From NCBI GenBank assembly GCA_903875045.1, contig CAIQUS010000198.1, forward strand, positions 1 to 35,850: a stretch of DNA of 35,850 nt, written 5' to 3'. The notes under the pieces are model-generated. The model searched no databases. It was given only the letters and a program-made list of their open reading frames with translations, and was not told the DNA's origin. Numbering within the stretch: position 1 is the stretch's first letter; every line of letters starts with the position of its first letter. The position numbers and the translations under genes were made by a program. This document shows positions 1 through 35,850 of the stretch, in pieces. Source of the DNA: an uncultured Bacteroidales bacterium. GTDB lineage: Bacteria; Bacteroidota; Bacteroidia; Bacteroidales; FEN-979.

Positions 1-1
1 A

Positions 2-127
2 TCTGCCCAGCTCAACGACAACGCTTACCGCAGCAGCACCAACAAATATTATTGGCAAAACCGCCGGCCCGATGCAGCCTACTGGCAGCAGGATGTGCAA
101 TATCGAATCTATGCCAAAATGAATGAA
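2..127 (+). pseudogene. M1-family aminopeptidase fragment (N-terminal region only)
   Basis: The first ~42 codons read through without a stop from the window edge and contain the string PDAAYWQQDVQYRI preceded by a YYWQNR stretch. From memory this resembles the start of the mature domain of Bacteroidota M1 (gluzincin) metallopeptidases, where a YWQQDV-type segment precedes the first beta strands. The similarity stops after about codon 42. The frame then runs into group II intron sequence and palindromic repeats, so no HExxH zinc motif or other catalytic part exists downstream. I read it as the 5' part of a peptidase gene interrupted by intron insertion or rearrangement. The gene begins outside the window. 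The family call rests on a short stretch. Confidence 0.5.
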
Positions 128-193
128 TCTGAACTGGTTTGCCCGACAAGGTTTACTGTCGTTATATCTAAGAATGAAGGTGTAAAAGCTAAT

Positions 194-267
194 AGAAACC
201 GCCGTGGTACTAACAAGTATGCCCGGTGGTGTGGGGGGACAGCGGCGCGAGCCGCTTCCTACCCGAT
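194..267 (+). ncRNA. Group II intron 3' end: domains V and VI
   Basis: Two consecutive hairpins match the 3' terminus of bacterial group II introns. Domain V (about 196-230) opens with AACCGCC and closes with GGTGGT, with paired arms and a small internal bulge. Domain VI (about 233-267) has a perfect 6-bp stem AGCGGC/GCCGCT closed by a GCGA tetraloop. Its lower stem pairs GGG with CCC and leaves the A at 261 bulged, which is the branch-point position 6-7 nt from the presumed 3' end at GAT. No intron-encoded reverse transcriptase or domains I-IV were recognised upstream, so this is a 5'-truncated remnant lying just downstream of a peptidase fragment. The base pairing is seen directly; the class is inferred. 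Confidence 0.68.
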
Positions 268-295
268 TAGCAGGTTACAGATGGCCAATACCATT

Positions 296-434
296 GAGCT
301 CCAGAGGAGCGAAATATATGAAAACCATCACAATAGTCAATTTTATTTAATTTATCTCCAAAGATGTCGCTCCTCCGGAGCTCCCTCGAACGAATTGACC
401 TGTAGCCTACAAAGATACCACGCCTACGGCGCGG
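296..434. repeat. Cluster of short palindromic interspersed repeats
   Basis: A 17-nt arm at 296-312 (GAGCTCCAGAGGAGCGA) is repeated inverted at 367-383 with one mismatch. The second arm is itself palindromic (GCTCC-TCC-GGAGC). A related unit follows: CAAAGATGTCGCTCC at 359 corresponds to CAAAGATACCACGCC at 410, each followed by a self-complementary core (GGAGC; CGCC-TAC-GGCG). The units lie about 51 nt apart. They resemble the REP-like palindromes scattered through many Bacteroidota genomes. No open frame of interest runs through them. Confidence 0.55.
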
Positions 435-654
435 AGAGATTAATGTTTCAACCGTGTATTTACTGTTTGATAATGTTTACATCCTTTCATTTTGTAATTT
501 ACCGGTATGATTGCGATCAATCAATTGTTTTAGGATGTTTTTCAAGTCCGGAGGCAGAATTAATCGAAATCAGTAAAAAATAACTTCCTGAATCAGTTGT
601 AAAACTTGACTGTTACCCTAAGCCTTTGTCGATGTATTTAGGATAAGATGGCTG
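435..654. other. Intergenic stretch, nothing recognised
   Basis: About 220 nt of AT-rich sequence between the palindromic repeats and the next open frame. I see no convincing gene, hairpin or RNA. The long frame crossing 95-583 is an accident of the fragments it spans. Confidence 0.4.
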
Positions 655-1011
655 TTGAAAACCATTAGGGATTATTCTTTTACCACTACTGCATCAATAA
701 CTGTCCTGCCGTCTCATGAGGCAAAGGATACCATAATCTACTTTTCAGGAAGTATTGTGAGAGGATCCTCCAATTATGTTATAATAACCTATGCTGACCC
801 CTCCTTATCTTTTCCTGAATTATACGTACCTGGTGTGATTTATCCCAATATCAACGATCAGGGACTTTTCAGTTATTCTGATTTTATAAATACCTCATCG
901 CATCCCTTTTTCGAGGGCGACGTAATAGCTGATGGGACCATTAAAATTTCATTTGGGGCAGGATCTCTTGGCGCGAATTGGGGTAATTTTATAACCGGAA
1001 AGAGACGGTAA
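655..1011 (+). CDS. Orphan 118-aa hypothetical protein, probably 5'-truncated
   Basis: An open frame of about 118 codons with the alternating hydrophobic/polar pattern of a beta-rich domain (DTIIYFSGSIVRGSSNYVII; DGTIKISFGAG). I recognise no family. No ATG is available: the first possible start is TTG at 655, with a weak AGGATAAG stretch upstream, and the frame is open only from 622 after a TAA. There is no signal peptide, although the composition suggests an exported or lipoprotein domain. The position between palindromic repeats and integrative-element scars suggests the 3' remnant of a larger gene. It could also be a chance frame. Confidence 0.3.
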   Translation: MKTIRDYSFTTTASITVLPSHEAKDTIIYFSGSIVRGSSNYVIITYADPSLSFPELYVPGVIYPNINDQGLFSYSDFINTSSHPFFEGDVIADGTIKISFGAGSLGANWGNFITGKRR

Positions 1012-1069
1012 TGAATGGTGAAGGATCAAACCCTTTCTTTTTTTGCTTCTTTTTTTTCTTTGTTGAATT

Positions 1070-1262
1070 GACAATGAAAGAACCCATCAAATCAATGCGT
1101 TTCTGATGTAAAATTGCTCGGCTAGGTTTTCAGCCAGGTTTTGAGTCAAGCAGGATGAAAACAGATGATAAAGACTGGACGAAACCATTCCTGATTAATA
1201 TCAATGATAAGGAATACAGCCAGATGACATAAACTGGTAAGGAGTAGTAAATCAAATAAATA
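1070..1262 (+). repeat. Direct repeat A: integrase 3' tail plus downstream arm
   Basis: About 190 nt that recur at 3203-3394 at roughly 90% identity by eye. The first part still encodes the last ~14 residues of a tyrosine recombinase (DNERTHQINAFLM, then stop at 1108-1110). It is followed by ~150 nt of non-coding sequence containing two tandem CAGGTTTT boxes (1120-1145) and AAGCAGGATGAAAACAGATG. The match ends at AAATAAATA, exactly where the second copy runs into tRNA sequence. This copy lacks the tRNA part and instead meets the 3' end of the FISUMP gene. Confidence 0.85.
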
Positions 1263-1282
1263 CAAAAAAATTGTCAAATAAA

Positions 1283-2680
1283 TCAATAGTCTCTAACGCA
1301 ACGGGCAGTGAAGCCGTTCGCCTTGTTGCCGTCGATCATGTTGCTGTGCCCAGCGCTGAATTGCAGGTACCAGCCGTAAGTATTAGGGATCTGCGTACTA
1401 CTCCAGTAGAAGCCGTATGAGCCGCGACTGCTCAGTGAACCATCGCCGGCGGGCAGGTACCCGGCAGCGTGCATTTTTAAACCAGAGTCCCATGGTCCGT
1501 TCCAGTTAGTCCAGTTTCCAATATTATCAACATTATACCATTCAGAATATACTGGTATGCGCCAACCACTGCCAAGCTCAAGTGTGCATGGATCGTTGGC
1601 CGGAATCCAGTCAGAGGCTTCTGCATTGCTGTTTATCCATGTTGTAGCCGGCGTTCGGGTTGTACCATCATGCCTGAAGCCTTGTTTACGGTTAAACTGC
1701 CAGTACCAACCCGCCGAAGATTCGGTTGCATCGTCAACAGCGGTTGCCTGCTGGCTGGCGCCCAGGTTACGGGTAATCCAGCACTTTGAAGTTTCGCCGG
1801 GAATATTGGACACAGTGCCATAGGTAACAGTTTTGGTAACGGGGGCTACCATTCCTGCAACATGGTTGATTGTGAGGGAAGAACCGCAAGAAGAAGAACA
1901 AGCCGAGGTGGTTTGAGTCAATATAGCGGGTGTGGAATTACCGCAGGCATTATACGCCCAAACATATCGCATGTATGATGTTAGACAGGTAAGGCCTGTT
2001 TCCGTTGTAGAAGTAGCGGTTCCCAAATCCATCGCTGTAGCGAAATTGTTGATGGTATTGAACTTATACCCTGTTGCACCTGACGATGATCCCCATTTCC
2101 AGGTAATCTGCGTTGCTGATGAAACATGTACCCCGGCAACAGGTGTTGCAGGGGCCATAATGAGGTTAATATTTATAGACTGCCCCAATCCTTTTCCACA
2201 GATTCCGAATTCCGAAACAGCAATCGATCCGCTGATTGTTCCGAATGCCACTGTTATTGCAGCTGTTCCCTGCCCGCTGGTAATCGTTGATCCCGTGGGA
2301 ACTTGCCAGTGGTAAAATAAACCCGGCCCATTGGGTAAAGTAGTATAGGTTTCGCCAGATGAATTGGCACATGGTGTCATATTCCCGGAAACGGCGCCCG
2401 CTACACTCCACATTATATTTCCAATGGGGACCCATACAGCACCATTAAAAAACTGAAGATCGCTGCAATTGGTATTAAAAATTACAAGACCTGTTGCAGG
2501 GGAGACAATTGCATCGCGCTGGGCGGTAGTTACCCTGGGAGGCAAAATGCCTTTAGAAGTTGATTTGATTTCCAGCATGGCTGATGGATCAGGCTGGGTT
2601 CCGTCGGAGTTAATGCCGACCTGGGCATACATTACCAAAGAACAGGCAATGCAGCAGACAAGTGCTGTAAGCTTTTTCAT
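1283..2680 (-). CDS. Secreted FISUMP-domain protein
   Basis: A 465-residue exported protein. The ATG at 2680 gives a clean signal peptide (MKKLTALVCC to MYAQ, cleavage near residue 20); three extra upstream codons would need a TTG. After the signal comes a GINSDGTQPDPSAMLEI-type segment and ILPPRVTTAQR, the usual N-terminus of Bacteroidota surface or fibre-like proteins. A fibronectin-III-like middle follows, where ATGYKF and TETGLTCLTSY recall FISUMP relatives. The C-terminal ~150 residues form a FISUMP domain: KCWITRNLGA, GWRIPVYSEW, GFYWSSTQ and TARCVRDY at the end. The function of FISUMP domains is unknown beyond surface exposure. No T9SS sorting domain is visible. It stands alone between two ~190-bp direct repeats. 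Confidence 0.85.
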   Translation of the reverse strand: MKKLTALVCCIACSLVMYAQVGINSDGTQPDPSAMLEIKSTSKGILPPRVTTAQRDAIVSPATGLVIFNTNCSDLQFFNGAVWVPIGNIMWSVAGAVSGNMTPCANSSGETYTTLPNGPGLFYHWQVPTGSTITSGQGTAAITVAFGTISGSIAVSEFGICGKGLGQSININLIMAPATPVAGVHVSSATQITWKWGSSSGATGYKFNTINNFATAMDLGTATSTTETGLTCLTSYMRYVWAYNACGNSTPAILTQTTSACSSSCGSSLTINHVAGMVAPVTKTVTYGTVSNIPGETSKCWITRNLGASQQATAVDDATESSAGWYWQFNRKQGFRHDGTTRTPATTWINSNAEASDWIPANDPCTLELGSGWRIPVYSEWYNVDNIGNWTNWNGPWDSGLKMHAAGYLPAGDGSLSSRGSYGFYWSSTQIPNTYGWYLQFSAGHSNMIDGNKANGFTARCVRDY

Positions 2681-3069
2681 GATTGCCAATTATAGGGTTT
2701 GTAAATAATAAGCCATCACTAATGATTTCCTGAGTAAGGAATAGTGGGTCATTAGCTGGCATGTAATTTAAGAGTTTGCTGAGGTTCAGAAAACAACAAT
2801 ACGAAAACAGAACTTTTCAATCTGCTAAAAGTATAACAATTCAATCCAAAATCCAAATTATTTGATGGATTATTTTCAAAATTGATTCTCATTTTCCAGA
2901 AAAAATTAAATCAGATACTATCTTTCTTACTTATAAAAAGTCCCGGAGCTAGCCTAATTTGCCGGAAGCCTAAAACTTAGTATCATTAATCGGTTATGAG
3001 TTTTTCAAAATCCTTCTGTGTAAAAAGTTATCCACTTCCTCTCATGGGGAGAAATTCATCTTTATCATG
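2681..3069. other. Intergenic stretch, no gene recognised
   Basis: About 390 nt of AT-rich sequence upstream of the FISUMP gene. It must hold that gene's promoter, but no good -7 TAnnTTTG box was found on the minus strand; the nearest is a one-mismatch match around 2803. I see no hairpin or RNA gene. The right end grades into the integrase remnant. Confidence 0.35.
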
Positions 3070-3243
3070 TCAGATTTGAGACTTATAGCATTCTGAAAAA
3101 GCGATAGGTGCTTACTGCTTGAGAATCTTATCCAAGGATGATATCGGCAGTATGCTCGGTCATTCTAATTCCATTGTAACGGAACATTATCTGGCATCGT
3201 TGGACAGTGAAAGAACCCATCAAATCAATGCGGTTTTGATGTA
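3070..3243 (+). pseudogene. Tyrosine recombinase (integrase) C-terminal remnant
   Basis: The frame ending at TAA 3241-3243 encodes SKDDIGSMLGHSN, VTEHYLASLDSERTHQ and INAVLM. This is the end of a Bacteroidota phage or transposon tyrosine recombinase, with the LGH box and the nucleophile tyrosine in EHYL. Going upstream there is a stop in frame. A second frame carries RFETYSILKKR (about 3073-3105), which looks like the conserved RH..Y box with its histidine lost, so at least one frameshift separates them. The N-terminal and central catalytic parts are absent. It lies just upstream of a tRNA 3' half, as expected for the integrase of an element inserted at a tRNA. Confidence 0.75.
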
Positions 3244-3394
3244 AAAATATTCGGCCAGGTTTTCAGCCAGGTTTTGAGCCAAGCAGGATGAAAACAGATG
3301 ATAACGACTGGACGAAACCATTCCTGATTAAAATCAATGATAAGGAATACAACCAGATGACATTAATTGGTAAGATGTTGTAAATCAAATAAAT
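3203..3394 (+). repeat. Direct repeat B: integrase tail plus arm, abutting tRNA fragment
   Basis: Second copy of the ~190-nt repeat at 1070-1262. It carries the last integrase codons, two CAGGTTTT boxes at 3253-3278, the GGATGAAAACAGATGATAA block and the AATCAAATAAATA end. Differences from copy A are scattered substitutions and a one-base indel near the stop codon, consistent with two diverged remnants of related elements rather than a very recent duplication. The last base is followed directly by the anticodon region of a tRNA fragment. Confidence 0.85.
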
Positions 3395-3396
3395 AA

Positions 3397-3439
3397 GCTC
3401 ATAATCTATTGGTCCCAGGTTCAAGTCCTTGTGGGCCCA
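3397..3439 (+). tRNA. tRNA-Met(CAU) 3' half (attachment-site remnant)
   Basis: This reads as the 3' half of a tRNA: anticodon loop CTCATAA (3398-3404, anticodon CAT at 3400-3402), stem strand TCTAT, variable TGGTC, a T arm with CCAGG, loop TTCAAGT and CCTTG (one mismatch), acceptor strand TGGGCCC and discriminator A. The 5' half is missing: the sequence before the anticodon is the end of direct repeat B and cannot form the D arm or 5' acceptor. It is therefore not a functional tRNA but a duplicated target segment, as left by tyrosine recombinases that integrate into tRNA 3' ends. Anticodon CAT could also belong to a tRNA-Ile2. Confidence 0.75.
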
Positions 3440-3525
3440 CTTCAAAATCAGCCACTTACACGTTAAACGGTAGGTAGTTTTTTGTTTTCAGCCTGGTTTT
3501 GGCCAGGTTTTGAGGAAAATCACTC
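3438..3525 (+). repeat. Direct repeat C1: post-tRNA terminator and CAGGTTTT boxes
   Basis: It begins CACTTCAAAATCAGCC immediately after the tRNA fragment, continues through a terminator hairpin with TTTTTT, and ends with tandem CCTGGTTTT/CCAGGTTTT boxes (3489-3515) and TTTTGAGG. A second copy lies at 4238-4327, so the two bracket the MntA-HepT genes. By eye the two are about 75% identical. Confidence 0.75.
3452..3483 (+). terminator. Terminator following the tRNA fragment
   Basis: CCACTTAC can pair with GTAGGTAG (one mismatch, one G-T) around an ACGTTAAACG loop, followed by a run of six T. Its position 12 nt after the tRNA end fits an original tRNA terminator. The stem is modest. Confidence 0.45.
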
Positions 3526-3565
3526 CTTTGTTTTCCAATCCTGGAAAGAATAAGTTGTTTTTATC

Positions 3566-3573
3566 TAATTTTG
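3566..3573 (+). promoter_or_regulatory. Candidate -7 promoter box for mntA
   Basis: TAATTTTG matches the Bacteroidota -7 consensus TAnnTTTG, only 4 nt before the mntA ATG at 3578. Transcription would then start at or next to the ATG, giving an almost leaderless message. No clear -33 TTTG is present at the expected spacing, so this is tentative. Confidence 0.3.
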
Positions 3574-3577
3574 TCGA

Positions 3578-3889
3578 ATGGATTTGATAGAAATAAATAG
3601 AAATGATATTTCCACTCTTTGTGAAAATCATAAGGTTAAACAATTATTTCTGTTTGGCTCCGTCCTTTCCGACAGGTTCAATAATTCCAGTGATATCGAT
3701 ATGCTTGTACAATTCTCAAATGTTGATTTACTCGATTATTTTGACAATTACATGGATCTTAAGGAAAAATTTGAGCGCCTGTTAAACAGGCACATTGATT
3801 TGGTGGAAAACCAGGCAATAAAAAATCCAATATTTCGAAAAATCGTTGACCGCGATAAATTCCTGATCTATGAACGAAAAAGTACTTAA
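3578..3889 (+). CDS. mntA: MntA-type minimal nucleotidyltransferase (antitoxin)
   Basis: A 103-residue nucleotidyltransferase of the MNT family. It has the motif GS-x10-DID (GSVLSDRFNNSSDID), in which GS begins the nucleotide-binding loop and the two aspartates bind metal; the LV after them leads into the next strand. MntA proteins act as antitoxins by attaching AMP units to a tyrosine of the partner HEPN toxin, which blocks its RNase activity. The stop lies 20 nt inside the downstream hepT gene, a typical co-translated arrangement. The pair sits between two ~80-90-bp direct repeats inside integrative-element debris, consistent with carriage by a mobile element. Confidence 0.88.
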   Translation: MDLIEINRNDISTLCENHKVKQLFLFGSVLSDRFNNSSDIDMLVQFSNVDLLDYFDNYMDLKEKFERLLNRHIDLVENQAIKNPIFRKIVDRDKFLIYERKST

Positions 3890-4208
3890 ATGTTTGTACG
3901 ACATTAAGTTTGCAATTGAAGAAATCGATTCTTACTTTAATCAGGAAAATATTTCGTTCGCAAATTACCAAAATAATATCCTTGTAAAGCGGGCTGTTGA
4001 ACGAGATTTGGAGATCATTGGTGAAGCAACAAACAGAATTCTAAAAGAAGATCCGGAATTTGAAATTGAAAACGCTCACCGTATTGTTGGTTTGCGTAAC
4101 CAGATAATTCATGGTTATGATACAGTTTCAGATGAAAATATTTGGGGCGTTTTAATAAATTACCTGCCTAAGCTAAAGGCGGAGATTATTAAATTAATTG
4201 GTTCCTGA
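3870..4208 (+). CDS. hepT: HepT-type HEPN RNase toxin (DUF86)
   Basis: A 112-residue all-helical HEPN protein overlapping mntA by 20 nt. The active-site motif R-x4-H with the following x-Y is present as RNQIIHGY near residue 77. Arg and His form the RNase site, and the Tyr is the residue known to be AMPylated by MntA in characterised HepT-MntA systems. The region before it (VERDLEIIGEATNRI) is the conserved HepT helix. Family members cleave tRNA or other RNA when not modified. All key residues are intact, so the module looks functional. Nothing marks separate regulation; it is probably translated from the mntA message. Confidence 0.9.
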   Translation: MNEKVLKCLYDIKFAIEEIDSYFNQENISFANYQNNILVKRAVERDLEIIGEATNRILKEDPEFEIENAHRIVGLRNQIIHGYDTVSDENIWGVLINYLPKLKAEIIKLIGS

Positions 4209-4237
4209 GGAAATCTCTTTCATATTGTCCTGTTTAT

Positions 4238-4327
4238 TTCACTTCAAAATCAACCGCTTACAAGTAGAAATGCAGGTGGTTTTTTCTTTTCTGCCAGGTT
4301 TTGGTCAGGTTTTGAGGGGAAAGCACC
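4238..4327 (+). repeat. Direct repeat C2: terminator and CAGGTTTT boxes after hepT
   Basis: Second copy of the repeat at 3438-3525: CACTTCAAAATCAACCGCTTACA, a hairpin with T-run, then CTGCCAGGTTTTGGTCAGGTTTTGAGG (boxes at 4291-4317). Unlike the first copy it is not preceded by tRNA sequence; homology begins exactly at the base that ends the tRNA in copy C1. Confidence 0.75.
4252..4285 (+). terminator. Terminator downstream of hepT
   Basis: AACCGCT pairs with GGTGGTT (7 bp, including G-T pairs) around a 16-17-nt loop, followed by TTTTT. It probably ends the mntA-hepT message and is homologous to the hairpin after the tRNA fragment. Confidence 0.5.
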
Positions 4328-4382
4328 AATTTTTAACATTCCATTCATTTATGGTTGACGAACTGGTTCACATTCAACCTGC

Positions 4383-4412
4383 TTGACTTTCCCTTTTTTT
4401 TACGTATTTTTG
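4383..4412 (+). promoter_or_regulatory. Candidate Bacteroidota promoter for the YD-repeat T9SS gene
   Basis: TTG at 4383-4385 is followed after 19 nt by TATTTTTG at 4405-4412, which fits the -33 TTTG/TTG and -7 TAnnTTTG pattern. It lies about 80 nt upstream of the ATG at 4493. Confidence 0.5.
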
Positions 4413-4492
4413 GTTCACTTAACCCTTTGCTGCATAATCTATGCGTGTGAGTTCGACAAAACACAACAAGAAATTTTCATTAAGCCCGCCTA

Positions 4493-5983
4493 ATGAAAGC
4501 ACAAATCCTCCTTATCACTTTCCTGTGCGTTTTCGGTTGCAACTTACAAGCCCAGAATCAACAACATAACGCCACCCTTCCTTCCGGCCCTGAACAGGTC
4601 AGCAGCGGGTTCAACCCACCACAGCCAGGATTCAAACCTGACCACATGGTGGTTCCTGCGAAACGGAATATGTTCGATTCATCGGGCTATGTATGGAAAT
4701 GGGATACGATCATGTGTTACAATGTAGCTTCGGGTGCCAACCCGTTTCAACGGGCTACCCGAACCTATAATTCATTTGGCGAGCAACTCACTATTTTATA
4801 CGAGCGCAGGCAGGGCAGCCTGGCCTGGGAAAATTATGCCAGGGAAGCTGATGCCTACGATTCAGCAGGCAATTGGGTGTATCAGTTACAGGAAATCTGG
4901 CAAAACAATTCTTGGGTGAAGTATCAGAAACAGGAGTTCGTCTATAATACAAACGGAGACCAGGTGGATTGGAAACGTGTGTTTTGGGATTCAACAGCAT
5001 GGGATAATGGATGGCACTATTCATGGCATTTTGATGCAAATGGATTGAATGATACCTGTATGTTTCAGCAAGGGCAAGACAGCCTGTGGGTGAACCAATG
5101 GCTCTGGATTCCTACGTACGATGGAAATGGTTATTTGACAAGTTCTTTAATGTATACCTGGCTAAACAATGATTGGGAGGTAACCTCCCGTGATTCCAGT
5201 ACCTATAATGCAACTGGCAACCATCTTACCCTTCTAAGACAAGTTTTGATTAATTCTTCCTGGGTGAATACTTATGTTCAAACAAATAGCTGGGATACTG
5301 CAGGAAACTGCCTTTCAGCGTTGTATCAGTTATGGCAAAACAATACATGGGAAAATAACCAATACAATGTTTATACATACGATCCGGCAGGAAACAAGGT
5401 CATGGAGATATGGCAAAACTGGTCTAACGGCGCCTGGGTAAACGGCCATCGCATTCTTTATGACTATGATACCAGTATTAACCTGTTATCGGAGACTTCC
5501 CAGGATTGGGTCAATGCTGCCTGGCGGAATGCATACACAACCCAATATACCTATGATTCATGGGGAAACTCGCTGACTGCGAAGGTTCTGAAAGGGTTTA
5601 ATGGCTGGCAACCTTATGATGGGGGACTTGATGTTTATGCCAATCACGAGCGGGACATGGTGCTGCAGGGGGAGATGTATCGATATGAAGCGGTTATAGA
5701 TTCGATATTGGTTTTTATAGAGCCAACAAGATCACTATCGGAGGGACAAGTCACTTTGTATCCGAATCCTGCGCATTCAAGGATATATATTTCTTCGCCT
5801 GCCACATCGACCGATCAGAACGGCTCACTTACCCTGTATGATCTTCGTGGCCAGATGGTTTTAACGAAGCAGATCGTGAATGAAACAACAGGGATTGATG
5901 TCAGCGGCCTAAACCCAGGTGTTTATTTTGTGAGGTTCAGCAATGATCGGATGACAAGGGTGTTGAAATTAGTTAAGGAATAA
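4493..5983 (+). CDS. T9SS-exported protein with YD-like repeats
   Basis: A 496-residue secreted protein. Signal peptide MKAQILLITFLCVFGC to LQAQ. Residues ~60-390 are built from about nine irregular ~38-residue repeats pairing a W-N/D-x-x-W element (QNNSWVKY, LNNDWEV, QNNTWENN, SNGAWVNG, VNAAWRN) with a Y-x-Y-D-x-x-G-N element (YDSAGNW, YNTNGDQ, YNATGNH, YDPAGNK, YDSWGNS). This resembles RHS/YD-type beta repeats. The C-terminal ~75 residues are a T9SS type A sorting domain: VTLYPNPAHSRIYIS, LYDLRGQMV, GLNPGVYFVRF and a basic LKLVKE end. It is expected to cross the outer membrane by type IX secretion and be surface-attached or released. It is followed 46 nt later by the alpha-CTD-like gene. 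Ligand unknown. Confidence 0.88.
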   Translation: MKAQILLITFLCVFGCNLQAQNQQHNATLPSGPEQVSSGFNPPQPGFKPDHMVVPAKRNMFDSSGYVWKWDTIMCYNVASGANPFQRATRTYNSFGEQLTILYERRQGSLAWENYAREADAYDSAGNWVYQLQEIWQNNSWVKYQKQEFVYNTNGDQVDWKRVFWDSTAWDNGWHYSWHFDANGLNDTCMFQQGQDSLWVNQWLWIPTYDGNGYLTSSLMYTWLNNDWEVTSRDSSTYNATGNHLTLLRQVLINSSWVNTYVQTNSWDTAGNCLSALYQLWQNNTWENNQYNVYTYDPAGNKVMEIWQNWSNGAWVNGHRILYDYDTSINLLSETSQDWVNAAWRNAYTTQYTYDSWGNSLTAKVLKGFNGWQPYDGGLDVYANHERDMVLQGEMYRYEAVIDSILVFIEPTRSLSEGQVTLYPNPAHSRIYISSPATSTDQNGSLTLYDLRGQMVLTKQIVNETTGIDVSGLNPGVYFVRFSNDRMTRVLKLVKE

Positions 5984-6029
5984 TCCACAGCGAACAAAAA
6001 TTAACCTAAAACATCAAGGGAAAAACAAT

Positions 6030-6242
6030 ATGAATAATCAATCCTTAAAAGTTACAGATCTCGATTTCTCAGTTGGATGTTTGAATGTGCTGAAAATGAA
6101 CAACATTGAATACCTTGAAGAATTAACTCATTGTTCGCTCCTGGATCTGGCTAACTTCAAGGGTATGAGCCGGCAGACGATCTATCAGATCATTAAAATA
6201 CTTAATGACAACGACTTGTCATTACAAGAGCAGGCATTGTAA
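6030..6242 (+). CDS. Stand-alone RNA polymerase alpha-CTD-like protein
   Basis: A 70-residue cytoplasmic protein made almost wholly of a domain like the C-terminal domain of RpoA: VTDLDFSVGCLNVLKMNNIEYLEEL aligns by eye with the DLELTVRSANCLKAEAI region of E. coli alpha, and FKGMSRQTIYQI with the NLGKKSLTEI helix-hairpin-helix. The usual DNA-contact arginine (E. coli Arg265) is Gly here and the Lys298/Ser299 pair is replaced, although the Asn and the hairpin Gly remain, so minor-groove contact may be altered. It could bind sigma, a regulator or DNA, or be a plain helix-hairpin-helix protein. AAGGG 9 nt before the ATG is a fair ribosome site. A terminator-like hairpin follows. Confidence 0.65.
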   Translation: MNNQSLKVTDLDFSVGCLNVLKMNNIEYLEELTHCSLLDLANFKGMSRQTIYQIIKILNDNDLSLQEQAL

Positions 6243-6251
6243 AAGAATAAA

Positions 6252-6278
6252 TTGATAAACAATTATCAAGGATTTTTT
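6252..6278 (+). terminator. Terminator after the alpha-CTD-like gene
   Basis: A perfect 7-bp inverted repeat TTGATAA-ACAA-TTATCAA followed by GGATTTTTT. The stem is AT-rich and weak, so it might instead be an operator, but position and T-run favour a terminator. Confidence 0.45.
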
Positions 6279-6282
6279 CATT

Positions 6283-6447
6283 TCAAAGCCTGACGATAAT
6301 GTTGCCCCCCAATGCATACAGGATATGTCCTCCATCGAGGGGAGCAACGGCGATCCGCAGCGGGATGGATGCAGGAGCCTGCACAGCGAAACTTAAACCA
6401 CCGATAAACGATTTGCTTTTAATCAAACTGAACAATTTTGATTTCAT
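6283..6447 (-). CDS. Possible 54-aa small protein
   Basis: An ATG at 6447, preceded by AAGAAGAAATATT, opens a 54-codon frame: basic start MKSKLFSLIKSKSFIGG, then a hydrophobic and proline-containing part (FAVQAPASIPLRIAVAPLDGG) ending NIIVRL. No family recognised. It could be a small membrane-associated protein or the end of a decayed gene. It is the only candidate on this strand in a 400-nt gap; the rest of the gap (6448-6642) shows only the candidate promoter at 6511. Confidence 0.25.
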   Translation of the reverse strand: MKSKLFSLIKSKSFIGGLSFAVQAPASIPLRIAVAPLDGGHILYALGGNIIVRL

Positions 6448-6510
6448 AATATTTCTTCTTTGGATGAGTACTATACTATTCAAATACAACTGCTGGACTA
6501 AAAAGTTGGT

Positions 6511-6518
6511 TATATTTG
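6511..6518 (+). promoter_or_regulatory. Candidate -7 box upstream of LamG-FISUMP gene
   Basis: TATATTTG matches TAnnTTTG, 125 nt before the ATG at 6643. No good -33 element is seen at 18-21 nt spacing. Confidence 0.3.
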
Positions 6519-6642
6519 TAAAAGTAGTCATTCTTATTTTCACATGCCCGATATTCCGGCGAAGACTGGTTGAAATGAGTGATTTTTTCAGCGAAAGTTT
6601 ATAATCAATATATTTTTATCCTTAAAACGAAATACCCGGACA

Positions 6643-8043
6643 ATGAGATCATTTACTTTGATTTGTTTCATTCTTTTTAGTTGCCTGGTTGTACCAGGCC
6701 AGACTGTTGAATTGAAGAAAGGGCTGGTGGGATATTGGCCTTTTAATGGAAATGCCAATGATGAAAGCGGGAATGGGAACAATGGGATTGTTACAGCTGC
6801 TTCACTGACCAGTGACAGAAAAGAAAATCCGAATTCTGCCTACTCATTTCGCGGGACAGATAATCCGGGCAGCATCAGAATAGCCAAATCTGCAACCCTG
6901 AGCTTCACCGATGCTTTCAGCATTTCGGTATGGCTTAAACTCGAAACGTACAGAGGAATGAATGGCTATGGACAAAGAGCCGATTACGGAATGGAGACTA
7001 TACTGGCAAAATCACATGACAGAAGCGGATTTGTTTGGCTATGCAATGGTGAGAGCCAGAACAACATAACGCGAACAAGCCTGAGCGGATCAGCCATTGC
7101 AAACCAATCCGAACGCAATGGGGGAGGGCCGGTAAACATTTTGGGTGAATGGACGCATTTACTGGTCACTGTGTCGAATTCGGAATACAAGATCTATGTA
7201 AACGGTGAGTTATTTAAAAATACTGCTGCAACAATCAACCTTGCTTCAATCAACAATGAGGATCTGGTTCTTGGAAAATTTTCCGATCAATGGTACCCAT
7301 TGACCGGTGTTCTGGATGACATAAGGATATACAATCGCCTGCTGAATGAAAAAGAGATTGTGGCACTATCGGAACCTAAAGGCAAGAAACAAGCAGGGCA
7401 AAATCAAACGGCAACTAAAAAGCCGGTAGTAAAAGAAACCCCAAAGCCACCTCCGGTTTCTGTTCCTGCAAAGGTTGTCATGAACGCTGATGGCAAAGGC
7501 AGTCTGACGGATCCAAGAGACGGCAAGGTATATGATTTAACTACCATTGGCACCCAGGTGTGGATGGCAGGAAACCTGGCTTACAGAACCGGTGAAGGGT
7601 GCTATTTCTATAATAATAAACCGGGCTTTATAGGCCAGTTAGGATACCTTTACACCTATGAGGCCGCCAAAACAGCCTGCCCTTCCGGATGGCATCTGCC
7701 AAGTTTGGATGAACTGGCAGTATTCGCAAGCGTTGTTGGTGAAGCAAAGCACCTGAAATATCCCGATTATGAAATCTGGTATGAATCCTGGGCCGGAACA
7801 AATTCAAATAAATATGGATTCAATGCGAAGGCTGGTGGCTGTTACTGCTTTCTGGATCAGCAATTTTATTTCTATAGATTGGCGGGAATCTGGTGGTCTT
7901 CCAGTGAAATGGACAATTCCAATGCGTATGTGATGTTTCTTGGAGCCTCATCAGGCTACGAGTCCTGGATTCAGGCAGGTGGAGATTCACCATTTTACCT
8001 GAAAGGGTATGGTTTAAGTGTCAGGTGTGTCAAAGATTATTAG
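6643..8043 (+). CDS. Secreted LamG-FISUMP two-domain protein
   Basis: A 466-residue exported protein. Signal peptide MRSFTLICFILFSCLVVPGQ. Residues ~24-245 form a LamG/concanavalin-like jelly roll: GLVGYWPFNGNANDESGNGN, ISVWLKL, GEWTHLLVTV, YVNGELFK, LDDIRIYNRLLNEKEI. These domains often bind carbohydrate or protein. A Lys/Pro-rich linker (~248-285) leads to a FISUMP domain: GTQVWMAGNLAY, CPSGWHLPSLDELAVF, WWSSSEM and LSVRCVKDY at the end. This is a canonical FISUMP domain, clearer than that of the window's other FISUMP protein. There is no T9SS sorting domain. It precedes the MORN gene by 70 nt on the same strand and may share a transcript with it. Confidence 0.9.
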   Translation: MRSFTLICFILFSCLVVPGQTVELKKGLVGYWPFNGNANDESGNGNNGIVTAASLTSDRKENPNSAYSFRGTDNPGSIRIAKSATLSFTDAFSISVWLKLETYRGMNGYGQRADYGMETILAKSHDRSGFVWLCNGESQNNITRTSLSGSAIANQSERNGGGPVNILGEWTHLLVTVSNSEYKIYVNGELFKNTAATINLASINNEDLVLGKFSDQWYPLTGVLDDIRIYNRLLNEKEIVALSEPKGKKQAGQNQTATKKPVVKETPKPPPVSVPAKVVMNADGKGSLTDPRDGKVYDLTTIGTQVWMAGNLAYRTGEGCYFYNNKPGFIGQLGYLYTYEAAKTACPSGWHLPSLDELAVFASVVGEAKHLKYPDYEIWYESWAGTNSNKYGFNAKAGGCYCFLDQQFYFYRLAGIWWSSSEMDNSNAYVMFLGASSGYESWIQAGGDSPFYLKGYGLSVRCVKDY

Positions 8044-8113
8044 AATACCCGGGTGGTTAAATACACGATGAATCAATCAATCTCAGAATAATCTCTATCA
8101 AATTCTTTTACCT

Positions 8114-9052
8114 ATGAATATCAAACATATTGTACTGAGTCTGTTCTTTTTAATGATCGTTTTTCCTGTTTTGTCCCAGTCAAAGATCAACAGTAGCAAA
8201 CCCACCATCAAAACAATAAAGATGGTTAACTCATACGGTGATACTGGCACCTATACAGGACCGGTTGTAAATGGAAAAGCCAATGGGGTAGGTTCTTTTG
8301 TATCGAAAAATGGTGCAACGTATGAAGGTGGTTTCAAAAATGGCCTGCGTAACGGACCAGGAACTTATATCCAGCCGGACGGTGGAAAGTATATGGGTAA
8401 TTTTACCAATGACCGGTGTAATGATGCAAATGCGACAATGGTCTACTCGGATGGATCGCGCTACGAAGGTGGCTTCAGAGAGGGTGTCCGAAATGGTCTT
8501 GGATTATTGATCTACAGTGATGGCACCCGCTATTATGGGAATTTCGTTAATGATAATCAGCAAGGTCAGGCAGTTGTTAACTATAAGGATGGAAGTAAAT
8601 ACGTCGGGGACATACAAATGGGGCATGCTAAACGATTTGGGAGTACCTGCGGGCTCCCGACTGGCTTTGGGGCCTTGTACAAGCCCAATGGAAGAGTTGA
8701 TGTCGGGACCTTTGAAAGCAAGTGGACAACTTCAGGCTACATTTGGTACCCCAAGGATTGTATTACGAAATCCACAAACAGGAGTGAGGGTAAAAAGTGC
8801 TGCTACCCTGTTCTGGTAAAGTGGGATGAAAATGCACAAACCGCATCATACAATAGTGAAGGCAACACTTTTAATGTATGCTGGAAGTATAATAAAAATA
8901 AAAGCAGGTATGATATTTCTGACTGTGGATATGGAGATGTGGGAACATATTGCATGAACGGGGATATTCTATTCTGGGATACCAAGTTTGGTGAAGCGCC
9001 TGACTTGAGATCCGCTATTATTCTGGCCCTGAAGAATTCCTACTGCAGGTAG
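8114..9052 (+). CDS. Exported MORN-repeat protein with Cys-rich C-terminus
   Basis: A 312-residue protein with a signal peptide (MNIKHIVLSLFFLMIV to LSQ). Residues ~45-175 hold about six MORN repeats of the form Y-x-G-x-(F/V)-x-N-G-x-x-x-G-x-G (TYEGGFKNGLRNGPG, RYEGGFREGVRNGLG, RYYGNFVNDNQQG). MORN repeats form an extended beta meander used for binding or membrane contact. The last ~140 residues are unrecognised and unusually rich in cysteine (DCITK, KKCCYP, NVCWKY, SDCGYG, TYCMN, SYCR), which suits a disulphide-rich envelope protein. A thiol-oxidoreductase-like T9SS gene lies two genes downstream on the other strand. Confidence 0.82.
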   Translation: MNIKHIVLSLFFLMIVFPVLSQSKINSSKPTIKTIKMVNSYGDTGTYTGPVVNGKANGVGSFVSKNGATYEGGFKNGLRNGPGTYIQPDGGKYMGNFTNDRCNDANATMVYSDGSRYEGGFREGVRNGLGLLIYSDGTRYYGNFVNDNQQGQAVVNYKDGSKYVGDIQMGHAKRFGSTCGLPTGFGALYKPNGRVDVGTFESKWTTSGYIWYPKDCITKSTNRSEGKKCCYPVLVKWDENAQTASYNSEGNTFNVCWKYNKNKSRYDISDCGYGDVGTYCMNGDILFWDTKFGEAPDLRSAIILALKNSYCR

Positions 9053-9126
9053 GAGGAGACGGAAAAACAGATATTCAGTTCACCAATGTTAAAAACCAAA
9101 TACTTATATAGACTAACAGGTAAACT

Positions 9127-9906
9127 ATGAAAAAATTCTTACTGGCCGGAATAATAATTTCGGCTCTGCTTTGCAGTTGCAAAAAAGATAAGGGAATTGA
9201 TTATGCTTCATTAATTCCCGGTACCTGGGTCAATACCCAGGTTGACAGCAAGACGATTCTCACCGATGCATCATTTGTTCTTAAGTTCCACGGAGGCAAC
9301 ATGGAGACCTTTGCCTCAGGAGTTATCCTGGATGAGAACAATAAAACCTGGATGGAAAACGACAGCTACACATACAGTGTCGACGGCAATCGGATAATCA
9401 TAGATGGTAATAATAACCTTGGCAGCAATTTTCATCTGGAGTTCATAATCCAGTCCGTTGATCAGCAAACCTTAACCTATTCGGTCAGTAAATTTATGGT
9501 TGACGGTGTGGAGTATCCCGATCCGAAAATTTACACCAATAAGAAGGTAACGGTTTCTTTGTCAAGCCAGTTCGTGGGAACCTGGTACGGAAAATCCACT
9601 ACCCAGGGCAACCCTGACAGCAGTTACCATTATTGGCAATATTTTGCAGATGGCCATTTTAATTACTATTACCAGGATAATAGTGGTAATTGGATCAATA
9701 AACCCGACAATAATGGATTATATTTTCTATACGGGAGCCTTTTGGCAACCAACTATACAAATGATCTTATAACGGGAGGAACCGGCAAGGCTTTTGAATG
9801 CTGGAATCTCAGCATTCAGGGGAACACCATGTTTTGGATGGGTTTAAGGGGGAATGAGCTCGTTACAAGCTTCAGGATGGAAAAAGTAACCGGGCCGCCT
9901 TCCTGA
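9127..9906 (+). CDS. Lipocalin-like lipoprotein
   Basis: A 259-residue lipoprotein: signal MKKFLLAGIIISALLCSC, with lipobox LLCSC and Lys residues after the cysteine. The mature part shows two similar beta-rich halves beginning IPGTWVNTQ (~30) and FVGTWYGKS (~150), a pattern typical of lipocalin-like/DUF4923-type Bacteroidota lipoproteins. Each half begins with G-T-W and contains an aromatic strand with an intervening loop. Function unknown, perhaps ligand binding at the envelope. The last ~55 codons recur as a degenerate copy at 11744-11915, beyond the convergent T9SS gene. Confidence 0.75.
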   Translation: MKKFLLAGIIISALLCSCKKDKGIDYASLIPGTWVNTQVDSKTILTDASFVLKFHGGNMETFASGVILDENNKTWMENDSYTYSVDGNRIIIDGNNNLGSNFHLEFIIQSVDQQTLTYSVSKFMVDGVEYPDPKIYTNKKVTVSLSSQFVGTWYGKSTTQGNPDSSYHYWQYFADGHFNYYYQDNSGNWINKPDNNGLYFLYGSLLATNYTNDLITGGTGKAFECWNLSIQGNTMFWMGLRGNELVTSFRMEKVTGPPS

Positions 9907-9943
9907 CCCTGGCAGCATCTCCCTTGTAAGATTCAAAAACCGC

Positions 9944-11512
9944 TTATTGCTTAATCATTTTCGCCCACCCGGTTTGATCATTCCCGGTGACCCGGATGAT
10001 GTAAATTCCTGCAGGTAACCCTTCCAGCCGAAGGGGATGCTTCATGCTTCCCTGCATGGATCTGCCTGAGACCATTTTGCCCGTCATGTTAAATATTTCC
10101 ATTTTTACCTCGGAGGATCCGTTAAATCCTGACAAATCAACGGTAACATTTCCATGGGCCGGGTTCGGATAGACTTTGAAAAGCAAAGCATCAGGTGTGG
10201 AGGCAGAACTGTTTTCAGGAATTTCGAGGGATTTCTGCACCAGCGAAATCGCCGCAGGTATGCAGTAAATACCGTTCGCCGTGATGGAGCCATTAACATA
10301 ACCGCCGTTGGCCACCATTGTACCAGGTAAAAAGTGGATGGCCTGGCCGGCAATGAAGGTGGCATGCCCGCCATTTTCCACCATGAATTGAGTCCCGTTC
10401 CCGGCAAGGCTGATGGTTTGAGTTGCATTATAACATCTTCCCGTTCCACTTCCAACCGTGATATTCGTCAAAGCGGTATCTGCCGGGATGACCGTGATGC
10501 AGGAAGGCCGTACAATGGTATCGATCTGGGTGCCTCGATCAACGATGAGCCTGACATCAAAAGAACCGAGGGTTTCATAAACAACCACTGGGTTTTTAGC
10601 GGTGGAGGTGGCGGGAGTACCGCCTTCAAAAAGCCACTGGTATGTTTCCGGAACGCCGATATATCCACCGGAAGTGGTATTGGTAAAGGTAACTTCAACA
10701 CCCGGTGAACCCAAGGCCGGTGCATTGGTAAAATCGGGGGAAAGGTCGATCACCCCGCGCTTGATTCCCTGGAAAATGTTCCATTTATAAATGTTGCCAC
10801 CCGTGCAGTTACCCTGGCCGGCATCATAGTTTTGCAGCCAGGCCACGAATTCGCATGCTGCAATCGGCCAGGAGGGAAGCATGGAGAAGGTCAGAACAGC
10901 TGTTTGGACTGGTCCGCTGGTAAAGTCTATGATGGTCCCGTTTTGATCCGGAACCATCAGACGGTTTACATGATCCAGGTGGGTCTGGCCCTGCCAGTTT
11001 TGTACAATTCCCGATTGGATGACGGCAAAATTCAACACCAGGTTGGCGGAGACAACCGGGTCGGTTTTTGTGAGGGTCAGGGTCACGGTATAGTCAGGGC
11101 CGCTGTGTGTCTCCGTCATGGCCATCCTGACCGGAGATGGTACGGCAATGGCAGCATTGTAATTGGTAAGGTAACTGGGGTACATGGAGGTGGTACGGCT
11201 TCCGCCAACAACCACCAGGCTACCGTCGAAGGTTGCCGCAGGGTATCCGACGATGCCGTATTTTGTGTTACGGGCATTGGAATAAACGTTGGCATAGGTA
11301 TCGCCGTTGTGATTTTCAACCACGGCAACTTTGTGACCGCCGGCAAGGAGGCCGTCGGCACCCATGGCAGCCCCCGGGCAATACGAACACCATGTGCCGG
11401 TGCCCACTTCAACCACCACCATTTCGCGGGGAGTTGTTTGAGCCACCAGGATGAAAGGGATAAGAAACAACATAAACATGCAGGGGATCATTCTTTTCGT
11501 CAGTGTTTTCAT
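9944..11512 (-). CDS. Omp28-like T9SS protein with thioredoxin-type CxxC
   Basis: A 522-residue secreted protein starting at the ATG at 11512: signal peptide MKTLTKRMIPCMFMLFLIPFILVAQ. The frame stays open for 72 codons upstream, but a good promoter lies inside that stretch. Residues ~28-260 resemble the Omp28-related family, with a thioredoxin-like EVGTGTWCSYCPG (Cys42/Cys45) and a later GYPAATFDG cis-proline-type segment. A PKD-like domain follows (FTNAPALGSPGVEVTFTN, TYQWLFEGGTP), then a low-complexity beta region, then a T9SS type A sorting domain (KVYPNPAHGNVTVDL, IFNMTGKMV, GLPAGIYIIRV, KMIKQ). It is probably a surface thiol-disulphide protein. It is convergent with the lipoprotein gene, whose 3' end is duplicated behind it. 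Confidence 0.87.
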   Translation of the reverse strand: MKTLTKRMIPCMFMLFLIPFILVAQTTPREMVVVEVGTGTWCSYCPGAAMGADGLLAGGHKVAVVENHNGDTYANVYSNARNTKYGIVGYPAATFDGSLVVVGGSRTTSMYPSYLTNYNAAIAVPSPVRMAMTETHSGPDYTVTLTLTKTDPVVSANLVLNFAVIQSGIVQNWQGQTHLDHVNRLMVPDQNGTIIDFTSGPVQTAVLTFSMLPSWPIAACEFVAWLQNYDAGQGNCTGGNIYKWNIFQGIKRGVIDLSPDFTNAPALGSPGVEVTFTNTTSGGYIGVPETYQWLFEGGTPATSTAKNPVVVYETLGSFDVRLIVDRGTQIDTIVRPSCITVIPADTALTNITVGSGTGRCYNATQTISLAGNGTQFMVENGGHATFIAGQAIHFLPGTMVANGGYVNGSITANGIYCIPAAISLVQKSLEIPENSSASTPDALLFKVYPNPAHGNVTVDLSGFNGSSEVKMEIFNMTGKMVSGRSMQGSMKHPLRLEGLPAGIYIIRVTGNDQTGWAKMIKQ

Positions 11513-11676
11513 TTTCCGGAAGTTTGGGTTTATAAGCAGTATGTTGAAGCCTGTCTGATGACCTGCTTTTGTTGCTGTCAGTATGAAGAAGTTATGAAAA
11601 CGGTTGGAAGTGGGTGTTCTCGATCTGTAAGGTTTTGGGGTCATCAAGGATGGGGCAGTTGTTTTATACGTTGTAT

Positions 11677-11706
11677 CAAATTTAGCTATTTTTCGATTAT
11701 TGCAAA
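11677..11706 (-). promoter_or_regulatory. Promoter for the Omp28-like T9SS gene
   Basis: On the minus strand TTTG (11706-11703), an 18-nt spacer and TAAATTTG (11684-11677) fit the Bacteroidota -33/-7 consensus. The predicted start of transcription leaves a leader of about 160 nt before the ATG at 11512 and rules out the longer N-terminal reading. Confidence 0.6.
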
Positions 11707-11743
11707 CTCTTGGTGAAATATTTCCCAAAAAGTTGCCATTTTC

Positions 11744-11915
11744 CTTTTGGCATCCAATTACACCAATGATCTTATAACGGGAGGAACCGGCAAGGTTTTT
11801 CAGTGCCGGAATATCAGCATTCAGGGGAACACAATGTTTTGGATGTGTTTAAGGGAGAATAGTCTGGTTACAAGCGTCAGGATGGAAAAAGTAACCGGGC
11901 CGCCGGTAATTTGAA
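11744..11915 (+). pseudogene. Duplicated 3' end of the lipocalin-like lipoprotein gene
   Basis: The sequence repeats 9738-9903 of the lipoprotein gene at roughly 85% identity. It still reads NDLITGGTGKVFQCRNISI, GNTMFWMCLRENSLVTSV and RMEKVTGPP, ending VI and a stop just before 11915. There is no start, and the homology begins abruptly at CCTTTTGG. It lies immediately before the convergent ABC ATPase stop. The two copies bracket the Omp28-like gene and its promoter. Confidence 0.85.
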
Positions 11916-11918
11916 ATG

Positions 11919-13001
11919 CTATTCGCCCTTTATTTTGAGGACAAGGATATTTTTCCCATCAGTGTACGTATAATCCACGGTTTTGCACCGGCCGAGGATC
12001 AGTTTTAACGCGATATCTTCTTCAAGGAGGTCCTCTTTCAACGGGTTTACCGGCATGCCGGTGCTTTCGCACACGAGTTGCACATCGCCATCCTTTTCGG
12101 AATAGGAGAGGTTCAGTTCGATGTTTGTAAAATCCGTCTGCAGTTCCAGGAGCTCTTCTGCAATGTGCACCACGTAGCCGGTCACTTTTTTTGAGACCAG
12201 ATGTTTTTCGCAGAATACTTCCATCTCACCCTGTAAGGCATACAGATCGTAGTCCCTGCTCCTGATCCGGAAATTCAGACTGCGCACGCGGTTGATAAAT
12301 GCCTGTGTTTTTTCCTTCTGAGGATGATCGAAGATCTGCACAGGGGTTCCCTCTTCATAAATCACTCCCTCATCCATGTAAAACACCCGGCTGGAGGTAT
12401 TCCGAGCAAATTCCATTTCATGGGTTACAATGATCATGGTCATGCCTTCCCGTGAAAGGCGGCGGATCACGGAGAGCACCTCACTGACCATGGTTGGATC
12501 GAGGGCCGATGTTGGTTCGTCGAAGAGCATGATTTCGGGCTCCATGGCGAGGCACCGGGCAATGGCCACCCGCTGTTTTTGCCCGCCCGACAGTTCATCG
12601 GGGAAGCTGTATCTCTTTTCGGCCAATCCGACCATTTTTAGCAGTTCCATGGCCTTAGCATCCGCTTCGGCCCGATTTTTCCCCAGGAGTTTGACCGGGC
12701 CGATGGTCAGGTTTTCGAGCACCGAAAGATGGGCATAGAGGTTGAAGGATTGAAATACCATGCCAATCTTCTGGCGTATTTTCGGGACATTGGTGTGTTT
12801 GTCGAGCAGCGGAATGCCATCGATCAGGATAGTGCCGCCGGTTGGTATTTCAAGCAGGTTGAGGCAGCGCAGGAAAGTGCTTTTACCCGTTCCTGACGGG
12901 CCGATAACGGAAATGACCTCTCCTTTCCGGATTTCAGTGGTGATATCCTTCAGCACCACCAGGTCGCCAAAATGTTTGGACAGGTTTGTTACTTTTATCA
13001 T
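11919..13001 (-). CDS. Polar amino-acid ABC importer ATPase with extra C-terminal domain
   Basis: A 360-residue ATPase of the GlnQ/HisP type. Residues 1-245 carry Walker [10 protein letters not shown] (34-42), Q-loop VFQSF, signature LSGGQKQR, Walker [11 protein letters not shown] and the H-loop THEM. Usual family length is ~240, so ~115 residues are added. The extension ([64 protein letters not shown]) has the strand-helix order of RsbW/SpoIIAB-type HATPase domains, but the N-box asparagine and glycine-rich lid are not visible, so it is probably a degenerate, non-ATP-binding version. It may be a regulatory or dimerising domain. The start codon overlaps the permease stop by 4 nt (ATGA), so the two are translationally coupled. 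Confidence 0.9.
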
Positions 13002-15274
13002 CCGGTTACCTCCATCATTTTTTTTGCGCGTTTTCTTTTAGGATCCACTGAGATTTCAACAAAACCAAGTGCCCAGGAAAGCAGCCAGGCAAGGAACAAA
13101 TAAATAACGGCCACCATGAACAGCGGGAAAAATGCATCGAAGGTGCGGCTGCGGATGATGTCGCTGGCTTTGGTGAGATCCTGCACGGCGATGTAACCTA
13201 CGATGGATGTCATTTTGATCAGGGAGATGAATTCTCCTTTGTAAACAGGCAGGATGCCCCGCAATGCCTGGGGCAGGATGATCCAGGTGAAGGTCAGAAT
13301 CTTTGAAAATCCACCTGCTGTGGCAGCCTCCGTTTGTCCCCGGTCGATGCTTTCAATCGATGTCCGGAACATCTCGGAAACATAAGCCCCGAAATTGAGC
13401 CCGAAGGCAATCACAGCGACGAACACCGGGTTGATATTCACAGAGGCAAACACCACGTAATAGATGATCATCAGCAATACAAGCACCGGGGTTCCGCGTA
13501 AAAGCGAGATGTAAAGCCTGGCAGGTCGGGACAAGAGCCTTCGCTTCGACATCCGCATATAACACACCAGGCCGCCGATAAGGGTTCCCAGCAGCGCTGC
13601 AAGGACAGAAATGATCATGGTTACGACTAATCCGTTGAGGATGTGCAGGTATCTTTTCTCCAGGATGATGTTGTTGTAAAAACTTTCGGAAACCTGTTTG
13701 AAAAATGTTTTATTGGCGGCTGCCGGATCTCCGCTTAGGGCAAAGGGACGGTCAATATTTGATTTCTTTGCGATAATGCTAACCCCGGAATTGTAATAGG
13801 GATCGGAAAAGCTAATCTGCTTTTTCCGCTCTTCGGTGATCATCAGTGAACTGGTGATCATGTCGATCTTGTTGGTGGAGACCGAGGCAAGCAATGCTCC
13901 GAACTGCAGGTCGATCGGGACATATTCCTTCCCGATGGAGGCAGCAAACCTTTGACCAAGTTCTATATCAAAGCCAACCAGCCGTCCGTCTTTCATGATG
14001 GTGGTGGGCAATCCCAGGTCGCTGACGATACCTGCTTTCAATTGCCCGTTTTTGTTGGTGCTTTTGATAACCGGCATGTCGGCCAGACCTTTATCCATCC
14101 ACCGGATGGTCATATCCTTGTAGACCCCGCTTGCCTTGATCTCTTTCAGGAATGCATTAAACTGTTCGCGAAGCAGCTGATTTTCCTGGTTCAGGCCGGC
14201 GGCAATGTCGACTGAAAAAACATTCCCGGCCAGGACACCCAACTCCTGGTTTTTGCTGAAAATATCCTTCAGCGCGGTGTGGTCCATAAATGCAACGTCC
14301 ACTTTGTCTGAATTCAAGCCAAAAAGCATGTCAGAGAGGTTCTGATACTGTAAAATCGTTGCCTTTGGAAATGTCCTGGTGGCGTATGAGTCGTGAATAC
14401 TTCCGAGTAAAACGCCGATCCGTTTCGTTTTTATATCATCGATGGATCTCATCTTTGTTGTGGTTTCTTCCGGCATCTCTTCAGACACACCCTTTGAAAC
14501 GTCTCTCACTACTGCCGCAATACCGCTTGGATAGTAGCTTTGTGAGAAGAGCACCTTCTTTGCTCTCTCTTCGGTGATGGAGAGTCCGGCGCCGATCATG
14601 TCAACTTTGCCCGACATGAGCGCGGGGATCATTGCGCCAAATTCCATGTCGACGATTTCGAGTTGTTTCCCTAACTTTTTTGCGATGCGGGAGGCATATT
14701 CGATATCGAAACCGACCACCTTTTGACTGCCATCCATAAATGACATTGGTTCGGTTACCGCGGCAGTACCGAACTTTAGCACACCGTTGTCATTGCTGAG
14801 TTTGATATCGGGCATCGGTGCCGGGGTTCCGTGATCGGGGAACCACCGTTTTTGCATATCATCGTAAGTTCCATCTGCTTTCAGTTCCGCAAGCACCTCA
14901 TCCATGGCCTTTTTCAGCAGCGTGTCCTGCATGCTGACTGCAAACCCGTACTGATCATCGAACAACAATTCGGGCAGCACGATCAGCCCTTCGTTCTTGG
15001 CAGCAATGTTTTTCAGAACGGGCAGATCATATACTGCGGCATCGGCTTTGCCATCCCTGACAGCGATGGCACAATCGAGTACACTGTTGTAATACTCGAT
15101 TTTTGCATCAGGATATTTTTTAAGTACAAACTGGTCGGCGGCAGTTCCGGTAGGGACGGCGAAAGTTTTCTCTCCCTTCAGCATGTCAGGATTAGTGATC
15201 TGCACTTCCTTGTGGCCGCATCCGGCAACTACAGCCACAACCAAAAAAATCAACAATTTCAAACAGATGTTCAT
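12998..15274 (-). CDS. Fused amino-acid-binding lipoprotein / ABC permease
   Basis: A 758-residue fusion starting at the ATG at 15274, with lipobox VVAGC (Cys19). Residues ~33-145 match only the second lobe and tail of a family 3 solute-binding protein ([25 protein letters not shown]). Residues ~164-393 are a complete family 3 binding protein ([43 protein letters not shown]). Residues ~409-503 match only a first lobe ([32 protein letters not shown]). The permease follows (~541-745), with several membrane helices and the EAA loop [25 protein letters not shown]. Substrate is probably a polar amino acid such as glutamine or glutamate. GlnP-type fusions are known; the half-whole-half order is the odd part. 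The ATPase gene overlaps its stop. Confidence 0.9.
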
Positions 15275-15301
15275 GTTGTTCGGGCATATTTGAATGCTGA
15301 A

Positions 15302-15309
15302 CAAACATA
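15302..15309 (-). promoter_or_regulatory. Candidate -7 box for the ABC importer operon
   Basis: On the minus strand TATGTTTG matches TAnnTTTG, 28 nt before the ATG at 15274. Transcription would begin around 15296, downstream of the alternative ATG at 15304, so it also supports the shorter start with the lipobox signal. The -33 element is unclear. Confidence 0.4.
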
Positions 15310-15376
15310 CATAAAATTCTTCTTCAGATTAACACTGTGCCAACTCAAATGATGAAACAACATCATTGTTTTTTAA

Positions 15377-15384
15377 TATATTTG
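15377..15384 (+). promoter_or_regulatory. Candidate -7 box in the divergent intergenic region
   Basis: TATATTTG on the plus strand, about 150 nt upstream of the propeller T9SS gene. No good -33 element, so the assignment is tentative. Confidence 0.3.
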
Positions 15385-15472
15385 CAATGTCATAACATTC
15401 TTGTCTCACAAACCTTCACTCCCTTTTACTGAAAGACTTGTCATTGCTTATTTTGATGGTTACTCTTTCATG

Positions 15473-15521
15473 TTGCCATTACGTGTAAAGAATCTATGAA
15501 CTGCCGTTACGTGTGATAAAT
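15473..15521 (+). repeat. Tandem 21-nt direct repeats (possible operator)
   Basis: TTGCCATTACGTGTAAAGAAT (15473-15493) and CTGCCGTTACGTGTGATAAAT (15501-15521) agree at 17 of 21 positions, with a 28-nt period and the shared core TTACGTGT. They lie just upstream of the T9SS gene start at 15536, where a regulator could act. Confidence 0.5.
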
Positions 15522-15535
15522 GTTATACTATTCGC

Positions 15536-16933
15536 ATGAAAATTCAATTTCCGCTTTTCATTCTTCTGGTTTTACTTTTTTTTCAGACGAAATCACAATC
15601 ATTTGTGATACATGATGTTTTGGTAAGCAGCCTGGATGCTAAAATATGTGACGTTGAAATCGACCCCTTACGAAAAAGGATATGCTGGCAATCGCCGGAC
15701 GATGATAAGTTATGGGTATGCCATCTCGACACCAACACATGGGGGCTGACTGTTCCTGACGGAAAAGAGACACTGATCGACAGCACCCTGACTCCAATTG
15801 ACCAGACTTCAAACAGTGGCGAGTGGGGATACGATCAGAATGGATCCTATATCGTTTATAATAAAGAGTTTAACCGAAAACGATACATTTCGCTGGCTGC
15901 CGAAACAGGATCCACATGGTCATTATGTACCCTTTTCGATGCGCCACACCGGATGAACCCTCATGCCACCAAAAACCCGGCTGATACATTTCTGGCAGTC
16001 CATTACATTTCAACGCTCTTGACCAACTATACCAAATATAAATTTCTGAACAATCCGACACACGAGTATTGGATCCACGATTTCAAAGATGCCCACTGGG
16101 CCAGTGATGAACAACTCTTAACGGGTGTACTTAAAAACAATCATCAGGTTGGTTTGTTTGATCCGGCCAACCCCGCATTACCGGTTCAGCTCACCTTTGA
16201 CAATGGCAAGGTATACTCACGCCCCTATATGTGGCGTGCCCCTGAACACGAAAATTCCCGGATGATTTTTGCAAATGCCGACGGGGAGGAGATACGCATA
16301 TTCAAAGAAGTTTCGCCCGGGAGCAACAATTATACGCTGTATATGGCCTTCACCAGTCCTTCGTCAAATCCGGTGTACAGAATAATCGGCTCCCCGGAAC
16401 CATGTGTTTACGACGGGCAATCGTATATCTCCTTCATGACCTCCTCCTCAGAATGTGAAACAGCGTGCTTCCCCGGTGAAATCTGGATTGCAAAAATCGA
16501 CAGCCTGGCCCCGATTTTCAGAATGATTTCCGATCCTTCCATCGGCATCCGTACAGATCCGGAAACACTTGCAACCAATGATTCATTGCTGGTTTATTAT
16601 ACAGAGGTAGATGATACCACCGGTCCGGCACCGGTTTACAGGCTAAAAAAATGTGACACCGGTTTTGGAATAAATTTACCGACGGGAACCAATGAAAATC
16701 CCGGTCTGAAAAACACAAAACTGATCGTTTATCCGAATCCTTTTCAGCATCGGATTGCTTTAAAAAACGCGACGGGGAGTGAGCGTTACGAACTGGCCGA
16801 CAAGTTTGGAAGAACTTTATGGACCGGGAAATACATCGGGCGCAAAGACTTTTCCTATTTGCCTGCCGGGTTGTATTTTTTAAAAGTCAACGCCGGCAAT
16901 ACAATCAATACCATCGAACTTATCAAAGAATAA
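15536..16933 (+). CDS. T9SS-exported beta-propeller-like protein
   Basis: A 465-residue secreted protein with signal peptide MKIQFPLFILLVLLFFQTKSQS. The middle (~25-370) is a series of beta-rich stretches of TolB/propeller type: KICDVEIDPLRKRICWQS, GEWGYDQNGSYIVYNKEF, HWASDEQLLTGVL, RMIFANADGEEIRIFKEV, EIWIAKIDSLAPIF. I cannot assign catalytic residues. The C-terminus is a short T9SS type A sorting domain (LIVYPNPFQHRIALKN, ELADKFGRTLW, YLPAGLYFLKV, IELIKE). It is divergent from the ABC importer, with direct repeats in the shared upstream region. A secreted binding or sensor protein is the safest description. Confidence 0.82.
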   Translation: MKIQFPLFILLVLLFFQTKSQSFVIHDVLVSSLDAKICDVEIDPLRKRICWQSPDDDKLWVCHLDTNTWGLTVPDGKETLIDSTLTPIDQTSNSGEWGYDQNGSYIVYNKEFNRKRYISLAAETGSTWSLCTLFDAPHRMNPHATKNPADTFLAVHYISTLLTNYTKYKFLNNPTHEYWIHDFKDAHWASDEQLLTGVLKNNHQVGLFDPANPALPVQLTFDNGKVYSRPYMWRAPEHENSRMIFANADGEEIRIFKEVSPGSNNYTLYMAFTSPSSNPVYRIIGSPEPCVYDGQSYISFMTSSSECETACFPGEIWIAKIDSLAPIFRMISDPSIGIRTDPETLATNDSLLVYYTEVDDTTGPAPVYRLKKCDTGFGINLPTGTNENPGLKNTKLIVYPNPFQHRIALKNATGSERYELADKFGRTLWTGKYIGRKDFSYLPAGLYFLKVNAGNTINTIELIKE

Positions 16934-16961
16934 GATCGTTCAATCAATGGTTTGAAAAGTA

Positions 16962-19900
16962 TTAGTTTTCGATTGGAGGCTGGCTTAATTTTATCTCTGT
17001 TTTATTTTCTTTAAGCAGTTCCTGATTAAGTTTGGGAAGTTCATTGTTGATAAAAACATCCATCTGCCTGATGATTTTTTCTGCATCCAGGGAAAGCACC
17101 TCAAGGCTCTGCAATTGAGAATCGGTGGGCCGGCCGGTGTATTCGATCATTTTACCGTACAGCATGGCGATCTTTTCGGTTAACCTTTCTTCTCCGGTCA
17201 TTTTACCTTCATTCACGGATACAATTCTACCGTGCAATGTGTCCATTTTTACAGATATGTCCAGGAGTTTCTTGGCGAGGATCTTGGAAGTGGCTTTTGC
17301 CAGACTGGCAGCCTGATCCCTGACTTCTTTGGCCTGTTGATCAGTGTTGGCCAGTGATTCCAGGAGGTTATATGCTTTCATGACCGCATTCTGCCTGATT
17401 TCGCGGTCCTGTACAGAATAGTCCGATTTTGGATCGGGCAACAGGCGGATTTTTGATTCATAAACTTCTTTATCGCGAAATAATTTAACAGTGTATTCGC
17501 CCGGAGGATATTTCAGACCCGACAATGCATACCCTGACAAGTCTGTATTGGTAGCAACAGCAATTTTGGGAGGTTTCATGTCAGTAATCCAGTGTACTAT
17601 GTTAATCCCTTTGCGAATTCCCGCAGGAAGTTTCCTGATCATTTTCCCGCCGGCATCGTAAATCTCCAAATGGAGATCTCCAAAAATATGTCGTTTTTTC
17701 AAATAATAGATAATAGGTACACCTGCTTTTGGAACCTGTCCTACATACTCATCATCGCCGGTCCACATTTCAATAAACGTGCCTTCCCTGCTAATGTAAT
17801 CTTTTGGCTTAAGGAAAGCCACCTCCGAGTCCAATACTTTTTTTGAAATCTGCCGCAACGGAGAGAGATCATCAATGATCATAATTCCCCTTCCATGGGT
17901 AGCCAGGACCAATGATGATTCCCCCTCATGGATCACCATATCCATAACCGGTACCTTTGGCACATTCCCATTGAAAAACGACCAGTTTATTCCGCCGTCC
18001 ACCGACAAAAAAAGTCCTCCTTCTGTGCCAAGAAAAAGCAGATCCGGGTTTACCGGATCTTGCCTGATCACGTGACAATATCCTTTGACCGAAGAATCGG
18101 CCAGTGCAGTCCATGTCTTTCCAAGGTCATTTGATCTGAAAACGTATGGAGTTTTATCTCCTGTCCGATGCCCATCGAAGGTTACAAAAATTGTGTTTTT
18201 TTCAAACCGGCCGGGTTCGGCGTAAGAACACCAGGTGTTTGCCGGTAAACCCGGTATGTTTTTCACCACATTTGTCCATGATTTTCCTCCATCGGAAGTA
18301 ACCTGAAGGTTCCCGTCATCGGTGCCAGCCCAAATAATCAGGCTGTCCAATGGTGATTCGTTGATGGTAAATATGGTACAGTGGTTTTCGGCGGATGTGT
18401 TATCTGACGTAAGGCCTCCTGATTCCTCCTGATTGAGCTTTTTAGGGTCATCAGTAGTCAGGTCGGGGGAGATGCGTGTCCAGGAATCGCCGCGGTTGTT
18501 TGTTTTAAACAGATACTGGGCACCAACATAGAACCGGTTGCATACAGGGCTGAATATAACCGGTGTGTTCCAGTTGAACCGAAGCTCTTTGGTATCTTTG
18601 TCCATGGAGGGGATCAATGATTTGAATTCACCTGAACTCAGGGAATACCGGAAAATTATTCCACCCTGTACCTGTGAATAAAGAATAGTCGGATCGAGTT
18701 TGTCGCAGTAAACGTAAAAGCCGTCGCCACCCCCAATAGAATTCCAGCCTCCGTTAGGAAGCGCAACTGAGTTCCACGATGGGCCATACCATGAATCGTT
18801 ATCCTGAAGGCCTCCATATACTTTGAAAGGATCTGCCTTGTCAACGCTCACATGATAAAACTGGGAAACAGGAAGGCTGCGGATATGTCTCCATGTATTT
18901 CCCTTATCCATTGAATAATAAACGCCTCCGTCGGTTCCCATATATATAAAACTATTGTCTTTTTTACTGATATAAACGGCATGACAGTCCATGTGGTAAT
19001 TACCGCCTTCAACAGCGGCAGGGCTGAAAGTTGTTCCTCCGTCGGTACTTTTATTAAGGTACAGACCCGGCTTGTAGATAACATTGGTGTCGAGCGGATC
19101 TGGGGCAAGGTTTGAAAAATAGAAAGGGCGGTCGTTGACGGCTTCAGATGTTGTAAGCAGTTTCCAGGAATTCCCCTGGTCGGAGGATTTGTACAGCCCT
19201 GTATTTTCTGATTCAATAAGGGCATAGACCAGGCTTGATTTAACCGGTGAAACGGAGACGGCAACCCTTCCAAGCATTCCTTCGGGCATGTTTTTGGTTA
19301 TTTTATTCCAGGTTTTACCCCCATCTGCCGAGCGGTAAAGCCCGCTTCCTTTTCCCCCGGAACTGAATGACCAGGGCGTACGCCGGAACTCCCACATTCC
19401 GGCGTACAGGATGTCGGGGTTTTTCCAGTCGATGGCCACATCAGAACAGCCGGTATTTTCGTCAATATAAAAAATCTTGTCCCAGGTTTTTCCCCCGTTG
19501 GAGGTTTTGTAAAGTCCGCGGTCAGGGCTGGAATTCCAGAGATTCCCAAGTGCGGCAGCAAATACAATCTCTGAATTTTCCGGATGAACCAGGATTTTTG
19601 CAATGCGCTCTGTTTTTTCCAGACCCATTTTTTTCCAGTCTTCTCCGCCATTGTTTGTCCGGTATATTCCATCACCAACCGACACGGAATTCCTTACCCA
19701 AACTTCACCGGTACCCACCCAAACTGTGTCAGGATGTTGCTGGTCAATGGTGATCGCTCCTATTGACTGGTTGTACTTGTCGAAAACCGGTTTAAAGGTT
19801 GTGCCGTAGTTTTTTGATTTCCAAAGTCCACCGCTTGCCGCTCCCACGTAAAGGAGCGCCGGGTTCCGGTCCACGGCATCCATGGCTGTTATCCGGCCGC

Positions 19901-20039
19901 TCATCCTGGCCGGTCCTATCTGCCTGGCCTGAATATCACCAAAAGTGTTTCCATCAACTTTTACAGGCTTTTGTGCCTGCAACTGTTCTGCCCCCATAAA
20001 CAAGATAAAGGCGACAAAATATGTTTTACAAAATTTCAT
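16962..20039 (-). CDS. Sortilin/VPS10-like Asp-box propeller protein
   Basis: A 1025-residue exported protein with signal peptide MKFCKTYFVAFILFMG to LQAQ. Residues ~35-740 contain about eleven Asp-box (BNR) motifs of the form S/T-x-D/N-x-G-x-x-W/F: TNNGGEDW, TSNGGKTW, SADGGKTW, SSDQGNSW, STDGGTTF, SMDKGNTW, TNNRGDSW, TSDGGKSW, SNDLGKTW, SVDGGINW. This builds one or two large beta-propellers as in the sortilin/VPS10 and GH74-like groups. The DDLSPLRQISKKVL region ends the propeller. An Ig-like domain (LHLEIYDAGGKMIRKL, PPGEYTVKLF) and a helical tail (~890-1015) follow. There is no T9SS domain, so it is likely periplasmic or outer-membrane associated. A LolA-like gene ends 12 nt upstream, so the two are probably co-transcribed. 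Catalytic activity is unproven. Confidence 0.85.
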   Translation of the reverse strand: MKFCKTYFVAFILFMGAEQLQAQKPVKVDGNTFGDIQARQIGPARMSGRITAMDAVDRNPALLYVGAASGGLWKSKNYGTTFKPVFDKYNQSIGAITIDQQHPDTVWVGTGEVWVRNSVSVGDGIYRTNNGGEDWKKMGLEKTERIAKILVHPENSEIVFAAALGNLWNSSPDRGLYKTSNGGKTWDKIFYIDENTGCSDVAIDWKNPDILYAGMWEFRRTPWSFSSGGKGSGLYRSADGGKTWNKITKNMPEGMLGRVAVSVSPVKSSLVYALIESENTGLYKSSDQGNSWKLLTTSEAVNDRPFYFSNLAPDPLDTNVIYKPGLYLNKSTDGGTTFSPAAVEGGNYHMDCHAVYISKKDNSFIYMGTDGGVYYSMDKGNTWRHIRSLPVSQFYHVSVDKADPFKVYGGLQDNDSWYGPSWNSVALPNGGWNSIGGGDGFYVYCDKLDPTILYSQVQGGIIFRYSLSSGEFKSLIPSMDKDTKELRFNWNTPVIFSPVCNRFYVGAQYLFKTNNRGDSWTRISPDLTTDDPKKLNQEESGGLTSDNTSAENHCTIFTINESPLDSLIIWAGTDDGNLQVTSDGGKSWTNVVKNIPGLPANTWCSYAEPGRFEKNTIFVTFDGHRTGDKTPYVFRSNDLGKTWTALADSSVKGYCHVIRQDPVNPDLLFLGTEGGLFLSVDGGINWSFFNGNVPKVPVMDMVIHEGESSLVLATHGRGIMIIDDLSPLRQISKKVLDSEVAFLKPKDYISREGTFIEMWTGDDEYVGQVPKAGVPIIYYLKKRHIFGDLHLEIYDAGGKMIRKLPAGIRKGINIVHWITDMKPPKIAVATNTDLSGYALSGLKYPPGEYTVKLFRDKEVYESKIRLLPDPKSDYSVQDREIRQNAVMKAYNLLESLANTDQQAKEVRDQAASLAKATSKILAKKLLDISVKMDTLHGRIVSVNEGKMTGEERLTEKIAMLYGKMIEYTGRPTDSQLQSLEVLSLDAEKIIRQMDVFINNELPKLNQELLKENKTEIKLSQPPIEN

Positions 20040-20051
20040 ATTTTCATGTTT

Positions 20052-20789
20052 TTAGGGCTTGATTTTTACAACCGGCTTTTCAAACAGACTATCGCTGATC
20101 ACAGGATTAATTTCTATGTTATCAATGACAATTTGGGAAGCAGTGTTTTCCCCCTGCCTGTTTAGCACATAATTGGGGATTTGCACCCCGCTAACTTCCT
20201 TATAATCGGAATAAAAGGTATCACTTTCGAGATCGTTGCCATCGATTTTGACTTTTGATGATGTTTTCAACAGAATAAAGCTTTCACTATCAATGAAGTA
20301 TGTTTCAATATTCCCACTGGCTTTGGTTATTTTTATTTTGTAAACGGAGGTGCCTTCCATTTCATCCTTTCCAAGGAATTCTGCCAGGTGGCCTTTCTCC
20401 TGCCAATGATACAAGGCTCCCTCCATATCAGCCTGTTCTTTCATCTCCTTCATCTGATCGGCAGTCATATCCTCAGGTGCAGATGTTCCAAACCTGGGGT
20501 CGACCATCCATCCTTGTTTCCCGTCGAAACTGCTGATGGTTTTGTTTCCCTGGGTATCTGTTTCCTCCCGAAGTTTCAATGGTCTCTTTTGAATCCTGGT
20601 AAAAGGATATTCTATTCCATCTTCAATGGTGGTGCCGTTTACCCGGATTGAAGTCCAGTCCTTCATCATCGCGATGCCAGTGGCTTTATAATAAGCGTTA
20701 AGCACATCGTCAAGTTTTATATCCTGGGCATTCACGGCTGCCATGGCCATTTGGAAGGCTAGAAAAGATAAAGCAATTATTTTTTTCAT
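20052..20789 (-). CDS. LolA-like periplasmic protein
   Basis: A 245-residue exported protein. The ATG at 20789 gives a clean signal peptide (MKKIIALSFLAFQMAMAAVNAQ); an ATG four codons upstream is possible. The mature part, DDVLNAYYKATGIAMMKDWTSIRVNGT then FTRIQKRPLKLREET, SSFDGKQGWMVDP, YKIKITKASGNIETYFIDSES, DYKEVSGVQIPNYV, has the order of strands and the yfID..t.ll.k segment of LolA/LolB-like lipid-binding folds. Such proteins carry lipoproteins or other lipids across the periplasm. The gene lies 12 nt upstream of the Asp-box protein gene and 58 nt downstream of the PKD adhesin gene on the same strand, so it may form an operon with the Asp-box protein. Confidence 0.75.
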   Translation of the reverse strand: MKKIIALSFLAFQMAMAAVNAQDIKLDDVLNAYYKATGIAMMKDWTSIRVNGTTIEDGIEYPFTRIQKRPLKLREETDTQGNKTISSFDGKQGWMVDPRFGTSAPEDMTADQMKEMKEQADMEGALYHWQEKGHLAEFLGKDEMEGTSVYKIKITKASGNIETYFIDSESFILLKTSSKVKIDGNDLESDTFYSDYKEVSGVQIPNYVLNRQGENTASQIVIDNIEINPVISDSLFEKPVVKIKP

Positions 20790-20847
20790 GTTGGCATACA
20801 TTTATTATTCTGGTCCTTAAACCAGCGCTTGAAAATTGATAGAAAAT

Positions 20848-23319
20848 CTACCGGTTGATATATTTCACGGTCCTCGCAAACTCGTTGCTCCTGAGTGTAA
20901 CCAGGTAAAGGCCTTTTGGAAACCGTGAGAGATCGTAGTCACGTGTAAGGGGTTTTCCTTCCGAAAATTCGATACGGTCGGTCATGACTGTTTCACCAAC
21001 AATCGTGGTGATGGTCAACTCCATGAACTGCCCCGGTGATCTTGCTTCAAGATGCAGGTGGCCGCTGCCGGGGTTGGGATAAACGGTCAGCGAACTTTCA
21101 GTCAACAGCTCCTCAATTCCGGTACAGGCCGAAAAGGAGAAACTCACTTTGGAATCGGCTGAATCTACACATCCTTGTTCATTCAGCACTTTTACCCGGT
21201 AAAACTGAACATCGTTGCCGATACCTGTGGTGGTTACATCGATCGTTTGCGTAGTTGCCCCGTTCGACCAGTAATAGGTGGAGCCGGGATTTCCAGCATC
21301 AAGGGTTACTTTTTCATAAATGCAAGCCGTCGTGTCTGCAGGCCAGTTGAGGATTAACGGGAGTGGTTTCACCTGCACATTCACCAGCCCCGATGCAGTA
21401 TTAAACCCATCGCTGATGGTCAGATAATAACTGGTGGTTTCATCGGGAATAACCGACGGATCGGCAACCTGTGAGGTAAATCCCGGGGGTGTAGAGGTCC
21501 AGGAATAGGTGTAATTTCCGGATCCGCCGCCAACCATGGCATGTAATTTTGAGGCTTCGCCTTTGCAAAGAATAGCCGGGGTTGCTACCGGGTTACACGC
21601 CAGGGGACTTCCGGTTACCGAGATAGTGACCCGGGCCGGCTCACTCACACATCCGGTGGCATTGTCAGTAACAATGAGTGAAAATATCGTAGTAAGTGTG
21701 AGATTTGTTACCGTCGGATTGATATTGGTTGAAGAAAACCCGGGAGGGTTTGAGGTCCAGTAGTAACTGTAATTGCCCGACCCGCCTGTGGCTGATCCAT
21801 AAAGTGTGGTGCTTGTGCCATAAGGGATACTTGTATTCTGTCCGGCGCCGGCAAGAGGGTTGGGGTTGACATTTACAATCGTACTTCCTGAGATGGTGCT
21901 GAAACCATCGCTGATCTGAGCAGTATAGGTTGTGGTTGTAACCGGGTAAACCGTCGGGTTGTGAAGATTTGATGTAAATCCGGGAGGATTTGAAGTCCAG
22001 GAGAAGGAGTAGTTCCCGCTTCCGCCGGAAACCATCGCATCAAGGAGCGTAGACTCTCCTGCACAAACTGTACCGGGGGTACTCGTGGCTGTGACTCCAA
22101 GCGGGCCGCCGACTATCGTAACCAATACATCGGCATTTCCATGACAACCGGCATTGTCGGTCACATTCAGCAGAAAGTTGACCGAAGCCCCCAGGTTAAC
22201 GGTAACAGGTTGCGCAACATTTGGGTTGACAAGCAAACCGGCAGGCTCCCAATGATAGGTATATGGGGTGGCGCCCCCTGATGCGGCCCCGTGAAGGGTG
22301 ATGATGACTCCGTTCGCCACCGTGGTATCATTCCCTGCTGATACAACGGGTGCATTGATTTCATTCAGCTGGAAGGGATATCCCTGGTAAACACAGATAT
22401 TATCGCAGAGATCACGTACATCCCCTGCGATATTCAGCGTGTAACTGCCGGCGCCGAGTTTGGGTACAGCCGCAATGGTGCAGCTTCTTCCGTTGGTGGC
22501 ACCGGTTGCGCAATCTGTGGAAGTGACACCGGTAATGGTATAGGTCCCGGCCGGGCCTGTGAGGGTGAATTTTTCGGGGTGGTTGAAAATATCAGCACAT
22601 TTTACATTTTCCGAAAAACGGAAAAACAGACTGTCGGATCCTGCGCACGATACCGTTTGAGCAATGGAGTCGATGGTGGCAGGGGTGATGTCAAAGATGG
22701 ATGCCGATGATCCGCTGAAATCGAGCGTATATCCCGACTGGTTGGAGCTTGACCAGTTGCTCACATTCAATACATACGTTTGTCCGGCCAGTACCATGAG
22801 ATCCTTATTGAATTTTTTCCCAACTGCACCCGGACCGTTGCAGTTCAGGTTGTTACCAAGTGCAGTACTGATACCGGTTGGTCCGTTGGTACCGGTAACT
22901 CCATACGAATTGCAACTCACCTGAAGGGTTGATGCGTTGGTATATATCTGATCACATCCTGCGGTGGTCATGTTGAAAAGAGACCAGTCGTAGTCGTTGG
23001 ACGCATTGTTCGGTGTAAGTGTGAACCTCAGGATCCCATTGGTTTGAACGGTGATGATGTAAAACACATCATTTTTTTCACCGTCCATACAAAGCGGGCA
23101 TACACTGTTGGCCCTGATCTCAGGATAAACATTTCCATGCCCGGTATAGGAAGCCAGTGTCGTATACACGGGCTGGCATACCGGAATGGCGCCAAGGCAA
23201 TCCTGTACGGTGGGGGCTCCGGAGTATGACTGAGCCAGAGAATATAAACTATTCACAACCAGCAGGAAAACCATTCCCAGGGTGGTTACATATTGTTTAA
23301 TCGAAGTTACATGGTGCAT
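20848..23319 (-). CDS. Large T9SS adhesin-like protein with PKD/Ig repeats
   Basis: An 823-residue secreted protein. The chosen ATG at 23319 gives signal peptide MHHVTSIKQYV...LAQS; a longer frame would overlap the ORF6N gene. Residues ~33-215 match the N-terminal domain common in gliding-motility and adhesin proteins (DCLGAIPVC, GEKNDVFYIITV, FTLTPNNASNDYDWSLFN). Then come an Ig-like domain (~220-335) and four PKD-like repeats (~340-680). Three of these share GGSGNY-x-(F/Y)-x-WTS-x-PPGF, showing recent internal duplication. A cysteine-containing Ig domain and a T9SS type A sorting domain (LTVYPNPGSGHLHLEA, RFPKGLYLVTL, VKYINR) follow. The role is probably surface adhesion or matrix. The partner or ligand is unknown. 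Confidence 0.87.
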   Translation of the reverse strand: MHHVTSIKQYVTTLGMVFLLVVNSLYSLAQSYSGAPTVQDCLGAIPVCQPVYTTLASYTGHGNVYPEIRANSVCPLCMDGEKNDVFYIITVQTNGILRFTLTPNNASNDYDWSLFNMTTAGCDQIYTNASTLQVSCNSYGVTGTNGPTGISTALGNNLNCNGPGAVGKKFNKDLMVLAGQTYVLNVSNWSSSNQSGYTLDFSGSSASIFDITPATIDSIAQTVSCAGSDSLFFRFSENVKCADIFNHPEKFTLTGPAGTYTITGVTSTDCATGATNGRSCTIAAVPKLGAGSYTLNIAGDVRDLCDNICVYQGYPFQLNEINAPVVSAGNDTTVANGVIITLHGAASGGATPYTYHWEPAGLLVNPNVAQPVTVNLGASVNFLLNVTDNAGCHGNADVLVTIVGGPLGVTATSTPGTVCAGESTLLDAMVSGGSGNYSFSWTSNPPGFTSNLHNPTVYPVTTTTYTAQISDGFSTISGSTIVNVNPNPLAGAGQNTSIPYGTSTTLYGSATGGSGNYSYYWTSNPPGFSSTNINPTVTNLTLTTIFSLIVTDNATGCVSEPARVTISVTGSPLACNPVATPAILCKGEASKLHAMVGGGSGNYTYSWTSTPPGFTSQVADPSVIPDETTSYYLTISDGFNTASGLVNVQVKPLPLILNWPADTTACIYEKVTLDAGNPGSTYYWSNGATTQTIDVTTTGIGNDVQFYRVKVLNEQGCVDSADSKVSFSFSACTGIEELLTESSLTVYPNPGSGHLHLEARSPGQFMELTITTIVGETVMTDRIEFSEGKPLTRDYDLSRFPKGLYLVTLRSNEFARTVKYINR

Positions 23320-23339
23320 GTTGGTGCCGGTATCTACAA

Positions 23340-23347
23340 CAAATGTA
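23340..23347 (-). promoter_or_regulatory. Candidate -7 box for the PKD T9SS gene
   Basis: Minus-strand TACATTTG matches TAnnTTTG, 21 nt upstream of the ATG at 23319 and in the gap after the ORF6N stop. The -33 element would lie inside the end of the ORF6N gene and is not clear. Confidence 0.4.
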
Positions 23348-23359
23348 CAAATAATTTCA

Positions 23360-23908
23360 TCACTTCTCTTCCTTCCCGATCCGGTAACCAATTGTGCTGC
23401 GGGGTGCTGGAGGCTCTTCTTTCTTTTTGATCATCTGTTTGATTGCCTGAAAGATCAGTGTGATCTTCTCATCATGGGCGGCAACGGCGGATTCTAGTTC
23501 ACCAATCTTTCTGGCAAGAGTACTGTTGGTTTCCAGCACACGTCTGAAATGGACGAATGCACGCATAATGGCAATGTTGACACTGATGGCTCGATCGGAA
23601 TTAAGAATGCCTGATAACATAGCAACTCCTTGTTCTGTGAAAGCATAAGGCAGATAACGTGAACCTCCCCAACTTGAGGTCACAATTTGTGACCTCAAGT
23701 TCACCAATTCCTCATAAGTCAATTGGAATAGAAAATCTCGTGGAAACCGTTTAATATTTCTTTTTACGGCCTGTTTTAAAACTTTTGTCGAAACCCCATA
23801 TAAAACAGCAAGATCAACGTCAAAAATCACCTTTTCCTCCCTCACATAGTAAATCTTATGGAACACGGTTTCTTCTGGAAGAGTTGGGGTTTGATTGTTT
23901 GAATCCAT
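23360..23908 (-). CDS. ORF6N-domain DNA-binding protein
   Basis: A 182-residue cytoplasmic protein. Residues ~15-100 are an ORF6N domain: KIYYVREEKVIFDVDLAVLYGVSTKVLKQAVKRN, RFPRDFLFQLTYEE, then SSWGGSRYLPYAFTEQGVAMLSG. This is a KilA-N-related DNA-binding fold common in phages and widespread in Bacteroidota chromosomes. The C-terminal part (~115-165) is a predicted coiled coil (TLARKIGELESAVAAHDEKI, FQAIKQMIKKKEE), probably for oligomerisation. It may be of phage or mobile-element origin, although no other phage gene is adjacent. The coding sequence contains a perfect palindrome at 23671-23701. The stop is 41 nt before the downstream T9SS start. Confidence 0.9.
   Translation of the reverse strand: MDSNNQTPTLPEETVFHKIYYVREEKVIFDVDLAVLYGVSTKVLKQAVKRNIKRFPRDFLFQLTYEELVNLRSQIVTSSWGGSRYLPYAFTEQGVAMLSGILNSDRAISVNIAIMRAFVHFRRVLETNSTLARKIGELESAVAAHDEKITLIFQAIKQMIKKKEEPPAPRSTIGYRIGKEEK
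23671..23701. repeat. Perfect 31-nt palindrome inside the ORF6N gene
   Basis: Two 15-nt arms (AACTTGAGGTCACAA and its exact reverse complement) around a single central base, read in the ORF6N frame as NLRSQIVTSS. No T-run follows, so it is not a terminator. It could be a DNA-binding site or an mRNA hairpin. Confidence 0.9.
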
Positions 23909-23973
23909 ATAATATTTTTTCTCCTTAATCGGGTAAAAAGATAAAGGTCAACCGTTTGTTAATAAATTCCATC

Positions 23974-24008
23974 AAAAAAAAAGCCACCCCGATAACAAGG
24001 ATGGCTTT
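23974..24008 (-). terminator. Rho-independent terminator of the lipase-like gene
   Basis: On the minus strand AAGCCATCC pairs with GGGTGGCTT (9 bp, one G-T), with a loop of about 9 nt, followed by a run of T. It starts ~20 nt after the stop of the lipase-like gene. Confidence 0.8.
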
Positions 24009-24028
24009 CTGTAAAAAGTTGTGTGCTT

Positions 24029-25384
24029 TCATTTGGTGTGATGATATATCCATCGCGATCCTTCATAAAAGGCGCGGGGGGCAACGGCCACATGAACGGT
24101 GCCGCTTTTTGGGTGAACAGGTTCCCAGGATGTATAATCAATATTTGCCAGGCCGAGTTCAGTAAACCTTTTTTTCGCAGCCGTATAATTGCCATAGGGA
24201 ACACAATCGTCATTCTGGCAATGCCAGAGCAGCAAATGTGATTTCGGGGTCCAGCCAATAAATGAATTATTCTCAGCCATTGCCTTGTATGCCAGACTGT
24301 TTGGATTATTCAATGAATCGAGGTATGCATCGGTAAATATCTTTTTTAAGATCTTATCCGAAGGCATTATACCATTTACCACCGTTTCATCATAAAATCC
24401 GGTGGTATATTTCGGGATATCGGTCCGGTATGGCTCTTTCAGAATGGCTTCGTATGGAAATATATTCGGGTAGATGGTGTGATAACCTACCAGCATCATC
24501 GGTAAAAAATAGGGAACCGGGAAGGCGGTATCCTTTAGCATGACAGGAAGCATGGTGCCCGACAGATCATAAGGTCCATCCATGCAAACAACACCCTTGA
24601 GGCTTACATTTCTTGACTCAAGTTCCCTGGCCGCAGCCATGGTAACATATCCGCCTTCAGAATATCCGTAAAGAAAGGTCTGACCATTCCATTTCACATA
24701 AGAGTTCCATTCACAGCTGAGTGATTTTTGCGCTGCTTCCACCATATCAGCCGTGGCATTGGCAAGTCTCTCCCTGATCACATAAGGATGATTTTCATTC
24801 ACATCATCGCCCATTCCCTGATAATCGGGCATGATGATGATCCATCCGTACCAGATCGCCATGATGTCGGCAATGGCCATTTCGGGAAAATTTTTCCAAT
24901 CGCTCGTGCTGGCGGTTTTCCATTTGGAGGGTGAATACTTCTTTTGCAACTGTGTACCGTGGTTGACCGAAACAATCGGGGCGCTTATCTTGCCGAAAGA
25001 GCTCCAGGGATAAATGAGCAGTCCGGTAAGCTGAATCGGATTTCCGTTATTATCGGTTGAGGTATACTTCACTACTTCATGTGCTATAGGCCTGATCCCA
25101 AGCGAGTTGGGGAATTGTGCCATTGTTTCCTGATAAAAGTCACTGTAATCATAAGCAGTGGAATCATTGGGAAGCAACATCAACTGATTATCAACCTCCT
25201 CTATTGTGCGTTCGGTCCGGCTTACCACCTCTAAACCACCGGAAGTAAACGGAATACATTCAGGGTCTGGTTTTTTCTTTTTACAGGAAGAGATCACAAT
25301 AATTGCAGAAAGTAATAAAAGAAGTCCTGCCCCGGTTTTAAAAATTCTTCGGATTGTCGTTGAAATCAACGTTTGTTTTTTCAT
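24029..25384 (-). CDS. Lipase/esterase-like alpha/beta-hydrolase lipoprotein
   Basis: A 451-residue lipoprotein: signal ending IVISSC (Cys34) followed by KKKKPD. GGAGGG just before the ATG at 25384 decides the start over an ATG four codons upstream, which lies within the ribosome site. The catalytic domain is an alpha/beta-hydrolase of the secretory-lipase type: oxyanion segment SVNHGT (~139), nucleophile elbow GYSEGG (Ser242), acid region CQNDDCVP (~390) and histidine in GTVHVAV (~430). All three triad positions are visible. It probably cleaves an ester of lipid or plant/algal origin at the envelope. It is a single gene with its own terminator; no operon partner is evident. Confidence 0.85.
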   Translation of the reverse strand: MKKQTLISTTIRRIFKTGAGLLLLLSAIIVISSCKKKKPDPECIPFTSGGLEVVSRTERTIEEVDNQLMLLPNDSTAYDYSDFYQETMAQFPNSLGIRPIAHEVVKYTSTDNNGNPIQLTGLLIYPWSSFGKISAPIVSVNHGTQLQKKYSPSKWKTASTSDWKNFPEMAIADIMAIWYGWIIIMPDYQGMGDDVNENHPYVIRERLANATADMVEAAQKSLSCEWNSYVKWNGQTFLYGYSEGGYVTMAAARELESRNVSLKGVVCMDGPYDLSGTMLPVMLKDTAFPVPYFLPMMLVGYHTIYPNIFPYEAILKEPYRTDIPKYTTGFYDETVVNGIMPSDKILKKIFTDAYLDSLNNPNSLAYKAMAENNSFIGWTPKSHLLLWHCQNDDCVPYGNYTAAKKRFTELGLANIDYTSWEPVHPKSGTVHVAVAPRAFYEGSRWIYHHTK

Positions 25385-25528
25385 GTGTCCCTCCAATGTC
25401 AGTTAAAATGATGATAATTAAAGATAAGAATAATTTCTTCTGCTCTTCTTTGTAACGTTTCTGTGATGTTTTCCCCGGAAGAGCTGTTTCTATATTGTTC
25501 AATGATTGTGCAAGGAAGATATCGTTCC

Positions 25529-28500
25529 TCATTCCCCGTTAGGCATGGACTGAGGATGCCGGAACTTCTTTTTATTAAAACCAAGCAATATTGATAACAA
25601 ACCCGGCTCATAATAACGGTCTTTCAACGCATCAAATCCGATGACTTCCATATCCGCTGTAAAATACATTTGCTGCATGGCTCCTGGTGAGGCATCGAAC
25701 AATCCGGAAGGAGTGGTCACAAGCCAGTTGGCAGAATCAACGCTGATCAGGGTAGCGATCTCTTTCCCGGCAGCATAGTTCCACAATTTTATTGTCCGGT
25801 CGTTGCTTGCCGACAACACAAATTTTCCATCAGGTGAAACACAAAGTGAGGTGATCAATTCTGTATGGCCTTTCAACCGTTTAATTTCCTTTGATTGCTG
25901 CCAATCCCACACTACGATATCATTATTGCTGTCAAACAGGAAATAAGCACCGTCTGTGGAAAAACAACCCAAATGACCCTTAGATAAAATCTCTGAGATG
26001 ATCTCTCCGGAAGAAATATCCAATAATCTCATCTTTTCCATAAAATCACAGGTAGCTATTATTTTATGGTCAGGAGAGAAACAAATCGGAATACCAACGG
26101 GGGAATGACGGATTTTTTTGATCAAACCTTCTCCATTTATATCCATGATATTTAATTTTTGAATTCCATCGCCTGTTGCAAAAAGGTTGCTGCTTGAAGA
26201 ATAACAGACAGATTTGTTCCGGCACTCCATGTCGTCATCATAAATAGATTTATTTTGCGCTCCGGTGTTTATTTCCCAGAGTTTTACAGAATCACCCGGA
26301 TATATTGAATCAAATTCCAATCGGGATAGATCATCGCATAACTCTTTGGCAACAGATAACAAATATTTACCATCCGGTGAAAAAAGAAATTTGTGGGTGC
26401 CTCTCATGCTCAGGCCTGATCCGTCAGGATCAAACTTTATTGTGTTACTAAGATTTGCTGATTTAATGTCCCAAACCTTAACGACTCCCATGCTACTGGC
26501 TGAAAGCGCATTGGTGCCATCCCGGGAGAAACCGACAGCCTGAATCGGTTCGGAACTGTTTTTAAAGTTTTTAAAGGGAATTAAGTCGTTTAGCGTCCAC
26601 AATTTAAGGTTAAAATTATTTTCAGAAGATGTTGCCGGGTAAAACTGGGGGTCAGGTTGAGATCCGACAAGAACGCTGTTGTTATCCCGTGAAAAAATCG
26701 CGGTATTTATTCTTTCAACATTGTTGACGGCAAAGGTCCTGATCAGGGTACCGTTAAAAATATCCCAAAGTTCAAAGGCCGGTCCCTTCTTAAAGTTCAG
26801 CATAAATTGCCCATTCGGGGAAACAGATGCCTCTTTGTTGTCAAATCCATTGTTGACAAAAGGATATATTTTAAGAGATTTTAATTCTGCTTTTGAGCGG
26901 AGGTCCCAAATTTTCACACTGCCATTTTGCAAATCATGTGCAGATGATTGTGCATATTTGCCGTCGGAAGAAAAAGAGACATCAATACGGTTGTTATTCA
27001 AATGGAACCTGCATAATTCTTTACGTGAAAGAATATCCCACAGCCGCATGATACTATCGTTGCTGCCTGTGAGGACCTGCTGCCCATCGGGGGAGACACA
27101 AACCGAAACTACTTCCGATTCGTTTTGATTGTAAAATTGAATTTTTTCTCCTGTTTCAGGATTCCACAACCTGGTCGTTCCATCCTGGCCTCCGCTCACA
27201 ATAATCCTGCCATCCGGGGAGAACCGGACAGTGGTCATACCGCTTTCCGGATTCCAGAAACATGAGTTGATTAATGCTCCATTTTTCAGGTCAACTAATT
27301 TGATTTTATTGCCATGAATGTATGCCAAAAGGAACCCGGTTGGCGAAAAACAAATATCTGAATATTGCGGAAATTCGACCAGGGTATCCCACGTCATTCC
27401 ATCTTCATCCGTTTTTTGTATGGGGGTCCAAATCGTTTCATCAAAAATGGTTCTGACCTCTTTCCCGGTGGCAACCTCAATCAGAATTAGCCTGTCGGCA
27501 GTCTTTGCTACGATAAACTGTTCATCAGGGGAAAATTTTGCTGATTCAATAGAATTATCCAGGATATATTCCTTCAGGATTTTACCTGAGCCTACATCCC
27601 AAATTCGCAATGTATGATAGGTACTGGTCAAAATGAATTTGTTTTTCGGCGAAATTGCAGCATAATCATAACCGCCAAAAGGGGCCAGGTTGATTTTTAC
27701 CGACGATGTGGCATTTGACTTTCCCCGCACCGCATTTTTCAAGGTCAATAAATGTATGATTTCAATGTTATTTAACCTTTGGGCGATATCCATCGGTGTC
27801 TGGCCGTCAGCATCTTGTTGATTAACATCTGCCCCTGCGTCTGTTAAAATATTTGCGAGGGTGACATTCTGCAACAGAGCAGCATAATGCAGCGGGCTTC
27901 TGCCCAAACTGTCGTTGTCATTTAATGTAAATTTCAGGGAAATCAAATAGGATAACACTGCGGGATCGTCATAGAGCACAGCCAGGTGTACCAATGTCCG
28001 GTTCTGTGCGAAAACCTTATTCCGGCCGGAATCATCCAGGTGATTGATGATGCACCTGGATAAGTTATTCTTAAATAACACCTCAAAGTCTACAAAGGGG
28101 TGAACCATGAATTGTTTGAATTCTTCACCCTCTGATTTTTGATATCTGCGGGTAAGATTTTCCAAAGTATCCGCAGGAATTGAAATAGGTATGCCATAAG
28201 CATACAATATTTTAAGCACATCAAGATTTTCCCTTGCAGACCTTGATTCGGAAATCCATGATGCATCAATTTTCGTATTTGCTTTTGCCCCCATTTTCAA
28301 CAGGGTGGCAACCTGGTGACATTTACCAAGTTGTATGGCCATGTCTAATGCCCCTTTATTATCCCAGGAGATAAAATCCGGATTTGCCCCGTTTTCGACC
28401 AAAAATTCCAGGATTTTCCCGTCGCACTGATAAGCCGCAAGCATAAGCATTGATTTTTCTCCGTCATTAACGGTTGCATTGACATCCGCCCCAAGGCTTA

Positions 28501-28642
28501 CAGCCCTTTTTATGATAGGAAAGTCATTGATTTTAATGGCATCCAGCAAAATATCATCATACGAATTCTGGGCATTAGAACTCTGGAAGGCTAAAAAAAC
28601 CATTAAATAAAATAAACTGAGTTTGATCATCAGATTTTTCAT
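25529..28642 (-). CDS. Exported ankyrin-WD40 protein, apparently lacking its effector domain
   Basis: A 1037-residue protein with signal peptide MKNLMIKLSLFYLMVFLAFQSSNAQ (ATG at 28642). Residues ~28-320 hold ankyrin repeats (AVSLGADVNATVNDGEKSML, GRSPLHYAALLQN, DAGADVNQQDADGQTPMDIA). Residues ~330-965 contain ten or more WD40 repeats with W-D ends (RIWDVGSGKIL, RLWNPETGEKI, RLWDILSRKEL, KVWDIKSANL, KLWNYAAGKEI), enough for two propellers. The tail (ANWLVTTPSGLFDASPGAMQQ, DRYYEPGLLSILLGFNKK) is the linker that in WD40-caspase proteins of Bacteroidota precedes a peptidase C14 domain, but here the frame ends about 15 residues later. No caspase His/Cys motif is seen downstream. It is either a shortened form or a protein acting with a separate partner. 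Confidence 0.85.
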   Translation of the reverse strand: MKNLMIKLSLFYLMVFLAFQSSNAQNSYDDILLDAIKINDFPIIKRAVSLGADVNATVNDGEKSMLMLAAYQCDGKILEFLVENGANPDFISWDNKGALDMAIQLGKCHQVATLLKMGAKANTKIDASWISESRSARENLDVLKILYAYGIPISIPADTLENLTRRYQKSEGEEFKQFMVHPFVDFEVLFKNNLSRCIINHLDDSGRNKVFAQNRTLVHLAVLYDDPAVLSYLISLKFTLNDNDSLGRSPLHYAALLQNVTLANILTDAGADVNQQDADGQTPMDIAQRLNNIEIIHLLTLKNAVRGKSNATSSVKINLAPFGGYDYAAISPKNKFILTSTYHTLRIWDVGSGKILKEYILDNSIESAKFSPDEQFIVAKTADRLILIEVATGKEVRTIFDETIWTPIQKTDEDGMTWDTLVEFPQYSDICFSPTGFLLAYIHGNKIKLVDLKNGALINSCFWNPESGMTTVRFSPDGRIIVSGGQDGTTRLWNPETGEKIQFYNQNESEVVSVCVSPDGQQVLTGSNDSIMRLWDILSRKELCRFHLNNNRIDVSFSSDGKYAQSSAHDLQNGSVKIWDLRSKAELKSLKIYPFVNNGFDNKEASVSPNGQFMLNFKKGPAFELWDIFNGTLIRTFAVNNVERINTAIFSRDNNSVLVGSQPDPQFYPATSSENNFNLKLWTLNDLIPFKNFKNSSEPIQAVGFSRDGTNALSASSMGVVKVWDIKSANLSNTIKFDPDGSGLSMRGTHKFLFSPDGKYLLSVAKELCDDLSRLEFDSIYPGDSVKLWEINTGAQNKSIYDDDMECRNKSVCYSSSSNLFATGDGIQKLNIMDINGEGLIKKIRHSPVGIPICFSPDHKIIATCDFMEKMRLLDISSGEIISEILSKGHLGCFSTDGAYFLFDSNNDIVVWDWQQSKEIKRLKGHTELITSLCVSPDGKFVLSASNDRTIKLWNYAAGKEIATLISVDSANWLVTTPSGLFDASPGAMQQMYFTADMEVIGFDALKDRYYEPGLLSILLGFNKKKFRHPQSMPNGE

Positions 28643-28683
28643 GGTCGGGAGATTATGTAATGACAACCTGAAATGTTATCACA

Positions 28684-30333
28684 CTATTCAATAAATATTT
28701 TTCGTGTAACGGTATACTCTGTAGTGGTAATCCTCAATACATAAGAGCCGGGTGCCAGGTTTGAAACCCCGAGCAGAGCTTCTTTGCCACCGGTATACTC
28801 AACAGATAAAACCTCCATTCCGGTTTGATTGAACACCCCGAACCTGGCTTTACCAGTTGGTTTCATAAACTGTATATGAAGCACATCATTTGCCGGAACC
28901 GGGTAAACAACAATCCCGGACTGACTGTTCAGGTCATTGATGCCTTCTGTATTTTCAAACCGGATGTTACGCAGGTACATATTATTCCCTTCAGCCGGGC
29001 CGGATGTAAGCTGGAACATGACGGATTCCTTGTTGGCAAGATTGGGAAGATTGATCACCACAGGCTTCCATTGCGAATCGGTGGGAACAAAATAGGTTGA
29101 GTCGTTCGGAGCCGACTGGTAATCGATGGAAGATATATTGGTTATCAGTTCCCAGGTGTTGCCGCAATTGACGGAATAGCTGAATTGAATCAAATCGTAA
29201 CCAGCCTGGTGGATCACCGAATTGTTATAGGTACATGCAATATCGAACCTCATGCAAGGGTTTCCAAAGCCTGAAAATGAGAGGCCTGGCAGATACAGGT
29301 CACTTCTGTAATCCATCGGAATTTTGAAGTACGGAATTCTCAAAGCCCTGGCATATCCGAGATCGGCGCGTTCCCAGGTCGGGATTGTTTTATAGGGGTT
29401 GTTGATGGTCCATTTGTTATAGGGGAACAGTGGATCCGTAAAATCCTGGGTGTAAGGTAAAGGGAGGTAATTCTGGATGTTGGAAAAACGGATGCTGATC
29501 GTATCACTTTTAAACCCGGTGGATGAACCATTCAGCTCAGATATCACGTACCTGATCACATGCGATCCATCGGTTACCTGGGTGAAATTTTTCCCATCAA
29601 ACGATAAGGTTGCATAAGTTTTCAGGTTCCCTGACCAATTGAGTGTTTCAGCTGCCTGATTGTCGAATGACACGCTTATTTTGGCGCTCGTAATGGTTCG
29701 GGTACCATAATTCTGAAATTTCAGATAGGGATGAATAGCATTTGCACAGGTAACTGTTTTTGTTGAATCGATGGTTAAAAGATCGAGGTAAAGGCTGTCT
29801 GAAGGAGCTGACGGGCATTGATGCATCCGTTTATGGATCACCGAAGTATCAACCCGGCCTAATAACGTTACGCGCCGGTCACGGCAAATCATATAGATAG
29901 TCGGGAAGAAATTTATCATATAATCCCCGACAATTTTGACATTGTTCGGCGCACAGGTAGGAATAAACGGGAAAGGTTCTCCTTCTGTCCAGTTGCCTAA
30001 GGTTGGCTTGTCGATGCCCTTGATCTGGTTAACAGAACTTTTGATGCCTTCCACCTCAAGAACCATCAGTTCGTTGGTTCCCTGCGGTCCCCAGGCATTG
30101 TAGGCATGGGCCAGCGCATGACTTTCGTGATACATCCAGCATGGGCCGCACAAAACTTCAAAAAAATCGATGATCACTACTTTACCCGAATCGAGGTAAT
30201 CATACAAATGGTGGGTGTTTCCATTAATGTCCTGCAGGGTGAAATCGGGGGCAATGCTGCCATTGGGCAACTGGCCAAGGGTGGTTGAAAGGATGGCCAG
30301 GGATAAGATTGCAGAAAATACAAAACGTTTCAT
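28684..30333 (-). CDS. Redoxin (TlpA-like) T9SS protein
   Basis: A 549-residue secreted protein with signal peptide MKRFVFSAILSLAILSTTLG. Residues ~24-170 are a TlpA/AhpC-type thioredoxin fold: GSIAPDFTLQDINGNTHHL, VVIIDFFEVLCGPCWMY (Cys62/Cys65), and a cis-proline segment INFFPTIYM. The middle (~180-465) is beta-rich, with a jelly-roll/MAM-like part (LPYTQDFTDPLFPYNKW, FQLTSGPAEGNNMYLRNIRF). The end is a T9SS type A domain (IVVYPVPANDVLHIQF, FNQTGMEVL, NLAPGSYVLRI, KIFIE). Probably a surface thiol-disulphide oxidoreductase, the second in this window. The stop lies 41 nt from the start of the ankyrin-WD40 gene, so the two may be co-transcribed. Confidence 0.88.
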   Translation of the reverse strand: MKRFVFSAILSLAILSTTLGQLPNGSIAPDFTLQDINGNTHHLYDYLDSGKVVIIDFFEVLCGPCWMYHESHALAHAYNAWGPQGTNELMVLEVEGIKSSVNQIKGIDKPTLGNWTEGEPFPFIPTCAPNNVKIVGDYMINFFPTIYMICRDRRVTLLGRVDTSVIHKRMHQCPSAPSDSLYLDLLTIDSTKTVTCANAIHPYLKFQNYGTRTITSAKISVSFDNQAAETLNWSGNLKTYATLSFDGKNFTQVTDGSHVIRYVISELNGSSTGFKSDTISIRFSNIQNYLPLPYTQDFTDPLFPYNKWTINNPYKTIPTWERADLGYARALRIPYFKIPMDYRSDLYLPGLSFSGFGNPCMRFDIACTYNNSVIHQAGYDLIQFSYSVNCGNTWELITNISSIDYQSAPNDSTYFVPTDSQWKPVVINLPNLANKESVMFQLTSGPAEGNNMYLRNIRFENTEGINDLNSQSGIVVYPVPANDVLHIQFMKPTGKARFGVFNQTGMEVLSVEYTGGKEALLGVSNLAPGSYVLRITTTEYTVTRKIFIE

Positions 30334-30350
30334 GGCTCAGTTTTTTAAAA

Positions 30351-32252
30351 TTAGGATTTATTTTTTGAAAAATAATATCTCCAGTCAAAAGCCAGTCTGA
30401 ACCCTATAAACCAGGCTGTTTTCAGGGAAGGTTTTGCTGTGGCTTCACTGATAACAGAAACTTTGCCCGGAATATCTAATCCTGCATTGATCTGCAAAAC
30501 CAGGCTCGCGCTTTGCCTGGATGAAAAGGTACGGAATGGCCGGTATTCCAGAATCGGGAAATCAATTTGTGTGGAATACATTGAAAATAGTATCTGATAG
30601 TCGGAATCTTCTTCTTCATCAGGGATCAGAAAAGAATCAGGTCCCCGGCCCGTGCCATACATACACAACCCGACTTCTCTTCCCAGGATGAACTGAAACC
30701 TTCCGATGGGGGTGATCATCCCCAATTGCCATGGGAGCAGCCCCCCGTTACCGGCTGCTACGATCATTTTATCCATGGTTTTCGGGGAAACAAGGTAAAG
30801 GAATGGAACCCCAATCAGCAGGTCGCCGGGGACCACGCAAAAAGGTAGCCGGAGCCGGGCATAAAAAGCATCGCGGCTTGGAATGGCACAAGAAAAGGCC
30901 TTGAAATCTTTCAGGGCTGGTTCATTGGCAAAGTTCATGGAAGAAACTCCGTCTTGTCTCCACCCGAGATCAAGAAATACCAACCCGTCACCGGATTCAT
31001 TCAACACACCCTCCATGCCAAGTCCGATGCGAATGCCTACTTCAAGCGCTGGCACCGTACCTGCCGTGTTTTGAGATTCGCCAAACCCTCCGTTGTATAT
31101 GGAAATCCTTGCAGCAGGTGCAATTCCGATAAAAGGACCGAGTTCAGACCTGAACCTGGGAAGTTCCCCCAATCCGGTGGCAAGACCTGGTGCCGGTGTT
31201 GTGATAAGAATGATGTCTAATAATGAGTCGAACACCGGTTCTAAAAAGCGGAAGGGCATGTAAACGGCTTTACCAACATTGAATGTATCGGGGGTAAATA
31301 AGATTGGTTCTCTGGTGACTAAAGGAGACTTGTTTAAACCACTGGCTGCATCCAGAAATTGTTCAAGGCTTATTTGAACTGAATTGCCAGCCCTGTCGAT
31401 ATCTTCAGGGCGGATATAGGCATCGCCCATCAGCACGATCTGGTCACCCTTCCAGGTGTTCAGTTTCAACCCTTTTTCATCATAGTAATCGTGGGTGCCT
31501 TTTCGCTGAGAGGCATCTCCCCACACACCCGCTACATGGCCGGAAGCAAAACTATCCTCCAGGAAATGGAGGGCAAATGCCTCGTCCGCGAGCGCCGACA
31601 AAGCCAGCGCCGACTGTTGCTCAGGTGTCAGTTGCCCTTCTGATAGTCGTCTTGCTTTCATGAGGGCACTGGCATGAAACCATTTGTATGTCCCAATCGT
31701 GTTGAGTTCACATCCTTCCCTGAAACAACTGTCAAAATATGCACTTGCTGAAATACGCACATTTGGAAGCGCAAGCATGAAATGCCCGTTGTTGCCGCCA
31801 GCCCTTGAAACGTATTCAGGATCGGCACGCAACAGCCTGAGATCGGAATCCCTTAACCGGTTGATACGTTCACTCCGGGTATTGGCATCAGCCAGACCCG
31901 TTTTGAGCCGGGCTGCAATATCAGCTACTTTCAGGATCCATTCGGTTTGAAGGATGTTATACACCAGATTTTCGGGAGAGGTGGAATGGTCGCCACCGAT
32001 TGCCGGCCAGGCGGCATAATCAAGATACTTCGGATGTACACCCTGTGTCAGATCGGCTACAGACGGATCCAGTCTGGATTCATAACCCTTTCTTGCCTGG
32101 CTCCAGAGTTGATCAAGTAAGGCCCGGCGGGCCGGATCAAGTTTTTGAATGGCATGCAACGTAATATCCCTGTGCTCAGGATAAACCCATGCATGGCTGG
32201 AAAAACCAAATACCAGGAACAACAATAAGGACAATGCGATTTTTTTCCTCAT
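30351..32252 (-). CDS. Zinc PLC/P1-nuclease-like enzyme with barrel-like C-terminus
   Basis: A 633-residue exported protein (ATG at 32252; signal MRKKIALSLLLFLVFGFSSHA). Cleavage after SHA leaves Trp22 as the first mature residue and His27 as the sixth, the W1/H6 zinc-ligand pair of P1/S1 nucleases. Further ligands fit: a GGDHS segment (~87), NGHFML (~157), H-FLE-D-SFASG-H (about 229/233/239, spacing as H116/D120/H126 of P1 nuclease) and H-DYY-D (254/258). The domain thus belongs to the zinc-dependent phospholipase C/P1 nuclease fold; substrate undecided. From ~380 to the end, alternating amphipathic strands (LFSMYSTQIDFPILEYRPF, AWFIGFRLAFDWRYYF) ending in an aromatic suggest an outer-membrane beta-barrel or similar anchor. 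Confidence 0.72.
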   Translation of the reverse strand: MRKKIALSLLLFLVFGFSSHAWVYPEHRDITLHAIQKLDPARRALLDQLWSQARKGYESRLDPSVADLTQGVHPKYLDYAAWPAIGGDHSTSPENLVYNILQTEWILKVADIAARLKTGLADANTRSERINRLRDSDLRLLRADPEYVSRAGGNNGHFMLALPNVRISASAYFDSCFREGCELNTIGTYKWFHASALMKARRLSEGQLTPEQQSALALSALADEAFALHFLEDSFASGHVAGVWGDASQRKGTHDYYDEKGLKLNTWKGDQIVLMGDAYIRPEDIDRAGNSVQISLEQFLDAASGLNKSPLVTREPILFTPDTFNVGKAVYMPFRFLEPVFDSLLDIILITTPAPGLATGLGELPRFRSELGPFIGIAPAARISIYNGGFGESQNTAGTVPALEVGIRIGLGMEGVLNESGDGLVFLDLGWRQDGVSSMNFANEPALKDFKAFSCAIPSRDAFYARLRLPFCVVPGDLLIGVPFLYLVSPKTMDKMIVAAGNGGLLPWQLGMITPIGRFQFILGREVGLCMYGTGRGPDSFLIPDEEEDSDYQILFSMYSTQIDFPILEYRPFRTFSSRQSASLVLQINAGLDIPGKVSVISEATAKPSLKTAWFIGFRLAFDWRYYFSKNKS

Positions 32253-32315
32253 AGGGGAGCCGATTAGCATCCTACGAATATAATCATTTCAAGGCATTTA
32301 TCTGCATTATTTTTT

Positions 32316-33608
32316 TCATTCCGTCTCCGGGTTCATTATTCCCAGTTTGTCAAATATCCAGAAAATCAGTGATAAAATAATTCCTGTGATGGCAGCGAGT
32401 GCCATTCCTTTGAGCTGTACTGATCCGATAGTGATCCCTGCGCCGCTGATTCCTGCAACAAATGTGATGGCGCCCAGCACCATGTTGCGGTTTTTGCTGA
32501 AGTCAACCTTTTGGGCAACATACATCCGCAACCCCTGCATGGCAATTACGCCAAACAATAGCAAGGTAATGCCACCCATCACAGGAACGGGAATGGTTGA
32601 AATGGCAGCAGAGACCTTACCAATACAGGAAAAGAGAATGGCGAGGATCGCTGCACCCCTGATGACCCAAACGGAATAGACCCGGGTGATGGCCATCACC
32701 CCGATATTTTCGCCATAAGTTGTATTGGGGGTTGACCCGGCAAACCCGGATAAAACGTTGCTGATTCCATCGCCAAGCAATGACCGGTGAAGCCCGGGTT
32801 TTTTCATCAGGTCAGTTTCGGTGATCCTGCCGGTAACGATCAGATGGCTGATGTGTTCGGTAAGGGTAACGATGCAGGCGGGTGCAATAATAAGGATGGC
32901 TGTAATATCAAATACCGGCGAATGAAAGCGGGGCAAAGCAAACCAGGCAGCCTTGCTGATTGCGGTTGTATCGACCATACCCATCGCATGGGCAACCAGA
33001 TAACCGGTAAAAACCGCGACTAAAATCGGGATAACCTGCATAAAACCCCTGAACATTACCGAACCAAAAATACCGACACACAATGTTGACATTGAAACAA
33101 TGAGCACATTGCCGTCCATGACAAAGGGTTCAACCATTTTTCCGACCGCTGCAGGATGAGGGGCTAATCCTGCCTGCTGAGCAGCAACAGGAGCAAGTTC
33201 AAGCCCGATGATGGCCACCACCGCCCCCATCACAGCAGGTGGCATTACGATATCTATCCACTTGATTCCCCAATGCTTTACAACAAACGACATCAGGATG
33301 AAAAATACCCCGAAAAAGATGAATCCCGACTGGGCATGATTATAACCGCCATAAACGCCAATGACCAAAGTTGCCGGTGCAATAAAAGCAAAACTGGAAC
33401 CCAGGTAGGCAGGAATGCCGCCTTTGGTAACCCACGCATAGAGCAGGGTGCCAATCCCATTCATCAGCAATGCGATCCCGGGGTCAACTCCAAGAAGTAC
33501 CGGGGCCAGTACTGTACCCCCGAACATGGCGGTGAGGTGTTGGAAACTTAGAGGTAAACTTTCAAAAAAAGGAAGTTTTTGGTGGATGCCAACAATACGT
33601 CGTGCCAT
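32316..33608 (-). CDS. uraA: Uracil permease (nucleobase:cation symporter-2)
   Basis: A 430-residue inner-membrane protein of the NCS2 family, close in length to E. coli UraA (429). It starts MARRIVGIHQKLPFFESLPLSFQHLTAMFGGTVLAPVLL, which parallels UraA over its N-terminal region, followed by GIPAYLGSSFAFI. Later helices include LTEHISHL (the conserved glutamate of the uracil site, ~240) and GSTPNTTYGENIGVMAITRV (the second conserved glutamate region, ~290). It imports uracil with protons. The family also includes xanthine/uric acid carriers, but the sequence is closest to the uracil branch. It is the only clear nucleotide-metabolism gene in the window. Confidence 0.93.
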   Translation of the reverse strand: MARRIVGIHQKLPFFESLPLSFQHLTAMFGGTVLAPVLLGVDPGIALLMNGIGTLLYAWVTKGGIPAYLGSSFAFIAPATLVIGVYGGYNHAQSGFIFFGVFFILMSFVVKHWGIKWIDIVMPPAVMGAVVAIIGLELAPVAAQQAGLAPHPAAVGKMVEPFVMDGNVLIVSMSTLCVGIFGSVMFRGFMQVIPILVAVFTGYLVAHAMGMVDTTAISKAAWFALPRFHSPVFDITAILIIAPACIVTLTEHISHLIVTGRITETDLMKKPGLHRSLLGDGISNVLSGFAGSTPNTTYGENIGVMAITRVYSVWVIRGAAILAILFSCIGKVSAAISTIPVPVMGGITLLLFGVIAMQGLRMYVAQKVDFSKNRNMVLGAITFVAGISGAGITIGSVQLKGMALAAITGIILSLIFWIFDKLGIMNPETE

Positions 33609-33635
33609 GCAAAGATTCTTTCTTCAAAATCCGCA

Positions 33636-33670
33636 AATCGTCAATCGTAAATCGTCAATCGTAAATCGTA
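33636..33670. repeat. Tandem heptamer AATCGT(C/A), five copies
   Basis: Five consecutive 7-nt units (AATCGTC, AATCGTA, AATCGTC, AATCGTA, AATCGTA) lie between the uracil permease start and the PID-CTERM stop. This is a short tandem repeat of the kind found between Bacteroidota genes, and a likely site of copy-number change. Confidence 0.85.
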
Positions 33671-33673
33671 AAT

Positions 33674-33916
33674 TTAAATGGTGTTCTTCCTTCGCTTTGC
33701 ATTAAGCAGCTTCCAGCTGCCAAAACCTGCTACCATTGCCAGGGTAAGGACAAGGCCTGCATCGATGGGGGCACCACCTCCGGGACCTTTATTGGATGCG
33801 GAACCCTTATCGCCGGAAGGAGGAGGCGGCGGCGCCTGGGCCAGCCCGCTTTGGGCAATTGCCATACAACAGAGCAGAAACAAAGAAAGCAGGAGGGAAT
33901 TGAGTGTTTTTTTCAT
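33674..33916 (-). CDS. PID-CTERM-like small surface protein
   Basis: An 80-residue protein: signal peptide MKKTLNSLLLSLFLLCC to GLAQ, a short linker of prolines and glycines (PPPPPSGDKGS), the tripartite end GGGAPIDAGLV, a transmembrane-length hydrophobic stretch and the basic LLNAKRRKN. This matches the PID-CTERM sorting signal described in Bacteroidota (motif GAPID, helix, basic cluster), where nearly all of the mature protein is the linker. Such proteins are thought to be processed by a dedicated envelope protease. The gene lies 11 nt downstream of a T9SS gene, suggesting co-transcription. No sorting enzyme is encoded in the window. Confidence 0.75.
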   Translation of the reverse strand: MKKTLNSLLLSLFLLCCMAIAQSGLAQAPPPPPSGDKGSASNKGPGGGAPIDAGLVLTLAMVAGFGSWKLLNAKRRKNTI

Positions 33917-33927
33917 GATATTGGAAG

Positions 33928-35850
33928 TTACTTATTAATAAAAATTTTTACTGAGCTGGTCTGATCGCTGGTGACCACTTTTACCAGATAATAGCCGGTA
34001 CCGGTATTCAGGGTTATTTTTGTAAGGTTTCCGGTCAGTTTCTGTTGTTGAATGAGCTGTCCCATCATGTTATATACAAAAACTTCGCCTGAGAGGAGCG
34101 TTCCGGCTTTGTCACTGATTAAGATGGTGTTGTTTGCCGAAATGACCGAAATGGGCCGGGTGTTGCTGGTTTCGCCGATTCCGACATGGCTGAAAGTCAA
34201 CAGAAAACGACCGGGAGGATCACCGGCAGCCGAAGTGAATGCATAAACCGGATCCACAGTGAGATCCTGTGTAATATTTGTTTTCAGGTCTTTCAGGAAA
34301 ACAGGACCGTTGATGTTTGATATTGCTTTGGCCCGGATGGTAAAACTGATGCCATCGTTCCTGATAAAATCAAGTGGTATCTGAACAGTTTCTCCGACTT
34401 CAGGCAATGTATTGGTTGAAAGCTGGTCACTACCGGCCACTGAATAAAACTGAGGTGCATAACCGGCCAGAAAATGTGAATCAAAGGCAGGATCAAATCC
34501 CGGGGTTGCTGCGTTGTCGAACCGGATAGTATTTTCCTGGGCGGTTTGACCGGCAGGATCGGCAGCAACCAGGACGATGGCCGGGTTTTCTGTTGATTTA
34601 TACCATGGAGTTGCATTGTGAACGCGGGCAGCCGCTGGTATAGTTATAGAGGCCGGTGATCCTGAAAGTACCTGGACCATAAATCCATTCAATGCCGGAA
34701 TATAACCGTTGGGTGCAATGTCAACATAAGCAGCGCCGGCCTCATCCCAAATTTTAGCAATGCCGGCAATATAAGCAGGAATAGTCCAGTTGGTCCCGTC
34801 ATTCCACTTCAGTGCACTGGTGAACGGGTTTCCAACCAGGTTCCAGCCGTTGTAGCTGCCGCCAGTCCGGGTTAGTCCGGTTACATTGACATTATCTTTA
34901 TTAAGCGTGCCGGTAAAGCGTTTGGTATCTGTGGCAGCATATTCGACAAGATAGCCTTTCCCGGGTATAAAATCATTCCCGCCATTGGCATCATTCCATG
35001 TCGGATAAGTTGTGGTATTTTTGAAATTCACCCAGATGCTGGTTGGCTCCCACCATGTATAGAAATCGTAATCTGTTGAGACCAGGTTGGTAAATGCAGG
35101 AGCAATGGCTTGTGCAGCAACCGGTGATGAGAGAAAGTGCCATCCGTGGAGAGACGAGCCCCATGCAGCAATGTCGCGTTCAACTGTAGCGGCCACACCG
35201 GCTGAGTTCTGAATAAGCGAGCCTCCCGGTCTGATGACCAAACCGGTTACGGTGGCATTGTTGGTGAGAGACCCCAGAATCGAGGCCTGGCAACTATTGC
35301 CGATTGTCAGCACCGTTGAAACCGGAATATCAAGTGCTGTGCCGGGTGATGTTGACAGCAATTCTTTTACCGTCAAATTATTTCCTATGGTCACCAAACC
35401 GGAAGAGGTTCGGTCTATGGTCAGATTTTTCAAGACATTGGTTGTTCCCGGCGTAGTTTGATCGAATTTGACCGTGCCAAAGTTTCCGGTTCCCAATATT
35501 GATAAAACGGAAGTTGAAGAACCTCTGATGACGCCGGGTGTTGCAATTAAACTGTTATAAGTGGAAGACACACCTGCTTGTCCCAGTGTAAGGGTAAATC
35601 CATTCAGATCCAGAACACTTGAACTGCCTTCAATCTCCATGGCATTACCCCCTGTTGGTCCGGCACAGGTCAGGTTGCTCATCATTTTTACAAATCCTCC
35701 GGATTTACTGATTCTGACATACGACAGGTCGAAAGTTCCGGAACCACTTATTTCCTGCAGATTGCCGCCATTAAAAAAGACCGCCCGGTTGTTTGCATTA
35801 AAGGTGCCGTTATCGGTCAGATTGCCCTGAATTTTCAGATCACCGCCAAC
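33928..35850 (-). CDS. T9SS protein, 5' end beyond the window
   Basis: The frame stays open from the window edge through the first internal ATG (35685), so the gene is truncated at its 5' end by the window boundary. At least 640 residues are present. The visible N-terminal part is a series of beta-solenoid-like rungs (GDLKIQGNLTDNGTFNANN, GSGTFDLSYVRIS, DLNGFTLTLG), as in repetitive Bacteroidota adhesins. A middle domain (HGWHFLSSPVAAQAI, YNGWNLVGNPFTSALKW, GKGYLVEYAAT) is the common Fn3/beta-sandwich block. The C-terminus is a T9SS type A domain (ISDKAGTLLSGEVFVYNMMG, GYYLVKVVT, KIFINK). A surface adhesin or matrix protein is likely. The PID-CTERM gene follows at 11 nt. Confidence 0.85.
   Translation of the reverse strand, partial: VGGDLKIQGNLTDNGTFNANNRAVFFNGGNLQEISGSGTFDLSYVRISKSGGFVKMMSNLTCAGPTGGNAMEIEGSSSVLDLNGFTLTLGQAGVSSTYNSLIATPGVIRGSSTSVLSILGTGNFGTVKFDQTTPGTTNVLKNLTIDRTSSGLVTIGNNLTVKELLSTSPGTALDIPVSTVLTIGNSCQASILGSLTNNATVTGLVIRPGGSLIQNSAGVAATVERDIAAWGSSLHGWHFLSSPVAAQAIAPAFTNLVSTDYDFYTWWEPTSIWVNFKNTTTYPTWNDANGGNDFIPGKGYLVEYAATDTKRFTGTLNKDNVNVTGLTRTGGSYNGWNLVGNPFTSALKWNDGTNWTIPAYIAGIAKIWDEAGAAYVDIAPNGYIPALNGFMVQVLSGSPASITIPAAARVHNATPWYKSTENPAIVLVAADPAGQTAQENTIRFDNAATPGFDPAFDSHFLAGYAPQFYSVAGSDQLSTNTLPEVGETVQIPLDFIRNDGISFTIRAKAISNINGPVFLKDLKTNITQDLTVDPVYAFTSAAGDPPGRFLLTFSHVGIGETSNTRPISVISANNTILISDKAGTLLSGEVFVYNMMGQLIQQQKLTGNLTKITLNTGTGYYLVKVVTSDQTSSVKIFINK

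Follow-up and report, generated by a model that had tools for sequence, protein, structure and literature searches.

A probable decayed tandem array of tyrosine-integrase elements at a tRNA-Met(CAU) gene of an uncultured Bacteroidales bacterium

Serial insertion of islands at a tRNA gene is a known route by which bacteria collect foreign genes. The 35,850-nt stretch analysed here (the window), which makes up all of contig C198 in a Bacteroidales assembly of 5.96 Mb (G000), raises the question of how half a tRNA gene came to lie between two families of repeats. Very probably, several tyrosine-integrase elements targeted one tRNA-Met(CAU) gene and formed a tandem array that has since decayed; the locus would be its distal part.

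A displaced tRNA half between two repeat families

The L repeat has two copies of 193 nt in the window, L1 and L2, and the R repeat has two copies of 78 nt, R1 (3438-3515) and R2 (Table 1). According to the initial annotation the L repeats start within the final codons of a tyrosine recombinase. This holds, as L2 contains the integrase end ...MLGHSNSIVTEHYLASLDSERTHQINAVLM* in frame, with the stop at 3242-3244, and L1 retains about 14 codons. L2 was also correctly described as running into a 43-nt tRNA-Met(CAU) 3' half at the anticodon loop: the half begins two bases ahead of the anticodon, i.e. at the first loop base. A search for the intact gene, proposed by the same annotation, located it on another contig of the assembly (G000:C184:45303-45377), with a further R copy (R0) directly behind it. 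The place assigned to R, at the tRNA end, is right, but its first three bases (CAC) still belong to the tRNA 3' end (CACTTCAAAATCA is common to both window copies), and the second copy begins at 4240, not 4238. Likewise, the junction L2-half-R1 stands where L and R were said to meet the tRNA exclusively (3395-3440), but R also adjoins the end of the intact tRNA.

A 42-nt pattern of the half, allowing up to three mismatches, matched twice in the 5.96-Mb genome and not at all in the control. Three L matches (E<=0.001) and three matches of the R type with GCCAGG boxes were obtained in G000, all of them on C184 or C198; the arrangement is therefore not a product of chance. One more weak L match of 35 nt, among the best 10-19 candidates per genome, is located on C221 (E=0.003). 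The intact tRNA and the displaced 3' fragment have the same orientation, as deduced across the two contigs from synteny with the genome G022. ARAGORN detected no complete tRNA in the window, and Rfam at gathering thresholds gave no match there. The extra copies L1 and R2 indeed stand apart from tRNA sequence, as had been noted, since the best local tRNA matches were equalled by 259 of 500 and 28 of 500 shuffles, respectively, and are not significant. The missing tRNA at both places is best read as a later loss.

Table 1. Features of the window and their closest matches
Feature	Position	Strand	Remarks
Remnant of a cargo unit: lipoprotein-like pseudogene lacking its N-terminus, and adjoining DNA	612-1069	+	unit also in G014:C48
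L1, apparent distal attachment arm that includes about 14 terminal integrase codons but no tRNA half; boxes 1121-1142	1070-1262	+	92% to L2
FISUMP-like gene, presumed cargo	1283-2689	-	PKD_6 above cut-off
Tyrosine integrase C-terminal remnant	3125-3244	+	87% (aa) to G007 integrase tail; in frame to stop
L2, apparent distal attachment arm; boxes 3254-3275	3203-3395	+	93.8% to G011, 91.2% to G014
Displaced tRNA-Met(CAU) 3' half (core), anticodon loop to 3' end	3398-3440	+	42/43 match to intact gene
R1, apparent proximal arm of next, presumably older element; terminator hairpin and boxes 3491-3512	3441-3515	+	96% to R0
MntA-like nucleotidyltransferase antitoxin, presumed cargo	3578-3889	+	PF18765, PF01909; PADLOC PDC-S09
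HepT-like RNase toxin, presumed cargo	3870-4208	+	PF01934, 66.3 bits
R2, further arm of proximal type, tRNA sequence not recognisable; boxes 4293-4314	4240-4317	+	83% to R1, 88% to displaced G022 R
T9SS-sorted protein	4493-5983	+	Por_Secre_tail
Distal chromosomal flank, genes 15536-16933 and 20848-23391	15536-23391	.	synteny with G022

A role as cargo is plausible for the FISUMP-like and MntA-HepT genes. The FISUMP-like product has sub-threshold scores with Lcl_C (21.2 bits, cut-off 34.9) and TIGR02145 FISUMP (23.3 bits, cut-off 41.65), and the MntA- and HepT-like products score below the cut-off of 60 with NF047752 (49 bits) and NF047751 (30.7 bits). No transfer genes were found among the scanned ORFs, which cover part of the locus. 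In G022, counterparts of the two flank genes (67% over 449 aa and 75% over 823 aa) lie beyond the displaced half, with order and strand conserved. As a further synteny marker gene 9127 was discarded: it shares 60% with a gene near a tRNA-Met of G015, but QueA of that genome is on another contig.

Paired boxes and hairpins as putative attachment arms

L looks like a distal attachment arm, in which two boxes 12 nt apart precede the tRNA half, and R looks like a proximal arm composed of a terminator hairpin and two boxes, here 11 nt apart. A box period of 12 was reached by none of 200 shuffles for either L1 or L2, and a period of 11 by one of 200 for each of R1 and R2. The best period was 12 in all five L regions and 11 in 12 of 14 R regions. 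In 15 of the 19 regions the box pair was reached by at most two of 200 shuffles, and the test failed in both regions of the Chryseobacterium locus L078, in G021 and in G012; the L regions had been chosen by eye and the loci are not independent. Of four additional hairpin loci one passed, at period 10; one of ten controls passed. Since boxes of the GTACAAACA type have period 12 on the L and R sides, 11 is not general for R. The box-pair pattern (up to three mismatches) returned five matches in four of 43 family genomes, all drafts, and none in controls; four are L arms and the fifth, with three mismatches, is G008:C61. Upon folding, the terminator hairpin proved weaker in the displaced R copies, with -10.2 kcal/mol for R1 vs -16.8 kcal/mol for R0, and -8.8 kcal/mol for R2, a value equalled by 14 of 200 shuffles. 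The R hairpin, visible on folding, is absent from the list of a simple terminator scan.

Islands at other tRNA genes have a similar layout. In G000 itself, a tRNA-Lys on C240 is followed by a hairpin and two GTACAAACA boxes, and C164 carries a 453-aa integrase, two HTH_17 proteins, DUF3987, GTACAAACA boxes and a tRNA-Lys half identical at 43 of 43 positions, the first box being 138 nt from the half (144 nt in the window). The fully bounded Chryseobacterium island L078 reads tRNA-Met, hairpin, boxes, 7.5 kb, boxes and half (44/44). Thus, the arm layout of the window is common to the integrase-bearing tRNA-Lys island of G000 and the tRNA-Met island of Chryseobacterium. Two loci of the tRNA-Asn type were also recovered, a 2.6-kb island (L073) that carries HipA genes and retains 77 aa of an integrase tail, and an integrase (435-aa frame) followed by boxes and half (L068).

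One could argue that R is a native chromosomal tRNA terminator instead of an element arm, so that L alone would mark elements. Related hairpins, albeit without clear box pairs, do occur behind tRNA-Met in G001, G006 and G026, and in G013 an R is preceded by a 17-nt tRNA end and a different integrase-type gene, and therefore predates that insertion. Yet there is no R behind the displaced half of G011 or behind the tRNA-Met of G025, G016 and G017, and the R boxes are mostly those of the L arm of the same element, with which they covary (GCCAGG, GTACAAACA, TTGCAAG, GCAAGG). We consider a purely chromosomal R very unlikely. At G007, an exception to this box agreement, two box types occur in one place.

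Insertion history and exchange of parts

In a first-look search of the 43 family genomes, which scored the 10-19 best candidates of each genome, L (E<=1e-6) was found in at least nine rows from six genomes, two of which (G007 and G020) have one identical stretch in common. All nine rows have an integrase tail or a tRNA half, whereas L away from both would have spoken against the initial scar model. Among these candidates, G014 shows the order tRNA-R-1.4 kb-L-half-R (with a 10-N gap in L) and G022 the order tRNA-R-7.4 kb-L-half-R. In G011, native-looking DNA comes after integrase tail, L and half. G025 has an unoccupied tRNA-Met, whose 3' half together with the downstream DNA matches G011 (87% over 130 nt). 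Beyond the half this match spans only 84 nt, contains an inverted repeat and ends there although 2.1 kb of G025 were compared. These two relatives fix the polarity of insertion. With the R-bearing intact tRNA, the displaced half and both occupied and unoccupied sites in relatives, the view that elements inserted successively at one tRNA site stands, but the elements appear to be in tandem and not in the nested arrangement that had been suggested.

An inserting element would cross over at the anticodon loop, bring a new tRNA 3' half with its own terminator and box pair (R), and leave the old half displaced beyond its second arm (L). The rebuilt tRNA would then serve as the target of a later element, whose L arm and displaced half would abut the R arm of the older resident; L2-half-R1 at 3203-3515 would be such a junction. 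Subsequently, deletions would have left only the 3' ends of the integrase genes, the tRNA halves of L1 and R2 would have disappeared, and the intervening lipoprotein, FISUMP-like, MntA-HepT and T9SS genes would be left-over cargo or later arrivals. With three copies each of L and R, the remnants of at least three elements seem to be present. C198 carries the distal flank, as its synteny with G022 shows, and is presumably linked to C184 across an unassembled stretch; we infer the order of insertion and a contact of the integrase with the boxes.

The att ends are kept (tRNA-R and L-half), and the integrase has decayed. No usable integrase came to light together with boxes of the array's type. 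An 87-aa integrase-tail query (E<=1e-10) matched in four of the 43 family genomes, in frames of 51-115 aa only, and on the contigs of G000 as assembled, without the C184-C198 gap, only a C-terminal remnant of this kind is present. A phage origin was rejected, as the integrase tail gave four pattern matches in a viral collection and none was confirmed. An integron was dismissed as well: the full-length relative from L068 reached 21.9 bits with the integron integrase model (cut-off 265), and the sites of the array consist of a tRNA half and direct-repeat boxes. Solved structures contained no sequence match for the L068 integrase.

Cargo and arms have different histories. Positions 668-1069 are identical to the lipoprotein unit of G014, another species, at 397 of 402 positions (98.8%), and 612-660 match the start of that unit at 90%, its middle being absent from the window; by comparison, identity between the two genomes is 85% for QueA and 72% for the HAD region next to it. 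The units have therefore exchanged parts. The 3' end of the T9SS gene (5738-5983) is 83% identical (nt) to G011:C193:65-310, upstream of the G011 L arm and beside the integrase tail. Duplication or unequal homologous recombination within G000 could in principle have produced the L and R duplicates without separate insertions. The 96.0% identity of R0 and R1, the 98.7% identity of two R copies in G014 and an identity break at 1097, which suggests exchange inside L, would fit. However, R0 has the same identity with the R of G020 (96.0%), L2 is nearer to the L of G011 (93.8%) than to L1 (91.7%), and R2 is nearer to G022 (88.0%) and G020 (86.7%) than to R1 (82.7%), these comparisons being short alignments with small differences. 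Together with the near-identity of the cargo adjoining L1 to the copy of another species, this makes an origin solely within the genome improbable.

Alternatively, a helper integrase could move small integrase-less units bounded by L-half and R in trans, with the tRNA as a cassette platform. The lipoprotein unit has the identical break point at the integrase tail in G000 and G014 in spite of the lower identity of QueA and the HAD region, and toxin-antitoxin-type cargo with an integrase tail only is seen in G014 (ParE, 1.7 kb), L073 (HipA, 2.6 kb) and G011 (HigB; left end outside the view). Ordinary homologous recombination via shared arms accounts for these data as well, though, the identity break lies inside L and not at the core, and a search of the 43 family genomes at E<=1e-10 found no full-length helper with this kind of integrase. 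Mobility in trans is thus an unlikely, if conceivable, route, and serial insertion followed by decay remains our preferred reading.

Comparison with known systems

Through such an array, strain-specific surface and toxin-antitoxin genes of uncultured Bacteroidales can accumulate behind one tRNA. Its arm signature, a box pair before a tRNA 3' half and a terminator hairpin with a box pair behind an intact tRNA, could map integrase-less islands that integrase-based finders miss. A literature search on tRNA cassette arrays in Bacteroidetes gave no match when all terms were required jointly. A Bacteroidota class of minimal integrase-less tRNA islands is a rather unlikely extension: such islands would have paired-box arms (with a spacing of 12 nt in L and mostly 11 nt in R), a retained integrase 3' end and a single toxin-antitoxin or surface-protein set, would be moved in trans by full-length relatives, and would swap cargo at the boundary of integrase tail and L on an integron-like capture platform.

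Several known systems resemble the array. Tycheposons share a tRNA border, including tRNA-Met, a tyrosine recombinase and cargo (PMC10872708); in the array the border is present, but the recombinase is a remnant only. Islander-type islands likewise combine an intact tRNA with a displaced 3' fragment in the same orientation and an anticodon-centred site, although that definition requires an internal integrase frame and at least 2 kb (PMC4383910), whereas the array as assembled has only the remnant. The ssrA-specific islands of Dehalococcoides, 15 of 31 of which are without an integration module, are also arranged in tandem behind one RNA gene, with discordant histories of cargo and integration module, but they use a serine recombinase, a tmRNA target and 20-bp repeats (PMC3146451). 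In tandem accretion with CIMEs (cis-mobilizable elements), elements arrive site-specifically and decay into remnants that keep their att boundaries but no integration genes, and a later element integrates in an att site (PMC5704250). Even though the array as assembled has no functional partner element and one L and one R are without a tRNA half, it is probably an accretion of this CIME-like kind, i.e. a new case of a known type of arrangement.

Probable attachment arms of the tRNA-Met locus

Comparison of the repeats in the window bore out both families described in the initial annotation, L and R. L looks like a distal attachment arm (integrase tail plus a pair of short direct repeats, or boxes) and R like a proximal arm (terminator hairpin plus box pair). 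An in-frame integrase C-terminus precedes L2, and the tRNA-Met(CAU) 3' half agrees with the intact gene at 42 of 43 positions. The intact gene is located on another contig (C184) of the assembly G000, which comprises 5,957,721 bases in 253 contigs; the window is the whole of contig C198. The half common to both tRNA-Met copies starts at base 1 of the anticodon loop; the half of a tRNA-Lys gene in the same genome starts at the corresponding base.

Arms and tRNA-Met sequences in genome G000
Feature	Position	Length	Identity
L1	C198:1070-1262	193 nt	92% to L2
L2	C198:3203-3395	193 nt	92% to L1
tRNA-Met(CAU) 3' half	C198:3398-3440
R1	C198:3438-3515	78 nt	83% to R2
R2	C198:4240-4317	78 nt	83% to R1
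Intact tRNA-Met(CAU)	C184:45303-45377

L has three clear sites in G000, two on C198 and a 57-nt fragment on C184. R also has three, two on C198 and one (R0) on C184 immediately 3' of the intact tRNA-Met; the remaining matches of the R search are the tRNA-Lys ends on C240 and C164. Across 43 family genomes, the L search at E ≤ 1e-6 gave at least nine rows, spread over six genomes (among the scored candidates, three in G000, two in G014 and one each in G011, G007, G020 and G022). At each of the nine there is at least one of two features, integrase tail and tRNA half. The G007 and G020 rows count once because they belong to a single 16.3-kb stretch with 99.9% identity (G020:C126, locus L048 672-17001; G007:C7, locus L049 1-16331). 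The two bins are of different genera, and one is probably contaminated. R with GCCAGG-type boxes occurs at ≥80% identity in at least six of the 43 genomes (G000, G014, G022, G020, G008 and G013), and R matches in other family genomes arise chiefly through the tRNA and the hairpin. Since only part of the first-look candidates were scored (16 per genome for R, 19 for L), additional copies may exist. A wide occurrence of L and R away from tRNA genes and integrases, which the initial annotation had named as evidence against element scars, was not seen among the scored candidates of the 43 genomes. Two weak matches lie outside the known sites, a 35-nt L match at G000:C221:36168-36202 (E=0.003) and a box pair with three mismatches at G008:C61:11195-11219.

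Stacked, occupied and unoccupied sites in relatives

QueA and a HAD-type gene are found upstream of tRNA-Met in G000 and many relatives. The order behind the gene is tRNA-R-1.4 kb (ParE-type toxin, lipoprotein)-L-half-R in G014, and tRNA-R-7.4 kb-L-half-R in G022, with a group II intron within the first R. G011 shows the end of a T9SS protein, HigB and HTH proteins, an integrase tail, L and the half, and no R was found behind this half. The DNA 3' of the G011 half matches the DNA 3' of the intact G025 tRNA-Met (87% over 130 nt, half included); the match reaches 84 nt past the half, contains an inverted repeat and ends there. From these sequences we read G025 as a site unoccupied by this element, G011 as occupied, and R as not belonging to the native DNA downstream of tRNA-Met. 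An integrase-type protein of G013 (PF17293 and PF13102, with PF00589 under its cut-off and the frame close to the contig end) adjoins a 17-nt tRNA end and R, and thus a different kind of element has displaced an older R outwards. Relatives of the window genes at 15536 and 20848 lie past the G022 half (67% and 75% amino acid identity) with order and strand kept; this shared order argues that C198 is the distal side of the C184 locus, the intervening stretch being unassembled.

Group II introns (RF02001) lie on the 3' side near the tRNA-Met terminator at L046 13393-13564 (G022) and L097 1-47 (G013); some group II intron classes insert behind terminators. Among close relatives, two versions of the tRNA-Met gene occur, a CTATTGG and a CAGCTGG type, distinguished by the anticodon stem and the T arm.

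According to the most probable mechanism, each incoming element would recombine with tRNA-Met at the anticodon loop, whereby the tRNA would be restored by the element's own 3' half, the terminator and boxes of the element would be added, and the old half would end up behind its distal arm. The restored tRNA could be targeted again, so that a new L-half would adjoin an older R. The count of three copies each for L and R points to no fewer than three element remnants at the locus. Separate arrivals are favoured because L2 and R2 are nearer to arms of other genomes than to their own-genome copies (L2: 93.8% to the G011 arm, 91.7% to L1; R2: 88.0% to the G022 R, 82.7% to R1), the differences being small over the 193 (L) and 75 (R) positions compared. 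R0 is equally close to R1 (96.0%) and to the R of G020.

Box pairs and islands at other tRNA genes

The first box lies 114-157 nt from the half in the eight cases measured (144 in the window; the 157 of G014 counts a 10-N gap). A period of 12 fitted the boxes best in all five L regions. Among the 14 R regions, the best value was 11 for 12 of them and 12 for the other two (G009 and the G007 tRNA-Lys). At most 2 of 200 shuffles matched the period in 15 of 19 regions; the test failed in both regions of locus L078, in G021 and in G012. It was passed by one of four further hairpin loci, with period 10, and by one of ten control tRNA ends. The L regions were selected visually, and many of the regions are related to one another, so this result is support rather than proof. 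The box sequence varies across elements and is mostly the same at both ends of one element. In the simplest reading, the boxes are predicted paired arm-type sites of the integrase.

Two short inverted-end stretches on C184 (GATCAAGARGAATTTCY...; locus L011, about 8158-8625 and 12535-12975) resemble a small mobile repeat present in two copies. One lies immediately past the second box of R0, the other within the box pair of the L fragment on this contig, and the repeat may prefer these boxes.

G000 holds a second island, at tRNA-Lys, with the integrase retained (G000:C240:40843-49306; G000:C164:5000-13884). On C240, the intact tRNA-Lys is followed by a terminator hairpin and GTACAAACA twice, with methylase and ResIII genes farther behind at this end. 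C164 encodes a 453-aa integrase (PF00589, PF13102), two HTH_17 proteins and a DUF3987 protein, and carries a GTACAAACA box pair and a tRNA-Lys half identical at 43/43 positions, behind which lies a different terminator-like sequence. Both GTACAAACA pairs have period 12, and we infer that the two contigs bound a single island. A 7.5-kb tRNA-Met island in a Chryseobacterium (L078) has a hairpin and TTGCAAG-type boxes 3' of the tRNA, similar boxes and then a displaced half (44/44 identical) at its distal end, and only a fragment of an integrase. In a 2.6-kb tRNA-Asn island (L073), HipA genes are accompanied by an integrase tail of 77 aa and a half that is interrupted. Locus L068 has an integrase frame of 435 aa, two copies of ACGCCAGGTTTT and a tRNA-Asn-type half, which like that of L074 was identified by eye. 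In G007 (L049 7586-10740), two box types meet in one place: GTACAAACA boxes stand behind tRNA-Lys, and then come a PDDEXK/REase-ARP protein and an integrase remnant of 115 aa that has an L arm of the GCCAGG type.

Presumed cargo, decay and relation to known islands

The lipoprotein unit 5' of L1, interrupted by a deletion in the window, agrees with its G014 counterpart at 397 of 402 positions, whereas L1 and the G014 L differ at 21 of 193 (Fisher's test, p=3e-7); QueA is 85% and the adjoining HAD region 72% identical between the two genomes. The best identity change point falls after 1097, within the integrase tail, and the 10-N assembly gap in the G014 arm lies after the point where the difference starts. 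Since near-identical cargo stands beside a divergent arm, the cargo has passed between species and been joined to another arm, either by homologous recombination or by an integrase. The FISUMP-like gene (match under its cut-off) and MntA-HepT (Pfam family matches, under NCBIfam cut-offs), initially annotated as cargo, occupy positions where cargo would be expected and are presumed to be such.

The folding energy of the R hairpin is -16.8 kcal/mol behind the intact tRNA, -10.2 in R1 and -8.8 in R2, the last value being reached by 14 of 200 shuffles; with their weaker hairpins, the displaced copies look worn. The integrase truncation point differs from copy to copy. An 87-aa integrase-tail query (E ≤ 1e-10) found relatives, exclusively remnants, in four of the 43 family genomes. 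In the order it hit 12 of 393 genomes (E ≤ 1e-12), nine with frames of 360-428 aa, and in the species collection 16 loci, seven with frames of at least 403 aa; three of these 16 loci are the G007, G020 and G011 contigs already described. The C184 L fragment (L011 12410-12490) is joined to a gene start with a signal-peptide-like beginning, and its break point, a second one in the integrase tail, lies no more than about 8 nt from the L1 break point.

In open-licence papers we came across no account of a paired-box signature for Bacteroidota, nor of tiny units that recur with toxin-antitoxin cargo but lack an integrase; the newness of both stands on weak ground. Tycheposons were considered through another paper (PMC10872708). 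Site-specific accretion with decay to CIMEs is the scheme of this array (PMC5704250), which is shared with the tandem ssrA islands of Dehalococcoides, some with and some without integration modules (PMC3146451), and with Islander, whose signature is a tRNA plus a fragment (PMC4383910). The match with the accretion/CIME, ssrA and Islander descriptions assigns the array to a known type.
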